64,000 nt of DNA from Flavobacteriales bacterium (GTDB taxonomy: Bacteria; Bacteroidota; Bacteroidia; Flavobacteriales_F; PHOS-HE28), in assembly GCA_019912395.1 (NCBI GenBank), contig JAIOIH010000031.1, forward strand, positions 1 to 64,000, in the 5' to 3' direction. The position numbers were made by a program, and so were the translations under genes. Position 1 is the first letter of the stretch. Each line of letters begins with the position of its first letter. This document shows, in pieces, positions 1 through 64,000 of the stretch. A model generated the notes under the pieces. That model was given only the letters and a program-made list of their open reading frames with translations, made no database searches and had not been told where the DNA came from.

Positions 1-21
1 ACCCAACCCGACCTTTGTGCC

Positions 22-597
22 ATGCACGGCCCCACCCTCATCATCCGCAACATGGTCTGCGACCGCTGCAAAGCGGCCGTCCGCGGCATACTGGAAGATG
101 CCGAGTTACCCATTCGCCGTCTCGACCTCGGCGAAGTGGAATTGAACCGCTCGCCCACCACCAGCGAGCTTTCCGAAGTCGGCGAAATCCTGCGTGCCCA
201 AGGCTTCGAGCTGGTGCAGGGCCAGGAGGCCGCCACCATCGCACGGATCAAAGCGGCCATCGTCCAGTTGGTCCACCATGATGGCGAAAAGGACTCCAAG
301 GTGAAGTTGAGCGAACACCTCAGCAATGCCTTGCACAAGGACTACTCCGGTCTTTCGGCGCTCTTCAGCGAAGTGGAAGGCATCACCATTGAACACTACT
401 TCCTGCTGCAACGCATCGAGCGGGTGAAGGAGCTGGTGCGTTACGGCGAACTCACCATCAGCGAGATCGCCTTTGCCACGGGTTTCAGCAGTGCGGCGCA
501 TCTTTCCGGGCAGTTCAAGAAGCTCACCGGCATGTCGCCCACCGCGTTCCGCAAGCTGGGCCACACCCCGCGCATTCCATTGGACAAAGTGGGTTGA
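22..597 (+). CDS. AraC-type regulator with an N-terminal metal-binding-like domain
   Basis: 191 residues. The C-terminal half (about residues 100-185) reads as an AraC-type double helix-turn-helix, with TISEIAFATGFSSAAHLSGQFK followed closely by GMSPTAFRK. The N-terminus starts with a ferredoxin-like strand and a C-x-x-C pair (MVCDRCKAAV), like a heavy-metal-associated (HMA) domain, in place of the usual AraC sugar-binding domain. The gene ends 98 bases before a copper ATPase on the same strand. The inference is a local metal-responsive activator of that ATPase, with the cysteine pair as sensor. Start is the ATG at 22; the true upstream context is cut by the window edge. Confident on the DNA-binding half, moderate on metal sensing. 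Confidence 0.8.
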   Translation: MHGPTLIIRNMVCDRCKAAVRGILEDAELPIRRLDLGEVELNRSPTTSELSEVGEILRAQGFELVQGQEAATIARIKAAIVQLVHHDGEKDSKVKLSEHLSNALHKDYSGLSALFSEVEGITIEHYFLLQRIERVKELVRYGELTISEIAFATGFSSAAHLSGQFKKLTGMSPTAFRKLGHTPRIPLDKVG

Positions 598-633
598 ACA
601 AGGGGTGGATATAAGTGTTATCCCGAAAGATGT

Positions 634-648
634 AAGGCGGTACGCCTT
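634..648. promoter_or_regulatory. Inverted repeat upstream of copA
   Basis: A perfect inverted repeat AAGGCG-GTA-CGCCTT lies 48 bases before the copA ATG, in the gap after the AraC-type regulator. Its place fits an operator or regulator site, but a short leader stem is equally possible. Assignment to the upstream regulator is inference. Confidence 0.35.
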
Positions 649-695
649 GAGAATGGCGTGCTTTGCAACTGTATTCCAAAATTCTATCCAAGGCC

Positions 696-3437
696 ATGAA
701 AAAGGAAGATACCTCAGTTGCGCATAGCGGCGGTGACTGTTGCGGTAGCGGGAAGGAACCCGTGCTGCCCGCGATGCCCCGAATTGGCAAGCACAGGGTG
801 ATCGATCCCGTCTGCGGCATGAACGTGGACCCCGCCACCGCCAAGCATTCCAGCGAACATGCCGGACAGACCTACTACTTCTGCTCCGCCGGTTGCAAGA
901 CCAAGTTCGAGGCCGACCCCGAGCATTACCTCGCGGGCGCCTCTGCCTCTGCAGCAACCAAAGTGAAAGACCCCGTCTGCGGCATGGACGTGGACCCGGA
1001 CACCGCCAAGCATTCCAGCGAACATGCAGGCCAGACCTATTACTTCTGCTCCGCCGGATGCAAAACGAAATTCGAGGCCGATCCGGAACACTACCTCGCG
1101 GGCCCTTCAACTTCCACAGGAAACAAGGTGAAGGACCTCGTCTGCGGCATGGACGTGGTCCGATACGTATCGGACCCGGAAACGGCGGAGCATTCCGCAA
1201 CCCATAAAGGACGGCCCTACTACTTCTGTTCAGGAGGTTGTAAGACCCGGTTCGAAGCCGACCCGGAGCGCTACCTCGACCCGGCAAAGGCGGCGGCAGC
1301 GGCTGCCGCTGTCAGCAAGGACGCCATCTACACCTGCCCCATGCACCCGGAGATCCGGCAGGTGGGGCCCGGCAGCTGCCCCATCTGCGGCATGGGGCTG
1401 GAGCCGGAAGTGTACAGCGCGGACACCGGTCCCAACGAGGAGCTGATCGACATGACGCGGCGCTTCTGGATCGGCGTGGCACTCTCCATCCCGGTGTTCG
1501 TGCTGGAAATGGGATCGCACATTTTCCCGGCGTTGCACAACATCGTATCGCCGCAGCTTTCCGCTTGGATCCAGTTCATCCTCGCCACGCCCGTGGTGCT
1601 CTGGGCGGGTTGGCCGTTGTTCCACCGTGGCGCTGCATCCGTGCGGACAGGCCACCTGAACATGTTCACGCTGATCGCCATGGGCGTGGGCGTGGCATGG
1701 CTCTACAGCGTGGTCGCGCTCTTCGCCCCGGGCCTCTTCCCGGAGGCGTTCCATGTCGCGCCCGGCGTAGTGGGCGTGTACTTCGAAGCGGCCGCCGTGA
1801 TCACCGTGCTGGTGCTGCTGGGCCAAGTGCTGGAACTGCGCGCACGCGAAAGCACGGCCGGTGCCATCAAGGCCTTGCTGGACCTCGCCCCCACCACTGC
1901 CATGCGCATCAAACCGGATGGCACGGATGAGGAAGTGGGCCTGGACCGCATCGCGGTGGGCGATCGCCTGCGGGTGCGCCCCGGTGAAAAAGTGCCAGTG
2001 GACGGCGAAGTGCTGGAAGGCCGTTCTTCCATCGACGAGAGCATGATCACCGGCGAATCCATGCCGGTGACCCGCACCGTGGGCGACCCCGTGATCGGTG
2101 GCACCATGAACAGCTCCGGGGCCTTGGTGGTGAAGGCCGGAAAAGTGGGCGCCGATACGGTGCTCTCGCGCATTGTGCAGCTGGTGGCCTCCGCCCAGCG
2201 TTCCCGCGCACCCATCCAGCGCATGGCGGACAAGGTTTCCGGCTGGTTCGTGCCGATCGTGATCGGTGTGGCCGTGCTCACCTTCATCATCTGGATGTTC
2301 GTGGGGCCCGAACCTCGCTTCACCTACGCGCTGGTGGCGGCGGTATCCGTGCTCATCATCGCATGCCCCTGCGCATTGGGCCTGGCCACACCCATGAGCA
2401 TCATGGTGGGCGTGGGCAAGGGTGCGCAGATGGGCGTGCTGATCCGCGATGCGGAAGCACTGGAACGCATGGAGAAGGTGGATACGCTGGTGGTGGACAA
2501 GACCGGCACGCTCACCGAGGGCAAGCCGAGCGTCACGCACATCTTCCCGGAAACCGGTTTTTCGGAAGCGGATGTACTGCGCTTCTCGGCAGCCGTGGAG
2601 CGGCTATCCGAGCATCCGTATGCAAAGGCCATCGTCAGCGCGGCGCGCTCCAAGGGACTGCAGGTCCCGGAGGTCACGGATTTCGATTCGCCCACGGGCA
2701 AGGGCGTGCTGGGCACCGTGGAAGGCAAGCGCGTGCTCCTCGGCAGCGCGGATTTCCTGAAGGAACATACCATCGATACGGAGCGGCTTGCCGAACTGGC
2801 AGCGGTCCGCAGGCGTGAAGGCGCCACGGTGATCTTCGTCGGCATCGATGCGAAGGTCGCAGGCATGCTGTCCATCGCCGATGCGATCAAACCCACCACC
2901 GCCAAAGCGTTGGACGGCCTGCGGAAGCAAGGGCTGCACATCGTGATGCTCACCGGCGATGCACAGGCCACCGCCGAGGCCGTGGCCCACAGCCTCGGCA
3001 TCAGCGAGGTGGAGGCCGGTGTACTGCCCGAACGGAAGAGCGCCGTGGTACAGCGCCTCCAGCAGGAAGGCCGCATCGTGGCCATGGCCGGCGACGGCGT
3101 GAACGACGCGCCCGCACTGGCCGCCGCCGACGTGGGCATCGCCATGGGCCACGGCACCGACGTGGCCATGGAAAGCGCGGGCATCACCCTGGTGAAGGGC
3201 GACCTCATCGGCATCCTGCGCGCACGCCGCCTCTCCCAGGCCACCATGCGCAACATCAAGCAGAACCTCTTCTTCGCCTTCGCCTACAACGCCTTGGGCA
3301 TCCCCATCGCAGCGGGCCTGCTGTACCCGGTGTTCGGCTGGCTGCTCTCGCCCATCATCGCTGCTGCCGCCATGAGCTTCAGCAGCGTGAGCGTGATCGC
3401 GAACAGCTTGCGCTTGCGCGGGAAGAAGTTTGATTGA
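696..3437 (+). CDS. copA: Copper-exporting P1B-type ATPase with three YHS domains
   Basis: 913 residues. ATP-driven efflux of monovalent metal (probably Cu+) across the inner membrane. N-terminus: a CC pair, then three tandem YHS metal-binding domains (about residues 37-80, 92-135, 147-195, each with a VCGM start and YYFCS-GCK core), then a Cys/His/Met domain with CPMHPEI and CPICGM (about 213-236). The ATPase core has the transmembrane CPCALG motif near residue 557, the phosphorylated Asp in DKTGTLT at 601 and a GDGVNDAP hinge. The ATG at 696 is preferred over an upstream TTG at 663 that would add 11 residues. YHS domain 3 has an extra VRYVS between GMDV and DPE, encoded by an 18-bp palindrome. 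Three YHS domains is more than usual for CopA. Metal specificity is inferred from the CPC motif. Confidence 0.95.
1158..1175. repeat. 18-bp perfect palindrome inside YHS domain 3
   Basis: GTCCGATACGTATCGGAC equals its own reverse complement. It falls where YHS domain 3 has five residues (VRYVS) that domains 1 and 2 lack, so it looks like an in-frame insertion of 15 bases. A near-identical core, CCGATACATATCGG, lies at 3672-3685 in non-coding repeat DNA. Confidence 0.6.
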
Positions 3438-3458
3438 ACGGGGTTCTTCGCCGTGAAG

Positions 3459-3590
3459 ATGGGCCGCCGCTGCGTGGAGTCCCTGCGCAGCTTGGTATGC
3501 AAGCGCATCAGCTGCAAGCGCCAGCCGGAAATGATCGACTTCGTTAGCAAGCACCGCGAGGCGCTGGAGCATTGGGGAAGGGAGCGGTAG
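3459..3590 (+). CDS. Possible small protein after copA
   Basis: A 43-residue frame starts MGRRCVESLRSL and ends EHWGRER, 21 bases after the copA stop; a GTG at 3453 would add two residues. It is rich in Arg and Cys and not recognisable. It could be a small gene, the tail of a decayed gene, or chance in GC-rich DNA. No ribosome site is seen. Confidence 0.15.
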   Translation: MGRRCVESLRSLVCKRISCKRQPEMIDFVSKHREALEHWGRER

Positions 3591-3595
3591 GGCGG

Positions 3596-3760
3596 CTCAG
3601 CTTGTGACTATAGGCTTGAATCGTTCGGCTCAGACGGTTTTAGGCTGTTTGGCCCTTCGGCTCTTCGACATCCGATACATATCGGCTCAGGCGGTTTAGG
3701 CCACTTTGCTCGTCGGCGTATTCAGGCGTTTGGCTCGGTGGCATCGGCAACATCGCATCT
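3596..3760. repeat. TTCAGGC-family interspersed repeat, copy 1
   Basis: Non-coding stretch built from short related pieces: GGCTCAG-ACGGTTTTAGGC, GGCGGTTTAGGCC, CGGCGTATTCAGGCGTTTGGCTCGG. The same ordered pieces recur at 4570-4700, 4806-4890 and 45090-45205, and in degenerate form inside hsdM. It contains the palindrome CCGATACATATCGG at 3672-3685. The rest of 3591-4026 shows no gene I can support. Confidence 0.6.
3672..3685. repeat. Palindrome related to the one in copA
   Basis: CCGATACATATCGG differs by one central base from the core of the 18-bp palindrome at 1158-1175. Here it interrupts a TTCAGGC-family repeat rather than a gene. Confidence 0.5.
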
Positions 3761-4026
3761 CGACTACTCCAAGCACCAGACCTCCGGGAACGGATCCGGT
3801 CGCACAAAGGGATGCTCAGCATCCACCGCGCCGATGCGCGCCAAAAAGAAGATGAAGCACAGCGCCACCATGGACCGCCAGTCCTTCTTCGGTACTTGAT
3901 CGCCGGTGAGGATGAACATGCGGGGTGCTTAGGTGTGATCGCTGAAGGCTTAAGTGATCTGATGCAATGTAGCATTAGGTCACTTTCGTCTGAGAGGGAT
4001 CACGCGTTCAACCGATAACATCTGCC

Positions 4027-4377
4027 CTACTCCTCATGCGCGATGGGCAGCTCCGGCACCAGGTCCCAAACCATGCTTCCTACGTGGTAGTGGAACCATG
4101 AATTGAAGGTCTTCCAGTCGCGTATCGTCGGCCATGTGTCCGGATCAGTGCAAACCCCGTGGAGTTCCATCTCGAAAATGAAGGGGGCGTAAGGCTTTAC
4201 CACGTCGGCCAAGTCTTCCACGGCGAAATCATCGGAAATGGCATAGGCCGTTGCTTCCTGCTGGTCAGGTGTCATGGGCGCGCTATCGGGAAAGACCATG
4301 TTGGCCCAATCATAATACGGCTGCTTCGGCACGATGCTGATGAAGGCCCGGTTGAGGGTGGTGATCTCCTTTTCCAT
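4027..4377 (-). CDS. Hypothetical acidic protein
   Basis: 116 residues starting MEKEITTLNRAFISIV. An upstream in-frame extension to 4479 (34 more residues, Gly/His/Arg-rich) is not preferred because the better protein-like composition begins at the ATG at 4377. The protein is acidic and rich in Trp and Phe, with no signal peptide or membrane segment and no motif I know. It stands alone between repeat-rich spacers. Function unknown. Confidence 0.55.
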   Translation of the reverse strand: MEKEITTLNRAFISIVPKQPYYDWANMVFPDSAPMTPDQQEATAYAISDDFAVEDLADVVKPYAPFIFEMELHGVCTDPDTWPTIRDWKTFNSWFHYHVGSMVWDLVPELPIAHEE

Positions 4378-4569
4378 GAGGTTCAAGCGAAGTGCGATCG
4401 GTGCAGCAAAAGGGTACTGCCCCTGTGATCCACGATCATAGTAGCGGTGATGGTTTCCATGGCTGTTCAATTTGAACACCCCTCCGCCAGCATGCTTACG
4501 GTGCTAGCCATGGTGATGCACGCAAGATAGGCCATGGCATGGAGCAGGCCGTGTGCCCACCTCATTAGA

Positions 4570-4700
4570 GGCGGCGCATTTCAGGCGGGCTCAGGCTTTG
4601 GGCCTCCTCGGGCATTGGGCGGATCACGGCTCAGGCGGTTTTAGGCCTTTTGGTTTGATCAGGCCAGAGCGGCTCTTCGGCGCATTCAGGCTCTGGGCAC
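4570..4700. repeat. TTCAGGC-family interspersed repeat, copy 2
   Basis: Contains GGCGGTTTTAGGCCTTTTGG, TTTGATCAGGC and CGGCGCATTCAGGCTCTGGG in the same order as the other copies. With copy 3 it fills most of the gap 4378-4920, where I see no supported gene. Confidence 0.6.
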
Positions 4701-4805
4701 CGTGGTGGCGGGATGCGCACGAGCGAGGACGCATGCTCGAGATAAGGAACTTGACACGCTGTCAACGAGCCCCGGACAACTGACAACCGGACATCTGACA
4801 ACCGG

Positions 4806-4890
4806 CCCAAGCGGTTTCAGGCCTTTTGGTTTGTTCAGGCTTCTTGGCTCTTTGGCGTATTCAGGCTTTTGGCTCGGTAGCGGCGGCAGC
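4806..4890. repeat. TTCAGGC-family interspersed repeat, copy 3
   Basis: Cleanest copy: GCGGTTTCAGGCCTTTTGG, then TTTGTTCAGGCTTCTTGGC, then TTTGGCGTATTCAGGCTTTT and GGCTCGGTAGCGGCGGC. The element lies between two minus-strand genes. Just before it (4780-4808) are short direct repeats of GACAACTGACAACCGG type. Confidence 0.65.
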
Positions 4891-4920
4891 AACGCATTCA
4901 AACAGGATGGACCAACAAGA

Positions 4921-5526
4921 TCAGTTTGCTAGAACCGCCGCCTCGATCAGGTCCTGTGTAATCCGTTCAGGAAACTCTTGCTTTAAGATCTCTGCAACTT
5001 CACCAGAATCAGTAGGTATGAATTTCCATTCCTCGCCGAGGTCCGTGGAAATTGCGATCATTCGATCTTGCCGCATCGTGTATTTCTTTCCCTCAAGTTC
5101 AAAGTTGAGATTGAAGGTGACCACATACATCAGGTTTGCCTTGTATTCAATTCGATTGCTTAAACGACTAATATCAATGATGAACGCCGGGAGCTTTCCG
5201 GCTTTCATCCTATCGTCGGTCATGCTCTTCTTTAGTTCGGCCTTCACATCAGTACCAGCTGGATATAGGGTCTGCATGCGACGAAAAACGAGTGGATGGA
5301 CATAGGTGATCGCGCTATCCACATCTGCATTGAGAAGTGCACTAAAGTATCCGACAAGTGATTTGTTTACGGAAAGCTTGATCAAGGAATCCCCGTCCGA
5401 TTGAATGCCGGATGCAGGCGAAGAGGCCGCTGCATTACTGTCAGACTTAAGCCCATTGGAAGGCCCGTTAACGTTACATGCCATGAGCACGACAATGATC
5501 GCTGATACAATGTATTTTAACCACAT
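4921..5526 (-). CDS. Hypothetical lipoprotein
   Basis: 201 residues. An N-terminal hydrophobic segment ends in a lipobox (VLMAC, Cys about residue 17), followed by a Ser/Ala/Asn-rich linker, so it is probably lipid-anchored outside the inner membrane. The C-terminal part (about 50-195) looks like a compact alpha/beta domain reminiscent of NTF2-like or DUF4878-type folds, but this is only an impression. Base composition is less GC-rich than the flanking restriction genes. No partner gene is evident. Function unknown. Confidence 0.7.
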   Translation of the reverse strand: MWLKYIVSAIIVVLMACNVNGPSNGLKSDSNAAASSPASGIQSDGDSLIKLSVNKSLVGYFSALLNADVDSAITYVHPLVFRRMQTLYPAGTDVKAELKKSMTDDRMKAGKLPAFIIDISRLSNRIEYKANLMYVVTFNLNFELEGKKYTMRQDRMIAISTDLGEEWKFIPTDSGEVAEILKQEFPERITQDLIEAAVLAN

Positions 5527-5569
5527 CGAGATGCTTTAAGGTTCGAAATTACTGACATAGTTAACTCGT

Positions 5570-5881
5570 CTAGGACGCCTCCAACTCCATCGCGTCCATT
5601 TCCTCCCGCACCACCTCCCACTCCCCCAAATACCCACGCATCAAGCTCTTCCAAAGCTTGCCGTGGTTGGGCACGCGCAGGTGCAGCAGCTCATGCACGA
5701 TCACATAGTCCTGCACCTTGGCGGGTTGGGTTAGAAGCTCTGTGCTGAAGTTCAAATGACCGTTCGTGGAGCAGCTGGCCCACTTACGGCGCATGGGGCG
5801 AATGCCGAGCCATGCGACCTCCACGCCGATCTTGGTTGACCAGTCATGAACGCGTTGCTTGAAGGCTCCTTTGGCGTCCAT
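5570..5881 (-). CDS. YgjP-like (DUF45) zinc metallopeptidase
   Basis: 103 residues with the zinc signature HELLHLRVPNHGKLW (HExxH plus a downstream His and GKLW), typical of the YgjP/DUF45 family. It is shorter than stand-alone YgjP proteins (about 160-240 residues), so it is the catalytic half only. The ATG overlaps the hsdR TGA by one base (TGATG), so translation is coupled to hsdR. Such genes are often the last gene of type I restriction operons; the role there is unknown, and processing or turnover of the restriction complex is a guess. Confidence 0.85.
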   Translation of the reverse strand: MDAKGAFKQRVHDWSTKIGVEVAWLGIRPMRRKWASCSTNGHLNFSTELLTQPAKVQDYVIVHELLHLRVPNHGKLWKSLMRGYLGEWEVVREEMDAMELEAS

Positions 5882-8800
5882 CAGATGCGGTCAGCTTTCT
5901 CCAACAAAGTGAACAGATCCTCGACCAATCGGGCCACTTGCTCCAGGTCGTCCTGCTGGGCATAGATGGCGAAGGTGACGCGCCTTCGAAGTTCGCGCAG
6001 GTCCTTCTCACTTTGCTTCCAGTGCGGCAGGGCCACAAAGGCCTCCTTGATCTTGCGGCTCACGTTCTCGGCGTCGTTCACCTTGGCATCCAGCAGAGTG
6101 CGATAGACGAAGAAGGTCAAGCCGTCGAAGCCCTTCTCGGCCTGTTCCTTCTTGCGCTCTTCGTTGGTCTGCACCAGAGCTAGTAGCTCGGCCAATGCAT
6201 CCTTGGTAGCGGTCTGGCGGTTCTCGAAACTCTCTTGCACCGCCTTGGCGCGTTCGGCCATGGCGATGAGGAAGGGGTCGTTGCTTTCGTCCTCGGCCTT
6301 CTTCTCGATGCTCTTGATCAGGTTGATCACCTTGGTGCCGTCGCCGCCGAGCTTCTGCTTGATCAGCTCGATGGTGCGCTCGTTGATCTCCAACAGCTCC
6401 AGCGGTGCGTTCACGTCGTAGGTGCTCACGTGCTCTTGGACCAGGTTGCTGGTCTTGCGCTGGAACTCGCGGTCCACCTCCACGCGCTTGGTGTAGGCCT
6501 TGCGCACCACGTCATAGATAGCGCTCAGCGTGGCGTAGGGGTCGATGTAGGGGCGCAGGAAGGCATCCGGGCTGATGATCTCGTAGAGCATCTCGATCTC
6601 CTTGTACTCCTTGAAGAACTCCTTGCGGCGCTCGGGGTCGCGGAAGTGCTCGATGAGCGTGTCGATGTCCTTGTCGTTGAAGGTCTTGGTGACGAGGGCG
6701 AGGTAACCCGGCACCTTCTGCTCCATCTTGCTTTTGAAGAGGGTCTTCAGCAGCGTGATGTCCTTCACGATGGCGTTGATCTCGTCGCTGTCGAACGCTA
6801 AGGCCTTTTCCAGCTTGTCAAAAATGCCCACGAAGTCCAGCACGAAGCCGTGGGGTTTTACCATCTCGGCCTGCTCGTTCTCGTAAGGACGGTTCACCCG
6901 CGCGATGGCTTGCAGCAGCGTGTGGTCGCGCATGGGCTTGTCCAGGTACATGGCGTAGAGGACGGGTGCGTCGAAACCGGTGAGGAGCTTTTCGGTGACG
7001 ATGAGGATCCTGGGGAACTGGTCCAGCTTGGTGAAGGCCTTGCGGATCTGCCGTTCCTTCTTGTCCTCGGTGTGGAACTCCTTCAGCAGGGCGCTGTCGT
7101 TGTTGTTGCCGGTGTACACCACTTCGCTGTATTCGGGCGGCAGGAACTTGTCGAGGGCATGCTTGTACAGGGCGCAGGCCTCGCGGTCCACGCCGACGAG
7201 GAAGGCCTTGTAGCCGAGCGGCTCCACGTTCTCTTTGTAGTGCTTCGCCACGAACTCGGCCACCTTGGGGATGCGGTCCTTGCCCTTGAGAAAATTCTTC
7301 AGGTTCACGGCGCGGTCCAGCACCTTGTTCAGGTGCTCGATGTCCGCCAGCCCTTCGGCATCGGCCAAGCTCAGGAACTCTTTGTCCAACAGTTCATGCG
7401 GCACCAGCATTTCGTTCGGTGCCAAGTTGTAGAAGAGTGGGAGCGTGGTGCCGTCAGCGATACTGTCGGCGATGCTGTACTTGTGCAGGTAGCCTTTGTC
7501 GTCCTCGCCGCCGAAGGTCTTGAAGGTGCCGCGCCCGTATGCGGTCTTGTCGATGGGCGTGCCGGTGAAGCCGAGGTAGCTGGCGTTGGGCAGGCCGGCC
7601 ATCAGGAAGTTGCCCAGGTCGCCGCCGGTGGTGCGGTGCGCCTCGTCGATCAGCACGTAGATGTTCTTCCGCGTGTTGATGTTCGCGGGCATGTCGCGGA
7701 ACTTGTGTACCATGCTCACGATGATGCCGCGGTAGTCATCCTTCAGCAATTTGTTCAGCGCGGCGATGCTGTGGGCATGCTCCACGTTGCCGAGGCCCAG
7801 CGCCGCGAGGTTCTTCATCATCTGGTCCTCCAGCTCGTTGCGGTCGATCAGCAGCAGCACCGTGGGCTTGTCCGCTTCGGGTGCTTTGAAGAGCAGCTCG
7901 GCGGCCTTGATCATCGTGAAGGTCTTGCCGCTGCCCTGCGTGTGCCATACCAGCCCGCGTCGCCGCACGGGATCCAGTGCACGGTGTACCACGCGCTCCA
8001 CCGCCGTGGTCTGGTGCTGGCGGAGGATGTACTTGTTCAGTTCCTCGTCCTTCTCAGCGAAGATGATGTAGTCCTTCAGCAGGGCGAGCACCTGCGGGAT
8101 GGCACAGAATGTTTTCACTTTCGCCTCCAGTCGGCCGGGGATGTAGGATGGCGGACCTCCCGGTCCGCCCGAATGTTCAGCGGCGGATGTGTGTGGCGGA
8201 CCGGGAGGTCCGCCTTCCGATAATGCGTCCTCCTCATAGAGGAGGTATTCCCCTTCCTTCAGCCCACTCTCCACCGGATTGTTCCGGATGTAATCGCGCA
8301 CCTGTTCGAAATGCTCCTCGTTGCGGATCAACCGATCCCAGTATTCATCCATCCACAGCGCACCGGTCTTCCCCCGGCGCTTGTTCACTTCCCGTGCGCT
8401 GAAGCTCTTCCACGACTTCACGATATCGCTCACCGTGTGCTCACCCAGCGGACGGAACAGCACGTGCACGTGGTTCGGCATCACCACATAGCTCACCAGC
8501 TCGAAGTACTGGCCGTCGAAATGCTGGAGTGTGTCGCCGACAATGCGTGCGAGTGACGGCTCACGGAAGGGGCACGAGCCCTTGCCCGCATCCAGCCACT
8601 TGTCCATGCGGCGGCTGAAGCGGTCGAAGTGCTCCAATTCGGTCGAGGCGCTCCACGGCTCGGGGTGCGCTTTCAGCCACGCATCGCGTTCAGCACTCCA
8701 CTCTTCCAACACTTCACGCGGAAGCGAATCGCCCATTCGCCAAGTGACGGAGCAGTACACGCCGGGCTGGTGCCAATGCGGGAGGTGGTGCTCTTTCGGG

Positions 8801-9645
8801 TTGACGGAGGAATACGGGTCGAAGAAGGGGCCGGAGGGCGGACCTCCCGGTCCGCCGGTGCGTGGTGGCGGACCGGGAGGTCCGCCTTCCGGCAGCAGCT
8901 TCCACTCGAAGATGTTGCGGTACACCGTGTTCCACGTCACACCGTACTTGAAGCCGATGGCGTCCGTGGCGGTGAAGAGCTGCTGAGGCACCATCACCTC
9001 CGGCGTTTCGCGGTGGTAGCGGCGTAGCTGGTCGATGCCCAGCGCGATGCCCTCGTCCTTGGTAGCGTTCTTGCACTCGATCACCAGCACGGGGATGCCG
9101 TTGATCAGGAAGACCACATCCTGCCGCGTGGCGTGGTGGCCGTTGTGCGTGGTCCACTCCTCAGTGACCTCGTAGATATTGGATGGCGGACCGGAGGGCG
9201 GACCTCCCGGTCCGCCCAAACACCCGGCCGCACCGGTGCTGTGTGGCGGACCGGGAGGTCCGCCTTCCCTAACTCCCCCCACCGCACTATAATCGATCAG
9301 CACCAGGTCGCGCTCGCGGTCCTCTTCGTGGTCGAAGAACTTGCCCTGGTTGCGCAGGTAGTGGAGGAACTCGCGGTTGCCGTAAATGTCCGTGTGCAGG
9401 AAGTGCAACTTGCCGGGCAACGCACCAACGGCCTCGGAATAGCGCGGGTTGAAGCGCCGCACCTGTGCATCGAGCAGCTCCTCGAAGTACAGGCTGGCAC
9501 CCCTGGCCCGCTCACTGCCCGTGGCCTCGGCGTTGAAGCCCCGGCGCAGCTCGGCCTCTTGGCGCGACACCACGGACCAGCCCACTTCCTTGGCGTAGGC
9601 CAGGATGCGCGCTTGTACGGTTTTGTGTTCGCCGGGGGTAGGCAT
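5881..9645 (-). CDS. hsdR: Type I restriction enzyme subunit R with an embedded REP-associated transposase
   Basis: 1254 residues. The motor and nuclease subunit that translocates DNA and cleaves unmodified DNA. The PD-(D/E)xK nuclease is near residues 175-192 (QDVVFL ... VIECKN). The SF2 helicase has Walker A QGSGKT near 567, DEAH near 666 and GFTGTP after it. Two non-HsdR segments interrupt it: residues about 127-152 (Gly/Pro linker from a palindrome pair) and about 253-500 (linker, RAYT transposase, linker). Removing both leaves about 980 residues, a normal HsdR length. It starts one base after the STAND gene stop. Whether the enzyme still restricts DNA is open; the insertions sit between the nuclease and helicase domains, where a loop may be tolerated. 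Confidence 0.93.
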   Translation of the reverse strand: MPTPGEHKTVQARILAYAKEVGWSVVSRQEAELRRGFNAEATGSERARGASLYFEELLDAQVRRFNPRYSEAVGALPGKLHFLHTDIYGNREFLHYLRNQGKFFDHEEDRERDLVLIDYSAVGGVREGGPPGPPHSTGAAGCLGGPGGPPSGPPSNIYEVTEEWTTHNGHHATRQDVVFLINGIPVLVIECKNATKDEGIALGIDQLRRYHRETPEVMVPQQLFTATDAIGFKYGVTWNTVYRNIFEWKLLPEGGPPGPPPRTGGPGGPPSGPFFDPYSSVNPKEHHLPHWHQPGVYCSVTWRMGDSLPREVLEEWSAERDAWLKAHPEPWSASTELEHFDRFSRRMDKWLDAGKGSCPFREPSLARIVGDTLQHFDGQYFELVSYVVMPNHVHVLFRPLGEHTVSDIVKSWKSFSAREVNKRRGKTGALWMDEYWDRLIRNEEHFEQVRDYIRNNPVESGLKEGEYLLYEEDALSEGGPPGPPHTSAAEHSGGPGGPPSYIPGRLEAKVKTFCAIPQVLALLKDYIIFAEKDEELNKYILRQHQTTAVERVVHRALDPVRRRGLVWHTQGSGKTFTMIKAAELLFKAPEADKPTVLLLIDRNELEDQMMKNLAALGLGNVEHAHSIAALNKLLKDDYRGIIVSMVHKFRDMPANINTRKNIYVLIDEAHRTTGGDLGNFLMAGLPNASYLGFTGTPIDKTAYGRGTFKTFGGEDDKGYLHKYSIADSIADGTTLPLFYNLAPNEMLVPHELLDKEFLSLADAEGLADIEHLNKVLDRAVNLKNFLKGKDRIPKVAEFVAKHYKENVEPLGYKAFLVGVDREACALYKHALDKFLPPEYSEVVYTGNNNDSALLKEFHTEDKKERQIRKAFTKLDQFPRILIVTEKLLTGFDAPVLYAMYLDKPMRDHTLLQAIARVNRPYENEQAEMVKPHGFVLDFVGIFDKLEKALAFDSDEINAIVKDITLLKTLFKSKMEQKVPGYLALVTKTFNDKDIDTLIEHFRDPERRKEFFKEYKEIEMLYEIISPDAFLRPYIDPYATLSAIYDVVRKAYTKRVEVDREFQRKTSNLVQEHVSTYDVNAPLELLEINERTIELIKQKLGGDGTKVINLIKSIEKKAEDESNDPFLIAMAERAKAVQESFENRQTATKDALAELLALVQTNEERKKEQAEKGFDGLTFFVYRTLLDAKVNDAENVSRKIKEAFVALPHWKQSEKDLRELRRRVTFAIYAQQDDLEQVARLVEDLFTLLEKADRI
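8147..8218. repeat. REP-like inverted palindrome pair A (hsdR, after the transposase block)
   Basis: Arm 1 GGCGGACCTCCCGGTCCGCC at 8150-8169 and its exact reverse complement at 8195-8214. Each arm is itself a hairpin (GGCGGACC-TCCC-GGTCCGCC). Read 5' to 3' toward each stem, arm 1 is preceded by GGAT and arm 2 (opposite strand) by GGAA. In HsdR it is translated as a GGPPGPP...GGPGGPPS linker. Confidence 0.9.
8221..8829 (-). mobile_element. REP-associated tyrosine transposase (RAYT, Y1_Tnp/HUH) domain inside HsdR
   Basis: About 203 residues (HsdR residues 273-475) read as a complete RAYT: the family start FFDPYSSVN...LPHW, SVTWRMGDSLP, then VVMPNHVHVLF with the metal-binding HVH (about 390-392), then MDEYWDRLIR and VRDYIRNNPVESGL, whose Tyr (about 453) is the likely nucleophile. 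RAYTs bind and cut single-stranded REP hairpins. There is no ATG, GTG or TTG in frame just before FFDPY, so this domain is normally made only as part of HsdR. Palindrome pairs lie immediately on both sides (8147-8218 and 8833-8890). Catalytic residue assignment is by family pattern, not tested. Confidence 0.9.
8833..8890. repeat. REP-like inverted palindrome pair B (hsdR, before the transposase block)
   Basis: Arms at 8837-8856 (GGCGGACCTCCCGGTCCGCC) and 8867-8886 (reverse complement), with a spacer of only 10 bases. GGAG precedes arm 1; GGAA precedes arm 2 on the other strand. Translated in HsdR as a Gly/Pro linker directly before the transposase domain. Confidence 0.9.
9181..9268. repeat. 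REP-like inverted palindrome pair C (hsdR N-terminal region)
   Basis: Arms at 9197-9216 and 9245-9264 with a 28-base spacer. An extra partial GGATGGCGGACC at 9182-9192 precedes arm 1, as if one arm start had been duplicated. It encodes HsdR residues about 127-152, between DYSAVGGVR and the nuclease core. Confidence 0.9.
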
Positions 9646-9646
9646 G

Positions 9647-12289
9647 CTACGCCTCTGGTTGCACGGTGGGACTTATTCCCAAACGTTCAGCAAGCTTTAT
9701 CAAATGCACGTTGTGCGGTTCGACGGCCAGGCCTTGTTGAACATAGTCGCGTGCTGGCGCTTCGTTCCGGAGGTGTATCGCTAACCAGGCCATTCGCGAA
9801 AGATCATCTGGACCGGCTTCGTTGATGCGGGCGTCCATCACCCGAGCCAGACGTTCCGCGTAATCTCGTTTCTGATCCCTGTTCAGGTCACTACCTTGTT
9901 CCTTGAGGAATTGATTGTACCTGTTTGCGGTGGCTGAGACATCCGTGAACGGAACATTGGACAGTTGTGCACGCTCAATGAATGCATGTACCTCTCCGAG
10001 TGGGTCGTTTGTTTGGTAGCATGCATTCGCCAAAAGCCACCACGCAGCCGCAGCATCCGGTTCCGGTGGCCCATTTTCCAGAAAGCGCCGCAGCTCCTCC
10101 CTCGCTCGTGCGTAACCATCAAGAGTTCTTTGCTCCATATGCCATCGCGCAAGCAAAAGCCAGCCAGGGTTGTAAGCACGGCAAACAGCCTCGAGTACCG
10201 GTGCATAGGAGTCATAGTTGGCTCCTTTCTCGATTTTCTTCGAGATATTCTTCAGGAACTGTTCAAGACGAGCTGCAAGAGCGAGATGAAGGTCGTCTCG
10301 TTGACTTGCTCCCAACATTTGAAGAACCTCCACATCCCGCTCAATAGAAGACTTCGCTGGATGAATGTTCAGCTTCTTGCGGCCAAAGGTGCTCGCGACG
10401 AGGGGGAGACTAATGAACTCTTGGCCGTCAACCTGTGCCCTATGTGTCTCGGCCATTGAATAACGGATCAATAGATCAACTCCATTCTCAACCTCAGTGC
10501 GCTCGTTGGTTGCTTGAATGAGAACCGCCTGAAGAACTAGCCTCGGCACAGGCGAGTTCCAACCACATAGGGTCAAAAAGGCCCGTTGAGCGCAAGGGGA
10601 CAGACTTGAATAGGTTCGTTCAAACAAAGCCGTGAGAATATCGTCTGTTCCCGCGACGAGCTGAGGAATGTTCGCGGCACGATTCAGCTTAGCAACTTCC
10701 CCGAGGAGCACCTTGATCACATAGGGGTGGCCTTCTGATTGCCGAATCAAATCAGCTACATAGCTCACTGAAAGCAAGTCTGCGATGCCCAGCAACTGCG
10801 CAGTCTGCTGAATTAGCTGACGGGTTTCCAATTCTTCCATCCCCTTCACTTCAACCCAATAGTCGCCTTTGAAGTCGTGCAAGCGTGTTGTGATCAGAAT
10901 CTTGTTCGGTGGTCGAACGAAGGTATCGATCCAAGTAAATACTTCGAGCGGATTCTGTGTTGTTTCGAAATTGTCAAAAATGAAAAGGCATGGCCCGAGA
11001 TCACATTTCTGCAACTGGCCTTCGAAATAGGGCCTTGTCTTGAGTGCCTTGTACTGTTCCTGGGAAAGCACCAAGGATGCGTAGAGCTTCGACATATCGT
11101 CGGGTCCAACAACTACGGGTCGAACCGGTTTGGGGCCGTGTTGTTGAAGATCAATATCTCGTGCACTGAGCCACACAATGGCCGCGTACTTCTCTTGGTC
11201 GAACAACTCATGGATCACTTTGAGTGCCAGTGAAGTCTTGCCTATGCCACCCCTACCGTGAAGCGTGACAATGAGACGGCGGTCGTCCAGCAACAAATCC
11301 CTCAACTGCTTCTCTAGTGCAGGCCGGGATACATAATCCTTGATGACCTCAGGTGCATTCGAAAAAGTATTTCCCCGGGCTCGTAGTTCGCCATAGCCAT
11401 CAGTCTCACTTCCCGGCAATACGCCTGGTGGAGACAGAAACTCGGTTGCATCACCTGTAGCCTTATTGTCCGTGTAATATGACAGAAGCTCGTAGCTCTT
11501 ATTTGTGAACCCACCGTTGGCAAAGAAGAAGTCAATGAGCTCCGCGTCCGAATGCATAAGGTTAATCCTCCTAGGACCACCCATTTCCATGTAAACACCA
11601 TCACGCAATGATGAGTCTTGGTTCGTGCGGAGCTTGGCAAAAGCAGTGTCATCCCCTGCTATGGGGGACACCCTGTACTTGCCTGAGATATTGCGATGCA
11701 AGTAGACCCATGGACAGTGAAACAAACTGAAGTTGGCATATACAAGGTCAATACTTTGCTTCAAGAGCTTGGCGCCACCGCCGCAAATGGATGGCTGTGG
11801 TGCTCCATGAGCTTTCGTCTTGTTTCTTAGCGTGGCAAACAAGCGGAACCACCTTTTCATATCCGACTTCACAGGCAATTCCTCCGCTTCAATGCCAAAA
11901 TGATCCAAGGCTTCCTTCAGTGCTTTGGTCGCGTCGTGCTGCCACTCACCAGCCTTACAAGTTCGGGTCAGTTCCACTTTCACCTCACCGGCATTCACAA
12001 GCAAGAATTGCGAGGCCGAACCAGTCAGTGCGTCTTCAATCACCTGTGACCATTCGCCAATACCGGACGCACGCACCAATTGGTGTTCGAGCCGATATCG
12101 GTGTCGGTCCTTGTCGTTCCCGATTGAGGCCACAACAGATAGCACAATTGTCTTTGCTAGTGCTTCGCCAGCGCCCAGTAAAGCGAAGAAGTAGGTAAAA
12201 TCAGAATCGGACTTCGCCTGCTCCGCCCTTTCTAGGACTTGATCAATTGCTCTATGTGCCATAGTGTGTCGTTTAATCAGGGTTTTCAC
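9647..12289 (-). CDS. STAND (NB-ARC-like) NTPase with an HEPN-like N-terminal domain, embedded in the hsd operon
   Basis: 880 residues. Central NTPase: Walker A GRGGIGKT (345-352), Walker B LFIFDNFE (435-442) and ILITTR (464-469), the NB-ARC/STAND pattern. The C-terminal third is helical and TPR-like (YARAREELRRFL, WWLLANACYQ). The N-terminal about 190 residues are helical with R-N-x4-H (R155 to H161, LRNKTKAH), which fits the Rx4-6H motif of HEPN RNases. It lies between hsdS and hsdR. The GTG start overlaps the hsdS stop (GTGA); an ATG at 12262 is the alternative. STAND proteins sense a trigger and activate an effector. The likely job is anti-phage abortive infection, perhaps guarding the RM complex. 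The HEPN call is inference from one motif. Confidence 0.85.
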   Translation of the reverse strand: MKTLIKRHTMAHRAIDQVLERAEQAKSDSDFTYFFALLGAGEALAKTIVLSVVASIGNDKDRHRYRLEHQLVRASGIGEWSQVIEDALTGSASQFLLVNAGEVKVELTRTCKAGEWQHDATKALKEALDHFGIEAEELPVKSDMKRWFRLFATLRNKTKAHGAPQPSICGGGAKLLKQSIDLVYANFSLFHCPWVYLHRNISGKYRVSPIAGDDTAFAKLRTNQDSSLRDGVYMEMGGPRRINLMHSDAELIDFFFANGGFTNKSYELLSYYTDNKATGDATEFLSPPGVLPGSETDGYGELRARGNTFSNAPEVIKDYVSRPALEKQLRDLLLDDRRLIVTLHGRGGIGKTSLALKVIHELFDQEKYAAIVWLSARDIDLQQHGPKPVRPVVVGPDDMSKLYASLVLSQEQYKALKTRPYFEGQLQKCDLGPCLFIFDNFETTQNPLEVFTWIDTFVRPPNKILITTRLHDFKGDYWVEVKGMEELETRQLIQQTAQLLGIADLLSVSYVADLIRQSEGHPYVIKVLLGEVAKLNRAANIPQLVAGTDDILTALFERTYSSLSPCAQRAFLTLCGWNSPVPRLVLQAVLIQATNERTEVENGVDLLIRYSMAETHRAQVDGQEFISLPLVASTFGRKKLNIHPAKSSIERDVEVLQMLGASQRDDLHLALAARLEQFLKNISKKIEKGANYDSYAPVLEAVCRAYNPGWLLLARWHMEQRTLDGYARAREELRRFLENGPPEPDAAAAWWLLANACYQTNDPLGEVHAFIERAQLSNVPFTDVSATANRYNQFLKEQGSDLNRDQKRDYAERLARVMDARINEAGPDDLSRMAWLAIHLRNEAPARDYVQQGLAVEPHNVHLIKLAERLGISPTVQPEA

Positions 12290-13554
12290 ACCCTCACCTT
12301 CCCCGTCATCAGCTCATGAAGCAGGGTGCGAAAGAGATCTTGTAGTTGGTTGCGTTTCTTCCCAGCAACTTCGATCTTATCGTCCACAGCAACGAGGGCA
12401 TCGGCTATGTCAGATTGCTCATCCCGGTCACTCGGAACATAGACGGAGATCTTCTCAAATGCTCCTTTGCTCAACATGGGCATCGTTCCGTACGTCGCGA
12501 AGCCGCGCCAGTAGGCTGCATGATGCAAGAGGAAGTAGTACATGAATCGTGGGTCATGCCGCTCGCTACAAATGATTGAGTTGATCTGTTGATTCGTTGT
12601 ACTGTATGTCTTCGTGCTCATCCCAACCTTACCGATTGTTGCGCCGATGCAAACGCACATCACGGAATGGGGTGGTAGTGGCCTGCTCACTGCATAGCCA
12701 GCCATGGAAATCTTCTTCTCCGAGTCTTTGACTTGGCGGGTATTACCAATGTCAGCAGGTGCGACGAAGTCCGCTTCTTCTGGTGAGTAGTACTCCGGCA
12801 CCTTGGTGCTAGGCGTCGTTCCCGTAACTACGCGACCAATATTACTGAGTGCAACCACCTCCCAACTCTCCGGCACCAAGCCGATCTCGGTCTCCTTCTG
12901 GGCCTCGCCGTGCAGCCCTTCGGTGAAGAGCTTCTGCATCAGGGCCAGCTTCAGCTCGGTGGTGGTGCGGATCAGGCGCTCCTGCTGTTCGATGGCCTGT
13001 TGCACCGTGCTGAGCACTTGGGCGATGCGCTGCTGTTCGGATTGAGGGGGCAGGCGGAGTTGCTGGTTGCTCTTGAAATCAACGAGTTGGAAGTTGTACT
13101 TACCGTCAGCCGCTCTGCTGCAATAATCAGCGAAGGGCACGAGGTCTGAATTGACCAAATAGTAGAAGAAGTCCGGGTCAACTAACTCTTGATCCGGTGT
13201 GGCTTTGAACGTGAACGAGGCAAAGGCAACAGTAGGTCCCGGCAACGCCCGCACTTTAGCGTTCCGTCCCACATTCTGCAGGCTACCACTGGAACCAACA
13301 AATACGATGTCACCTATGCTCAGACGTTTTGCCTCAGGAACATTGCAACCGAGATAGTGATTGAACTTGGACTCGAAGTCGATGTACCCATCTCTAATGT
13401 TCGGGATTGACAATACTAAACTGCCACTATCCTTGTCCGTCTCGTCACGTTTCGCCCATGAAAGGCCGCGCGAGAAATGAGCGACTTCTTCAATGGTCCG
13501 CATCGACCATTCTTCTGGGAAGTCGATATCCGTTAAGTCGTGCATGAAGCTCAT
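12286..13554 (-). CDS. hsdS: Type I restriction specificity subunit
   Basis: 422 residues with the usual two-repeat layout. Target recognition domain 1 spans about residues 1-150, with a conserved helix after it (PPQSEQQRIAQVLSTVQQAI); domain 2 spans about 215-375, with a second helix (DRDEQSDIADALVAVDDKI). The two recognition domains set the two halves of the bipartite target, and the helices set the spacing. The ATG overlaps the hsdM TGA (ATGA). I cannot predict the recognised sequence. Confidence 0.95.
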   Translation of the reverse strand: MSFMHDLTDIDFPEEWSMRTIEEVAHFSRGLSWAKRDETDKDSGSLVLSIPNIRDGYIDFESKFNHYLGCNVPEAKRLSIGDIVFVGSSGSLQNVGRNAKVRALPGPTVAFASFTFKATPDQELVDPDFFYYLVNSDLVPFADYCSRAADGKYNFQLVDFKSNQQLRLPPQSEQQRIAQVLSTVQQAIEQQERLIRTTTELKLALMQKLFTEGLHGEAQKETEIGLVPESWEVVALSNIGRVVTGTTPSTKVPEYYSPEEADFVAPADIGNTRQVKDSEKKISMAGYAVSRPLPPHSVMCVCIGATIGKVGMSTKTYSTTNQQINSIICSERHDPRFMYYFLLHHAAYWRGFATYGTMPMLSKGAFEKISVYVPSDRDEQSDIADALVAVDDKIEVAGKKRNQLQDLFRTLLHELMTGKVRV

Positions 13555-15488
13555 CCCATGATCGACTTTAGGATCTTCTTCATCTCAGCATCGGTTGCGC
13601 GCGCCTCCGTTTCGATGGCTTCCAGTTCCTGTACGATCTGCGTGATGGGCCGATACGTGGCTGCATCGCCGGTGTGAATGAAGCGGCTGGGCGAAAGGTT
13701 GTAGTCGTTCTTCACCAGCTCTGCCAAGGGCATAATGCAACTGAGCTTCTCGACTTCCTTCCAACCGTAGATCACGGAGGCGATATCGTCGATGTGCTCA
13801 GGCCCGAGGAAGTTCTTGGGCTTGCCCTTCTCGAAAAGCTGGCTTGCATTCACCAACAGCACCTTGCCCTGGCGGGCCTTGGGCTTGGCCTTGCGCAGGA
13901 AGAGCACGATGCCCGGTGCGGTGGTATTGTAGAAGAGGTTGTCCGGCAGGTAGAGCACGCTTTCCACCAAGTCATTGTCCACGAAGTACTTGCGCACCTC
14001 GCGCTCCTTGCTGTTGCCATCGTTGCCGCTGCCACGGCTGGCGGCGCCGGTATCCAGCACCACGGCGGCGCGGCCGGTGGGCTTCAAGCTGGCGTGGATG
14101 TGCTGCGCCCAGCCCCAGTCCGCACTGGCCTTGCCGGGGAAACCCGCGCCGGTGGGGAAGCGGTCCAACTCGTCATTGGCATAGTCCGCCTCGGTGAACC
14201 AGTCCTGGTTCCACATGGGGTTGGCCACCACGCGGTCGAAGGTCTTCAGCCGCCCACGCTCCCGGAACTTGGGGTTCTTAAAGGTGTCGCCGATCTCGAT
14301 CTGGCCTTGCATGTCATGGATGATCATGTTCATGTTGGCCATGGCCCAGGTCTCGGCCACGTACTCTTGGCCGTAGAGTTGCAGGGGTGCGTAGGATGGC
14401 GGACCTCCGGGTCCGCCCGCGTGTGGTGGCGGACCGGGAGGTCCGCCTTCCTTCATTCGTTCATCCAGTGCCAGCTCACATTTGATGAGCAGGCCGCCGC
14501 TGCCGCAGCAGGGATCATAGATCTCCATGCCGGGTTCGCACTCCAGCACGCGGGCCATGATCTCGCCCACCTCGCCGGGGGTGTAGAATTCGCCCGCGCT
14601 CTGCCCGCCGCCCTCGGCGAACTTCCGGATGAGGTACTCGTAGCTCTTGCCGATGATGTCGGCCTCCACATCCTTCAGCCCAAGGCGCTTGGTGCTGATG
14701 GCCTCGATGAGGTTGCTGAGGCGGTCGTCCGCCAGGTCGCGCTGCCCGTGGGTGGTGGCGTTGAAGTCCACGCGGTCGATGATGCCTTGCAGCAGCGGGT
14801 TGGCCTTGGCCACTTCGCGCAGGTGGGTGGTGAGCTGCTCGCCGATCTTGTCGCTCAGCTTGCGCACCACGCTCCACACGGGGGCATCGGGATCGGCCAG
14901 CACCAGCGGCAGGTAGAAGCGCACGAGCTTCTTATCGGCCTTCACCAGCCGGAAGGCTTTCTCCCGCGAGCCCACCTCGGCGGCGATGCGGTCCAGCTCA
15001 TCGTCGAACACGTCGCACAGCCGCTTGGTGAAGATGAGCGGGAGGATGTAGTCCTTGTACTTGGGGGCGTCCTTGGCCCCGCGGATGGAGCAGGCGGCAT
15101 CCCAGATCCAGGTCTCGAGGCTTTTGTCCTTCGGTTGGCGGAGTTCGCGGTCCGCCCGAGGCTTAGCGCGGACCGGGAGGTCCGCGTTCCGTACCTTCGG
15201 CGGTCGGCCTGGGCCTCTTTTGGGTAAGGTGTATGGCTTGGGTTCAGGCATTTGGCTGTTGGCAAATAGGCCGTTCGGTTCAGCGGCTTTCAAGCCACTT
15301 GGCTCGGCCAGCTTTATGCTCCCGCCTCTTCCTCGGCCAGTGGCGATCAGGCCCTTCGCCAGTAGTTCGGCTTTCAGGCTTTCGTAGGCGGCTTCGTCTA
15401 GGCCCAGCAACTCACGGGCCTTGCCGTTGCCGAGGCTTTGGTGTTCATTCAATAAGGCTATTAAAGCGGCTTCGGTGGATGCGGGCAT
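13551..15488 (-). CDS. hsdM: Type I restriction modification methyltransferase subunit with a winged-helix N-terminus
   Basis: 645 residues from the ATG at 15488; an upstream TTG at 15530 is possible but less likely. Transfers methyl from SAM to adenine at the HsdS target. Residues about 5-55 look like a winged helix (ALIALLNEHQSLGNGKARELLG, GRGRGGSIKL). A repeat-derived linker (about 58-118) follows, then the HsdM N-terminal helical domain. SAM motif I DPCCGSGG is near residue 324. Motif IV reads NPMW where NPPF/NPPY is usual. A Gly/Pro linker from a palindrome pair interrupts the catalytic domain at about 348-364. It opens the operon, and hsdS, the STAND gene, hsdR and the peptidase follow with coupled starts. 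Confidence 0.95.
   Translation of the reverse strand: MPASTEAALIALLNEHQSLGNGKARELLGLDEAAYESLKAELLAKGLIATGRGRGGSIKLAEPSGLKAAEPNGLFANSQMPEPKPYTLPKRGPGRPPKVRNADLPVRAKPRADRELRQPKDKSLETWIWDAACSIRGAKDAPKYKDYILPLIFTKRLCDVFDDELDRIAAEVGSREKAFRLVKADKKLVRFYLPLVLADPDAPVWSVVRKLSDKIGEQLTTHLREVAKANPLLQGIIDRVDFNATTHGQRDLADDRLSNLIEAISTKRLGLKDVEADIIGKSYEYLIRKFAEGGGQSAGEFYTPGEVGEIMARVLECEPGMEIYDPCCGSGGLLIKCELALDERMKEGGPPGPPPHAGGPGGPPSYAPLQLYGQEYVAETWAMANMNMIIHDMQGQIEIGDTFKNPKFRERGRLKTFDRVVANPMWNQDWFTEADYANDELDRFPTGAGFPGKASADWGWAQHIHASLKPTGRAAVVLDTGAASRGSGNDGNSKEREVRKYFVDNDLVESVLYLPDNLFYNTTAPGIVLFLRKAKPKARQGKVLLVNASQLFEKGKPKNFLGPEHIDDIASVIYGWKEVEKLSCIMPLAELVKNDYNLSPSRFIHTGDAATYRPITQIVQELEAIETEARATDAEMKKILKSIMG
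14394..14451. repeat. REP-like inverted palindrome pair D (hsdM catalytic domain)
   Basis: Arms at 14398-14417 and 14428-14447. Arm 1 has one change from the consensus in the loop region (CTCCGGG for CTCCCGG). GGAT and GGAA precede the two stems. Translated as GGPPGPPPHAGGPGGPPS in HsdM, the same frame as the hsdR copies. Confidence 0.9.
15133..15190. repeat. REP-like inverted palindrome pair E (hsdM linker, different reading frame)
   Basis: Degenerate pair: GGCGGAGTTCGCGGTCCGCC at 15137-15156 and CGCGGACCGGGAGGTCCGCG at 15167-15186. HsdM reads it as RNADLPVRAKPRADREL, not as the Gly/Pro form, so the same DNA element is tolerated in two frames. Confidence 0.8.
15236..15380. repeat. TTCAGGC-family repeat inside the hsdM linker (degenerate)
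   Basis: Pieces GGTTCAGGCATTTGGCTGTT, CGTTCGGTTCAGCGGC, CCACTTGGCTCGGCC and GGCTTTCAGGC resemble the intergenic copies at 3596-3760 and 4806-4890. It encodes part of the HsdM linker (AEPSGLKAAEPNGLF, SQMPEPK). The intergenic copies would encode similar strings on the same strand (SQKPEYAKEP, LNKPKGLKP). The match is by eye. Confidence 0.45.
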
Positions 15489-15869
15489 GGTTGGGTTCGG
15501 AAAAGAACGCTGGTTGGCATTCTTTGGCAAAGTAGGGAAAGGGGGTGATATGCGGGTTCAGTTGTCAGCTTGCCCCGGACTTGAGCGGGGCCTGCCGAAG
15601 CCGCCGAGAGGCTTGAATTGCAGCTTCAAGCCTACGGCCTTTAGCCTCCGGTCGCCTCAAAACGCAACCTTTCCCCGCCCCCACTTCGTATACTACCTTA
15701 TATATGGCCGCTTTGGCCAGGGACCGAAGGCCTCGCCCGCTACTTGAGTTAGCCTGCTTGAGTGCCACAACCAAGATCGTCCTTTCCCAAAACGTTGTAC
15801 TGGCGCGTCCGCCAGCGCTTGCTTTATGCCGCTGACCTCTGGGTGCGTGGTGCGCGGCGCGTGTTGTAG

Positions 15870-16271
15870 GTGACCCGGGAGGAGGTCCTTGCTTCGCTGG
15901 CTATCCGTAGTGCGGAGCTGACTATGCATGATCAGGAGCTGACTACGCATGATCAGGAGCTGGCTACGCATGATCAGGAGCTGGCTACGCATGATCAGGA
16001 GCTGGCTACGCATGATCAGGAGCTGACTACGCATGATCAGGAGCTGGCTACGCATGATCAGGAGCTGACTACGCATGATCAGGAGCTGACTACGCATGAT
16101 CAGGAGCTGACTACGCATGATCAGAAGCTGACTACGCATGATCAGGTGCTGGCTGCGCATGATCAGGAGCTGACTACGCATGATCAGGTGCTGACTACGC
16201 ATGATCAGGTGCTGACTACGCATGATCAGGTGCTCACGCTGGATAGTCAAGTGCTGGCTAGCCACGGTTGA
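15870..16271 (+). CDS. Possible heptad-repeat protein
   Basis: 133-residue frame from a GTG, almost all of it a seven-residue repeat of the type ELTTHDQ. One Leu per heptad could give a weak coiled coil. The opposite strand is also open through the whole array (minus strand 15693-16448, LLIMRSQ repeats), so being open proves little: a 21-base unit without stops is open in several frames. There is no ribosome site and no recognisable family. Treat as uncertain. Confidence 0.3.
   Translation: MTREEVLASLAIRSAELTMHDQELTTHDQELATHDQELATHDQELATHDQELTTHDQELATHDQELTTHDQELTTHDQELTTHDQKLTTHDQVLAAHDQELTTHDQVLTTHDQVLTTHDQVLTLDSQVLASHG
15919..16260. repeat. Tandem array of a 21-bp unit, about 16 copies
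   Basis: Unit CTGACTACGCATGATCAGGAG, with variation mainly ACT/GCT and GAG/GTG. I count 15 copies of CATGATCAG plus one decayed end copy (CTGGATAGTCAA). Every unit holds the palindrome TGATCA. The array lies in a 1.3-kb gap between the divergent hsdM and peroxidase regions. Confidence 0.9.
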
Positions 16272-16331
16272 GCTGCTGGCACGTGCCCAGGTGAGCATGC
16301 CCCAGCATATCATGTGTAGGGATCCCGGAAC

Positions 16332-16385
16332 GATGCACATCAAAAGCAAAATGATGCGCATCAAAAGCAAAACGATGCGCATCAC
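16332..16385. repeat. Second short 21-bp tandem repeat
   Basis: GATGCRCATCAAAAGCAAAA occurs twice with a third partial copy, at a 21-base period, starting about 70 bases after the larger array. It is unrelated in sequence but has the same period. Confidence 0.7.
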
Positions 16386-16805
16386 GTTTGACAGATCGAC
16401 ACCTTTTCTGCCGGAACTGCACAAATGCGGCCTCCGAGAGCGGTACAAAGGCCGAAATTGTTAGTAAGGATCGGGGTCCGGATCGTTCCGGCCCTCGCTG
16501 GGCAAGGGATGTAGACTGTTCCGGGTTATCCACATCAAATAGGGCTGAAACCCTGCAAAGGGCCTTCGGTGCAGCAGGCTCCAGCCCAGTAAGCGATCCG
16601 GCTACCGCCAAGGCCGCCTAAAGCGAACCGCGATCCGCAACGAGCGTGCGGACCAGCGACCTTCTTCCACAAGCAAAAGCCCCGGCCCGCATCGCCACAA
16701 CTGATCCGACCGTTAAGTGTCAGGGATCATGCGGGGGCCGGAACACCTGCGGGAGCATGGGGCAGCACGCTCTTGTCCTCATCCTCCCCCTTCACGCCCC
16801 GCACC
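16386..16805. other. Gap without a supported gene
   Basis: About 420 bases between the repeats and the peroxidase gene. Several short frames are open, but none has a start context, a composition bias or a motif that I would defend. No RNA gene is recognised. Confidence 0.4.
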
Positions 16806-17894
16806 TCAATGCGGGTCCGAGAACGCCGGGTTGTTGAGGAACTCCGTATCCGTTAGTGACTTCAGGAAGGCCACCAATGCAGCGCGCTCGTCCGCGTCCA
16901 GGTCGATCTCCCCGGCGATCCACGGCAGCATGTGCTGGGACATGTTGGGCGCGTTCACATCCACGGAATCCGCGTAAAAATCCACTACCTGCTCCAGCGT
17001 CGCATAGCGACCATCGTGCATGTAGGGTGCGGTGACCTCGATGTTGCGCATGGTGGTGGTCTTGAACCTGCCGTAATCCGCATGGTCACCGGTGACCTCC
17101 CCCATGCCCTGGTCGGAAGCATCGCCCCCGAGGCCGATGGCCAGCACCGAGTTGTCCGAAAAGAACGGCGCCGCATGGCAATCGTTGCAATGCGCTTCAC
17201 CGAAGTACAGGTCCCGCCCGGCCTGTTCCTGTGGGGTGAGCGCGGTGATGTCACCGCCATGCTCGAAGCGGTCGAAGCGTGAATTGAAGGAGATCAGGGT
17301 GCGCTCGAACTGCGCGATGGCCTTCACCACGCGCATGCTGTCCACGCCGGGGCTACCGAAGGCGCGCTCAAAGAGCAGGGGATAATCCGGATGGGCGGCC
17401 AAGCGGCTTTCCACCACGGGCCAGGTGTTGCGCATCTCCACCATGTTGACCACGGGGCCCAGGGCCTGCATTTCCAAGGAGGCTGCGCGTGCGTCCCAGA
17501 AAAAGAGGTGGTCCCACGCCGGGTTCATGATGCCCATGGAATTGCGCCTACCGGGCGAGCCGTCCGTCCCGAGGGAAACGGTCCGTGGATCACTGAAGGC
17601 GAATTCCTGCTGGTGGCACGTGGCGCAGGACATCGAGTAGTCGTCCGAGAGGGCCTTCTCATGGAACAGCTTGCGGCCCAAGGCGACCCCCTCTTCGGTC
17701 AACGGGTTGTCCACGGGAATGAGGAGTTCATGGAGCGCATCCGCGGCCCATGCCGGATAGGACAATTGGAAAGGCGTGGGCCCGTTCCATTCCTGCCCGG
17801 CAGGTTGCGCCACGTCCGGGTCGCGGTGGCAGGCGTACAGTGTGACCAGGCCTGCGAGGAGCAGGACCACCGGGGTGCGGCCGTGCATTTTCAT
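16806..17894 (-). CDS. Di-heme cytochrome c peroxidase / MauG-family lipoprotein
   Basis: 362 residues. The N-terminus is a lipoprotein signal (VVLLLAGLVTLYAC), so it sits in the periplasm or on a membrane. Two c-type heme sites, CATCH and CNDCH, as in bacterial di-heme peroxidases that reduce H2O2 with electrons from a small cytochrome. The conserved end region (MRNIEVTAPYMHDGRYATLEQ) fits the family. The ATG at 17894 (MKMHGR) is chosen. The frame is open upstream to 18653, but that part crosses the divergent gene at 18043 and has no protein-like signal. Adjacent metal efflux genes suggest oxidative defence during metal stress, which is inference. Confidence 0.92.
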   Translation of the reverse strand: MKMHGRTPVVLLLAGLVTLYACHRDPDVAQPAGQEWNGPTPFQLSYPAWAADALHELLIPVDNPLTEEGVALGRKLFHEKALSDDYSMSCATCHQQEFAFSDPRTVSLGTDGSPGRRNSMGIMNPAWDHLFFWDARAASLEMQALGPVVNMVEMRNTWPVVESRLAAHPDYPLLFERAFGSPGVDSMRVVKAIAQFERTLISFNSRFDRFEHGGDITALTPQEQAGRDLYFGEAHCNDCHAAPFFSDNSVLAIGLGGDASDQGMGEVTGDHADYGRFKTTTMRNIEVTAPYMHDGRYATLEQVVDFYADSVDVNAPNMSQHMLPWIAGEIDLDADERAALVAFLKSLTDTEFLNNPAFSDPH

Positions 17895-18042
17895 CCGGTG
17901 AATATCGTGCAGTTCTCCGGAATGGCATTCGAAAAAAATGGATGACCTTGAATTCCGAACTTCCCGTAATTGGGAAGCTTTCCAAGAATCCGGCACGAAA
18001 AGGGCCGTTTTGGACCGGGTAGGTAGTACCTTGCGGTTACAG

Positions 18043-18447
18043 ATGTGGAAGATGTCCTCCATCCGAAAGCGCCGATCGGCCCTGTGGCCCTTGGCCCTGT
18101 TGCTGTTGCTGGCAACGGCAGCACCGAAGCTTTCGTTGATGACGTGCATCTCCAGTGGCCGCACGGCCCTTTCCATCGGCGATGGCAAGGATTGCTGCCC
18201 GGCCAATGAGCAGCCGGGCTCCCAACTGGACATGAGCTGCTGTGAGTTCACCAGTGTGCAGGCTGGGATCCCAACGTTCACTACCACTGCTGTCGCTACC
18301 CCTATTCCAGTGCAGGCCGTGTTGGCCCTTTGGGCACCGGTGACCATGGTGCCCCTTTCCGGGCATGCCTTTTCCGATGGCCCCCAGGAGCGCCCGCCGA
18401 AACTGCTGATGGATCGCTTGGCGGTCCTGCAGGTCTTCCGCATATAG
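18043..18447 (+). CDS. Small Cys-rich secreted protein upstream of the efflux genes
   Basis: 134 residues. A hydrophobic signal segment (LWPLALLLLLATAAPK) is followed by a Cys-rich part with DCCPANEQ and MSCCEF. It resembles the Bacteroidota HYC_CC_PP family (small Cys-rich proteins next to CusA-type pumps); the match is tentative. The gene precedes cusA on the same strand by about 250 bases. A periplasmic metal-binding role is inferred from the cysteine pairs and the context. Confidence 0.6.
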   Translation: MWKMSSIRKRRSALWPLALLLLLATAAPKLSLMTCISSGRTALSIGDGKDCCPANEQPGSQLDMSCCEFTSVQAGIPTFTTTAVATPIPVQAVLALWAPVTMVPLSGHAFSDGPQERPPKLLMDRLAVLQVFRI

Positions 18448-18698
18448 TATTCCATACCGTGGACCTCCGTGTCCCTTGCGCTTGATGGCCTGAGCCGTCG
18501 CGCCCTGCTGTATCCCTTCCCGTCTCTTCGGTTTGTGCCACGAATGGCTTCCCTAGTGGGGCCCGGCCGCAAGCCCATTCGCCTTGGAAGGAAGAACCTA
18601 CAAACCATCCACCTTGATCCGCATGGATCAAGAACAAGTAATTGGAAGATCAATTCCAGCCATCCTCAAGTCCGGTACGCCACGAGATCCTTGACCCC

Positions 18699-22495
<3,797 letters not shown>

Positions 22496-22499
<4 letters not shown>

Positions 22500-23728
22500 G
22501 AACGATCCTCCTGCTTTTCCTCTGCTCCCTGGCGCTGTCGCAAGCATCCGCGCAGGACCTGGACGCGCACCTGCGCGCTGCCGCGGAACTGAACCCCGGT
22601 GTGCAGGCGCGTTACGCAGAGTTCCAAGCGGCGCTGAAGCGTTCCGCCCAGGTCCGTGGATTGCCCGATCCTTCGCTCACCATCGGCTACTTCATCAGTC
22701 CGGTGGAAACGCGCATCGGTCCGCAACGCGTACGCTTCTCGTTGGTGCAGATGTTCCCTTGGTTCGGTACGCTGGGCGCACAGGCGGAAGTGGCCGACCG
22801 ACAGGCCGAAGCGCGATACGAGGCCTTCCTAGAGGCGCGCAACGAGCTTTTTTTCAAGGTACGTGCGGCCTACTATCCGCTGCATGAACTGGAGCGGGCC
22901 ATCGCCTTGGAACGGTCCGATCTGGAGATCCTGCGCACCTATCGCGCCTTTGCATTGGCACGCTTCCAAGGCGGCACGGGAAGCATGGTGGATGTGCTCC
23001 GGACGGACATGATGATCAATGCCGAGAACACCGACATCGAGATCCTGCAGGAGCGTCGCAACCCTTTGCTCGAGAGCTTCTCGAACGCCGTTGGTTACAC
23101 GGATCCAGTGGTGGTGAACCTTTCCGACAGCTTGGTGCTCGTGGACCTGATGACCTACGCGATCGACAGCATTGCGATGAACCCGAGGCTGAGCGAACTG
23201 GACCGAAGGGCAGCGTCGGCATTGGCCCAGGCGGAAGCAGCGCGGAAGATGGGCCTCCCACGTTTCGGGCTCGGACTGGACTACATGGTTGTGGATGAAC
23301 GCACCGACATGACCGTACCGGAGAATGGACGCGATGCGATCATGCCCATGCTCAGCGTGAGCTTGCCGATCTACCGGAACAAGTACCGCAGCGCAATGGA
23401 AGAAGCGCAGGAACTCAACCGCGCCTTGGAGGCCATGCGCGAACAAACGGACAACGAACTGCACACGGCGTACGAGGTGGCCTATTTCGAAGCACACAAG
23501 GGCGCGCTCAACGTGCAGCTGATGGACCAGCAGATCGGCATCGCCAAGCAAGCGCTGAGCCTGCTGCTGGACGCGTACAGCAACAGCGGCGATGACCTGG
23601 AGGAAGTGCTGCGCATGCAGGAACAAGTGTTGCGCTTCCGGTTTATGCGGCTCTCGGCCATGCGCGAGCACCACAGCGCCATTGCCCAACTCGACCACCT
23701 CACGGCCAAACAGATCGTAAGGCCTTAA
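22496..23728 (+). CDS. TolC-family outer-membrane efflux channel
   Basis: 410 residues. A signal peptide (LLLFLCSLALSQASA) precedes two long helical repeats with the periodic Ala/Glu/Arg pattern of TolC/CusC proteins (VADRQAEARYEAFLEARNE; later AQAEAARK). It forms the outer-membrane exit of the RND pump. It overlaps cusA by four bases. The adaptor of this set (CusB) is not adjacent but lies at 33915, after the inserted cassette. Confidence 0.9.
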
Positions 23729-23779
23729 CACGCTTAAAGAACCAAGAAACAACCAACAACAACCAAAAACCAAACAACA

Positions 23780-24037
23780 ATGAAGACCAAGAACATTTTC
23801 AAGACCGGCCTCATGGCCTTTGCGCTGATCTCTTTCACCGCCTGTGGCGGCAACGAGGAACAAGGACATGAAGAGCACGGCGACCACAAGGAGCACATGC
23901 ACAGCGACAGCACGAACCACATGCATGACGAGCACGCTGCCGTTTATCAATGCCCGATGAAGTGCGAAGGCGACAAGACATACGCGGAAGCAGCTCCGTG
24001 CCCTGTGTGCAAGATGAACCTCAAGGAAGTGGAATAA
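23780..24037 (+). CDS. Small lipoprotein with a heavy-metal-binding Cys/His domain
   Basis: 85 residues. Lipobox FTAC, then a His/Glu/Asp-rich stretch (GHEEHGDHKEHMH) and a short domain with YQCPMKCEG and CPVCKMNL, the same fold as the CPMHP/CPICGM domains of CopA and CusB in this window. Probably buffers or hands copper over in the periplasm. It follows the channel gene by about 50 bases and probably shares its transcript. Confidence 0.85.
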   Translation: MKTKNIFKTGLMAFALISFTACGGNEEQGHEEHGDHKEHMHSDSTNHMHDEHAAVYQCPMKCEGDKTYAEAAPCPVCKMNLKEVE

Positions 24038-24050
24038 AACACCAAACGCA

Positions 24051-24344
24051 ATGACCATGGAAACCATGAACGTGAAACGAGCAGGGTTGGCCTTCGGCTT
24101 TACCGGAGCATTGCTTTATGTGGGCTGCGCACTGCTGATGATGATCACCGGAAGTGTCGGCACCGTGAAACTCTTCAACGGCTTGTTGCACGGGCTCGAC
24201 GTGAGCGGCATCGTACGGATGGAGGTACCTCTCGGCGAATCCCTGATCGGGTTGATCTGCACTTTCGTCCTGGGTTGGCTTGTGGGATCTTGTATTGCCT
24301 GGGTCTACAACATGGGTGGCGCCAAGGCTGGCGGGAAAGCATGA
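24051..24344 (+). CDS. DUF5676-like small membrane protein
   Basis: 97 residues with two hydrophobic helices (about 12-34 and 63-85) joined by a short loop; resembles the DUF5676 family often found with copper-resistance genes. Function unknown. Its TGA overlaps the next ATG (ATGA), so the two are co-translated. Confidence 0.7.
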   Translation: MTMETMNVKRAGLAFGFTGALLYVGCALLMMITGSVGTVKLFNGLLHGLDVSGIVRMEVPLGESLIGLICTFVLGWLVGSCIAWVYNMGGAKAGGKA

Positions 24345-25219
24345 AGGACCGGCCTGCCATAGCGATCGAACGCGCCAACGGCGAAATGGATGCCTTTGAT
24401 CCCGCCAAGTTGCGTGCATCCCTATCTCGCGCAGGAGCGCGGGAAGCGGATATCGATCATGTGGTACACGAGGTGGAAGGATCATTGCGCGAGGGCATGA
24501 GGACACGCGAGATCTACAAGATCGCTTACCGGTCCTTGCGGAAACGATCGCGGGGCACGGCCGGTCGGTATTCCCTGAAGCAGGCCATCCTGCAACTGGG
24601 GCCGACCGGCTTTCCGTTCGAGAAATATGTGGGTGCCCTGCTCGCCCACCAAGGCTACCGGACCACTGTCGATGTGGTCGTACCCGGCAAATGCGTGGAC
24701 CACGAAGTGGATGTGGTGGCTGAGAAAGGTGACCAGCACTACATGGTGGAGTGTAAATTCCACAGTGATCCGAAACGCAAGTGCGATGTGAAGATCCCGC
24801 TGTACATCCAGGCACGATTCAAGGACGTTGAACAGCAATGGAAGCTGATCCCCGGCCACGGGGCCAAGTTCCATCAGGGCTGGTTGGTAACGAACACCCG
24901 CTTCACTTCCGATGCCGTGCAGTACGGGGAATGTGCCGGCCTCTACCTGTTGAGCTGGGACCATCCACATGGCGAAAGCCTCCGCGAACGGGTCGACCGC
25001 AGTGGCCTTCATCCCATCACCTGCCTCACCACGCTCACCAAAACGGAGAAGCAACGGATCCTGGATGACGGTACGGTGCTATGCGCGGAGATCATGAAGG
25101 ACGAAAAGATCCTCGGCCGCGCAGGGGTCAACGATCGCAAGGTCGCCAAGATCATGAAGGAGGTGGAGGAACTGTGTGGTCCGGTACACGGGAAAACGGA
25201 ACGATCAAGGAAGGGATGA
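24341..25219 (+). CDS. ATP-cone protein with an Mrr-like PD-(D/E)xK nuclease domain
   Basis: 292 residues. The N-terminus (about 5-90) is an ATP-cone, the nucleotide-sensing fold of NrdR and ribonucleotide reductase (IERANGEMDAFDPAKLRASL). The C-terminal half has a restriction-endonuclease-like core, with HEVDVVAEKG and MVECKFH giving D-x(n)-E-C-K. The likely role is a nuclease switched by ATP or dATP levels. It is the first gene of the nucleotide cassette and 28 bases before the phosphorylase. The architecture is clear; the target is not known. Confidence 0.85.
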   Translation: MKDRPAIAIERANGEMDAFDPAKLRASLSRAGAREADIDHVVHEVEGSLREGMRTREIYKIAYRSLRKRSRGTAGRYSLKQAILQLGPTGFPFEKYVGALLAHQGYRTTVDVVVPGKCVDHEVDVVAEKGDQHYMVECKFHSDPKRKCDVKIPLYIQARFKDVEQQWKLIPGHGAKFHQGWLVTNTRFTSDAVQYGECAGLYLLSWDHPHGESLRERVDRSGLHPITCLTTLTKTEKQRILDDGTVLCAEIMKDEKILGRAGVNDRKVAKIMKEVEELCGPVHGKTERSRKG

Positions 25220-25247
25220 GATCGAACAACAAGTGGAGTACGCACCA

Positions 25248-26765
25248 ATGAAGCAATACATGGAACACGCACACGGCAATACACTTACCCTTCGATCCAT
25301 CGGGATCGATACGTACCGCGAGAACATCATCTACATGCGGGCCGATTGTCATGTGTGCCGCTCGGAAGGATTCTCTGCGCTGACCAGGCTCGTTGTTCGG
25401 CATGGCCCGAAGAACATCATCGCCACCCTCAACGTGGTCCATTCCCAACTGCTGGCCCATGGCGAAGCGGGGCTCTCGCTCGAAGCCTTCCGTAGGCTGG
25501 GAGCCGCGGAGGGCGACACGGTCTCCGTAGCCCACCTCGATCCCATCACTTCATTGGGCTTCGTGCGTGCCAAGATGTACGGCAACGAATTAAGCGCTGA
25601 CAACCTCAGAGCGATCATCACGGACGTGACCGCCGGGCGCTATTCCAACATCGAGCTCGCCGCGTTCTTGGTCGCCTGTTCGGGAGACCATCTCAATGAG
25701 AATGAGATCATTTCCCTGACCGAGGCCATGATCGCAAGCGGCAAACACTTGGACTGGGGACAAGGTCCTGTCATGGATAAACATTGTGTGGGTGGCTTAC
25801 CCGGCAATCGCACGACGCCTATCGTGGTGAGCATCGCGGCTGCTGCCGGACTCACGATCCCCAAGACCTCTTCGCGCGCCATCACCTCACCGGCAGGTAC
25901 CGCCGATGCGATGGAGACCATGGCCCCCGTCGACCTGGACCTGGATCGGATGCGCGAAGTGGTGAAGCGTGAGGGCGGCTGCATCGTATGGGGAGGAGCG
26001 GTGGATCTGAGTCCTGCCGATGATATCCTGATCTCCGTGGAGAAGGCGCTCGATATCGACAGCGAGGGCCAGATGATCGCCTCCGTTTTGTCCAAGAAGG
26101 CCGCTGCCGGATCCACCCATGTGGTGATCGATATACCTGTTGGTGCCACTGCGAAGGTGCGCTCGCAGGAAGAAGCGCGCTCCATCGGTGCACGCATGGA
26201 AGTGGTGGCGAAGGCGATCGGGCTTCAGTTGCGCGTGATCCTATCCGATGGGAGCCAACCGGTGGGCCGGGGCATCGGCCCGGCACTGGAGGCACAAGAC
26301 GTGCTGGCTGTGCTGCGGAACGACAAGGACGCACCTCGCGACCTGCGTGATCGAGCGCTTACCCTGGCCGGGGTCATGCTGGAAATGGCGGGCAAATGCA
26401 CAGCGGGATCAGGCATCGATAAGGCACGATCGATCCTGGAGAGCGGTGAGGCAGTGAAGAAGTTCATGGCCATTTGCGAAGCTCAGGGCGGCTTCACTGA
26501 ACCCGGTGTGGCGCCGCATCGGTACGATGTATTGGCCGATCACGAGGGTGTCGTTCGCTCAGTGGATAACAGACGCCTGGCACGTATTGCGAAGCTCGCA
26601 GGCGCACCCAAGGCCCTGACCGCAGGCATCCACTTTCATGCGCCCATCGGCAAACACATTTCCAAAGGCGAACTGTTGTTCACCATCCACGCAGAAGCGC
26701 AAGGCGAACTCGACTATGCCATCGCCTACATGAAGCAGGAGAACAGTACCATCCAATATGACTGA
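25248..26765 (+). CDS. AMP phosphorylase / thymidine phosphorylase family enzyme
   Basis: 505 residues. Phosphorolysis of nucleoside monophosphates (archaeal DeoA-type) or of thymidine. The active-site region reads DKHCVGGLPGNRTT and SRAITSPAGTADAMETM, which is the AMP-phosphorylase version rather than the DKHSTGG form of bacterial thymidine phosphorylases. The first about 90 residues are the extra N-terminal domain typical of AMP phosphorylases. The ATG at 25248 is chosen; 25260 is possible. Expected product from AMP is adenine plus ribose 1,5-bisphosphate. The next gene overlaps by eight bases. Substrate is inferred from family motifs. Confidence 0.9.
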   Translation: MKQYMEHAHGNTLTLRSIGIDTYRENIIYMRADCHVCRSEGFSALTRLVVRHGPKNIIATLNVVHSQLLAHGEAGLSLEAFRRLGAAEGDTVSVAHLDPITSLGFVRAKMYGNELSADNLRAIITDVTAGRYSNIELAAFLVACSGDHLNENEIISLTEAMIASGKHLDWGQGPVMDKHCVGGLPGNRTTPIVVSIAAAAGLTIPKTSSRAITSPAGTADAMETMAPVDLDLDRMREVVKREGGCIVWGGAVDLSPADDILISVEKALDIDSEGQMIASVLSKKAAAGSTHVVIDIPVGATAKVRSQEEARSIGARMEVVAKAIGLQLRVILSDGSQPVGRGIGPALEAQDVLAVLRNDKDAPRDLRDRALTLAGVMLEMAGKCTAGSGIDKARSILESGEAVKKFMAICEAQGGFTEPGVAPHRYDVLADHEGVVRSVDNRRLARIAKLAGAPKALTAGIHFHAPIGKHISKGELLFTIHAEAQGELDYAIAYMKQENSTIQYD

Positions 26766-27657
26766 CATGAACACGATCATCTTCGGCCTACCCGGCAATG
26801 AGCGACTAATGGACCAACTCGCGGAAACGATCGGCGCAACACGTGGCGAACTTTCCATGCGCCAGTTCCCCGATGGCGAATCCTATGTGCGGGTTGTTTC
26901 CGAGGTGAAAGGCATGGAGGCTATCGTGGTCTGTACGCTACACCTTCCGGACGGAAAACTCTTGCCATTGCTCTACCTCTGTCGGGTGCTGAAGGACCTC
27001 GGTGCCGTAAGCGTACGCTTGGTCGCACCCTACCTATCCTACATGCGACAGGACACGGTCTTCAAACCGGGCGAAGCGCTCACCTCGGCGTACTTCGCCA
27101 GGCTACTTTCCTCCTTCTGCGATCGCCTGACCACCATCGATCCGCACCTGCATCGCCGCAGTTCACTTGCCGAGATCTACTCCGTTCCGTGCACTGTGCT
27201 GCATGCTGCACCGTTGATCTCGGCATGGATCAAGGCGAACGTGAAGGACCCGGTCCTGATCGGCCCCGATAGTGAGAGCGAGCAATGGGTATCGGTGGTG
27301 GCCAAGGATGCGGATGCACCATTCACAGTACTGCAAAAGACACGCTTGGGCGATGCCGATGTGCGCGTGAGCGTGCCGGAGGTCGAGCGCTACATGGACC
27401 GTACGCCAGTGCTGGTTGATGACATCATCTCCACCGCACGCACCATGATCGAAGCGGTTGGGCACTTGAAGCGCTTGGGCTTGAAGGCGCCCATTTGTGT
27501 GGGCACCCACGGTGTGTTCGCTGGCAGTGCCTACGAGGATCTCGTGGGTGCTGGTGCCGGACAAGTGGTCACGTGCAACACCATTCCACATCCCTCGAAT
27601 GGGATCGATGTGGGTGAATTGATCTCCCGCACACTGATCAAAGACCAACAGCCATGA
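26758..27657 (+). CDS. Ribose-phosphate pyrophosphokinase (PRPP synthetase) homologue
   Basis: 299 residues with two phosphoribosyltransferase-like domains. The PRPP-binding loop is VDDIISTARTMIEAV and the N-terminal region has MRQFPDGESYVRV and DPHLHRRSS. The standard enzyme makes PRPP from ribose 5-phosphate and ATP. The sequence is shorter and more divergent than the housekeeping Prs (about 315 residues), so it may be a paralogue using a product of the neighbouring phosphorylase; that is speculation. The ATG overlaps the phosphorylase stop. Confidence 0.9.
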   Translation: MTDMNTIIFGLPGNERLMDQLAETIGATRGELSMRQFPDGESYVRVVSEVKGMEAIVVCTLHLPDGKLLPLLYLCRVLKDLGAVSVRLVAPYLSYMRQDTVFKPGEALTSAYFARLLSSFCDRLTTIDPHLHRRSSLAEIYSVPCTVLHAAPLISAWIKANVKDPVLIGPDSESEQWVSVVAKDADAPFTVLQKTRLGDADVRVSVPEVERYMDRTPVLVDDIISTARTMIEAVGHLKRLGLKAPICVGTHGVFAGSAYEDLVGAGAGQVVTCNTIPHPSNGIDVGELISRTLIKDQQP

Positions 27658-27680
27658 ACGCTCGGGTCCATGACCAGCAA

Positions 27681-28931
27681 CTACTGAACGGCCTGTGCAA
27701 TGCGGTCCAGGACCGTAAGGTCATTGCCGAATTTGCAGATCGCCTCACAGTTCGCGCGCAGCTCGCTGAACAGGATGTACTTGATGGGCACTTTGATCGC
27801 CTTGATGGAAGGCCGCATGAGTTGTATGACCACCTCCTTCTCACGCTTGTCAGGAACGATCAGATAGAACACCTCGTCGCCGTCGGCGATACTATGGGCC
27901 AGATCCGTGAGGCGCAGGATCCCCGAATAGATGCTCGTGGACTTTTCCACTTCAAAGGCGCCGATCACATTGTTCGTGCCCTTCTGGAACCAAAGTACAT
28001 CCACCAGTTGGATCGTGTTCACCGTGTCCCGGTCCGCGGCCAATTCCGGGTGGCAGGGCAGGCACAGGAAACTGAATGCCGATCCGTTGAAGGAGCGCGA
28101 TACGTCATTGCGGGCGCACATGACATCGTAGCCCAACGCTTTGCCAATGGTCAGCAGGTGGTGTTGCATTTCAGAATGCAGGTTCTGCTCCTGTTGATCG
28201 AGAAGGACGCTTTGTTGCCGCTTGTTCGCAAGGTCCTCGATCTTCTTGCGGTCAGGTGCGCTGATGTACGCGTCATGACCGACCATCAGGCGCTGCGTCC
28301 CGATCTCGTACAGCAGACCCGCAAATGCACCAAGGTCGCGGGACAGCTCGTTGGTATAACTGCGATTGGTATCGATGATCACTTCGCGCATGCGCAGGTA
28401 CTCCCCCCACGAGCCGAGCTTCTTCTTGTCGTTGAACAGGAAGTTGAAGCCGTTCATGATGGCGGTATTGCACGGCGGGACCATGGTCGGGTGCAGGAAG
28501 TAGAGAATGCTGGCCACCGCAGGTCCAAGGCCCTTGATGCGATGGGAGTCGAGTTCCACGATGGCCTTGAGGATGGCGTCCTCGTGCGTCGCGTTGAGCA
28601 CACGCTCCAGGCAGAGCGCGAATTGCCGCTTGTTCGCCTCGTTCTCGTAGATGTCCGGGATCCGCAACTTGGGCTTCCAGTAGAAGGGATGCGCGGCCCC
28701 CTCGAAGACCTGCTTCTGTTCCGCGATGCACGTGAGGACGAACTCCAGCGAGCTACCCTTGAAGTCGCTGCCGAATCGCCCTACCTTGATGTCTTCCACC
28801 ACGTCGATCACACCGCGACGAATGCTGCGGAACGCCTTCAACCGGTCCTCGTTGTTGATGAACCAGGTGTTATAGACCGATGCGGGGTCGGACTTGAATT
28901 GCTGGATGATGGGCAGAAGGTCGATGGGCAT
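27681..28931 (-). CDS. Unidentified protein with a nuclease-like C-terminal core
   Basis: 416 residues on the strand opposite to its neighbours, splitting the cassette. The C-terminal part has QLVDVLWFQKG followed by IGAFEVEKSTSIYSG, a D-x(n)-E-x-E-K arrangement like the PD-(D/E)xK fold, plus a strand-helix pattern after it. The middle has a possible helix-hairpin-helix (DSHRIKGLGPAVASILYFL). No methyltransferase is nearby. It could be a solitary restriction-type endonuclease or a defence effector. I do not recognise the family. The frame is intact, with normal codon use. Confidence 0.6.
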   Translation of the reverse strand: MPIDLLPIIQQFKSDPASVYNTWFINNEDRLKAFRSIRRGVIDVVEDIKVGRFGSDFKGSSLEFVLTCIAEQKQVFEGAAHPFYWKPKLRIPDIYENEANKRQFALCLERVLNATHEDAILKAIVELDSHRIKGLGPAVASILYFLHPTMVPPCNTAIMNGFNFLFNDKKKLGSWGEYLRMREVIIDTNRSYTNELSRDLGAFAGLLYEIGTQRLMVGHDAYISAPDRKKIEDLANKRQQSVLLDQQEQNLHSEMQHHLLTIGKALGYDVMCARNDVSRSFNGSAFSFLCLPCHPELAADRDTVNTIQLVDVLWFQKGTNNVIGAFEVEKSTSIYSGILRLTDLAHSIADGDEVFYLIVPDKREKEVVIQLMRPSIKAIKVPIKYILFSELRANCEAICKFGNDLTVLDRIAQAVQ

Positions 28932-29074
28932 GGTCGTCGCGCTAGGATGATCAAACCTAACGCACCGGCATGGGACCGTACACGAACACCCGTGCGACCA
29001 GAAGGACCACCCTTTGCATTTCGCCCTTCAACTCGAAGGGTCGATCCGATCCATACCATAGATCCTCTGAAACC

Positions 29075-30451
29075 ATGACCGAACCTTCCATATCGATCCA
29101 ATTCCTCGGCGCCTCTGGCATGGTCACCGGGTCCAAGTACCTGGTTGAAACACCGGGCATGAACATCCTTGTGGACTGTGGCCTTTTCCAAGGCGATCAC
29201 AACTCCCGCGCGCTGAATTGGGAAAAACCGTCGGTCGATATTCCGGCCATCGACATGGTGTTGCTCACCCACGGTCACTTGGATCATGTGGGTTACCTGC
29301 CCCGGTTGGTGAAAGCCGGGTTGGGTGGCCGTATTCTCGCCACGGGACCGACCATCGAGATCGCCACCATCATTCTGAAGGACACCGCGAAGATCCAGGA
29401 AGAGACTGCCGAACGTGCGAACCGTGATGGTTACTCAAAGCATAAGCCTGCGCACCCCTTGTATGATCTGGCGGACGTGGACCTTACTGTGCCGCACTTC
29501 CAGGAAGTGGAAGAAGGAGCATGGCACAAGTTGTCCGATACCATCCAAGTGCGGTTCCAATATGTCGGCCACATCCTGGGCGCCACCTTCATCGAACTCG
29601 ACGTTGCCGGAAAGCGGATCGTCTTCTCCGGTGATGTGGGGCGGCAGGAGGACATCCTGCTCTACCCTCCGAAGCGCCCTGAACGCGCCGATGTATTGCT
29701 CATCGAATCGACATACGGTGATCGGGTACACCGGAACGAGGAGGACATGGTCACTCGCCTGGCCGAGGTGGTGAACGAGACGATCACGCGCGGCGGCAGT
29801 TTGTTCATCCCCAGTTTCGCCGTGGAGCGGACCCAGTTGATCATGCTTGTGCTTTGGCGGTTGTTGGAGGATAAGGCGATCCCACGCGTGCCCATGATCA
29901 TCGACAGTCCCATGGGGGTGAACGTGCTCGATGTCTTCCATCACACTCGCGCGTGGCACAAGCTGAAAGAAGACGAATGCACACGGGTCTGCGCCTATTT
30001 CCGCCGGACCGCGCACTACAAGGAAACACTCCAACTACGCGCAGACGATGAACCCAAGATCGTGATCGCAGGTAGCGGTATGGTGACGGGTGGGCGTATC
30101 CTGAACTACCTGGAATACCGGTCGACGAACGTGAACGACACGTTGCTGTTCGTGGGCTACCAAGCCGAGGGCACCAAGGGTCGCGCCCTCTTGGAAGGGG
30201 CGAATACCTTGCGGGTCTATGGCAAGGAGGTCCCCTTCACGATGCAGGTCCGAAAGATCAATGGGCTCTCTGCCCACGGCGATCGGAACGATCTGTTGTG
30301 GTGGTCGGAGCTGATCAAGGACGCGCCGGGCAAGGTCTTCATTGTGCATGGTGAAGATGCCCCCAGAGAGGCCCTCAAGAAAGAACTGCTGGAGCAGCGC
30401 GGCTGGACCGCTGAACTGCCCAAGTTGAACGAACGGATAAACATCACCTGA
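29075..30451 (+). CDS. Metallo-beta-lactamase / beta-CASP RNA nuclease family protein
   Basis: 458 residues. The zinc motif THGHLDH (about 66-72), SGDVGR, the beta-CASP motif GSGMVTGGR and the C-terminal SAHGDR place it with RNase J/CPSF-73-like exo- and endonucleases (YsiC/MBL-CPSF type). The ATG at 29075 (MTEPSISIQFLGASGMVTGS) is chosen over an open frame to 28970. Possible role: RNA processing or decay that would feed nucleoside monophosphates to the neighbouring phosphorylase. One base separates it from the next gene. Confidence 0.9.
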   Translation: MTEPSISIQFLGASGMVTGSKYLVETPGMNILVDCGLFQGDHNSRALNWEKPSVDIPAIDMVLLTHGHLDHVGYLPRLVKAGLGGRILATGPTIEIATIILKDTAKIQEETAERANRDGYSKHKPAHPLYDLADVDLTVPHFQEVEEGAWHKLSDTIQVRFQYVGHILGATFIELDVAGKRIVFSGDVGRQEDILLYPPKRPERADVLLIESTYGDRVHRNEEDMVTRLAEVVNETITRGGSLFIPSFAVERTQLIMLVLWRLLEDKAIPRVPMIIDSPMGVNVLDVFHHTRAWHKLKEDECTRVCAYFRRTAHYKETLQLRADDEPKIVIAGSGMVTGGRILNYLEYRSTNVNDTLLFVGYQAEGTKGRALLEGANTLRVYGKEVPFTMQVRKINGLSAHGDRNDLLWWSELIKDAPGKVFIVHGEDAPREALKKELLEQRGWTAELPKLNERINIT

Positions 30452-30452
30452 G

Positions 30453-31004
30453 ATGAACGGAAGACCCCATCTGGCAATGCCGTGCTTCTTCGCACTCATT
30501 GCTGTTTCCAGCCCGGCGCAGGTCGTGTTCCGATCACTCAGTTCGCCATTGCACGTCAAGGCGTTCTGGAACGGACTACCCGTACTTGCGACCACGAACG
30601 ATGCGCAGGTCATCATCGACTACGAGAGGGCCACCTTGGATATCACCTTCGATCCGGCGCACTTACGGACCGGCGTCGCGGAACTGGATTCCGTATTGGA
30701 TCAGCATCGCGGGCTACCCGTCACTATCACGGCCAAACTCGTTGGCGTGGATCATATCCAGACATTGAAACACCCACCGATGGACTTCGATGTGGAAGGC
30801 CGTTTGGCCCACATGGACGTGGAGGACCCGATCATGGGCACGGGGCATCTGGAACACATTTTCGCCGGGTGGTATGCCTGCCTACTGGAAGTAACATTTC
30901 TCGTACCTGTGGAACGATTTCAACTCGACCGAACATTCCCTGGTCTCTCTGGTGACCTGATGTTCCACCTCGTTCAAACCGTGTTGAAACGAGCGAATGA
31001 TTAG
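30453..31004 (+). CDS. Hypothetical secreted protein, possibly YceI-like
   Basis: 183 residues with an N-terminal hydrophobic segment (PCFFALIAVSSPAQ) consistent with a signal peptide. The mature part alternates beta-like strands (DAQVIIDYERATLDITFDP) and weakly recalls the YceI lipocalin-like fold; not certain. It sits in the co-directional run between the beta-CASP gene and PPK2, with gaps of one and two bases, so it is probably co-expressed. Confidence 0.6.
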   Translation: MNGRPHLAMPCFFALIAVSSPAQVVFRSLSSPLHVKAFWNGLPVLATTNDAQVIIDYERATLDITFDPAHLRTGVAELDSVLDQHRGLPVTITAKLVGVDHIQTLKHPPMDFDVEGRLAHMDVEDPIMGTGHLEHIFAGWYACLLEVTFLVPVERFQLDRTFPGLSGDLMFHLVQTVLKRAND

Positions 31005-31006
31005 CC

Positions 31007-31759
31007 ATGAGATCCAAACAAACCATGATCCACCTGGACCGAATATCCCCTGACCCACCGAAACGATGGGAGAAGAAGGGGGCGAAGGAAAAGTTGTCCG
31101 AGCTGCATAAGGAACTGTTCAAGCTACAGAACAAGTTCTTCGCCGACGGACGACATGCCCTCTTGATCATCCTGCAAGGCATTGATACCGCAGGCAAGAG
31201 TGGCACCATCCGCCACGCGTTGATGTGCATGAACCCTTTGGGGCTGCGTGCCACTTCGTTTGGGGTACCCACCACGGAAGAGGCCAAGCACGACTTTCTC
31301 TGGAGGATCTTCCCGCACCTTCCCCCGAAGGGGATGATACACGTCTTTGACCGGTCCCATTACGAGGATATCCTGGTGCCCACGGTGACCAAGAAGATCA
31401 CCGCCGCTGAACGTGAAAAGCGCTGCGAGCTGATCAACACCGTGGAACAGCATTGGGTGCGGAGCGGGATCGGCGTGCTGAAGTTCTATCTGCACATCGA
31501 TCGGGAGGAGCAGAAGGAACGCATCGCAGCGCGCAAGAAGGAACCGCTGAAGCAATGGAAGTACGCCAAAGCCGATAATGTTGGGGCGAAGCATTGGGAC
31601 CAGTACCGGAAGGCGTATGAACTGGTGCTCACGAATTGCAATGCGGTGAAGTGGAACATCATTCCGGCCAACAAACGCTGGTGCAGGAATTACGCCGTTG
31701 CCAAGATCGTGCGGGACCACCTGGTCGGATCGAAATTGAAATACCCAAGAAGCAAGTAA
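31007..31759 (+). CDS. Polyphosphate kinase 2 family protein
   Basis: 250 residues. Walker A GIDTAGKSG (58-66), lid and Walker B region HVFDRSHYEDIL, and KFYLHIDREEQKERI fit PPK2. These enzymes use polyphosphate to phosphorylate nucleoside mono- or diphosphates. Beside an AMP phosphorylase and a PRPP synthetase, it would recharge nucleotides without spending ATP. The PPK2 class (AMP versus ADP substrate) is not assigned here. ATG at 31007, with 31025 as an alternative. Confidence 0.93.
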   Translation: MRSKQTMIHLDRISPDPPKRWEKKGAKEKLSELHKELFKLQNKFFADGRHALLIILQGIDTAGKSGTIRHALMCMNPLGLRATSFGVPTTEEAKHDFLWRIFPHLPPKGMIHVFDRSHYEDILVPTVTKKITAAEREKRCELINTVEQHWVRSGIGVLKFYLHIDREEQKERIAARKKEPLKQWKYAKADNVGAKHWDQYRKAYELVLTNCNAVKWNIIPANKRWCRNYAVAKIVRDHLVGSKLKYPRSK

Positions 31760-31830
31760 TGACTTGAACGATCGCAGCGGGTTCGCCGTGATCGGTACCA
31801 CGATACTCTAGAACGAACACCTTCAAGGCC

Positions 31831-33918
31831 ATGGAACACCACAATCACGACCATCATACACACGAGAAGAAACAGGTTGCTTCGGCTTCCGCGACCGGTG
31901 TTCAACATCATGGCATGCCCGGCATGTCCCACGACAAACCGGCGCACGGCATGGCCGGTCACGATCACCACGCCATGATGATCGCCGACTTCCGCAAGCG
32001 CTTCTGGATCGCGCTTGCACTGACCATCCCGGTCCTGGCGCTTTCGCCGATGATCCAGGAATTCCTGAGGCTGTCCTTCTCTTTCACAGGGAGCCTGTAC
32101 CTGCTGTTCGCGTTGTCGTCCGTGGTCTATTTCCATGGCGGCTGGCCCTTCCTGAAAGGGGCGATAAAGGAGTTGCGTGCCGCATCACCGGGCATGATGA
32201 CCTTGATCGCCGTGGCCATCACCGTTGCTTATGCGTACAGTTCGGCGGTCGTGTTCGGCTTGGAAGGCAAGCTCTTCTTCTGGGAGCTGGTCACCTTGAT
32301 CGACATCATGTTGCTCGGTCATTGGATCGAGATGCGCTCGGTGCTTGGCGCGTCCAAGTCCTTGCAGATGCTGGTGAGCCTGATGCCTGCCGAGGCCCAC
32401 GTGATCGAGGACAGGCAAGTGCGTGATATACCCTTGGCGGAACTGAAGCGCGGTGCCCGCATCCTGGTGAGGCCGGGCGAGAAGATCCCTGCCGATGGGA
32501 TGATCGAAAAAGGCGAGAGCAACGTGAACGAAAGCATGCTTACCGGCGAATCCGTCCCTGTGAAGAAGGGGAAAGGACAACAGGTGATCGGCGGTGCGAT
32601 CAACGGCAACGGGGCCTTGGAGGTGATCGTGGAACATACCGGCAAGGACAGCTACCTGAACAAGGTGATCACCCTGGTGGAAGAGGCCCAGAAGACCAAG
32701 AGCAAGACCCAGCACCTGGCGGACCGGGCGGCGAAGTGGCTCACCTACATCGCGCTCTTTGCCGGTTTCGCCACGCTGGCCACTTGGATGATGATCGGAA
32801 AGGAATTTGTCTTCGCCCTGGAGCGGATGGTAACGGTGATGGTGATCTCCTGCCCGCACGCCTTGGGCCTTGCGATCCCCTTGGTGGTTGCCATCTCCAC
32901 AGCGATAAGCGCACAGAACGGCTTGCTGATCCGCAACCGGACGGCCTTCGAGAACTCGCGGAAGATCACGGCCATCGTCTTCGACAAGACCGGCACGCTC
33001 ACGACTGGTGAATTCGGTGTGACGCGCATCGCACCCGTTCCAGGAGGAATGGATAAGATGGAATTATTGCGACTTGCGGCAGCCTTGGAGCAGAATTCGG
33101 AACACCCGATCGCTGGGGGCATCATGGAACGTGCGAAGAAGGATGGGGTCCAGGTCCCTGCTGTGGAGAAGTTCCAAGCGATAACGGGCAAAGGGGTGCA
33201 AGCCATCGTTGAAGGCCGCGAAGTAGCGGTGGTATCACCGGGCTATTTGAAGGAGAACAACATCGCGTTACCTGCTGAAAGCTCCACGGGGGCTGCTGAA
33301 ACGGTGGTCCATGTGATCGTGGACGGCAAGTTCGCCGGGTCCATCGCCTTGGCTGATGCCATTCGTGAAAGTTCGGCCAAAGCGATCAAGGAATTCCGCA
33401 AGCAGGGCATCAAGACCTATATGGCCACGGGGGATAATGCCAAGGTGGGCAAGGCCGTGAGCGATGCGTTGGGCCTGGATGGTTTCCACGCCGAAGTACT
33501 GCCGCACCAAAAGGTGGAACTGATCAAGGAGCTTCAATCCAAGGGCGAGTTCGTTGCCATGACGGGCGATGGGGTGAATGATGCCCCGGCGCTTGCTCAG
33601 GCCGATGTGGGCATCGCCGTGGGATCGGGAACGGACATCGCGGCCGAGACCGCGGACATCATCCTGGTGAAGAGCGATCCGCGCGACATCCTCGGACTCA
33701 TCCTCTTCGGCAAGGCCACCTACCGCAAGATGATCCAGAACCTGGTATGGGCCACCGGTTACAACGCTATTGCCATTCCGCTAGCGGCCGGTGTGCTCTA
33801 CTCATTCGATTTCCTGCTCAGCCCTGCCGTTGGTGCCGTGTTCATGACGCTCAGCACGGTGGTGGTGGCCATTAATGCACAACTCCTCAAACGAAGCCTT
33901 AAACTCATACGATCATGA
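31831..33918 (+). CDS. copB: CopB-type copper/silver P1B ATPase
   Basis: 695 residues. A His/Met-rich N-terminus (HHNHDHHTHEKK, HGMPGMSHDKPAHGM) binds metal. The membrane motif is CPH (C341-P-H343) rather than CPC, the CopB/P1B-3 signature. The phosphorylated Asp is D385 in DKTGTLT, followed by GDGVNDAP. It exports Cu or Ag to the periplasm. The four-base ATGA overlap with cusB shows coupled translation. It is a second pump, different from CopA at 696. Confidence 0.95.
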   Translation: MEHHNHDHHTHEKKQVASASATGVQHHGMPGMSHDKPAHGMAGHDHHAMMIADFRKRFWIALALTIPVLALSPMIQEFLRLSFSFTGSLYLLFALSSVVYFHGGWPFLKGAIKELRAASPGMMTLIAVAITVAYAYSSAVVFGLEGKLFFWELVTLIDIMLLGHWIEMRSVLGASKSLQMLVSLMPAEAHVIEDRQVRDIPLAELKRGARILVRPGEKIPADGMIEKGESNVNESMLTGESVPVKKGKGQQVIGGAINGNGALEVIVEHTGKDSYLNKVITLVEEAQKTKSKTQHLADRAAKWLTYIALFAGFATLATWMMIGKEFVFALERMVTVMVISCPHALGLAIPLVVAISTAISAQNGLLIRNRTAFENSRKITAIVFDKTGTLTTGEFGVTRIAPVPGGMDKMELLRLAAALEQNSEHPIAGGIMERAKKDGVQVPAVEKFQAITGKGVQAIVEGREVAVVSPGYLKENNIALPAESSTGAAETVVHVIVDGKFAGSIALADAIRESSAKAIKEFRKQGIKTYMATGDNAKVGKAVSDALGLDGFHAEVLPHQKVELIKELQSKGEFVAMTGDGVNDAPALAQADVGIAVGSGTDIAAETADIILVKSDPRDILGLILFGKATYRKMIQNLVWATGYNAIAIPLAAGVLYSFDFLLSPAVGAVFMTLSTVVVAINAQLLKRSLKLIRS

Positions 33919-35201
33919 AGATCCCCGCTTTCCTTTCCCGTTCCCGTACCACGTTCATCATTGTCCTCTCGCTCGTAGTTGGGCTGTTGCTCGGCCGGGC
34001 CTTCTTCGGCGGTGCCAGTACCGGGTCATCGATGGCGACCCATGAAGGGCATGGTGAAACGGGCCAGATATGGACCTGCTCCATGCATCCGCAGATCCGT
34101 ATGAACGAGCCCGGCTCCTGCCCCATCTGTGGCATGGACCTCATCCCCGCTGCATCCATGGAGGAGGATATGGACCCGATGTCCGTTCACATGACGGACA
34201 ATGCCATGAAGCTCGCGAGCGTGCAGACCATGGTGGTGGGCACGGGCGGAGGTGCGGGCAGCTTGCGACTGACCGGAAAGGTGGTGCCGGATGAGCGGCG
34301 CGTGTATGCGCAAGCCTCGCACGTGGCCGGGCGGGTGGAGGAATTGCTGGTGAACTTCACCGGCGAGTCCGTACAGAAAGGACAGACCCTTGCGCGCGTG
34401 TTCTCACCCGAGATGGTGACCGCGCAGGAGGAATTGCTGGAAGCCCACCGCGTGCGTGAAGCGCAGCCGAACCTCTACGCTGCGGCACGTGGAAAGCTGC
34501 GCAACTGGAAGCTGAGCGATGCACAGATAGATGCGATCATAGCCGCGGGAACAGCGAATGGCGTGATCGCGATCCTGGCGGATGTAAGCGGTGTGGTGGT
34601 GGAAAAGAAAACCGATCTCGGGGACTACCTGAAGCGCGGCGATGTGCTCTACGAAGTGGCTGACCTGAGCCAGCTATGGGTGCAGTTCGACCTGTACGAG
34701 AGCGACCTTGGCAGCACCCGGAAGGGCGACACGATCCAGTTCACTGTGCGCTCCCTGCCCGGCAAGACCTATAAAGGCCGCATCGCCTTCATCGACCCCA
34801 TGGTGGACCCAGCAACACGTGTGGCCCGCGCCCGGGTAGAGCTGAACGATCCGCAAGGCACATTGAAGCCGGGCATGTTCGCCATCGGGACCGTGCAGGC
34901 AAAGCACCGGCATGGAGATGCAGAAGCCTTGGTGGTCCCACGCACCGCCGTGCTCTGGACCGGCCCGCGCTCAGTCGTGTATGTCCGTGTGGGTGAAGGG
35001 CAGTTCCGCTTGCGCGAAGTGGTGCTGGGAGCCGCCATGGGCGCTGATGTGATGGTCGCCTCCGGCCTGGAAGCTGGTGAAGAGATCGTGGTCCATGGCA
35101 CCTTCACAGTGGATGCGGCGGCGCAATTGAGCGGCGCGCCCAGCATGATGTCTCCGCAAGGGGGTGCCATGCCGAAGGGGCATGATCATGGGAACATGTG
35201 A
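33915..35201 (+). CDS. cusB: CusB-type RND periplasmic adaptor with a metal-binding domain
   Basis: 428 residues. An N-terminal membrane anchor is followed by a Cys/His/Met domain (TCSMHPQI, CPICGMDL) like that in CopA, then the lipoyl and barrel domains of membrane-fusion proteins (GRVEELLVNFTGESVQKGQTL) and a Gly/Met/His-rich tail. It links CusA to the outer-membrane channel and loads metal. The pump genes are 11 kb upstream, so the set is split by the cassette. It overlaps copB by four bases. Confidence 0.92.
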   Translation: MKIPAFLSRSRTTFIIVLSLVVGLLLGRAFFGGASTGSSMATHEGHGETGQIWTCSMHPQIRMNEPGSCPICGMDLIPAASMEEDMDPMSVHMTDNAMKLASVQTMVVGTGGGAGSLRLTGKVVPDERRVYAQASHVAGRVEELLVNFTGESVQKGQTLARVFSPEMVTAQEELLEAHRVREAQPNLYAAARGKLRNWKLSDAQIDAIIAAGTANGVIAILADVSGVVVEKKTDLGDYLKRGDVLYEVADLSQLWVQFDLYESDLGSTRKGDTIQFTVRSLPGKTYKGRIAFIDPMVDPATRVARARVELNDPQGTLKPGMFAIGTVQAKHRHGDAEALVVPRTAVLWTGPRSVVYVRVGEGQFRLREVVLGAAMGADVMVASGLEAGEEIVVHGTFTVDAAAQLSGAPSMMSPQGGAMPKGHDHGNM

Positions 35202-35271
35202 AGGAAAACACCTAATACCCGATCACGAGATGCCATTTCTGACCAGCGCCTAATACGGACCGATCATTCTG

Positions 35272-35706
35272 ATGACCACCATTATCAACACGAACATGCC
35301 AACACGCTCCCGAATACAGCTCATGGCCCTGCGCATTGGCGGGCTTGTGCTCCTTGTACTCCTCACGGTCCTATTGATCCAACGATCCACCGCACGGTTG
35401 GATCAACGGCAGGTAGTAGGGACCTATCAAATGGAGCTTCCGCCCCTGTTTGACGAGGCCACTGCACCGGCCACGGTGGAACTGCACCCGGATGGCCGGA
35501 TACGCACAAGCGGACCCGGTGGAACCTTCAACTTCGAGGGGACCTGGACCTGGGACGATCCCGGAGGTTGGGTCCGCTCCGACGTGCCCGAGCTGGACCA
35601 TCGCATACGGGGATATCGCGGCTGGAGCGGCCCCAAGCTGTTCTGGAGGAACCAACCCGGAACCGATGATCTGGTGGAATTCACGCTACAAAACAGGAAC
35701 CCATGA
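35272..35706 (+). CDS. Hypothetical single-pass membrane protein
   Basis: 144 residues with one N-terminal transmembrane helix (about 20-40: ALRIGGLVLLVLLTVLLIQ) and an exported, beta-rich, Trp-rich domain (TFNFEGTWTWDD). Its last four bases overlap the next gene (ATGA), so the two are a unit. Not recognised. It starts with MTTIINTNMPTRS; the ATG at 35296 is an alternative start. Confidence 0.6.
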   Translation: MTTIINTNMPTRSRIQLMALRIGGLVLLVLLTVLLIQRSTARLDQRQVVGTYQMELPPLFDEATAPATVELHPDGRIRTSGPGGTFNFEGTWTWDDPGGWVRSDVPELDHRIRGYRGWSGPKLFWRNQPGTDDLVEFTLQNRNP

Positions 35707-37358
35707 AGCGATCCACACTTGAGCTGACCCGTGCAAGAAACTCCGGATGGGATCGGGAGTCCTTGATCTCCATTGTACTGGCCGTATTCCTGATCACACT
35801 GGCGTTCGCCAGCGGCTATCGCGCCACCAGCGACCTCACATGGGGTCCCTATGTGGACTTTGACCGGGATGCATCGTTCGCGCAAAGCATCTTGGATGGG
35901 CACTACGGAGAAGACCCCCTATATCGGGATGAGGTGATGTGGTTCACCCCGCTCCTATTCTCCATGCAGGCGTTCATCGTAAAGGCCACAGGCGTGTCGA
36001 TACAGGTATTCCAAGCACAGGCCGGGGCCTTCCTTAACCTGCTGGGGCCGATCGCCTTCTTCCTCATGGTCTGGCGGTTGTTCAACCCCTCGGTGGCGCT
36101 CGTGGCCTTGTGGGCGCAACTCTATCTACTACCCGGGCAGGAACCCGGCTGGGCGATCGCCACCTACTCCCCGTGGTTCCTGCCGATGATGTTCTCACAA
36201 GGCTTGTTCTACCTGATGGTGATCGCGCTGCATCGATCCTTCCGGTCCTCCAGTTGGCTTGTATGGCTGGGGGTCGGCACCGGTGCAGGTGTGCTGTTCC
36301 TGGCACATGCCGCACCTGCCATGATCCTGGTGGGCACGGTGGCGTTCCATCTGATCTACGCGATGGTCACAGCATGGCGTGCAGGGGATCGCCCCGCGGT
36401 GCTTGCCCATCTCAAGTGTTCGCTTGCTTCAGGTGCTGCCTTCATCATCATCACCTTACCGCTCACGTGGTATGTGGTAGGCCACTACGGATTGGACCAG
36501 GTGAACCGCATCCCAACGGCATTTACCTACACGCCGCTTTCCCTTCGCAATTGGAAGCTGTTCCTCTTCCACAATGCTTCGCTGTTCAATCTGATCGCGG
36601 TCATTGGGGTGGTAGGGCTATTCCGGGGCAAAGGGCAAGTTTCACGGGTATTAATGCGATCATGGATCCTACTGGCACTCTTCTTCGGCTTTTTCGGGTA
36701 CATGGCTGTAACATTGGGCGTACACTATGGCATTAAGCTGCCTACAGCAGTGCCCACCTTCCATTTCTATTTCTATCTGAAAGCAGCGCTTGCCATTGGC
36801 TTCGCTCATATCATGGTCCTTACCGTGGAACGTGGTTGGCGTTACCTCGGCGGTACCCACGATCTGCATAGGGTCACTACCAGGACCACCTTCACCCTCG
36901 GGGCCCTGATCCTTCTGCAAACAGCCATTGGGTATCCTGCCTACGCCAATAGGTCCGACCTGATACTCACCCGGCAGCAGTGCTTGGAACGGATGGCCGA
37001 CACTGGTGCAACGGACATGTGCTATTTCATGCGGGTCCAACTCCCTTGGGAAGCCGTGGTGCTCTGTGATGACGAACTTTCCATGTGGGTGCTCATGGCC
37101 TCCGCCCGCAAGACCGTGGCCACCAATGCATCGATGGCGAATCCGTACGTACTCCCTGCACCACGCGAGTTGGCCAGGGCAGGGATGCTCGCCGGCCTGA
37201 AGTCCCCTGCACCTGAAATGGACAGTTTGTTGCAAGCATACGATGTGTCCTACCTGCTCATCCGCACAAGTGAAGCGGAGCAGTTCCCCGAACGAGGGCG
37301 TTGGTTCCCCCACCTCGTCCACCGGAGCGAAGGGTACCTGCTCTATTCCAGGGAATGA
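35703..37358 (+). CDS. Multi-pass membrane protein, possible GT-C-like glycosyltransferase
   Basis: 551 residues with about 10 hydrophobic helices and a soluble C-terminal part (about 415-551). An acidic pair in the first exoplasmic loop (WGPYVDFDRDASFAQ) and the overall layout recall GT-C membrane glycosyltransferases, but there is no strong motif match. Coupled to the preceding small gene. The link to metal resistance is unclear. Confidence 0.5.
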   Translation: MKRSTLELTRARNSGWDRESLISIVLAVFLITLAFASGYRATSDLTWGPYVDFDRDASFAQSILDGHYGEDPLYRDEVMWFTPLLFSMQAFIVKATGVSIQVFQAQAGAFLNLLGPIAFFLMVWRLFNPSVALVALWAQLYLLPGQEPGWAIATYSPWFLPMMFSQGLFYLMVIALHRSFRSSSWLVWLGVGTGAGVLFLAHAAPAMILVGTVAFHLIYAMVTAWRAGDRPAVLAHLKCSLASGAAFIIITLPLTWYVVGHYGLDQVNRIPTAFTYTPLSLRNWKLFLFHNASLFNLIAVIGVVGLFRGKGQVSRVLMRSWILLALFFGFFGYMAVTLGVHYGIKLPTAVPTFHFYFYLKAALAIGFAHIMVLTVERGWRYLGGTHDLHRVTTRTTFTLGALILLQTAIGYPAYANRSDLILTRQQCLERMADTGATDMCYFMRVQLPWEAVVLCDDELSMWVLMASARKTVATNASMANPYVLPAPRELARAGMLAGLKSPAPEMDSLLQAYDVSYLLIRTSEAEQFPERGRWFPHLVHRSEGYLLYSRE

Positions 37359-37484
37359 GGGAACAGGTCCTTACCCGTACGAAGTGACCCCGACTCCATC
37401 GCGCTCGGCCATGCCAGTGGCCTTACCACCCCTTACTGATCTGATCTCAAATACTGCAAACCCGCGAGCGCGGATCTTGGCCCA

Positions 37485-37823
37485 TCAACTCATTACGCGC
37501 CAGACCAACCCGGAGAGGATCCCCGTGAGGATGAACCCGTAAATAAGCTTGTTGTACCGGGCCAGCCAAAGGGGCAGGTAGATGTCGAAATTGGGGAGTG
37601 GCGAGTCGGAATAGCGGCGTGCGACGATGGTGAGCGGACAGGCCATCCGAAAGAGCAACAGCACCGCACATTCCGCGCCGATGAGCGCCAGGCAGATCCA
37701 GGCCCACTTGTCCAGCCGGTCCACCAGCACCGCATAGAGCAGATAGAAGATCACCACCTTGAAAAAGACCCACACCGCCGTGTGGAGCAATTTGATGGTG
37801 ACAAGCTTGTTCCGCACTGTCAT
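37485..37823 (-). CDS. Small hydrophobic membrane protein
   Basis: 112 residues, about three hydrophobic helices with an N-terminal basic start (MTVRNKLVTIKLLH). The ATG at 37823 overlaps the TGA of the upstream membrane gene by the ATGA arrangement. Convergent to the 35703 gene. No family recognised. Confidence 0.55.
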   Translation of the reverse strand: MTVRNKLVTIKLLHTAVWVFFKVVIFYLLYAVLVDRLDKWAWICLALIGAECAVLLLFRMACPLTIVARRYSDSPLPNFDIYLPLWLARYNKLIYGFILTGILSGLVWRVMS

Positions 37824-38215
37824 GGCAACAAACCGCGCATGTTGGCCATCCACCATGGCGCGAGGAAGGTGATGATGGGCACGGCTACCCAAACACGTCC
37901 CTTCAACACATTGTAGTCCGCCAGCATCTCGGGCCAGGTATGGTGGCTGATGAAGTAACCAACGCCGAACTCGAAGGCCAGCGTGAGGAACAGCCAACAG
38001 GCCCCGGTGGCCCATGCCTGTTGCTGCGTGCCGGGGGCCACCCACGGCAATGCGTACCATGTGATGGACAGGATGATCACGCACAATAGCACCGTGCTGA
38101 TGATGTGCCCGATCGCTTCACCAGTGAACGGTACGATCACCTTCACGCGAAGCGTACCATTGGCGATGGCACCCACCATGAAGAACAACCAGATGAGAAA
38201 CGCTTTCCAGTACAT
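37820..38215 (-). CDS. Hypothetical multi-pass membrane protein
   Basis: 131 residues with four hydrophobic stretches (KAFLIWLFFMVG; GHIISTVLLCVIILS; GACWLFLTLAFEFG; VPIITFLAPWWM). ATG at 38215; a GTG at 38224 adds three residues. It overlaps the next small membrane gene and lies downstream of the mer operon in the same direction. Not recognised. Confidence 0.55.
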   Translation of the reverse strand: MYWKAFLIWLFFMVGAIANGTLRVKVIVPFTGEAIGHIISTVLLCVIILSITWYALPWVAPGTQQQAWATGACWLFLTLAFEFGVGYFISHHTWPEMLADYNVLKGRVWVAVPIITFLAPWWMANMRGLLP

Positions 38216-38511
38216 GGTGATCACGGTTCAGTGAAGTTGGAAAAATGGGATCGCCCGTACCATGATATCCGTCATGGGCGCACCTCCAAAGTTCCCTCCA
38301 CCCCACCTCACTCCGGAGCGGGACGTCCGCTCGTGCCCACATCCTGCATGGCCGTACCTTTCAATCCACCACAACTTGGTGCCGGGAGATGCCGCACGCC
38401 CGTTCCCTGCCGGGAGCTTTGTGGATGTCGCCTGCACACATGGTCATCGGGCTTGGCGTGTTGCTGGCTCCATGTTCCATGCATTACCCGATCCAACGAG
38501 CCTCACTCCGC

Positions 38512-40194
38512 TCAGCTGGCACAACAGCTCAGCTTGGAAACGTCCCTGGTGAAGCCGATTGCGGCCAACTTGATGCCCTCGGATAAGGTGAGATAGGGGT
38601 ACAGATCGTCCGCGAGTTCGGTGACCGTTACTTCATGTTTGATCGCCAAGCTCAGCATCTGCACCAATTCGCCCCCTTCCGGCGCTATGATGCGTGCACC
38701 GATCAGGCGGTCGTTCTTCGTATCGCGGACCAGCTTGATGAAGCCACGCATATCATTCGCGGCAATGCTTCGGGCGACGTGCTTGAGCTCGATCGTGGAA
38801 GTCCCGGCTTCGATGTCTGCGGCGGCGGCCTGCACTTCATCCATGCCCGCTCCGGCGATCTGCGGGTCGGTGAACATCACCCAGGGTAATGCGCTGTAGT
38901 CAACGCCACGGGGCGGCGCGCCGAACGCGGCCTGTACGGCGGTCTTGCCTTCATGGGCTGCGGTGTACACGAAAGCGGGCGTGTTTGCCACATCGCCAGC
39001 GGCGAAAATGTGCGGTACGTTGGTGGCCATCAGCTCGGTTACGGCGATGTGTCCGCTCTTGGTGAGCTCCACACCGGCCACATCAAGCCCCAAGCCGGTC
39101 GTGTTCGGGACGATGCCCGTGGCCACCAGCAGCACACCTCGCTCAACCAGCTCCGTATGGGAACCGTCGGCGCATTTGCAATGCAGAACGGTTCCCGCAC
39201 CGCGCTTTTCCACCTTGGTAATGCGCACGTTGGGCAGGATCTCAATGCCCTCGTTGCGCATGTGCTTCTCGATCTCCGCACTGATGTCCGGTGTCTGGGT
39301 GCGGATCACCCGGTCCGTGAATTCAAGGATGCGCACTTTCGAGCCTAGGCGGTTGTACGCCATGGCGATCTCCAAGCCGATGTATCCCGCACCCATGATC
39401 GTTATGCTGGCCGGCAGTTCTTCGCGGTCGAACAAGGTCTCGTTCGTCAAATAGCCGCTTTCGGCCAGCCCTTCGATATCCGGTATGCGCGTGGTGGCAC
39501 CAGTGGCGATCAGGAATTTCAACCCGGTGAAGGGGCCCTTGCCTTCCACCCGAACGGTCTTGGGATCGATGAAGGTGGCGCGACCTTCCAGCAGGGTTAC
39601 CCCTTGCAGGTCCTTCACCACATCCATATACTTCTGCTGCTGCAGATAGGCCACCAATGATCGCTTGTCGCGGATCACCTGGGCCATGTCGATGTCCACG
39701 CCACGCGGCTGGATACCGGTGAAGTTGGGATGCCGGGCGTGATGCGCGGCTTCGGCTGCGCGGATCAAGTTCTTCGACGGCACGCAACCCACGTTCACGC
39801 AGGTGCCGCCGAAGGGCAGACCGGAATTGATCATCAACGTCGATAGACCCATGCCATCGGCAGTGATCGCTGCGGAAAAGGCCGCTGAGCCACCACCGAT
39901 GATCACCAGGTCGTAGCGTCGGGCATCGCCACGGTTCCCGATCTCGCCGGGCAATTCACCACCGACCCGGTATTTCGGCGTGGCGTTGATGGTGGCGATG
40001 ATGGCTTCCTTGCTGGTCACTTCGGGGTCGAAGGTGCATGCGCACGTGGCTGCTGAATGGCTGGTCTTCGCGGACTCCACTCCGGGGATCTTTGACAACA
40101 GCTTGTCAATTCCCGTGGCGCAATCGTCACACGTCATGCCGGTTACTGAAAGGTTGAGCTGCTGGGCTTCGTTCGTTGTTGTTGGCTTGCTCAT
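38512..40194 (-). CDS. merA: Mercuric reductase with an N-terminal HMA domain
   Basis: 560 residues. FAD/NADPH enzyme that reduces Hg2+ to volatile Hg0 in the cytoplasm. N-terminal HMA domain with GMTCDDCATG (about 18-27), then an FAD fold (VIIGGGSAAFSAA), the redox pair GGTCVNVGCVPSKN (about 128-141) and the C-terminal Cys pair (SCCAS at the end) that hands Hg(II) to the active site. All expected residues are present. Its ATG overlaps the merT-merP TGA by four bases, third gene of the mer operon. Confidence 0.96.
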   Translation of the reverse strand: MSKPTTTNEAQQLNLSVTGMTCDDCATGIDKLLSKIPGVESAKTSHSAATCACTFDPEVTSKEAIIATINATPKYRVGGELPGEIGNRGDARRYDLVIIGGGSAAFSAAITADGMGLSTLMINSGLPFGGTCVNVGCVPSKNLIRAAEAAHHARHPNFTGIQPRGVDIDMAQVIRDKRSLVAYLQQQKYMDVVKDLQGVTLLEGRATFIDPKTVRVEGKGPFTGLKFLIATGATTRIPDIEGLAESGYLTNETLFDREELPASITIMGAGYIGLEIAMAYNRLGSKVRILEFTDRVIRTQTPDISAEIEKHMRNEGIEILPNVRITKVEKRGAGTVLHCKCADGSHTELVERGVLLVATGIVPNTTGLGLDVAGVELTKSGHIAVTELMATNVPHIFAAGDVANTPAFVYTAAHEGKTAVQAAFGAPPRGVDYSALPWVMFTDPQIAGAGMDEVQAAAADIEAGTSTIELKHVARSIAANDMRGFIKLVRDTKNDRLIGARIIAPEGGELVQMLSLAIKHEVTVTELADDLYPYLTLSEGIKLAAIGFTRDVSKLSCCAS

Positions 40195-40805
40195 GGAGTT
40201 TTAGTGTTTAGTCCGGTGGCCGTGTATCCGGTGGAATCAACGGCCGCGAAGAGTTGCTCGACGCTTACCCTGGCAGGGTCGTAGGTTACAACGGCAGTGC
40301 CTTCCTTGTACGAGGCTTCAGCATTCGCCACGCCCGGCACTTGTTGCAGGGCGCCGCCCACGTGGTTCTCGCAGCCCTCGCAGGTCATGCCCTTCACATT
40401 GATCACGATGCGCTGCACGGTGCCTCGGTCCACCTCCACAACGGCCGGTATGCTCCGATAGAACCATCCGGAATAGAGCGGGAACGCGCTGGTGACCACC
40501 GCGAAGACCGTAACGGCAACCAGGAATCCGGTGCGTTGGAACAGGCTCTTCTTCTCTGGGACCTCACAGGCACAATCATCCACGGGTGCAGGGCGTAGTT
40601 TCAGCCACCACGCGAAACCAAGGGCAAGCGCCGAAAGCCCGATCAGCCACGGTCGGGCAGGGCCCAGCCAATGGAAGGACCCAGCGAGTGAACCGACACC
40701 GGCCAAGGCAGCCAGCACAGGGGTGATGCAACAAAGGGAGGAGGCCACCGCCGCGACAATTGCCACCCAGATCGTACGGCCCTTGGAAATGTCCGAAGTG
40801 CTCAT
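40191..40805 (-). CDS. MerT-MerP fusion, mercury transporter
   Basis: 204 residues. The N-terminal half is a MerT-like membrane protein with the Hg-binding pair in the first helix (AAVASSLCCITPVLA) and CAC on a loop. The C-terminal half is a MerP/HMA domain with GMTCEGCENHV. So the periplasmic binding protein and the transporter are one polypeptide, which imports Hg2+ and passes it to MerA. The fusion (MerTP) is known in Bacteroidota. It overlaps the regulator by four bases. Confidence 0.9.
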   Translation of the reverse strand: MSTSDISKGRTIWVAIVAAVASSLCCITPVLAALAGVGSLAGSFHWLGPARPWLIGLSALALGFAWWLKLRPAPVDDCACEVPEKKSLFQRTGFLVAVTVFAVVTSAFPLYSGWFYRSIPAVVEVDRGTVQRIVINVKGMTCEGCENHVGGALQQVPGVANAEASYKEGTAVVTYDPARVSVEQLFAAVDSTGYTATGLNTKTP

Positions 40806-41179
40806 GATAGGATGTTCTCGTTCCGGATGTTCATGTCCATCTCTTCAGCCAGTGGACGACCGGCAGGGCTGAGCGCATAAAAGATCATCACGCCATCGCG
40901 TCGGCCCACTATCAGGTCGGCTTCGCGCATGCGCTTCAGATGCTGTGACACGGCGGGCACGCTCATGCCCAGGATATCGCTGATGTCGCAGGGACAGAGC
41001 TCCTTTTCCGCGTGCAGCAGGTAAAGGATGCTGGCCCGCACAGTGTTGCCAGCAGCGCTCCATCGCGCGGCTTGTGCCTCGAGCTCATCACTGAACTGCT
41101 TCAATGATCGGCGTTGCCGATCGATCATGTGGCCATCGGCTTCGGCGCGGATGCAGGCAGGTACTTTTCGAAGTTTCAT
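40802..41179 (-). CDS. ArsR/SmtB-family repressor of the mer operon
   Basis: 125 residues. Winged helix with the recognition helix MSVPAVSQHLKRMREAD and a metal-type pair CPCD near the start of the DNA-binding region. It takes the place of MerR, the usual mercury sensor: an ArsR repressor released by Hg(II). The initiator ATG is at 41179 and a TAACTTTG promoter element ends only five bases upstream, so the transcript probably begins at or near the start codon. The role as mer repressor is from context. Confidence 0.88.
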   Translation of the reverse strand: MKLRKVPACIRAEADGHMIDRQRRSLKQFSDELEAQAARWSAAGNTVRASILYLLHAEKELCPCDISDILGMSVPAVSQHLKRMREADLIVGRRDGVMIFYALSPAGRPLAEEMDMNIRNENILS

Positions 41180-41183
41180 GCCG

Positions 41184-41191
41184 CAAAGTTA
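41184..41191 (-). promoter_or_regulatory. -7 element of the mer promoter
   Basis: TAACTTTG on the minus strand matches the Bacteroidota -7 consensus TAnnTTTG. Transcription would start within a few bases of the regulator ATG (leaderless or nearly so). No clear -33 TTTG is seen at the usual spacing. Confidence 0.55.
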
Positions 41192-41203
41192 AGGACATGC
41201 TTA

Positions 41204-41221
41204 AATAAGGGATCACTTAAT
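41204..41221. promoter_or_regulatory. Possible ArsR-type operator of the mer operon
   Basis: Imperfect inverted repeat AATAAG-6 bases-CTTAAT (one mismatch) in AT-rich DNA just upstream of the -7 element, where repressor binding would block RNA polymerase. Confidence 0.4.
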
Positions 41222-41366
41222 AATGCACCTGGCTTGGGATCCCTTTATTAGCCCGCCCATCCGCTCCCGCAAGCGTACACCTCCCGGCCCGACCGGAAAG
41301 TGGGCTCAAGGCGAAAGAGGCAGGGGCGACTTGAGGGGTCCGCTGATGCGCGCCCGGGTCCCGGGC

Positions 41367-42410
41367 TCACCGCCGCACGGGATCGTCATTGCCCAGCAAC
41401 AGGTTGATGCCGCGCATGGACGGCAGCTCCGAACTGATGATCTTCAGGATCGCCACGAACGGCAGTAGCAGGATCATCCCTGATACGCCCCACAACAAGG
41501 CACCCGCCAGCACGATAACGATGGAGGCCAGCGTATTGAGATTGAGCTGCCCACCCACCACTTTCGGAAAGATCAGGTTCGCTTCAATGTACTGCACTAC
41601 ACCGTAGATCACCACCACACCCGCCGGGTACAGGATGTTCCCCGTGTCGATCCACACCACGGACATCGGAAGCAGGGAGCTGATGATGATCCCGACATAG
41701 GGGATGATCGTCATCAACGCGGAGAGCATGCCGAAGAAGATCGCATTGTCCACCCCCAGCAGCAGGAGGCCGATGCTGTTGAGCACCCCCACGATCAAAT
41801 AGACCTTCGCCGTCCCCAGGATGAACTTCGAGAAGCTCCGCACGCTGCGGTCAAGGACGGCGGGCAGTACCGAGCGCAATGCGGGGCTGGTGAATTCGGA
41901 CAGCGCCATCACATAGCGCCCACGGTGCTGCAGCAACAACGCCGCAATGATGGGGATGAAGAACAGGTTGAACACCATGCCGAACACCGCGTTCACTACC
42001 CGGACCAACGCCTCGCCGATCCCCGCCGGTAGCATGGTCAGGATCGAATCCCAGTGGTCCAGGTCCGTATCCGCCAGGTCCGTGAGGTAGCGGCGCACGA
42101 GGTCCATCGCCTGGGCAACGGCGCCGGAGGACCTGCCCCGCAATTCAGGCAGTTCCGCCATGAACGCGTTCAACTGCCACACCAGCAGGGCAACGATCGC
42201 CGAGAAGAGCAGCACCGCCACCAGCAGCCCCACGCTGATCGCGAGGGCGCGGGGGAGGCCGCGCCGCTCCATGCGCACCACCGCCGGGTACAGGACCAAG
42301 GCAAGCAGCAGGCTGTAGGCCAAGGGGATGAACAGGGCCTTGCCCACGTACAGCAGGGCGAGCACGGCCAAGCCGATCAGTAGCCGATCCCTGGTCCTGC
42401 TCTCGCTCAT
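41367..42410 (-). CDS. AI-2E family transporter (PerM/YdiK-like)
   Basis: 347 residues from the ATG at 42410 (MSESRTRDRLLIGL). The family has about eight helices and the long C-terminal hydrophobic part (IVIVLAGALLWGVSGMILLLPFVAIL). Members export autoinducer-2 or act as Na+/H+ antiporters; the substrate here is unknown. Frame extension to 42494 is not preferred. Lies between the mer operon and a restriction system without coupling to either. Confidence 0.88.
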   Translation of the reverse strand: MSESRTRDRLLIGLAVLALLYVGKALFIPLAYSLLLALVLYPAVVRMERRGLPRALAISVGLLVAVLLFSAIVALLVWQLNAFMAELPELRGRSSGAVAQAMDLVRRYLTDLADTDLDHWDSILTMLPAGIGEALVRVVNAVFGMVFNLFFIPIIAALLLQHRGRYVMALSEFTSPALRSVLPAVLDRSVRSFSKFILGTAKVYLIVGVLNSIGLLLLGVDNAIFFGMLSALMTIIPYVGIIISSLLPMSVVWIDTGNILYPAGVVVIYGVVQYIEANLIFPKVVGGQLNLNTLASIVIVLAGALLWGVSGMILLLPFVAILKIISSELPSMRGINLLLGNDDPVRR

Positions 42411-42568
42411 GCGATAAAGGTAGACCCGGCGGACCTTCAATTCACCGCCCTCCTTAGCTGGTGCGAATGGCCGTGCGTGTGACTTCTGGATCACTGCAAA
42501 CGCACGGCCTGAAATCCCGATCGGAGTTCGGGAGATCCCGATCGAAGTTCAGGCGATCGCCCCATTCC

Positions 42569-42593
42569 GGCGCTCGGATGTTCCCCGAGCGCC
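42569..42593. terminator. Strong hairpin between the AI-2E gene and the NotI-type nuclease gene
   Basis: Perfect 9-bp stem GGCGCTCGG / CCGAGCGCC with a 7-base loop. It lies downstream of the minus-strand nuclease operon (stop at 42786) but lacks a U-run, so its role as terminator is uncertain. A direct repeat CCCGATCG-(G/A)AGTTC sits just before it (42518-42550). The rest of 42411-42785 shows no gene. Confidence 0.4.
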
Positions 42594-42785
42594 AGATCAA
42601 CTTCGGCCTCCGGCCATCATCCACCTTCTTCGCAATCGGCTCTTGCTTGAAGTACTGGAAACCGCCGGAGTTGGACCGTGCTACCGGGCACAGGGCATAT
42701 CCACAGGAACCCCTGTTAAGCCGAGCACCGGGGTTTTGCACTCGAGCGCGGGGATGGGGCGCGGGGCAGGGTTAACCCGACAATA

Positions 42786-43889
42786 TTATACTGTTATCAC
42801 TCTGGTAGGCGTTCGTTTTGAAAGCAAGCGCATCAATTCTCTCAACGGCGGTTTTACAGGTGCCTTCACCATGTCTTGGAAGTATGGCTTCCTTGAACGT
42901 GTTGGCTGTGGACCAATATCACCGGCATAGAGGCTACCAGTGTCCAGCTCTATCAATCCTTTGGTCCGCTTGTACTCTTCTCCGTAGGACAAGCCAATAA
43001 TATTCACCTCACCAACGCTGTCTGATAGAAAGGCGTTTATGTCCAATGCGGTAGAACTTGAAATGTACTTGATCAGATTATCCTGAAGAACCCAGAATGT
43101 CAAACCGCCCCAGTTCAACCCGACTTCAGATTTCACGATTAGCTGGCTTACCATGCGCGCCCATACTTGGCGATAGTTGATTCCCGGTGCTGTATGCGGC
43201 AGGCCCTGTACTGCATTAATAAATGCCTTTGGGATCGTTGAATCCTTGCTCTTATTCCCACCTGAAGTGCTCGAGGTCATTATCTCGATAATTGTGGGAA
43301 GTCCACTTGGAAATCCTTCAATGAGATCCTCACTTTTCCCACGGATCACAGTATAACCTGCATGCTGCAGAACAGCACCGAGCTTTTCCCAACTGATGCC
43401 TGTACCCTCGGATGCCGCTTGCGTTGTAACACTGCCAACGGGCATCAGTACGTAATCGAACGTGTAGTCGAAACGCTTTCCGGGAACGCGCGGAGGGGAA
43501 TAGATCATCTTCAATTCCGACCAAACTCCAACCTTCGTCCCTTTGGGATAACCACATTTGGATAGCAGCAATTCCTCCGCGAAACCTTGACCAAACCGTT
43601 CGCCCGAATCCTTCCTGCCGAGGCAAAGAATCCTACGGGGACAAACGACCCAAGGGGCCTCATCCGCCTTTATCTGAATGGAACAAACACCCGATGGAAC
43701 ATGACGCTGACCGTTGAAGAATGCGGCCAACTCGTCATCGGATGTCAGATCAATATTGGATAAATGTCGATTACCGCCACCATCACATGGCGCATCCATG
43801 AACGGACAACGACATGCTTTGCGATTCTCGGTTGCCTCGATCGAGCTATCCGTCAATGGGTAACCAAAGACCTCGTAGATGCTTGGCAT
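42786..43889 (-). CDS. NotI-family type II restriction endonuclease
   Basis: 367 residues. Matches NotI over the N-terminal iron-binding region: CPF (C28), C35, GVCS (C69) and WVVCPRR (C83), the four-Cys pattern of the NotI iron site, after an EVFGYPL start. Catalytic region: RFDYTFDYVL (D145, aligning with the NotI FDW Asp) and PTIIEIMTSS (E202). The residue two after the Glu, Gln in NotI and Lys in most nucleases, is Met204 here. Its target is unknown, so do not assume GCGGCCGC. It overlaps the paired methyltransferase gene by 37 bases. Activity with Met at that site is doubtful. Confidence 0.75.
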   Translation of the reverse strand: MPSIYEVFGYPLTDSSIEATENRKACRCPFMDAPCDGGGNRHLSNIDLTSDDELAAFFNGQRHVPSGVCSIQIKADEAPWVVCPRRILCLGRKDSGERFGQGFAEELLLSKCGYPKGTKVGVWSELKMIYSPPRVPGKRFDYTFDYVLMPVGSVTTQAASEGTGISWEKLGAVLQHAGYTVIRGKSEDLIEGFPSGLPTIIEIMTSSTSGGNKSKDSTIPKAFINAVQGLPHTAPGINYRQVWARMVSQLIVKSEVGLNWGGLTFWVLQDNLIKYISSSTALDINAFLSDSVGEVNIIGLSYGEEYKRTKGLIELDTGSLYAGDIGPQPTRSRKPYFQDMVKAPVKPPLRELMRLLSKRTPTRVITV

Positions 43890-44995
43890 TGGAGAAAACG
43901 AGCTATTTCGCTGGCAATGGCCTTCGCCAGAGGTGGTGGAACGGAATTCGCAACTTGTCTGTGTTGATCCAGGTCAGTGACCCTTCCGCTCCTTGATCGA
44001 ACCGGGCCACTGAGTACATACTCATCCGGATAACCGTGGATCCGCATGTATTCCCTTGGCGTGAGATATCGGCTCTGGACCGGATGGAAGAATATCTCAC
44101 CGCAACGAAGCGTATTTGATGGGCGACTTCTTGATAATCTGAGATACTTGGTCGTATCCTTTTTACTGAGCTTTCCGACCTGTTCTTTCGGCAGGTGCAG
44201 TTGGGCAGCTAAATGCCCACCTTCGGGCACACCGCAGATCCGCTCCTTATCACGTGCCGGTGTTACGTCGATGTGACCTGGAAAACCAGGAGCCTCGTTC
44301 TTCCCGACAGGTTTGCCTATTCCTTTCAGCACCTCGCCCACACCAACGAATGGTTTTAGTTCGAACAAGTCCATTCCCTTCTTTTCCACATCCTGGTGCG
44401 TGGCGGCAGGAAAGTCAAACGTATTCTTGGCATCAGTGGCCACTATGAACACACGCTTGCGTTGCTGCGCCACTCCATATTCCGCGCTATTCAACAGTTT
44501 CCATTTGGGCGAGTATCCGATCTTCTGAAGATCCCTGAGAAGCATTTCCAAAACGCCTCCGGGCTTTCCATTATGATCACGAGCACTGATCAGCCCCTTG
44601 ACCTGCTCAATGAAGATGACCTTGGGCCTCAGCACCTCGGCGAACCGGACCATCTCGAAAAGAAGCAACCCTCGTTCATCCTCCAGTGCTGCTTGTTTCC
44701 CTATCTGCGAGAACGCTTGGCAGGGAGGGCCACCGAACAACAGGTCCAGTGGTTTTTTGTCGAGGCCTAGCATATCGCGCAAGACTTCCGGCTCAACATC
44801 GCGGATATCGCGTTCGATAACTACAGTTCCATGTTCTTGCCGCTTGATGTTCTCCCGCAATGTTTCGCAACAGTGCTTGTCCCGCTCGATGGATGCTAGC
44901 ACCTCGAACCCGGCATCACGGACCCCGATGTCCATACCGCCCGCCCCACTAAAGAGCGAAATGGCCGTGCGCATGTTTGACGTTTTTGTTGTCAT
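43853..44995 (-). CDS. DNA cytosine-5 methyltransferase, partner of the NotI-type nuclease
   Basis: 380 residues. Motif I SLFSGAGGMDIG, the catalytic motif IV GGPPCQAFS and late motifs (ITPREYMRIHGYP region, QVANSVPPPLA) are all seen. Motif VI reads EQV where ENV is typical. It protects the host DNA from the overlapping nuclease. ATG at 44995; 44974 is a possible internal start. Start and stop with the nuclease gene overlap, so expression is coupled. Confidence 0.95.
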   Translation of the reverse strand: MTTKTSNMRTAISLFSGAGGMDIGVRDAGFEVLASIERDKHCCETLRENIKRQEHGTVVIERDIRDVEPEVLRDMLGLDKKPLDLLFGGPPCQAFSQIGKQAALEDERGLLLFEMVRFAEVLRPKVIFIEQVKGLISARDHNGKPGGVLEMLLRDLQKIGYSPKWKLLNSAEYGVAQQRKRVFIVATDAKNTFDFPAATHQDVEKKGMDLFELKPFVGVGEVLKGIGKPVGKNEAPGFPGHIDVTPARDKERICGVPEGGHLAAQLHLPKEQVGKLSKKDTTKYLRLSRSRPSNTLRCGEIFFHPVQSRYLTPREYMRIHGYPDEYVLSGPVRSRSGRVTDLDQHRQVANSVPPPLAKAIASEIARFLQCQASTRSLVTH

Positions 44996-45089
44996 GTTCA
45001 CAGGCCCAATGTACAGCCGATCGTTATAGGATCGTGCCTCGGTGTATGCCCGTTACGCACATGCCAATGGTATGCAGTCGCGTTCGTAG

Positions 45090-45205
45090 GCCATCGGCCG
45101 TTCGGCGGCTTCAGGCCTCTTCGCTTCTCGGCTCATCGGTTGATCGGAATTCGGCGTATTCCGGCTCCGGCGGTTTCCGGCCTCTTGGTTTTTCAGGATG
45201 ATCAG
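45090..45205. repeat. TTCAGGC-family interspersed repeat, copy 4
   Basis: GGCTTCAGGCCTCTTCGC, GGCGTATTCCGGCTCCGGCG and GGTTTCCGGCCTCTTGG repeat the motif order of the copies at 3596-4890, 40 kb away. It fills much of the gap 44996-45347, where no gene is supported. Confidence 0.6.
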
Positions 45206-45347
45206 CTGATCAGCTCGCAAGGCACTCGGGAAACACGCGAGCGCAGGGATGGGTTGTGCCACTTTCGCTACGGCCTCGGCTGGTTGTTCCAATAGGTTCT
45301 TATCCAAAGTGAACTTCACGGCCTTAAAGGTGCCCGTGGGCCAACAA

Positions 45348-46166
45348 CTAACGACTTCCTATAACGAGCTTCCCTGATGTTCTCAAATTGTCCACAACAA
45401 GGATGCATTGGTACACCCCACCTGCCAATCCTTTTACTGAGAACGTAAATGCAGACTTGCCATTAAGCATGTACTGCCTGACTACTTTCCCATCAGAACT
45501 CATTAGCAACAGCGTTGCATCTTTCTGCGCGAAGCGCCCGGGAACTTGCACCGTTACCTCGTTGGCCGTAGGATTTGGAAAAATCGTTAGGCCACCAGAT
45601 GCATCATCCCCGTTCATAACAACCATCCCAGCAGGTGTTCCATGGCAATCAATGCAGGGCAGGTGCCCTGGAAGCTGGTAGACTTTGTAAGGCCCGTCCA
45701 CTTGGGATTCGTACAGTAACATATACGCTACCCCGTTATTTTCGTACACACCCCCGTCGCCAAACATTCCCAGGCCGGGAGTTTGATTGAAGATTTCTGT
45801 TCCATCCTCTCGAAATACTCTTACACCAACGCTGGGATCTGAGACCGACCCAATGGCGAACTCGATTGTTGATGGATCTGTATCGAAAAGCTCCTCCGTT
45901 ATGTTGGACATCCTAACCTCCGCACCGAAAGGGTTCGGCAATGGAGGAAAGTTCAATACGCGATGGACAGAGAAATCGGGATTGTAGATGGTTCTGGTTC
46001 CGGAGAGTGAATTCCATGCACTGATGAACTTATGACCGCTACTCAAAGTCGACAACCTACTTACCGGTTCCGGCGATGTTGCTACCACAGGGAATTGAGC
46101 CTGTATTTTCGGCGAAGCTGTGATGCAGCATAGCAGCAGTACGGATTGGAAAAGTACAGACTTCAT
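45348..46166 (-). CDS. Secreted protein with a type IX sorting domain
   Basis: 272 residues. A signal peptide (SVLFQSVLLLCCITA) and, from about 190, a T9SS type A sorting domain (LTIFPNPTANEVTVQVPG) mean it is exported across the outer membrane and anchored or released. The mature part has a CIDCHG near residue 171, a heme-like C-x-x-C-H, but only one; heme attachment is uncertain. The middle looks beta-rich. Function unknown. Confidence 0.8.
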   Translation of the reverse strand: MKSVLFQSVLLLCCITASPKIQAQFPVVATSPEPVSRLSTLSSGHKFISAWNSLSGTRTIYNPDFSVHRVLNFPPLPNPFGAEVRMSNITEELFDTDPSTIEFAIGSVSDPSVGVRVFREDGTEIFNQTPGLGMFGDGGVYENNGVAYMLLYESQVDGPYKVYQLPGHLPCIDCHGTPAGMVVMNGDDASGGLTIFPNPTANEVTVQVPGRFAQKDATLLLMSSDGKVVRQYMLNGKSAFTFSVKGLAGGVYQCILVVDNLRTSGKLVIGSR

Positions 46167-46591
46167 TGCCTGATTGCATTTGTTGTTTGAGGCAATGATA
46201 AAGGAAAGTTGCCAATCCTACGATGAGGATAGCAACCTAATGCCGGGTCTAAATTGGGTCACCGCTACGAGAGATTTATTCAGCCAAATCCCATTTACAC
46301 CCCCCACATCTCACAACCCTCCGGATCATCCAGTGAGCAAGCGATCTGCGATGCGGCCTCGCTGCTCATGGTAACCGAAACGCCTTGCGCGGCGGCCACG
46401 GATTCGGCGGTGGTCACCGATCAGCCCACCTTCACTGCTGCCTCGGCAGGTTGTTCCAGCCCGACGCTCCCGCAAGCGTTCACGTCCCGGCCCCACATAA
46501 GTTTGCGCTCTTGAACGAATAGGCCGGGGCCGCAATCTGGCCTGCGCTCGCCTGGCCGCCGAACGCGCCGATTTGCATCCCGTTCCACTCC
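46167..46591. other. Gap with short repeat remnants
   Basis: No gene is supported. At 46465-46492, CGCTCCCGCAAGCG-TTCACGTCCCGGCC matches 41262-41290 with two differences, and CCTCGGCAGGTTGTTCC at 46441 resembles CCTCGGCTGGTTGTTCC near 45272, so parts of this gap are dispersed repeats. Confidence 0.5.
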
Positions 46592-46607
46592 ATCGTAATA
46601 TTGCGAT
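46592..46607. promoter_or_regulatory. Operator-like palindrome of the ars genes
   Basis: ATCGTAATATTGCGAT is a near-perfect palindrome around AATATT, 16 bases before the arsR ATG. It has the form of an ArsR-family operator and could overlap the promoter. Confidence 0.65.
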
Positions 46608-46623
46608 CTAATAGGCCGAACCG

Positions 46624-46989
46624 ATGGGACTTGCCAAGCTCGATGAATTCACCCTGCGGGACAACCGCGTGGCGCGCTATGCGAAGGCCCTGGCACACCC
46701 GGCGCGCGTGGCGATACTGCGGCTGCTCGCGAAGAAGAAGAGCTGCGTTTGCGGCGACATCGTGGACGAGCTGCCCCTCTCGCAGAGCACGGTGAGCCAG
46801 CATTTGAAGGAGCTGAAGGCCTCCGGACTGGTGCAGGGCGACGTGGAGGGTGCCCGTGTGTGCTACTGCATCGATCCGAAGGAATGGGCCTTGGCGCAGC
46901 GCACCCTCACCGGCCTGCTGGAGAGCTTCCGCGAGGCGGACCCGGACTGCTGCGCCCCGGTGGGCAAGAACAACGTAAGATCACGATAA
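46624..46989 (+). CDS. arsR: ArsR-family arsenic-responsive repressor
   Basis: 121 residues. The winged helix has [18 protein letters not shown] as recognition helix and the As/Sb-binding type cysteines SCVCGDIV ahead of it, with a second cluster near the C-terminus (DPDCCAPV). Repressor that leaves its operator when arsenite binds. Eleven bases separate it from arsM, so the two form one operon. The operator palindrome is at 46592-46607. Confidence 0.9.
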
Positions 46990-47000
46990 CACCGAACACC

Positions 47001-47846
47001 ATGAAAACCGCTGAGGAACTGAAGGAGAACGTACGCAAGACCTATGCGCAAGTGGCAAGGCAAAGCAAGGAGACCAACGCCTCCTCCTGTTGCGGCGCCG
47101 GCGAATGCAGCACGGAGGTGTACAACATCATGAGCGACGACTACGCCGGGCTGAAGGGGTACGCGGCCGATGCGGACCTCGGCCTGGGCTGCGGGCTGCC
47201 CACCGAAACGGCGGGCATCAAGCCGGGCGACACCGTGCTGGACCTCGGCAGCGGCGCGGGCAACGATGCCTTCGTGGCCAGAGCGGAGACCGGCCCTGAC
47301 GGCCGCGTGATCGGCGTGGACTTCACCCCGGAGATGATCGCCAAGGCGAAGGAGAACGCAACCAAGCTCGGATACGCCAATGTGGAATTCCGCCATGGTG
47401 ACATCGAGGACCTTCCGCTCTCCAGCAACATGGTGGATGTGGTGGTGAGCAACTGCGTGCTGAACCTGGTGCCGGACAAGCGCAAGGCATTCGCGGAGAT
47501 GCACCGCGTGCTGCGCGTGGGCGGCCACTTCAGCGTATCGGACATCGTGCTGACGCGCGAACTGCCGGACGAACTGCGCCAGGCGGCGGAGCTGTACGCG
47601 GGCTGCGTCACGGGCGCATCGCAGGTGGAGGACTACCTCGGCATCATCGCGGAGACCGGCTTCACCAACGTGCAAGTGCTCAAGCGCAAGCCCATCACGA
47701 TCCCGGATGATATCCTCGCTCGCTACCTCTCCGCTGCGGAAGTGGAAAAAGTGAAGGCCGAAGGGCTGGGCGTGGAGAGCATTACCGTCCGGGCCGAGAA
47801 GACCGAGCAAGGCGCGTGCTGCGGACCGGGCAGCTCCTGCTGCTGA
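47001..47846 (+). CDS. arsM: Arsenite methyltransferase
   Basis: 281 residues. Class I SAM methyltransferase: motif I VLDLGSGAGNDAF, preceded by a Cys-rich start (SSCCGAGEC) and the As-binding region (GCGLPTETAG), with a C-terminal Cys cluster (GACCGPGSSCC). Methylates arsenite to volatile or less bound methylarsenicals. The frame is open upstream but the ATG at 47001 (MKTAEELKENV) is the family start. No arsenite pump or reductase is next to it. Confidence 0.93.
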   Translation: MKTAEELKENVRKTYAQVARQSKETNASSCCGAGECSTEVYNIMSDDYAGLKGYAADADLGLGCGLPTETAGIKPGDTVLDLGSGAGNDAFVARAETGPDGRVIGVDFTPEMIAKAKENATKLGYANVEFRHGDIEDLPLSSNMVDVVVSNCVLNLVPDKRKAFAEMHRVLRVGGHFSVSDIVLTRELPDELRQAAELYAGCVTGASQVEDYLGIIAETGFTNVQVLKRKPITIPDDILARYLSAAEVEKVKAEGLGVESITVRAEKTEQGACCGPGSSCC

Positions 47847-47930
47847 GTCGGGACGGTGCTGCCGAAAAGGGAACGTGCGATGGGTGATGGAAGGAACCGG
47901 GATCCCGGGCCACCCCCGGCATGACGACCT

Positions 47931-47970
47931 GAGGCTGCCGGACCGGGGCGCATTCACGCCCGGTCGCCTC
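47931..47970. terminator. Hairpin between convergent arsM and the cytochrome gene
   Basis: Nested stem: GAGGC at 47931 with GCCTC at 47966, and inside it GACCGGGGCG / CGCCCGGTC around the loop CATTCA. It could serve as a shared terminator for the converging genes, though no U-run is seen. Just before it, GGGATCCCGGG...CCCGGCATGACG resembles the common palindromic GTCAT-CCGG repeat. Confidence 0.5.
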
Positions 47971-47987
47971 AGAACCTGTTCAGGACC

Positions 47988-49973
47988 TTAAAGGCTCACC
48001 ACACGCTCCACGAAACTGCGCTCGGCCGTACGGATCACCACGATGTAGGTGCCTTTGCCCGGTAAGCGCGTGGTCCAACGGCCATTGCCATCAGACTTGC
48101 GCTGGGCCACCCTGCGACCGCCGGCATCATACACGTCGATACTGGTTATGCGCCCATCGATGCCCGTGATGTTCAGCAGCCCGTCCCGGACGGGGTTGGG
48201 GAACACGTGTACCCCCAGCTCGCGCAGGTCGTCGATGCCCACCGTCATGTCCGTGTGCGTGCTGGAGCGCACCGCTACCGGCGCCTTGTCCGCAGCTTGG
48301 AACATGCCCTTGAAGAGGTCGATCTCCGGGCTGGAATGCAGGAACATCTCCTGCATGAAACGCGGCGGGGCGGATTGGTACCACACTTGCGCAGTGATGT
48401 GGATCAGGCCGATGTGGCCGCCCATGGGCACATGGTAGTGGACCACGTCGGTGCCGCTTCCCTCAACGCCGTCCTCATGGTTGAAGTCCGGATCGGTGAG
48501 GGCGCCGCCCGCGATCAGGGTAGTGTCGTAGGTGCTGTGGTTCACGCTGAAGCCGGCGGGGGCCAGGCGGTTGTCCTTCAAGGGTTCCTTGGCCCGCTCC
48601 AGAACAGTGGTCAGGTCGCCGTTCACATCGCCCATCACCATTTCGTAGATCTGTACCTGGTCGGCCGATGTGATGGTGTTATAGTGAGGCTCCCATAGGG
48701 GGTCGTGGCCCGCGATATCGCCGTCCGGGGTGGGTGCCCCGTTGTTGTACAGGGTATCGCCCACGGCATCGGTCACCACCAACTGGAGCCATGCGCGGCG
48801 CGAGGGGTAGCCGCTGGGGAACTTGTGGCCGGCGAGGTTGGTGAGCTTCACATCGATGAAGGCGGTATCGGCATCGCGCCAGGGCACGCTGGTCTCCACC
48901 ATTAGTGTATGCTGCTGGAGCATGCGTTCGGTGCGGGCGATGGAGGAATCGAACTGGGCCGGCGATGCGGTCACCCTCAGGGTGTCCCCGTTGTCCCGCA
49001 GCATTTCGAGCATGAAGGTGTTGGCCCCGGCGAAGTGGTGCTCGCCGAAGGGTGACTTGGGCTGCAGGAAGACGTAGTTCGCGGAGATCACCACGCCGAA
49101 CGTGTCGTTGAGCAGGGGCACATGGCAGCCTTGGCAGGTGATCCCGGTCGCCGGGTGCTCCTCATCGTTGAATTCCGAGTTGAGCCATTCGTGGTAGGTG
49201 GCCTGTTCCACGAACTCGTCGCCCGTGAGGTTCCCATCGATATCGGCGGTCTCGGTGAGGAGGGTATGGCAGCCCGCACAGAGCCCGGCGTCCATGATCT
49301 GGGGGCCGTACTTCGGGTCATAGCCCACGAAGATCTGCATCGGGTCGGGAAAAATATCGTCATCGGCATAGGGCCCGTAGATGGGCCTTCCCGCCGTGTC
49401 CAGTTGGAGGTTCCCGGAGAAGAAGTCGCCGATGCCTTCCTCCTTCTGCATGTGGCAGGGCACGCAGCTCACCCCGTCCAGCGCAATGTCGTCCTGTTCC
49501 AGGTAGGCAATGGAGTAGGGACCCTGGCCGGTGAAGTGGTGCTCGAAGTTGCCCATGGGGGCATGGCAGGTGGTACACTTGTTCTCCAACTCCACTTGGT
49601 GGGCGGGGTTCACCAGCACCTCATGGCTCACCTTGGCCCGCCAGAAGGGATCGCGGGCGGAATTGGCCATCATGCTGCTCCGCCACATGTCCACCACGTT
49701 CACGTCGCGCCCATCGGCGGTCACCATGGATTGGCCGGAGGGGTCGTGGCCATGGCAGCCATTGCAGTAGCCGCTACCCACGAAATGGGTGTTCGCGTTG
49801 GAGTCCAGCGGCAGGGTGCCCGCATCGCGGAAGCTGGCCAGCTCACTGCTGCTGTGGAACGAGGCATGCGCCTCGGGCACATGGCCATTGGACCAGGCCA
49901 CGGACAGGGCGACCGCGCCAGCCAAGGCAGCCAGCACCACGGACTTGCCGATCAGGGAGTAGCTTTTCTTCAT
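47988..49973 (-). CDS. Multiheme cytochrome with a type IX sorting domain
   Basis: 661 residues. Signal peptide, then five heme motifs (CNGCH, CTTCH, CVPCH, CAGCH, CQGCH) within the first half, a beta-rich middle, and a T9SS sorting domain at the end (HVFPNPVRDGLLNITG). So it is a c-type multiheme protein delivered to the cell surface. It may pass electrons across or outside the outer membrane; the substrate is unknown. ATG at 49973 chosen over an open frame to 50018. Confidence 0.88.
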   Translation of the reverse strand: MKKSYSLIGKSVVLAALAGAVALSVAWSNGHVPEAHASFHSSSELASFRDAGTLPLDSNANTHFVGSGYCNGCHGHDPSGQSMVTADGRDVNVVDMWRSSMMANSARDPFWRAKVSHEVLVNPAHQVELENKCTTCHAPMGNFEHHFTGQGPYSIAYLEQDDIALDGVSCVPCHMQKEEGIGDFFSGNLQLDTAGRPIYGPYADDDIFPDPMQIFVGYDPKYGPQIMDAGLCAGCHTLLTETADIDGNLTGDEFVEQATYHEWLNSEFNDEEHPATGITCQGCHVPLLNDTFGVVISANYVFLQPKSPFGEHHFAGANTFMLEMLRDNGDTLRVTASPAQFDSSIARTERMLQQHTLMVETSVPWRDADTAFIDVKLTNLAGHKFPSGYPSRRAWLQLVVTDAVGDTLYNNGAPTPDGDIAGHDPLWEPHYNTITSADQVQIYEMVMGDVNGDLTTVLERAKEPLKDNRLAPAGFSVNHSTYDTTLIAGGALTDPDFNHEDGVEGSGTDVVHYHVPMGGHIGLIHITAQVWYQSAPPRFMQEMFLHSSPEIDLFKGMFQAADKAPVAVRSSTHTDMTVGIDDLRELGVHVFPNPVRDGLLNITGIDGRITSIDVYDAGGRRVAQRKSDGNGRWTTRLPGKGTYIVVIRTAERSFVERVVSL

Positions 49974-50043
49974 GGGGATGCACTTGCGAATGTTCCGCAA
50001 TGTATGGCTCTCCCCCAAGAAAAATCAAAGCGGAAAGCCCAGC

Positions 50044-50622
50044 TCAGCTTCCCCGCTGCGCGCCCTTGTGCATGGGCTTGGCCTTCGCCTTCGAGGCTCC
50101 GCCGGTCTTTGGCGCGGTGGTGCGCTTGGCAGTCGCGGCCTTCTTCTTGGGCGCGCTCTTGGCCGCCGTGCCCTTCACCTTCTTCTTGTCCTTGTCCTTC
50201 TCCTCCTTTTCCGCCCCGGCCTTCTTCTTCGCCTTCTTGTCCTCCTCGAAGATGCCAGCGGCCACCAGCATCTGGTACCACATGAAGAACTTCCGGACGT
50301 CGCTGGAATAGATCCGGTCGCGGTCATAGTTCGGCAGCGCCTCGCCCAGCTTGTCATAGAGCACCTCCAGGTCGCCCTTGGGGTCCACGGAGAGCTTCCC
50401 CTTCTCCAGCGCGTGCAACTTCTCCAGCACCGTGGAAAGCAGCACGTCATCCCCCTTGGTGTACATGCTGACCTCGTCCAGTGAGCTTACCCGCACGCTG
50501 GAATGCACGGGGATCCGCTTCTTGTCCGCCAGGGATTCGGCGATCAGGGCTTGGCGACCTTGCGCCACCACTCGATAAAGACCGGATTTACCGGTGATGG
50601 AGATGATCTTTGAAAGGTCCAT
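50044..50622 (-). CDS. DUF5606 family protein
   Basis: 192 residues. The N-terminal part (about 1-125, MDLSKIISITGKSGLYRVVAQG) fits the Bacteroidota DUF5606 family. The C-terminus is a low-complexity Lys/Ala tail (from about 128), probably disordered and nucleic-acid binding. Function unknown. Start at the ATG at 50622. Confidence 0.8.
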   Translation of the reverse strand: MDLSKIISITGKSGLYRVVAQGRQALIAESLADKKRIPVHSSVRVSSLDEVSMYTKGDDVLLSTVLEKLHALEKGKLSVDPKGDLEVLYDKLGEALPNYDRDRIYSSDVRKFFMWYQMLVAAGIFEEDKKAKKKAGAEKEEKDKDKKKVKGTAAKSAPKKKAATAKRTTAPKTGGASKAKAKPMHKGAQRGS

Positions 50623-50721
50623 GTAGCGTGGTTGCAGGCACAAACATAGTGATGCTCAGGCGGTATTGGTCCGAAAGTACCGGATATCCTTCCGCAATGC
50701 GGGCCCTCGGCCCGAGCGCGT

Positions 50722-51984
50722 TCAGGTTTTCTGCTTGCGCTTCCGCGCTGCGGGAAAGAGGATATTGTTCAGGATCAGCCGGTAGCCCGGGGAGTTCGGA
50801 AAGAGGCTGAGGTCCGTGGGGGGATCGCCCACCATGTGCTGGTAGTCCTCCGGATCGTGGCCGCCGTAGAAGGTCCACTGGCCCAGGCCGAATTCGCCAT
50901 GAACGTATTTCACCGTGCTCTGCGGCTTGTTCTCGCCCATGATGGTGACGCTGGGCTTCACCAGGTTCTTGCGGAATGCGGTGGTCTGCCCCATGAAGCC
51001 ATGGATCACCTGCTCATGGTTCTGGCACAGCATGGTGGGCACCACGTCCCACTTGGCGCTGAAATCGAACAGGGTGAAGAAGTCGCGTGTCTCACCGATG
51101 GAACCGTGGATGTCGGTGGCATCGATGTCGCTGAACTCATAGACCATCGGATCGGTGATGAGCTTGAAGTCGGTGAAGGCGAAGGTCTTGTTATAGTCGA
51201 TCTTCTGCTGGGCCCGCGGGTCCGGCGGGTCGCCGTCGAACGGGGTGTCGCAGATGTCCACCCCTTCCGCCGAGAGTGCAATGTCGTAGCTGTCCGTTCC
51301 ACTGCACATGGTGAAGAGATAGCCCCCGCCGGCCACGTAGTCCCTGATCTTTCCCGCCACGGCACCCTTCATCTGGCTCACCTTGGCATAGCCGGTCTCC
51401 TTGGCCATGGCCTCGGCCTCGCGCACCTGGTCCAGGTACCACGGGGCGTTCCGGAACATGCGGTAGAACTTGCCGTATTGTCCGGTGAAATCCTCATGGT
51501 GCAGGTGCAGCCAATCGTACTGTGGCAGTACGCCGTTCAACACCTGGCGGTCGTAGATCTTGTCGTAGGGGATCTCCGCGTAGGTCATCACCAGCGCCAC
51601 GGCATCATCCCAGGGCTGGAAACCCTCAGGGGCGTACACGGCGATCCTGGGCGCCTTCTCCAGTTTCACCACCTCCATGTTGGCCTCCGGGTCGGCGATC
51701 TCACTGAGGATGGCATTGGCCTGGGCATCGGCGATCACGTTGAAGGAGACCCCGCGCACCGTACACTCGTGCTCCACCGCCGCGATGCGGTCCAGCATGA
51801 AGCTGCCGCTGCGGTAGTTCAGCAACCAATCCACCGTCACGTCGCTCTCCAACACCCAGTACACGATCCCGTAGGCCTTGAGGTGGTCGGCCTGCGTCTT
51901 GTCCATCGGGATAAGGATCTTGGAGGCGGAGGCGGGCAGGGTGCAGGCCACCGCGAGCAAGCCCCACAGGGCAACGCGAAGCAT
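50722..51984 (-). CDS. Bacteroidota conserved protein, filed as 'asparagine synthetase B' but without the synthetase motifs
   Basis: 420 residues with an N-terminal signal-like segment (LRVALWGLLAVACTLPASA). Databases often name this family asparagine synthetase B, but no PPi-synthetase loop or glutamine amidotransferase N-terminal Cys is seen. Conserved blocks such as PMDKTQADHLKAYGI, YDWLHLHHEDFTGQYGKF and MCSGTDSYDIAL are plain here. Probably periplasmic. Function not known. ATG at 51984. Confidence 0.8.
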   Translation of the reverse strand: MLRVALWGLLAVACTLPASASKILIPMDKTQADHLKAYGIVYWVLESDVTVDWLLNYRSGSFMLDRIAAVEHECTVRGVSFNVIADAQANAILSEIADPEANMEVVKLEKAPRIAVYAPEGFQPWDDAVALVMTYAEIPYDKIYDRQVLNGVLPQYDWLHLHHEDFTGQYGKFYRMFRNAPWYLDQVREAEAMAKETGYAKVSQMKGAVAGKIRDYVAGGGYLFTMCSGTDSYDIALSAEGVDICDTPFDGDPPDPRAQQKIDYNKTFAFTDFKLITDPMVYEFSDIDATDIHGSIGETRDFFTLFDFSAKWDVVPTMLCQNHEQVIHGFMGQTTAFRKNLVKPSVTIMGENKPQSTVKYVHGEFGLGQWTFYGGHDPEDYQHMVGDPPTDLSLFPNSPGYRLILNNILFPAARKRKQKT

Positions 51985-52003
51985 CCGGGCGAAGGGCCGC
52001 CGG

Positions 52004-53536
52004 TCAGAAGGGTGGATCGAGATCGGGGTCATCGTTCATTCTACTGGGCCGGGTGATCGTCTGGAAGCCCTCCGGGCCTTGGCCCATGCCGCCGCTGAAG
52101 TTCATATCGCCAGTTTCCAGGTCGGTGAACTTGGCCAGTTCGGATATGAAACGCAGGCGGACGTTATCAATTGCCCCGTTCCTGTGCTTGGCCACGATCA
52201 CCTCGCCGATGCCGATGGTGCTGCCGTGCTCGTCCTCGTGGATCTTGTAGTATTCCGGGCGGTACAGGAAGCAGACCAGGTCAGCATCCTGCTCAATGGC
52301 GCCGGATTCCCGGAGGTCGCTGAGCATGGGGCGCTTGTCCCCTCCCCGGGTCTCCACGGCACGGCTGAGCTGGCTGAGGGCGATGATGGGCACGTCCAGT
52401 TCCTTGGCGATGCTCTTGATGGACCGGGAGATGTTGCTGATCTCCTGCTCGCGGTTGCCTCCCTTGTGCCCCTCGGCGCCCGCTGTCATCAGCTGGAGAT
52501 AGTCGATGATGATGAGCTCCACGTTGTGCTGGCTCTTGAGGCGGCGGCACTTGGCGCGGAGCTCGAAGATGTTGAGCGCCGGGGTGTCGTCGATGTAGAG
52601 GGGCGCGTTCGTGAGCCGGGCGATCTGCTGGTGCAGGGTGGTGAACTCGGCGTCCGTCAGCTCCCCCTTGCGGAGCTTTTCCGAATTGATGCCGGACTCA
52701 CTGGCGATGAGGCGGGTGACCAGTTGGGTGCTGCTCATCTCCAGGCTGAAGAGGGCCACGGGTTGTTTGTGCTCCACCGCGATGTTGCGGGCCATGCTGA
52801 GGACGAAGGAGGTTTTGCCCATGGCCGGCCGGGCCGCCACGATGATCATGTCGCTGCGCTGCCAACCGGCGGTGAGCTTGTCGAGCTGCGTGAAGCCGGT
52901 GGGTATGCCGCTCATGCCGCCTCCCTTGCTCTTGGTGAGCTCGATCTGCGCGATGGCCCCCTGGATCAGGTCGCTCATCGGCTCGTAATTGCGCCTGAGG
53001 TTGCCGCTGGTCACGGCGAACATCTCCTGCTCGCTCTTGTCCAGGAGCTCGAACACGTCGGTGCTCTCGTCGTAGGCGTCGCGCATGGTGTCCGCACTGA
53101 TGCGGATCAGCTCGCGCATGATGTGCTTCTGGCTGATGATGCGCGCATGGAACTGCACGTTGGCGCTACTGGCCACCTTGTTGGTGAGCTGGCTGATGTA
53201 GAAGGCCCCGCCGACGATATCGAGCTCGGCGCGCTTCTTCAGCTCCTGGGTCACCGTTAGGATATCGATGGCCTGGTCCGTGCGGAAGAGGTGCTGGATG
53301 GCATCGAAGATGCGGCGGTGGGCGTCCACATAGAAGCTCTCGGGATGCAGGATGTCGATGGCCTCGTTCACCGCGTTCTTCTCCAGCATCATCGCGCCCA
53401 GCACGGCCTGTTCGAGTTCGGGCGCCTGCGGCGGAAGCTTGCCCGCCTCCATGGCGGTGTCCATCAGGGAGGCCGCAGGGCGGCGCTTCCGGTCCATGGT
53501 GCGGGGGCCGGAAGTGGAAGTGGAGAGGTCGTTCAT
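52004..53536 (-). CDS. dnaB: Replicative DNA helicase DnaB
   Basis: 510 residues from the ATG at 53536. N-terminal collar domain (LPPQAPELEQAVLGAM), then the RecA-like motor with Walker A RPAMGKTSF and LIIIDYLQLM. Unwinds DNA at the chromosomal replication fork. A chromosomal marker. A -7 element lies upstream at 53580-53587. Confidence 0.97.
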   Translation of the reverse strand: MNDLSTSTSGPRTMDRKRRPAASLMDTAMEAGKLPPQAPELEQAVLGAMMLEKNAVNEAIDILHPESFYVDAHRRIFDAIQHLFRTDQAIDILTVTQELKKRAELDIVGGAFYISQLTNKVASSANVQFHARIISQKHIMRELIRISADTMRDAYDESTDVFELLDKSEQEMFAVTSGNLRRNYEPMSDLIQGAIAQIELTKSKGGGMSGIPTGFTQLDKLTAGWQRSDMIIVAARPAMGKTSFVLSMARNIAVEHKQPVALFSLEMSSTQLVTRLIASESGINSEKLRKGELTDAEFTTLHQQIARLTNAPLYIDDTPALNIFELRAKCRRLKSQHNVELIIIDYLQLMTAGAEGHKGGNREQEISNISRSIKSIAKELDVPIIALSQLSRAVETRGGDKRPMLSDLRESGAIEQDADLVCFLYRPEYYKIHEDEHGSTIGIGEVIVAKHRNGAIDNVRLRFISELAKFTDLETGDMNFSGGMGQGPEGFQTITRPSRMNDDPDLDPPF

Positions 53537-53579
53537 GTGGGGGCCGACGTGCAGAAAATGCACCGCCGGTATCGTGCGT

Positions 53580-53587
53580 CAAAAGTA
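53580..53587 (-). promoter_or_regulatory. -7 element upstream of dnaB
   Basis: TACTTTTG on the minus strand (TAnnTTTG form), 44 bases from the dnaB ATG. No clear -33 is seen. Confidence 0.5.
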
Positions 53588-53695
53588 ACCGACAAGAGGC
53601 GGAGCTCCCCTCCCCCGATCGGCCATCTTATCCCCGTGTATCAACAATGCAACTTTCGCGGGCTGTTGGTTAACCATCGAAGCCGCGCCCATCGT

Positions 53696-53702
53696 TACTT
53701 TG
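53696..53702 (+). promoter_or_regulatory. -7 element directly before the lipoprotein gene
   Basis: TACTTTG ends five bases before the ATG at 53708, implying a leaderless transcript. The same TACTTTG spelling appears before acs, which supports it as the promoter word of this genome. Confidence 0.5.
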
Positions 53703-53707
53703 TGAGG

Positions 53708-55009
53708 ATGCGTTATCAACAAGCCCTGTTCCTACCGGTTCTTTTCGGTGTGCTCCTCGGCGGGTGCCGGAAGGACCCGGCGAACGAGGCGCCGCGCATC
53801 ACCATCATCACCCCGGCCGAGAACGCCTCGATCACCATTCCGGACACCGTGGTGGTGACGGTGGAGGCCAGTGACGACCAGGGCCTGTCCGGGATCTCCG
53901 TTTCGCTCCTGGACCAGAACAACATTCCCGTGGTGGACGCGGTGTCGGCTTCGGCCTCGGGAACCTCTGCCACGATCACGCTTGCCCTGCCGATCTCCTC
54001 CGAGCAGCTCACCAGCGGGACGTACAAACTTTTCGCCACCGTATCGGACGGCTCCCTCAGTGGCAAGGATGTGCAGAGCCTCCACGTGACGGCCGTGCCG
54101 TTGCGGGTGCGCGCCGTGTTCACGCTTTCCGTTCCCGGCAGTGGCATCGTGGCGTTGTACCGGACGGACAGCACGGGGCAGACCTCTTTGTCCACAACAT
54201 GGCCGACGGACCTCGGCGGTGCGGCCATCAGCTCGGCCGCGCAACGCCTGTTCATCGCCGGAGGCTCCAGCGGCGACCTGAGGGCATACCACCCGGACGG
54301 ATTGAACATCGCATGGCAGCGCCCCAACCTCAGTTCCATCGGGGCACCGTGGTTCACCAGCGTGGACCTCTGCGCGGATGGACGGCTTTACGTGGGCTAT
54401 GATGACGGTACGCTGCGCGGTTTCACCCCCAGCAATGGCACGGGGGGGTTCACCGCCACCCTGCCCGCACAATTCCGCACGGAGCAGGCCATCACTACCG
54501 GTGATCTGGTCGTATGCACCGAGCGGAACTTCGTAACCCAGGAGCAGCGCCTGAGCATGTACTATCAGCTGTCCGGTGCCATGCAGGAAACGCAGCCCTT
54601 GAACCTGACACCGGTCCGGGCGTTCATCCGGGGTACGGACCATGCGCTCATCTTCGGCAACCGCGATGGGTCGGGCCGCGCACTGGAGCGGACCTTGTCC
54701 GGAGGTGGAACCTGGGAGGCGTACACGTGGACCAGTCCGATCACGGCCGTGGAGCAGGTCGCGTTCAACACGTGGGTAGTGGCCTTGGCGAACGGCGATC
54801 TCCAACGCTTCACCTATGGCGGAACCGGGTCATTGAGCATCGCTACCACGCCCGTGCTGAACACCTTGGCCTACGATGCAGTGAACGGCTGGGTGTACGG
54901 CGGCGCGGATGGTCAGGTGCTGGCCATCGATCCCGGAACCGGGACCATTGCCGGGGGGTGGACGGTGAACGGCGAAGTGCGTTATGTGCTGCCGTTGCTG
55001 AACCGGTGA
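53708..55009 (+). CDS. Lipoprotein with a beta-propeller-like outer domain
   Basis: 433 residues. Lipobox LLGGC near residue 20. A beta-sandwich (about 25-135, starting APRITIITPAENASITIP) is followed by repeats rich in Gly/Asp and aromatic residues (LYVGYDDGTLRGF, WVYGGADGQVLAIDPGTG) that suggest a seven-bladed propeller. Exposed outside or in the periplasm. The ligand is unknown. ATG at 53708. Confidence 0.75.
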   Translation: MRYQQALFLPVLFGVLLGGCRKDPANEAPRITIITPAENASITIPDTVVVTVEASDDQGLSGISVSLLDQNNIPVVDAVSASASGTSATITLALPISSEQLTSGTYKLFATVSDGSLSGKDVQSLHVTAVPLRVRAVFTLSVPGSGIVALYRTDSTGQTSLSTTWPTDLGGAAISSAAQRLFIAGGSSGDLRAYHPDGLNIAWQRPNLSSIGAPWFTSVDLCADGRLYVGYDDGTLRGFTPSNGTGGFTATLPAQFRTEQAITTGDLVVCTERNFVTQEQRLSMYYQLSGAMQETQPLNLTPVRAFIRGTDHALIFGNRDGSGRALERTLSGGGTWEAYTWTSPITAVEQVAFNTWVVALANGDLQRFTYGGTGSLSIATTPVLNTLAYDAVNGWVYGGADGQVLAIDPGTGTIAGGWTVNGEVRYVLPLLNR

Positions 55010-55058
55010 CCGGTGGCTGGGGATTGGTGGCTGGTGATTGGTGGTGATCGGAATTTCT

Positions 55059-55128
55059 GGTACAGGGTATTGGGTACAGGGTACAGGGTACCGAGTACAG
55101 GGTATCGGGTACAGGGTACAGGGTACTG
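55059..55128. repeat. GGGTACA short tandem repeat
   Basis: Irregular tandem array of GGTACAGGGTA and variants (ACCGAGTACA, TCGGGTACA). Preceded at 55015-55040 by GGCTGGTGATTGGTGG-type repeats. Non-coding between converging genes. Short-repeat DNA like this recurs in Bacteroidota genomes. Confidence 0.75.
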
Positions 55129-55215
55129 CCGACGGGTGCTGCCACTGCAATGCTGTTGTTCCCTTTCAGCCTTCAGCTTTCAAGTTTCCTCTTATTACCG
55201 ACTCAAGACTCCCAG

Positions 55216-56178
55216 CTACTTCACCTTCTTCACCACCCCCATCCTGCAGAACTTGGCGATGCGTTGATCCACCCGCTTATCCGGGTCCAGCTTGATCAGC
55301 TTGTCCAGTTGCTTGGTCACTTCCACCTTTACCAGCCGGCACGCCTCGTCGGGGTCGGCATGGGCGCCGCCCACGGGCTCGGGCACCACGCCGTCCACCA
55401 AGCCGTTCTTGAACATGTCCGTGGCGGTGAGCTTCAGGGCCTCGGCGGCCTGTTCCTTATAGTCCCACGTGCGCCACAGGATCGTGGAGCAGTTCTCCGG
55501 TGAGATCACGGAGTACCAGGAGTTCTCCAGCATCAGCACCTTGTCGCCGATGCCGATGCCGAGCGCCCCGCCGGACGCTCCCTCGCCGATGATCACACAG
55601 ATGATGGGCACCTTCAGCTGGCTCATCTCCAGCAAGTTCCTGGCAATGGCCTCGCCTTGTCCGCGCTCCTCGGCCTCCAGCCCCGGAAAAGCTCCCGGGG
55701 TATCGATCAGGGTGATCACGGGCTTATTGAACTTCTCGGCGAGCTTCATCAGTCGCAGTGCCTTCCGGTAGCCCTCCGGGTTGGGCATGCCGAAGTTGCG
55801 GTACTGGCGCATCTTGGTGTTCACGCCCTTCTGCTGGCCGATGAACATCACCGTCCTTCCGTCCATCAGGCCGAAGCCGCCCACCATGGCCTTGTCGTCC
55901 TTCACGGTGCGGTCCCCGTGCAGCTCAATGAACGTATCGTCGCTGAGGTACTTGATGTACCGCATCGTATAGGGGCGGTCCGGATGGCGGCTCACCTGCA
56001 CGCGCTGCCAAGGTGTGAGCTTGCCGTAGACTTCCTTTCGCGCCGCCAGGAGCTTTTTGTTCAGGTCCTTCAAGGTGGCCTTGATGTCCACTTCGCCCTC
56101 GGCAGCCACCTCGTTGAGCTTCTCGATCTGCTCCACAATGTTCTGGATCGGGCTTTCGAATTCAAGGAAGGTGCTCAT
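55216..56178 (-). CDS. accA: Acetyl-CoA carboxylase, carboxyltransferase subunit alpha
   Basis: 320 residues from the ATG at 56178 ([17 protein letters not shown]). The crotonase-like core has [10 protein letters not shown] and [15 protein letters not shown] (oxyanion-hole glycine loop). Transfers carboxyl from biotin carrier to acetyl-CoA in fatty-acid synthesis; partner AccD is elsewhere. Length is normal. A TACCTTCG element sits at 56201-56208 upstream (minus strand). Confidence 0.97.
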
Positions 56179-56302
56179 GATCGGGAATTGGGCGAAGGGG
56201 CGAAGGTAGAGCGGCAGGGGAAATTCCTTTCTCCCGGGCTTGTGGAGGCCGACAAAGAGGACCGCCACATTCCGGCGGATGCGCCTCGCCTATTTTCGCG
56301 GC

Positions 56303-58111
56303 ATGTCCCCCCACGAACTGATCGTTCTCGGTGTCGTTCTCGCGGCCATCATCCTGTTCATCAGCGAGTGGATCAGCATCGACCTGATCGCGCTGATGAT
56401 CGTGGCGGTGCTGGTGCTCACGGGCGTGGTCACACCCCACCAGGGCCTCGCGGGTTTCAGCGACCCGGCCACGCTCACCGTCGCCTTCATGTTCGTGCTC
56501 AGCGCCGCGCTCCTGCGTTCCGGCATCCTGCGGACGCTGGCGCCCCGGCTATCCGAGGAGATGCGGAAGAGCGAGACGAAGGGCATGTTGATCCTCATGG
56601 TATCCGTGGCCTTTCTCTCCGCCTTCCTGAACAACACGCCGATCGTGGCCGTGTTCATCCCCATCGTGGTGCAGGCGGCACGTTCCGCGGGTCTCAGCGC
56701 CTCGCGCATGCTCATCCCGCTGTCCTTCGCCACCATCATGGGCGGCACCACCACCTTGATCGGCACCTCCACCAACATCCTCGTCAGCGGCATCGCCGTG
56801 GACCATGGCCTGCCCGCCTTCACCATGTTCCAAATGGCCCCGCTGGGGATCGTGCTCACGGTTGGGGGCATCGCCTACATGCTCCTTTTCGGCAGGCGCC
56901 TGCTGCGGAAGGAGCGCGACCCGACCGGTCTCAAGGAGCGCTTCGGCGTGAAGGACTACATCACCGAGATCGAGCTGCTGCCGGGAGCACCCTCGGCGGG
57001 GGAAAAGATCATGAATTCCCGGCTGGTGAAGGAGCTTCATACCGACATCATCGAGATCCGCCGCGGAGAAGAGGTGTTCACGCTGCCGCCCGGGGACATG
57101 GTGCTCCAGGCCAAGGACATGCTGAGGGTGCGCTGCGAGGCGGCCTATGCCCGGGAACTGAGCAGTGACCGGCATATCCGGATCCATCCCGCCGTCGGCA
57201 GGGGCAGCACCGACGAAGGTCCCGATGCCCCCGACCAAGGAACGAAGCTGGTGGAACTGGTGATCACCGTCAACTCCCCACTGGACGGAAAGACCATCGG
57301 CGAGGCCGACCTCATCCGCATATACAGGGCCGTGCCCTTGGCCGTGCGGAAGCGCGAGGAGGTGATCAACCAGCGCATGGAGGACATCGTGCTGCGGCCC
57401 GGTGACGTGATCCTGGCGGAAGTGCGCAGCCACTATGTGGACCGCCTCCGTGCCTTGGATCGCACTCCTGAAAGCCCCTTCGCCATCCTGGACGAGCAGG
57501 AGGGTGCCGTTGGCTTCAACAGGCGAAGCGCGGCCATAACCGGGCTGGTGCTGCTGGGCGTGGTGCTCAGCTCCGCGTTCGCCCTGCTGCCCATCGTGGT
57601 CTCCACCTTGGCAGGGGTCTGCTTGATCGTGCTCACCCGATGCATCCCCATGGAGGAGATCTATGATGCGATCGACTGGAAGATCATCTTCCTCATGGCC
57701 GGTGCGCTCAGCCTCGGACTGGCCATGACGGAGACCGGCCTGGCCGACCGGGTGGCCCGCAGTCTCACATCCCTGCTTGGTGGCTGGGGGCCGGAAGCCG
57801 TGCTCGCCGGGATCTTCATCTGTACGGTGATCCTCACCGAAGTGATGTCCAACACGGCCACTGCAGCGTTGCTCGCCCCCATCGCCATTTCCACCGCCGC
57901 AGCCTTGGGCGTGAGCCCGATGCCCTTCCTCATGGCTGTCACCTTTGCGGCTTCCGCCAGCTTCATGACGCCCATCGGCTACCAAACGAACACCATGGTG
58001 TACAGCGCCGGCCGCTACAAATTCACGGATTTCCTTCGTGTGGGGTCGCCTATCACCCTACTCTTCTTCATCCTGGCCATGCTGCTCATCCCTGTGCTCT
58101 ATCCGTTCTGA
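56303..58111 (+). CDS. SLC13-type permease with two RCK/TrkA-C domains
   Basis: 602 residues. Membrane halves at about 1-210 and 410-602 match the DASS/SLC13 divalent anion:Na+ symporter family (NNTPIVAVFIP and a second SNTATAALLAP). Two TrkA-C-like cytoplasmic domains sit between (about 224-290 and 330-395). Such proteins import sulfate or dicarboxylates. The substrate is not readable. ATG at 56303 is next to a TATTTTCG element. Confidence 0.88.
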   Translation: MSPHELIVLGVVLAAIILFISEWISIDLIALMIVAVLVLTGVVTPHQGLAGFSDPATLTVAFMFVLSAALLRSGILRTLAPRLSEEMRKSETKGMLILMVSVAFLSAFLNNTPIVAVFIPIVVQAARSAGLSASRMLIPLSFATIMGGTTTLIGTSTNILVSGIAVDHGLPAFTMFQMAPLGIVLTVGGIAYMLLFGRRLLRKERDPTGLKERFGVKDYITEIELLPGAPSAGEKIMNSRLVKELHTDIIEIRRGEEVFTLPPGDMVLQAKDMLRVRCEAAYARELSSDRHIRIHPAVGRGSTDEGPDAPDQGTKLVELVITVNSPLDGKTIGEADLIRIYRAVPLAVRKREEVINQRMEDIVLRPGDVILAEVRSHYVDRLRALDRTPESPFAILDEQEGAVGFNRRSAAITGLVLLGVVLSSAFALLPIVVSTLAGVCLIVLTRCIPMEEIYDAIDWKIIFLMAGALSLGLAMTETGLADRVARSLTSLLGGWGPEAVLAGIFICTVILTEVMSNTATAALLAPIAISTAAALGVSPMPFLMAVTFAASASFMTPIGYQTNTMVYSAGRYKFTDFLRVGSPITLLFFILAMLLIPVLYPF

Positions 58112-58117
58112 CCGCAC

Positions 58118-58951
58118 ATGCTGATCTTTCCGTACGCCAAGATCAACCTCGGGCTTCAGGTGTTACGCAAGCGGCCGGACGGGTACCACGACATCCGCAG
58201 TGTGCTGTTCCCCATTCCCCTGCACGACGCCTTGGAAGCTGTGGTGGATGATAGCGTACCCCGGGGTGAAGTGCGATTCGCGCGCACGGGCATCCCCGTT
58301 CCGGGTGACCCGGCAAGCGACCTTTGCTTGAAGGCCGTGGAGCAGGTGCGGAAACTGCGTGAACTGCCCGGCTTGCGCATGCACTTGCACAAGGCGATCC
58401 CCACCGGCGCGGGGCTTGGCGGCGGTTCCAGTGATGGCGCCCATACGCTCCTCCTCCTGAACGACCTGTTGAACATACAGATCCCCCGTGCCCAACTCCA
58501 CCCCATGGCCGCCGAACTGGGCAGCGATTGTCCGTTCTTCCTTGAGCATGCGCCACAGCTTGCCGAGGGTCGCGGCGAGGTCCTCAGCCCGGCGGAGCCG
58601 AACCTCAGCGGCCATTGGCTGGTGCTGGTGAACCCCGGCATCCACGTGCCCACGGCGGAAGTGTATGGCAACCTGCAGCTTCGTTCCGAGGATGCCGATC
58701 TGCGCGAGCTGCTCACAGCACCGATCACTTCCTGGCAAGGAACAGTGGTGAATGACATGGAGGAATATGTATTCGCAAAACACCCGGCCATCGGTGCGAT
58801 CAAGGAGGAGTTGTTGGCCAAAGGCGCGAGCTATGCGGCCATGAGCGGTTCGGGCTCCAGCGTGTTCGGAGTGTTCTCGAAGAAGCCTGTGGGGTTGAGG
58901 TTTGCGAAGGAGTATGGTATGTGGGTTTTTCCGGCCCTGAACAGGAGGTGA
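58118..58951 (+). CDS. ispE: 4-diphosphocytidyl-2-C-methyl-D-erythritol kinase
   Basis: 277 residues. GHMP kinase of the MEP isoprenoid pathway; ATP loop PTGAGLGGGSSDGA (about 92-105) and substrate-binding start FPYAKINLGL. Phosphorylates CDP-ME. Six bases after the permease gene, probably one transcript. Complete. Confidence 0.96.
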   Translation: MLIFPYAKINLGLQVLRKRPDGYHDIRSVLFPIPLHDALEAVVDDSVPRGEVRFARTGIPVPGDPASDLCLKAVEQVRKLRELPGLRMHLHKAIPTGAGLGGGSSDGAHTLLLLNDLLNIQIPRAQLHPMAAELGSDCPFFLEHAPQLAEGRGEVLSPAEPNLSGHWLVLVNPGIHVPTAEVYGNLQLRSEDADLRELLTAPITSWQGTVVNDMEEYVFAKHPAIGAIKEELLAKGASYAAMSGSGSSVFGVFSKKPVGLRFAKEYGMWVFPALNRR

Positions 58952-59057
58952 ATGCCGGTGTTGATAAACTCCAGTATCATCATCATTGGTTCCCGCAGTT
59001 TGAGTCGTTATGTTGTCATCGCCGAATTGACGGAAAAGCTGACAAGACAGAACAACC

Positions 59058-60257
59058 ATGAAATCCCTTGAACTTTTCGCGGGTGGTGGCGGCTTGGCCA
59101 TGGGGACCGAGCTGGCCGGGTTCAAGCCCATGGCCGTAGTGGAATGGGATAAATGGTCTTGCGACACCATTCGCCACAATCAAGCACTCGGGTTCCCTCT
59201 CGTAGAGAAATGGAAAGTCCACCAAATGGATGCAAGGGAATTTGATTATGCCAGTCTTGGTCACGTCGATCTGATATCAGGAGGTCCTCCTTGTCAGCCT
59301 TTTTCATTGGGTGGAAAGCACAAGGCCTATGACGATGCCCGTGACATGTTCCCCACCGCCGTGCGTGCTGTGCGTGAATTGAAACCGATCGCCTTCATTT
59401 TCGAGAACGTGAAGGGCCTAACGCGCGCTTCCTTTGCCAACTACTTCCAGTACATCCAACTACAACTCTCGTTTCCGGAGATCACCATTCGCTCCGGGGA
59501 AGGCTGGACCGATCATTTGGAACGCTTGGAGAGAGAACGCACCAGTGGCAACGTTGAAGACCTCCACTATAACGTCGTAACCCGGCTTCTGAACGCAGCG
59601 GACCATGGGATCCCACAAGTACGGGAGCGTGTGTTTTTCGTAGGCTTCCGCAGTGATAGTGGCTTGCGCTGGTCGTTTCCCAAGGCCACACATTCGTTCA
59701 GCAGCTTATTGAAGCATCAGATCGAAACAGGTGCGTATTGGAACGAGCATCAGGTTGGAAGAGCCGAGCGCGAGCACCATAATGGTCGCCTAACGCCACG
59801 ATTGAAAAAAGCATTGAGCGCAGAGGACGTAAACCTACTTCCGTGGAGAACGCTGCGTGATGCCATCCATGACCTTCCCGACCCACGCAGCAAGGCAGCA
59901 GCTCGCTTGTATGATCATTCGTTTCAACCGGGTGCAAAGCCGTATCCGGGACATACCGGCAGCGTATTGGACCTACCTGCCAAAACATTAAAGGCCGGTG
60001 ATCATGGTGTACCAGGTGGTGAGAACATGATCGCCATGTACGACGGTACTTATCGCTATTTCACTGTCCGTGAAAGCGCACGACTTCAGACGTTCCCGGA
60101 TGGCTACATGTTCCACGGTTCCTGGACTGAAACCATGCGTCAGTTGGGGAATGCGGTTCCTGTCCGCTTGGCTCAGGTCGTAGGCTCATCCGTTGCAATG
60201 CAGTTACTTGCAGCCGAAGAGCAGCGCCTCAAAAAAGGGGTGTTGCGTCGGGCCTAA
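59058..60257 (+). CDS. DNA cytosine-5 methyltransferase of an Eco29kI-like system
   Basis: 399 residues. Motif I LELFAGGGGLAMG, catalytic SGGPPCQPFS, ENVKGL and the ending RQLGNAVPVRLAQVV. The target-recognition region (about 190-300) is longer than in the enzyme at 43853. Methylates the site cut by the overlapping endonuclease. Its TAA overlaps the next ATG (TAATG). Inserted between ispE and acs. Confidence 0.95.
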   Translation: MKSLELFAGGGGLAMGTELAGFKPMAVVEWDKWSCDTIRHNQALGFPLVEKWKVHQMDAREFDYASLGHVDLISGGPPCQPFSLGGKHKAYDDARDMFPTAVRAVRELKPIAFIFENVKGLTRASFANYFQYIQLQLSFPEITIRSGEGWTDHLERLERERTSGNVEDLHYNVVTRLLNAADHGIPQVRERVFFVGFRSDSGLRWSFPKATHSFSSLLKHQIETGAYWNEHQVGRAEREHHNGRLTPRLKKALSAEDVNLLPWRTLRDAIHDLPDPRSKAAARLYDHSFQPGAKPYPGHTGSVLDLPAKTLKAGDHGVPGGENMIAMYDGTYRYFTVRESARLQTFPDGYMFHGSWTETMRQLGNAVPVRLAQVVGSSVAMQLLAAEEQRLKKGVLRRA

Positions 60258-60859
60258 TGAAGAAAGAGGAAGCTTTCAATCCGCTGGACAAGATCAATTT
60301 AGGCGCAAGTGTGGCGGAAGCCCTTTTGGCCAAGGATGCTGTTCCACTCAATGACCTTGTCGCATTTCAAGGAGCCGGCATCTACGCTCTGTATTACCAC
60401 GGGAACTTCCCTGCGTACAAGTCAATCCGGTCCATCGCAGGCAAGCAGGAGATACCGATCTATGCTGGGAAGGCCATACCAGCAGGTGCCCGCAAAGGGG
60501 AAGTAGGACTCGGCCAGGAGCCGGGCACCGTGTTGTACAAGCGACTGAAGGAACATGCAGAGAGCATTCGCGCAACCTCGAACCTCAAGATCACTGACTT
60601 CTATTGTCGCTACTTGGTAGTGGACGACATCTGGATCCCTCTGGGCGAAGCCTTGGTCATTACCCAATTCAGCCCCTTGTGGAACAACCTCATTGATGGC
60701 TTCGGAAATCACGATCCGGGCAAGGGACGTTATGCCGGACTCCGTCCGCGTTGGGACACATTGCATCCAGGTCGCAAATGGGCCGAAAAATGCCAAGCTC
60801 GCACTGAAACGTCGGCTCATATTGAACGAGAGGTTATCGCACATTTGAAAGGGAGATAG
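60257..60859 (+). CDS. Eco29kI-family GIY-YIG type II restriction endonuclease
   Basis: 200 residues. GIY at 41-43 and YAG at 69-71 with GKAIPAGARKG form the Eco29kI variant of the GIY-YIG site; R96 (LYKRLKEH), E131 (LGEALVI) and N143/N144 (PLWNNLIDGFG) fit the remaining active-site positions. The founder Eco29kI cuts CCGCGG; the target here could be the same but cannot be read. Several CCGCGG sites exist in this window (81, 17741, 20077, 28034), so no strong local avoidance is seen. Length is family-normal. Confidence 0.88.
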   Translation: MKKEEAFNPLDKINLGASVAEALLAKDAVPLNDLVAFQGAGIYALYYHGNFPAYKSIRSIAGKQEIPIYAGKAIPAGARKGEVGLGQEPGTVLYKRLKEHAESIRATSNLKITDFYCRYLVVDDIWIPLGEALVITQFSPLWNNLIDGFGNHDPGKGRYAGLRPRWDTLHPGRKWAEKCQARTETSAHIEREVIAHLKGR

Positions 60860-60960
60860 AATGTCGCGTAGACTGAATTTGCACTAGTGCAACCTTGGAG
60901 GTGACACCGATCGTGGTCGGTGATCTGTCATTGCACAGAATACCTCCAACGGTGTGCCTC

Positions 60961-60991
60961 TTTGATAACCCTCCGCTCCATCCCTACTTTG
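60961..60991 (+). promoter_or_regulatory. Promoter of acs
   Basis: TTTG at 60961 and TACTTTG at 60985, 20 bases apart, match the Bacteroidota -33 TTTG and -7 TAnTTTG elements. The start codon follows 25 bases later. Confidence 0.6.
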
Positions 60992-61015
60992 CGACTTCCT
61001 TTATTTCGCATCACC

Positions 61016-62929
61016 ATGGACATCACCCGCATCCGTACCAAAGCCGATTACGACGAGACCTACCGCCAAAGCGTGGAGAACCCCGAGGCCTTCTGGGCCG
61101 CTCAGGCCGAAACCTTCAACTGGCAAAAGAAGTGGGACACGGTGCTGAAATGGGATTTCAACAAGCCGGATATCCAGTGGTTCATCGGCGGAAAGATGAA
61201 CATCACGGAGAATTGCTTGGACCGGCACTTGGAGAAGCGGGGCAACAAGCTGGCGCTGATCTGGGAGCCGAACGATCCGCAGGAACGCTTCATCCGCTAC
61301 ACCTACCGCGAGCTGCATGAGCGTGTATGCATGTATGCCAACGTGCTGAAGCGCAACGGCGCAAAGAAGGGTGATCGCATCTGCATCTACATGCCGATGA
61401 TACCGGAGCTCACCGTGGCCATCCTCGCCTGCGCACGGATCGGCGCGATCCATTCCGTGGTGTTCGCGGGCTTCAGCGCCAAGTCCATCGCGGACCGCGT
61501 GAACGATGCCCAATGCACCATGGTCCTCACCAGCGACGGCCTCAACCGCGGCCACAAGCAGATCCCCGTGAAGCGGATCGTGGACGAAGCCCTCGAGGAA
61601 TGCCCCAGTGTGAAGCGGGTGGTGGTGACCAACCGATTGGACTGGGCGGTGGACATGAAGGAAGGACGCGATGTGTGGCTGCACGAGGAACTGCAGCATG
61701 TGGAGAAGGATTGCCCTGCCGAAGCGATGGATGCCGAGGACCCGCTCTTCATCCTCTACACCAGTGGCAGCACGGGGAAACCGAAAGGCGTGGTGCATAC
61801 CTGCGGCGGGTACATGGTGTACACGGACTACACCTTCCGCAACGTGTTCCAGTACGAAGAGAGCGACGTCTTTTGGTGTACGGCAGACATCGGCTGGATC
61901 ACCGGCCACAGCTACATCATCTATGGCCCGTTGCTCGCCGGGGCCACCACGCTCATGTTCGAGGGCGTGCCCACCTTCCCCGATGCCGGGCGCTTCTGGC
62001 AGGTGGTGGACAAGCATGGCGTGAACATCTTCTACACCGCCCCCACCGCCATCCGCAGCCTGATGGCCCAAGGCCTCGATCACGTGCTGGCCTATTCCTT
62101 GGACTCCCTCAAAGTGATCGGCAGCGTGGGCGAACCCATCAACGAGGAAGCATGGCAATGGTACAAGCTGCACGTGGGCAAGGACCGCTGCCCGATCGTG
62201 GACACGTGGTGGCAAACGGAGAACGGCGGGATCCTGATCAGCTCCATTGCGGGTGTGACGGATGAGAAGCCCAGCCACGCGGCCTATCCCCTCCCCGGCG
62301 TACAGCCGGTGCTGCTCACTGCCGAGGGCAAGGAGATCACCGAGAATGAGGTGGAGGGCATGCTCTGCCTGAAGTTCCCGTGGCCGGGCATGTTGCGCAC
62401 CCTCTGGGGCGATCACGACCGCTGCCAGCAGACCTACTTCGGCAGCTACCCCGGATACTACTTCAGCGGCGACGGTGCCAAACGCGATGCCGACGGCCGC
62501 TACCGCATCATCGGTCGCGTGGACGATGTGATCAACGTGAGCGGCCACCGCTTCGGCACGGCGGAAGTGGAGAGCGCGATCAACCTCAGCGAACTCGTGG
62601 TGGAAAGCGCCGTGGTGGGCTACCCGCACGACATCAAGGGCCAAGGCATTTACGCCTACGTCATCACCGCCGAGCCGCTCGACCTCAACGACAAGGCCGC
62701 CGTGGACCGCATCACCGGCGAGATCGTGGAGTCCGTGGTCGCCAACATCGGCCGCATCGCCAAGCCCGACAAGATCCAGTTCGTGAGCGGCCTGCCGAAA
62801 ACGCGCAGTGGCAAGATCATGCGCCGCATCCTGCGCAAGATCGCCGAAGGGGAAATGAGCAACTTGGGTGATACCACAACGCTCTTGGACCCGGACGTGG
62901 TGGATGAGATCAAGGCGGGGAAGGTTTGA
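61016..62929 (+). CDS. acs: Acetyl-coenzyme A synthetase
   Basis: 637 residues. AMP-forming acetate activation. Motifs: YTSGSTGKPKGVVH (ATP loop), TWWQTENGG and GRVDDVINVSGHRFGTAEVE, with the regulatory, acetylated Lys region TRSGKIMRRILRK at the end. ATG at 61016. Complete, standalone with its own promoter. Confidence 0.97.
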   Translation: MDITRIRTKADYDETYRQSVENPEAFWAAQAETFNWQKKWDTVLKWDFNKPDIQWFIGGKMNITENCLDRHLEKRGNKLALIWEPNDPQERFIRYTYRELHERVCMYANVLKRNGAKKGDRICIYMPMIPELTVAILACARIGAIHSVVFAGFSAKSIADRVNDAQCTMVLTSDGLNRGHKQIPVKRIVDEALEECPSVKRVVVTNRLDWAVDMKEGRDVWLHEELQHVEKDCPAEAMDAEDPLFILYTSGSTGKPKGVVHTCGGYMVYTDYTFRNVFQYEESDVFWCTADIGWITGHSYIIYGPLLAGATTLMFEGVPTFPDAGRFWQVVDKHGVNIFYTAPTAIRSLMAQGLDHVLAYSLDSLKVIGSVGEPINEEAWQWYKLHVGKDRCPIVDTWWQTENGGILISSIAGVTDEKPSHAAYPLPGVQPVLLTAEGKEITENEVEGMLCLKFPWPGMLRTLWGDHDRCQQTYFGSYPGYYFSGDGAKRDADGRYRIIGRVDDVINVSGHRFGTAEVESAINLSELVVESAVVGYPHDIKGQGIYAYVITAEPLDLNDKAAVDRITGEIVESVVANIGRIAKPDKIQFVSGLPKTRSGKIMRRILRKIAEGEMSNLGDTTTLLDPDVVDEIKAGKV

Positions 62930-62972
62930 AGGGACCGGTGTTCCGGATTGAACCAAGTTGTTTGGGTTTTGG

Positions 62973-63110
62973 GCGTGCCCCCGCTCTTGGCCGGAGGCCA
63001 TCAGAGGAGCGGGGTCGCGCTTTCCGCTGCAACTCCGCGCCCGGATTACCGGGCTTGCGGGGTTTCCGCTGCAATCGCTCACGCGGGAATAGCGCAACAC
63101 AACGTGACAA
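62973..63110. repeat. Hairpin-rich non-coding element after acs
   Basis: Three stems in sequence: CCCCGCTC (62979) / GAGCGGGG (63007) with inner GGCC-GGA-GGCC, and GCCCGG-ATTA-CCGGGC (63039-63054), plus direct repeat TTTCCGCTGCAA at 63020 and 63065. It could be a dispersed repeat element, a terminator for acs, or both. Not a protein gene. Confidence 0.6.
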
Positions 63111-63140
63111 CACATGACTGTGCATTGTGCGTCAACCGCA

Positions 63141-63169
63141 TTGGCATATCTTCCGCCAACTTTACCTTG
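63141..63169 (+). promoter_or_regulatory. Promoter-like element before the last gene
   Basis: TTGG at 63141 and TACCTTG at 63163 are 18 bases apart, with the ATG two bases after the latter, so a leaderless start is likely. Weaker than the acs promoter. Confidence 0.35.
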
Positions 63170-63171
63170 AA

Positions 63172-64000
63172 ATGGAGACATCCGAATACCTCTTTGACCT
63201 CGACGACCAGGAGATTTTTTCGGCTAAAAATTCAGATCTAAAGGCGAAGGTGCTCCGATACCACCTCATGCCTAGGCTGAATAGGCTGCTAAAAGTGGCC
63301 ATGCAACAAGCTCAGGCCATTTTCGAGGTAGACCTGATGGAACACAGCACCATATCCCAATCACCTGGTTTCCGAACGGATCGCAGAAAGGGAGAAATAA
63401 CAATGGACTACGATTGGTGTAAAATTGGCCTAACCGGTGTGCGAAAGCCGATCTGGAGCAAGATCCATAATCGCAAGACCGGGAAATCACCTGTAGTCAG
63501 CTATATCTCATGGGATCTGGAATTGATCGACCAAGGTCTTGTGGCTACCGTTAGCCTTCCTGCAAACGGCCCTTTCACCAAGGAGTCCTATGAGTTGCTC
63601 TTGCAACCATTAGTTAGAAATGCAGGTAGCATAGCTACGATTATGAACCGTTCCCATGTTCGCTTCTACTCCAATGCCGTTGACGTAAAAGCCACAGCAT
63701 CTTTAGCTGAACGACTTCAGCGTGTTTCAACCACAAGGGAACCAGAAGTTGTTTTCGCAACAACAATGGTTCCATTCCCAATCCCTGAATCAAAAGGGAT
63801 GAATATTGCACATCAGCTTGGCGAACTCTTCCTCATCTACGATACATGGATCAGGGCAGCCCAAGGTCTGGATGATCGTGTTGACCACATGCTTTCAAAA
63901 CTTGATTCATTTTACGATTGGTGTGACAAAAACAACGTTGCTACTGAGGAAACAGACGAGGAAGGCAATGATGCCGATGTTGATTTAAGTTCATTTCCAG
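63172..64000 (+). CDS. Unidentified protein, cut by the window end
   Basis: An open frame without stop from the ATG at 63172 (METSEYLFDLDDQEIFSAKN) to the window edge, at least 276 residues. It has no signal peptide and no membrane segment; the end is acidic and probably disordered (EETDEEGNDADVD). Base composition is clearly less GC-rich than the neighbours, which suggests recent acquisition. Not recognised; complete sequence needed to classify. Confidence 0.75.
   Translation, partial: METSEYLFDLDDQEIFSAKNSDLKAKVLRYHLMPRLNRLLKVAMQQAQAIFEVDLMEHSTISQSPGFRTDRRKGEITMDYDWCKIGLTGVRKPIWSKIHNRKTGKSPVVSYISWDLELIDQGLVATVSLPANGPFTKESYELLLQPLVRNAGSIATIMNRSHVRFYSNAVDVKATASLAERLQRVSTTREPEVVFATTMVPFPIPESKGMNIAHQLGELFLIYDTWIRAAQGLDDRVDHMLSKLDSFYDWCDKNNVATEETDEEGNDADVDLSSFP

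Follow-up and report, generated by a model that had tools for sequence, protein, structure and literature searches.

A REP-associated tyrosine transposase nested in frame, between REP doublets, within the type I restriction subunit HsdR of Flavobacteriales

REP-associated tyrosine transposases (RAYTs) have been described as relatives of transposases that occur in single copy and seem not to move, and how they persist over the long term is unexplained. The RAYT described here has in common with subclass 2.4 (PMC6006769) the Y1 HUH core, the motifs NHVH and YI-x-NNP, and the guide pattern W-x5-D-R-x2-R, as well as REPs that flank the RAYT gene and in-frame REPs in and around it. This assignment was based on motifs and not on the profiles of Quentin et al. 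2018 (PMC6006769). In-frame REPs have already been described inside subclass 2.4 RAYT genes (PMC6006769) and in other genes (PMC3733652). The repeats also resemble REPINs (Bertels and Rainey 2011, PMC3116915), which are inverted REP pairs forming one long hairpin and accompany a single-copy RAYT, and the intragenic REPs and Rickettsia palindromic elements (PMC3733652), short in-frame palindromes in the loops of unrelated proteins.

In contrast to subclass 2.4 RAYTs, the RAYT in the window (the whole stretch of 64,000 nucleotides that was analysed) is internal to HsdR; its REPs are few, intragenic and, in the Flavobacteriales genomes, limited to one operon; the hairpin foot is GARG rather than GT[AG]G; and the guide reads W-M rather than W-Q. 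REPINs described so far form large populations that lie mostly outside genes, whereas the window has five doublets, all in hsdM or hsdR, and, unlike the intragenic REPs and Rickettsia palindromic elements, it has a transposase gene nested in frame between two palindromes. The first-pass annotation of this DNA knew of no described RAYT inside a restriction motor, and a literature search that left out most subscription papers and preprints found no RAYT as an internal domain of HsdR, HmaB, or any other protein.

The hsdR gene with its in-frame inserts (positions 5881 to 9645; all window genes, domains, motifs, and REP doublets given here are on the minus strand) is a single uninterrupted open reading frame of 1254 amino acids, identified by PADLOC as REase_I. 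Pfam matches were HSDR_N (the N-terminal nuclease domain, residues 6 to 235; 8941 to 9630), Y1_Tnp (residues 380 to 456), SWI2_SNF2 (the motor domain, residues 544 to 761; 7363 to 8016), and T1R_D3 (residues 860 to 938), and ResIII was also matched. The protein thus meets the definition of a type I HsdR (Pfam HSDR_N plus SWI2_SNF2), with full nuclease and motor domains and with hsdM and hsdS in the operon, but differs from ordinary ones in carrying ∼290 additional residues, split over two inserts. The HSDR_N region is broken by a REP doublet at residues ∼127 to 153, an insert that is absent from an empty homologue (G403). As had been estimated from the sequence at first pass, HsdR is of normal length once the inserts are removed; empty HsdRs have 974 and about 966 amino acids. 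Restriction is probably retained, although this activity is inferred and there are no assay data.

The remainder of the operon comprises hsdM (13551 to 15530; Pfam N6_Mtase and HsdM_N), hsdS (12286 to 13554; Pfam Methylase_S), which has no REP match, and, between hsdS and hsdR, a gene for a protein with Pfam NB-ARC and TPR matches (9647 to 12289). The latter gene is kept in the related genome G395 and swapped in G396 for a different ATPase-like gene; the hsdS-hsdR gap is a swappable accessory slot of the operon. A 21-nucleotide tandem array just upstream of hsdM (15870 to 16450) reads as heptad-like HDQELTT on one strand and as MRSQLLI on the other. A second HsdR-like gene (frame of 1081 amino acids) on the same contig (C87:123551-125317 of the own genome) has no RAYT match.

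The RAYT/TnpAREP domain occupies residues 274 to 474 (8224 to 8826), at the nuclease-helicase boundary. Its placement in frame between the nuclease and the helicase, proposed by the first-pass annotation, was borne out by the single open frame and the order of the Pfam domains, and the family motifs FFDPY...LPHW, PNHVHVLF, and DYIRNNPVESGL were seen as it had claimed. The RAYT segment alone matched the Y1_Tnp profile (E value, 9e-12), as did the full HsdR (E value, 9.9e-11), and the score of 45.6 bits met the curated cut-off of 23. In the PDB the domain matched Escherichia coli TnpAREP (4ER8; E value, 1.3e-5). Alignment with 4ER8 located the HUH motif H392-V-H394 (8464 to 8472), the presumed catalytic Tyr452 (8290 to 8292), which aligns with E. 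coli Y115, and the metal-site residue Asn456, which aligns with N119; all are invariant in the six HsdR-borne RAYTs found in this study. Both the HUH pair and a Y-x3-NP motif (Y452-I-R-N-N456-P457) are therefore present. Y-x3-NP is characteristic of class 2, and Y-x3-Q of IS200. An IS200/IS605 insertion sequence was rejected because the motif is Y-x3-NP, not Y-x3-Q, and because the RAYT is nested in hsdR and is not a standalone gene.

At the guide-reading positions W94, Q95, E100, H101, and R104 of the E. coli protein, the window has W, M, D, R, and R; D and R are allowed guide variants but M is not (PMC6006769). The Met at the Q95 position is found in the Flavobacteriales copies, and Q is found in the copies from another Bacteroidota family. 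Most guide residues are invariant across HsdR-borne RAYTs that are only about 57% identical. An AlphaFold model of the RAYT (three alignment rows) had a pLDDT of 54, and its top Foldseek matches were the Y1 transposases 2fyx, 2xma, and 2xm3, with 4er8 at rank 14 (E values, 0.016 to 0.13), which lends only weak support to the predicted fold. The model of HsdR residues 1 to 760 (pLDDT, 31.5) was too low for use.

The RAYT is bracketed on both sides by inverted doublets of a 20-nucleotide palindrome, GGCGGACCTCCCGGTCCGCC, and its inverse. The location and domain given at first pass stood, with the addition that the feature consists of the RAYT plus one flanking repeat per side and that these flanks are REP doublets. 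With up to 3 mismatches allowed, there are 10 GGCGGACCTCCCGGTCCGCC sites in the window (0.04 expected), and the whole 4.13-Mb genome has the same ten and no others. Of the five doublets that these sites make up, three are in hsdR and two in hsdM, one of the latter being decayed and at the N-terminal end. The doublet that immediately precedes the RAYT in the coding direction (8837 to 8886) is REPIN-like, encodes GGPPGPPPRTGGPGGPP, and has a single-stranded DNA fold of −35.9 kcal/mol (z score, −8.8); the doublet just downstream (8150 to 8214) encodes GGPPGPPHTSAAEHSGGPGGPP (z score, −7.9); and the third hsdR doublet, inside the nuclease region (9197 to 9264; z score, −8.4), is absent in G403 and in the outgroup G049. 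The hsdM doublet (14398 to 14447), in frame and encoding MKEGGPPGPPPHAGGPGGPPSYAP, is found at the equivalent place in G395, G396, and G399 and also in G299, there with other REPs. The decayed doublet (15137 to 15186; 2 and 3 mismatches) lies in the hsdM N-terminal linker in another reading frame. As single-stranded DNA, the four intact doublets had fold z scores of −7.7 to −8.8. Inverted REP doublets able to fold as one hairpin satisfy the definition of a REPIN in that respect, but there is no dispersed extragenic population, as all copies are within hsdM and hsdR in the window's genome (G000), G395, and G396. The doublets encode GGPPGPP...GGPGGPP linkers. REPs with GARG feet have no stop codon in any of the six frames, whereas GTAG contains TAG, a stop in one frame. 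We infer that stop-free GARG feet may have eased intragenic life.

The same arrangement was sought by scanning 84,980 species genomes, by searching 247 Bacteroidota with a profile, and by another search within one family. Other HsdR proteins, in five additional genomes, were found to carry a nested RAYT at the same place, as the first-pass annotation had proposed looking for. Two are further Flavobacteriales MAGs from the species-genome scan (G395 and G396; RAYTs 87 to 90% identical to that of the window), and three belong to another Bacteroidota family (G149, G299, and G260; about 57% identical). In total, six genomes from two Bacteroidota families share the HsdR site, with the five others 57 to 91% identical and no frameshift in any of the six. 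An assembly or binning chimera might have been suspected, with a genome in 87 contigs and repeats that flank the RAYT domain. However, the five other genomes have the same junction position in diverged sequence; five independent genomes with the same architecture exclude an assembly error without recourse to reads, and this explanation is refuted.

The six HsdR-borne RAYTs grouped as one clade (support, 97/96) when a tree of 56 RAYTs was built, and the sister group of this clade consisted of standalone RAYTs of the window's genus. The empty HsdR of G403, 77 to 98% identical in the parts covered, has WKHEEVGRLE at the insertion site, and the empty outgroup HsdR of G049 has WKCEEIGNLE. Independent reinsertion at the same HsdR site was considered because the RAYT of locus L019 is more diverged at synonymous sites and because G403 is empty. 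It is not the view that we put first, since all six RAYTs belong to one clade and the three Flavobacteriales genomes have flanking insert residues in common: YTPG or YIPG to the right of the RAYT and DYSA-GG at the first insert site occur in all three, and QDNN occurs at the first site in two of them. The arrangement is old and most simply had a single origin. Recombination is still needed even then: the G403 HsdR is closest to that of G396, yet it is empty at both sites, which implies recombination or precise loss. The window and G395 share a conserved operon in unrelated flanking sequence, and therefore the operon moves as a unit. No RAYT relative above 39% identity was found in a plasmid collection, and viral contigs yielded a single relative, at 36%. 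A 1374-amino-acid frame of the own genome (L007) with a weak Y1_Tnp match proved on inspection to have no nested RAYT, and long open frames in L083 and L085 were GC-rich frame extensions rather than fusions.

Comparison of the copies indicated purifying selection on the RAYT. Omega was 0.115, 0.078, and 0.050 for the three Flavobacteriales pairs and 0.11 to 0.20 in the other family, comparable to the values for the motor (0.09 to 0.13 and 0.07 to 0.10, respectively). The low omega may in part reflect a need to fold so that HsdR is not poisoned. Synonymous divergence of the RAYT was above that of the flanks in some pairs (1.14 versus 0.27 to 0.46 for L018-L019). The GC3 of the RAYT was lower, which is perhaps behind the raised divergence. 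Across the two families, the RAYT evolved faster than the motor (58% versus 84% identity).

The four-base foot of the REP hairpins differed between lineages. It was GA[AGT]G or GAAC in G000 and G395 and GT[AGT]G in G396. The second foot base was A at 19 and T at 1 of the 20 ends in G000 and G395, and in G396 it was A at none, T at 7, and another base at 2 of 9 ends (Fisher P value, 9e-6, uncorrected for shared ancestry). This P value overstates the case because feet within one operon are not independent. The usual RAYT foot is GT[AG]G (PMC6006769); the REPs of the window flank the RAYT but have a GARG-like foot, as in G395, and the foot in G396 is GTRG-like. In the other Bacteroidota family, REPs with a GAGG foot and different stems are found in hsdR and at the matching place in hsdM. 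With few exceptions, feet agree within a locus and differ between lineages, and therefore the hsdR and hsdM repeats of each lineage have changed together. Such concerted evolution would be expected of a fused RAYT that acts, or formerly acted, on these REPs. In the whole genomes of G000, G395, and G396, the pattern GGCGGAC-N6-GTCCGCC was found only in the hsd operon. Strict confinement does not hold in general, however: genomes of the other family, which have other RAYTs, have REPs of the same kind elsewhere too. In G399, a genome that is 73% complete, hsdM (L082:3480-3640) holds the REP doublet of G396, but the genome yielded no close relative of the HsdR-borne RAYT. It is possible that this is an orphan REP doublet in a recombinant operon.

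The absence of an in-frame start codon before the RAYT, from which expression only as part of HsdR had been concluded at first pass, holds locally: residues 242 to 295 contain no ATG, GTG, or TTG, but there are in-frame GTGs further upstream. Since the absence is only local, expression solely as a fusion is likely but not proved. The RAYT could conceivably be made separately from an internal start or be freed by processing, the fusion then being mere gene overlap, and the upstream GTGs, a single in-frame GTG within the linker in L019, and an ATG at M304 would be candidate starts. These candidates are not conserved among relatives, however, and M304 is downstream of conserved N-terminal RAYT residues. 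Together with the start-free stretch, this makes a separate product very improbable.

RAYTs were also found in or beside other defence genes. In the window's genus, a RAYT of a second clade is the cistron immediately preceding hsdR at five loci of a different type I system (L078:10839-12155, L084:5121-6119, L087:4155-5228, L088:798-1673, and L097:850-1758), with hsdS upstream where the locus reaches that far and start/stop overlaps in L087. These loci have their own in-frame REPs in the RAYT, hsdM, and hsdR genes, of the type GCCACGCTGGAGCGTGGC plus compensatory stem variants, and every perfect-stem GCCACGCTGGAGCGTGGC-type copy found in four genomes was on a contig with parts of such hsd operons. 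In another Bacteroidota family, four standalone RAYTs adjoin hsdS (L107, L111, L145, and L161), close to RhuM, Fic, or AAA ATPase genes. Nesting of a RAYT in frame was also seen in HmaB-type DUF1156 methylases (L135:3435-7217, minus strand; L141:88-3501; L142:3-3134), where G358 and G248 share one insertion site and G043 has a different one. In G043, the genes next to the methylase match HmaA and HmaC, and the DUF499 ATPase (HmaC) also has a REP-like coded insert. The HmaB methylase of Hma defence (PADLOC) is thus like HsdR a defence protein able to carry a nested RAYT and REPs, but it differs in host protein, in RAYT subclade, and in its two insertion sites. Every long-frame nested RAYT whose host protein could be assigned was in a defence protein. 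Hsd-linked RAYTs had served as the seed of the first search, but defence context played no part in the selection of the HmaB cases.

HsdR thus holds a RAYT with an intact HUH and tyrosine active site, placed in frame between REP doublets where nuclease and helicase meet, and this arrangement is passed on together with the hsd operon. The explanation that we favour, with some reserve, is that this is a RAYT-REP element ("REPtron") living as an internal domain of the type I restriction motor within a mobile defence operon. The RAYT, translated only as part of HsdR, would nick and join the four-base feet of REP hairpins in single-stranded DNA, an inference for which there are no activity data, and would have made new copies of REPs in the operon or replaced existing ones. 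We infer that copies landing in flexible loops survive because the GARG-footed repeats used here are stop-free in all frames and are translated as Gly/Pro-rich linkers. The doublets beside the RAYT may double as linkers, so that nuclease, RAYT, and motor could fold separately and HsdR could stay functional. The presumed gain is in transmission: the RAYT would be hard to lose without breaking hsdR and would travel with a mobile, selectively useful operon. The first-pass annotation had suggested either action on the operon DNA or a passenger in a tolerant loop. Each fits in part, as the REPs decorate the operon itself and the inserts are in loops flanked by Gly/Pro-rich linkers. A strictly passive passenger, captured once, now inert, and kept only by a tolerant loop, would suit the domain-boundary location between flexible linkers and the decay of one hsdM doublet. 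Yet omega values of 0.05 to 0.20, catalytic residues invariant at about 57% identity, and the lack of frameshifts make it quite improbable.

The main rival to the nested-element explanation is exaptation, in which the RAYT is a working part of restriction, an HUH single-stranded DNA nuclease/ligase tethered to a DNA motor. It would act on single strands or hairpins exposed in translocation or on invading single-stranded DNA, and the REPs would be leftover or secondary linkers. The conserved active site and low omega are compatible with this, as is the recurrence of related RAYTs in defence, whether as cistrons between hsdS and hsdR, beside hsdS, or nested in HmaB, and as is the fact that all long-frame nested RAYTs of assignable host lie in defence proteins. 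However, highly similar HsdRs without the RAYT exist, the RAYT evolves faster than the motor, and exaptation alone does not predict REPs that change in concert with the lineage. Conversely, gene conversion could homogenise the REPs without the RAYT, which weakens the argument for the nested element. Exaptation seems to us unlikely, but present data cannot separate the two. It is a tentative possibility, of similarly low standing, that RAYTs are a recurrent working part of defence operons, several lineages having been recruited independently into type I restriction and Hma systems, as domains or as cistrons, for an HUH single-stranded DNA nuclease that aids defence. The benefit would then be defence or operon diversification, and the operons would be more than merely good vehicles.

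The REP-doublet linkers, and the recurrence in other genomes and defence proteins, turn what seemed an oddity into a recurrent arrangement. The HsdR case joins an HUH nuclease and a DNA translocase in a natural fusion. The lineage-specific foot changes in a small closed set of repeats make REP-RAYT coevolution testable. This RAYT has persisted through integration into a host protein, and its relatives are in or beside other defence genes. We offer the hypothesis that mobile defence operons may serve some RAYT-REP systems as the vehicle of their survival and spread.

Follow-up and report, generated by a model that had tools for sequence, protein, structure and literature searches.

Two overlapping genes on the reverse strand of the window (the whole 64,000-nucleotide stretch of Flavobacteriales contig JAIOIH010000031.1 that was analysed) encode a C5-cytosine DNA methyltransferase and a putative restriction endonuclease. 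These genes and the features within them are given below in window coordinates.

43853..45001, reverse strand: C5-cytosine DNA methyltransferase, 382 aa (PF00145, E 1e-61), catalytic motifs invariant
43853..43889, reverse strand: 37 nt shared by the 3' end of the methyltransferase gene and the 5' end of the endonuclease gene, from the ORF coordinates
42786..43889, reverse strand: putative restriction endonuclease of NotI fold, 367 aa, ORF intact (AlphaFold2 model; VIA-align to NotI 3c25)
43641..43808, reverse strand: Cys4 metal-site segment, its four Cys aligning with NotI-family proteins and NotI 3bvq
43806-43808, 43785-43787, 43683-43685 and 43641-43643, reverse strand: Cys28, Cys35, Cys69 and Cys83, respectively
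43509..43517, reverse strand: Glu125-x-Lys127 in the first core strand, Glu125 at the place of NotI Glu145, Lys127 family-specific
43455..43457, reverse strand: Asp145, aligning with NotI Asp160
43296..43454, reverse strand: residues 146-198, the segment modelled alone, containing the winged-helix-like insert (residues about 149-192)
43278..43286, reverse strand: Glu202-Ile203-Met204, Met204 at the place of NotI Gln184
43112..43178, reverse strand: helix NYRQVWARMVSQLIVKSEVGLN, residues 238-259, holding Arg240, Arg245, Gln249 and Lys253

The endonuclease gene began with an ATG and had 0 internal stops, and direct reading of the sequence placed the codon of residue 204 at 43278-43280 (CAT on the forward strand, ATG on the reverse strand). 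Searches with the endonuclease sequence found nothing in Pfam, NCBIfam or the PDB, and PADLOC gave a match at chance level only. A GajA match at E 0.05 was taken as chance.

The G+C content was 0.50-0.54 at about 42.5 to 46.5 kb against 0.57-0.65 in the surrounding sequence, and this dip around the restriction pair fits a horizontal arrival of the region. One flank of the pair carried a mercury group (MerT-like, mercuric-reductase-like and an ArsR-type regulator), while the other carried an ArsR-type regulator and a methyltransferase resembling ArsM, as we presume from its sequence. The pair was enclosed in a metal-resistance stretch (33915-47846) that also included a CusB-like efflux protein, and the MerT-like and mercuric-reductase-like proteins had heavy-metal domains. 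Flanking this island were two genes (45348-46166 and 47988-50018) whose products had Por secretion tails, the second being also cytochrome c-like.

An AlphaFold2 model of the endonuclease built with 46 relatives had a pLDDT of 91.2 and a pTM of 0.90. Plain Foldseek of this model against the PDB returned no match at E <= 0.001, and the match to the NotI fold comes only from VIA-align realignment of the Foldseek candidates. The top entry was NotI with DNA (3c25; Z 19.4, rmsd 3.0, 247 aligned residues, 19% identity), in which model residues 1-341 were paired with chain residues 12-334. Apo NotI (3bvq) scored Z 18.6, with 246-247 residues aligned across both NotI entries. The next fold was XisH (2inb, 2okf) at Z 7.3 over about 120 residues, which differed in that only the core was aligned (model range 81-322) with no Cys4 segment, a match level that is common according to the tool. 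The structural alignment called for by an earlier sequence-only reading of this locus thus recovered the NotI fold.

Homology to NotI was detected between profiles. An hhalign comparison of the 46 relatives with 12 PF12183/NotI-family proteins gave a probability of 96.1 and an E of 2.9e-9, and a joint profile of 14 hand-chosen rows, seven per family, found NotI 3bvq at E 1.5e-7 with the catalytic stretch aligned. The PF12183 members were taken from actinobacterial genomes, and the plasmid genes were those annotated in RefSeq as 'NotI family restriction endonuclease'. The 46-row profile of the window family alone reached 3bvq only at E 0.56, and NotI was not found in the PDB with the window sequence alone, with single PF12183 members or with their 12-row profile. 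PF12183 matched neither the window protein nor any of the 46 members at E <= 1, and a PF12183 search of the window's own genome gave nothing at E <= 10. The protein was filed outside PF12183 because it lacks both a match to that model and the Gln. The earlier assignment to the NotI family held for the overall layout and was not supported as strict PF12183 membership, and the best reading is that the nuclease belongs to a NotI-fold sister family of PF12183 that is unrecognised by Pfam, NCBIfam and PADLOC.

In the 14 rows of window-family and RefSeq-annotated NotI-family enzymes, the four Cys, Glu125, Asp145 and Glu202 were invariant, and the iron-site cysteines and D145/E202 pair that had been proposed from the sequence are present at those positions in a NotI layout. 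The joint profile aligned NotI E182-I-Q184-T-M-D-F-H-G190 with E202-I-M204-T-S-S-T-S-G210 of the nuclease free of gaps, the NotI numbering being obtained by counting back from the last aligned residue, 194. This placed Met204 opposite Gln184, as had been claimed, and the one-residue shift feared at the time was not seen. The same alignment paired Glu125 and Asp145 of the nuclease with NotI Glu145 and Asp160, which with Glu182 we take to be the catalytic residues of NotI, an enzyme that cleaves at GCGGCCGC. Arg245 and Gln249 likewise showed no variation, and Arg240 and Lys253 hardly any; all four are in a helix spanning residues 239-259 of the AlphaFold2 model. Arg245, Gln249 and Lys253 were common to the NotI-family rows as well and are therefore not special to the Met-bearing family.

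Relatives were collected in one scan of 84,980 species genomes, using a seed alignment built with two relatives from genomes of the window's phylum. The scan reported 82 loci, of which 80 were kept and 45 entered the family alignment. By record title they came from more than 15 bacterial phyla and two archaeal groups, although many are metagenome bins, so that individual hosts may be wrong. Searches of IMG/VR and plasmid collections for relatives gave none. Five Gordonia phage records at E 0.3 were taken as chance. Met204 and Glu202 were each found in 80/80 relatives, Asp145 in 78/78 and Glu125 in 77/77 readable ones, counts that omit loci gapped at the respective place. One of the two search peptide patterns contained Met204, a possible seed bias; Met204 was present in 42/42 loci matching only the seed FDYTFDY, a pattern far from it. 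Some loci were broken (e.g. L062, L074, L075, L078, L081 and L084).

Searches with the joint profile gave matches in 13 of 398 genomes of the Thiothrix phylum and 43 of 395 genomes of the window's phylum, and the best 30 loci from each search were added. In none of the rows aligned was the third catalytic residue K; only Q, H and M were seen there. A tree of 72 rows, including 13 further Met rows picked by hand and omitting rows below 200 aa and duplicates or broken loci (L104, L115, L116, L117, L141), placed 21 Met rows on one side of a branch with a support of 100/100, while the other 51 rows had Gln (40) or His (11). The tree program gave a long-branch warning among the Gln rows, and the tree was midpoint-rooted for drawing only, so that the order of Met and the other residues is not given by it. 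Judged from these sequences, Met204 is a trait of the family rather than a result of decay. No description of the family was found in the literature within reach of the search, outside which lay most subscription papers and REBASE.

A methyltransferase gene was located directly upstream on the same strand, mostly overlapping the nuclease gene, in 74/80 loci, and overlaps of 1 to about 40 nt were usual among the relatives. No methyltransferase match was obtained at L030, L076, L077 and L078, each having less than 400 bases upstream, or at L021 and L080, which had enough upstream sequence. A nuclease gene with an adjoining methyltransferase gene is the arrangement by which a Type II restriction-modification system is recognised. 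Pro-Cys-Gln, the motif VI Glu and QxRxR were kept in 64/64 aligned methyltransferases including that of the window, which agrees with the earlier description of the partner as intact. Motif VI read E-Q-V in 58/64 where the usual form is E-N-V, and the last motif was mostly A-N-S and not G-N-S (43853-45001 and 63 relatives). The region before the last motifs was strongly conserved, which suggests that one target is shared across the whole family. Pairwise distances of nuclease and methyltransferase were correlated in 64 pairs (the window and 63 loci with a methyltransferase match <1e-110 and a nuclease of at least 340 aa) with r 0.93, a value reached by 0 of 2000 permutations. Simple co-inheritance of the two genes would produce such a correlation as well. 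Ten close nuclease pairs had dN/dS values of 0.077-0.218. The suspicion that the enzyme may be inactive was thus not supported, given the constant Met204, the paired methyltransferase and the low dN/dS, and decay of the nuclease is unlikely.

The spacing between the Asp145 and Glu202 strands was 55-57 residues in 76/79 rows, including the window, against 15-19 residues between the Asp and Glu strands in NotI-family rows. The exceptions were two rows with 64 and 72 residues and L029 with 18. The insert modelled alone (residues 146-198, 46 rows) had an AlphaFold2 pLDDT of 84.5 and the order strand, helix, helix, strand, strand. Foldseek of the insert alone found nothing in the PDB at E <= 0.001 (E-values >0.3), while VIA-align returned winged-helix domains at Z 4.5-6.0 (rmsd mostly 1.2 to 3), among them those of MarR and ArsR regulators and also of proteasome and COP9 subunits. 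The modelled shape is likely a winged helix. The 320-aa protein of L029 (L029:5001-5957) was without the insert and kept E125, D145, E202 and M204 together with an intact upstream methyltransferase. It fell within the Met branch of the tree beside L022, which points to a loss of the insert in this protein.

Lys127 is located two residues beyond Glu125 (i+2) on strand 119-130 of the AlphaFold2 model. Of the 77 relatives readable at this position, 73 had K; the four others were L014 and L042 (both R), L006 (T) and L030 (Q). At the same place NotI has Ser, and the NotI-family rows had G, P, R, H and others with few K. Lys127 is the first candidate and might stand in for the Gln. Since L006 has Thr at 127 together with a nuclease and a methyltransferase of full length, Lys127 may be dispensable.

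We read the two genes as a working restriction-modification system of Type II, in which the nuclease has a NotI fold, carries Met204 and is predicted to be active, and we give this reading a probability of about 0.7. The analysis showed the fold and the homology of the nuclease, the identity and invariance of its residues, its pairing and coevolution with the methyltransferase, and purifying selection; cleavage, metal binding, a role for Lys127 and DNA binding by the insert are inferred, as follows. The upstream C5 methyltransferase would methylate a cytosine in a shared target, which the downstream nuclease would cut when unmethylated. The nuclease would combine an N-terminal Cys4 metal site with a PD-(D/E)xK core in a NotI fold, where Glu125, Asp145, Glu202 and the Ile203 main chain may hold the divalent metal that activates water. 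A Met side chain does not donate hydrogen bonds, so help for the transition state would be needed from elsewhere. Lys127, on the neighbouring core strand, would be the first candidate for this; alternatively the metal site and the conserved helix residues Arg245, Gln249 and Lys253 may suffice. The winged-helix-like insert probably contributes DNA contacts. That this is a widespread active sister family of NotI with an obligatory Met, with either Glu125-x-Lys127 or no polar third residue, and with a winged-helix module gained, is held with somewhat less assurance, as the better side of an uneven balance.

Other explanations bear on the alignment and on activity. A shifted alignment, in which a Lys or Gln such as Lys213 occupies the place of NotI Gln184, might be entertained given that hhalign handled the insert region badly and opened a gap after residue 204. 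It is nonetheless highly improbable, as both hhalign and the joint alignment kept Ser209-Gly210 back to Glu202 in register with E-x-Q, the spacing from E182 to G190 in NotI is the same as that from E202 to G210, and Lys213 was paired with NotI Lys193 in the same alignment. The nuclease may otherwise be a dead relative of NotI, kept for site binding or for regulation of the methyltransferase, since the third residue is a Met unable to donate a hydrogen bond, where NotI has Gln and the other rows have Gln or His. Were catalysis gone, one would expect some of the metal ligands to be lost too, whereas E125, D145 and E202 were kept in every readable relative, and the pairing in 74/80 loci together with dN/dS of 0.08-0.22 fits a working pair, although selection alone cannot separate cutting from binding. 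We regard a dead enzyme as unlikely.

A stronger competitor, tentatively held and still judged the less probable account, is that Met204 works directly and no polar third residue is needed, the enzyme being slower, a nickase or dependent on a metal other than Mg2+. Met is invariant in 80/80 relatives against only 73/77 for Lys127, which would favour a direct role. The available part of PMC4081073 notes Gln, Glu and Asn at the third motif place in other restriction enzymes and Gln in NotI where Lys is usual, and Lys is hence dispensable there. BglII, BamHI and MspI resemble the window family in that Lys is not obligatory at this place (PMC4081073, available part), and differ from it in having a polar residue there (Gln, Glu or Asn) and in not being close in sequence. 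Every known replacement named in that part of the source is polar, and the literature within reach of the search gave no example of Met at the third place, both of which weigh against Met204 acting directly.

Taking the predicted active restriction system as the preferred reading, its closest known counterpart is NotI (3BVQ, 3C25), with which it shares the fold over nuclease residues 1-341, the four Cys and the places of E145, D160 and E182. It differs in carrying Met204 where NotI has Gln184 and in being longer at two places, with about 38 residues inserted between the Asp and Glu strands and about 30 more from the second Cys to the third. The PF12183/RefSeq NotI-family proteins (L086, L091-L096, L098-L101) have the same Cys4, E-D-E and R..Q..K helix and the same S-G after the motif, and also an adjoining DNA methyltransferase in 4/4 plasmid examples. 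They differ from the window family in an E-x-Q, the lack of an insert and a partner that may be an adenine methyltransferase.

A long-standing question is whether the third residue of PD-(D/E)xK enzymes serves as general base, stabilises the transition state or can be dispensed with, and both views of its role are stated in the available part of PMC4081073. A large family with Met at this place throughout and all else retained offers a test of how such enzymes cut, for which the Gln-bearing sister family and the small branch with His are natural comparisons. The restriction system is unannotated, and methylomes of hosts held in culture collections, by record title Allochromatium warmingii DSM 173 and Thiothrix eikelboomii ATCC 49788, could reveal its target.

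A separate observation concerned PF12183 proteins (E 1e-54 to 1e-59) encoded as convergent pairs between housekeeping genes in genomes of one family of the phylum Bacteroidota, as listed below.

L146:5562-6896, forward strand, and L146:7529-8635, reverse strand: convergent PF12183 pair
L147:5736-7052, forward strand, and L147:7645-8769, reverse strand: convergent PF12183 pair
L148:5948-7420, forward strand, and L148:7934-9220, reverse strand: convergent PF12183 pair

No methyltransferase ORF was seen near these pairs. Their rows mostly had E-x-H at the third residue and Ser at the place of Arg245. For one genome with such a pair (G284), the same contig was also present in a Chlorobiaceae bin. 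From their sequences these proteins seem to be NotI relatives that were domesticated and extended at the N-terminus, the extra part being DUF2383-like at a level below the cut-off.
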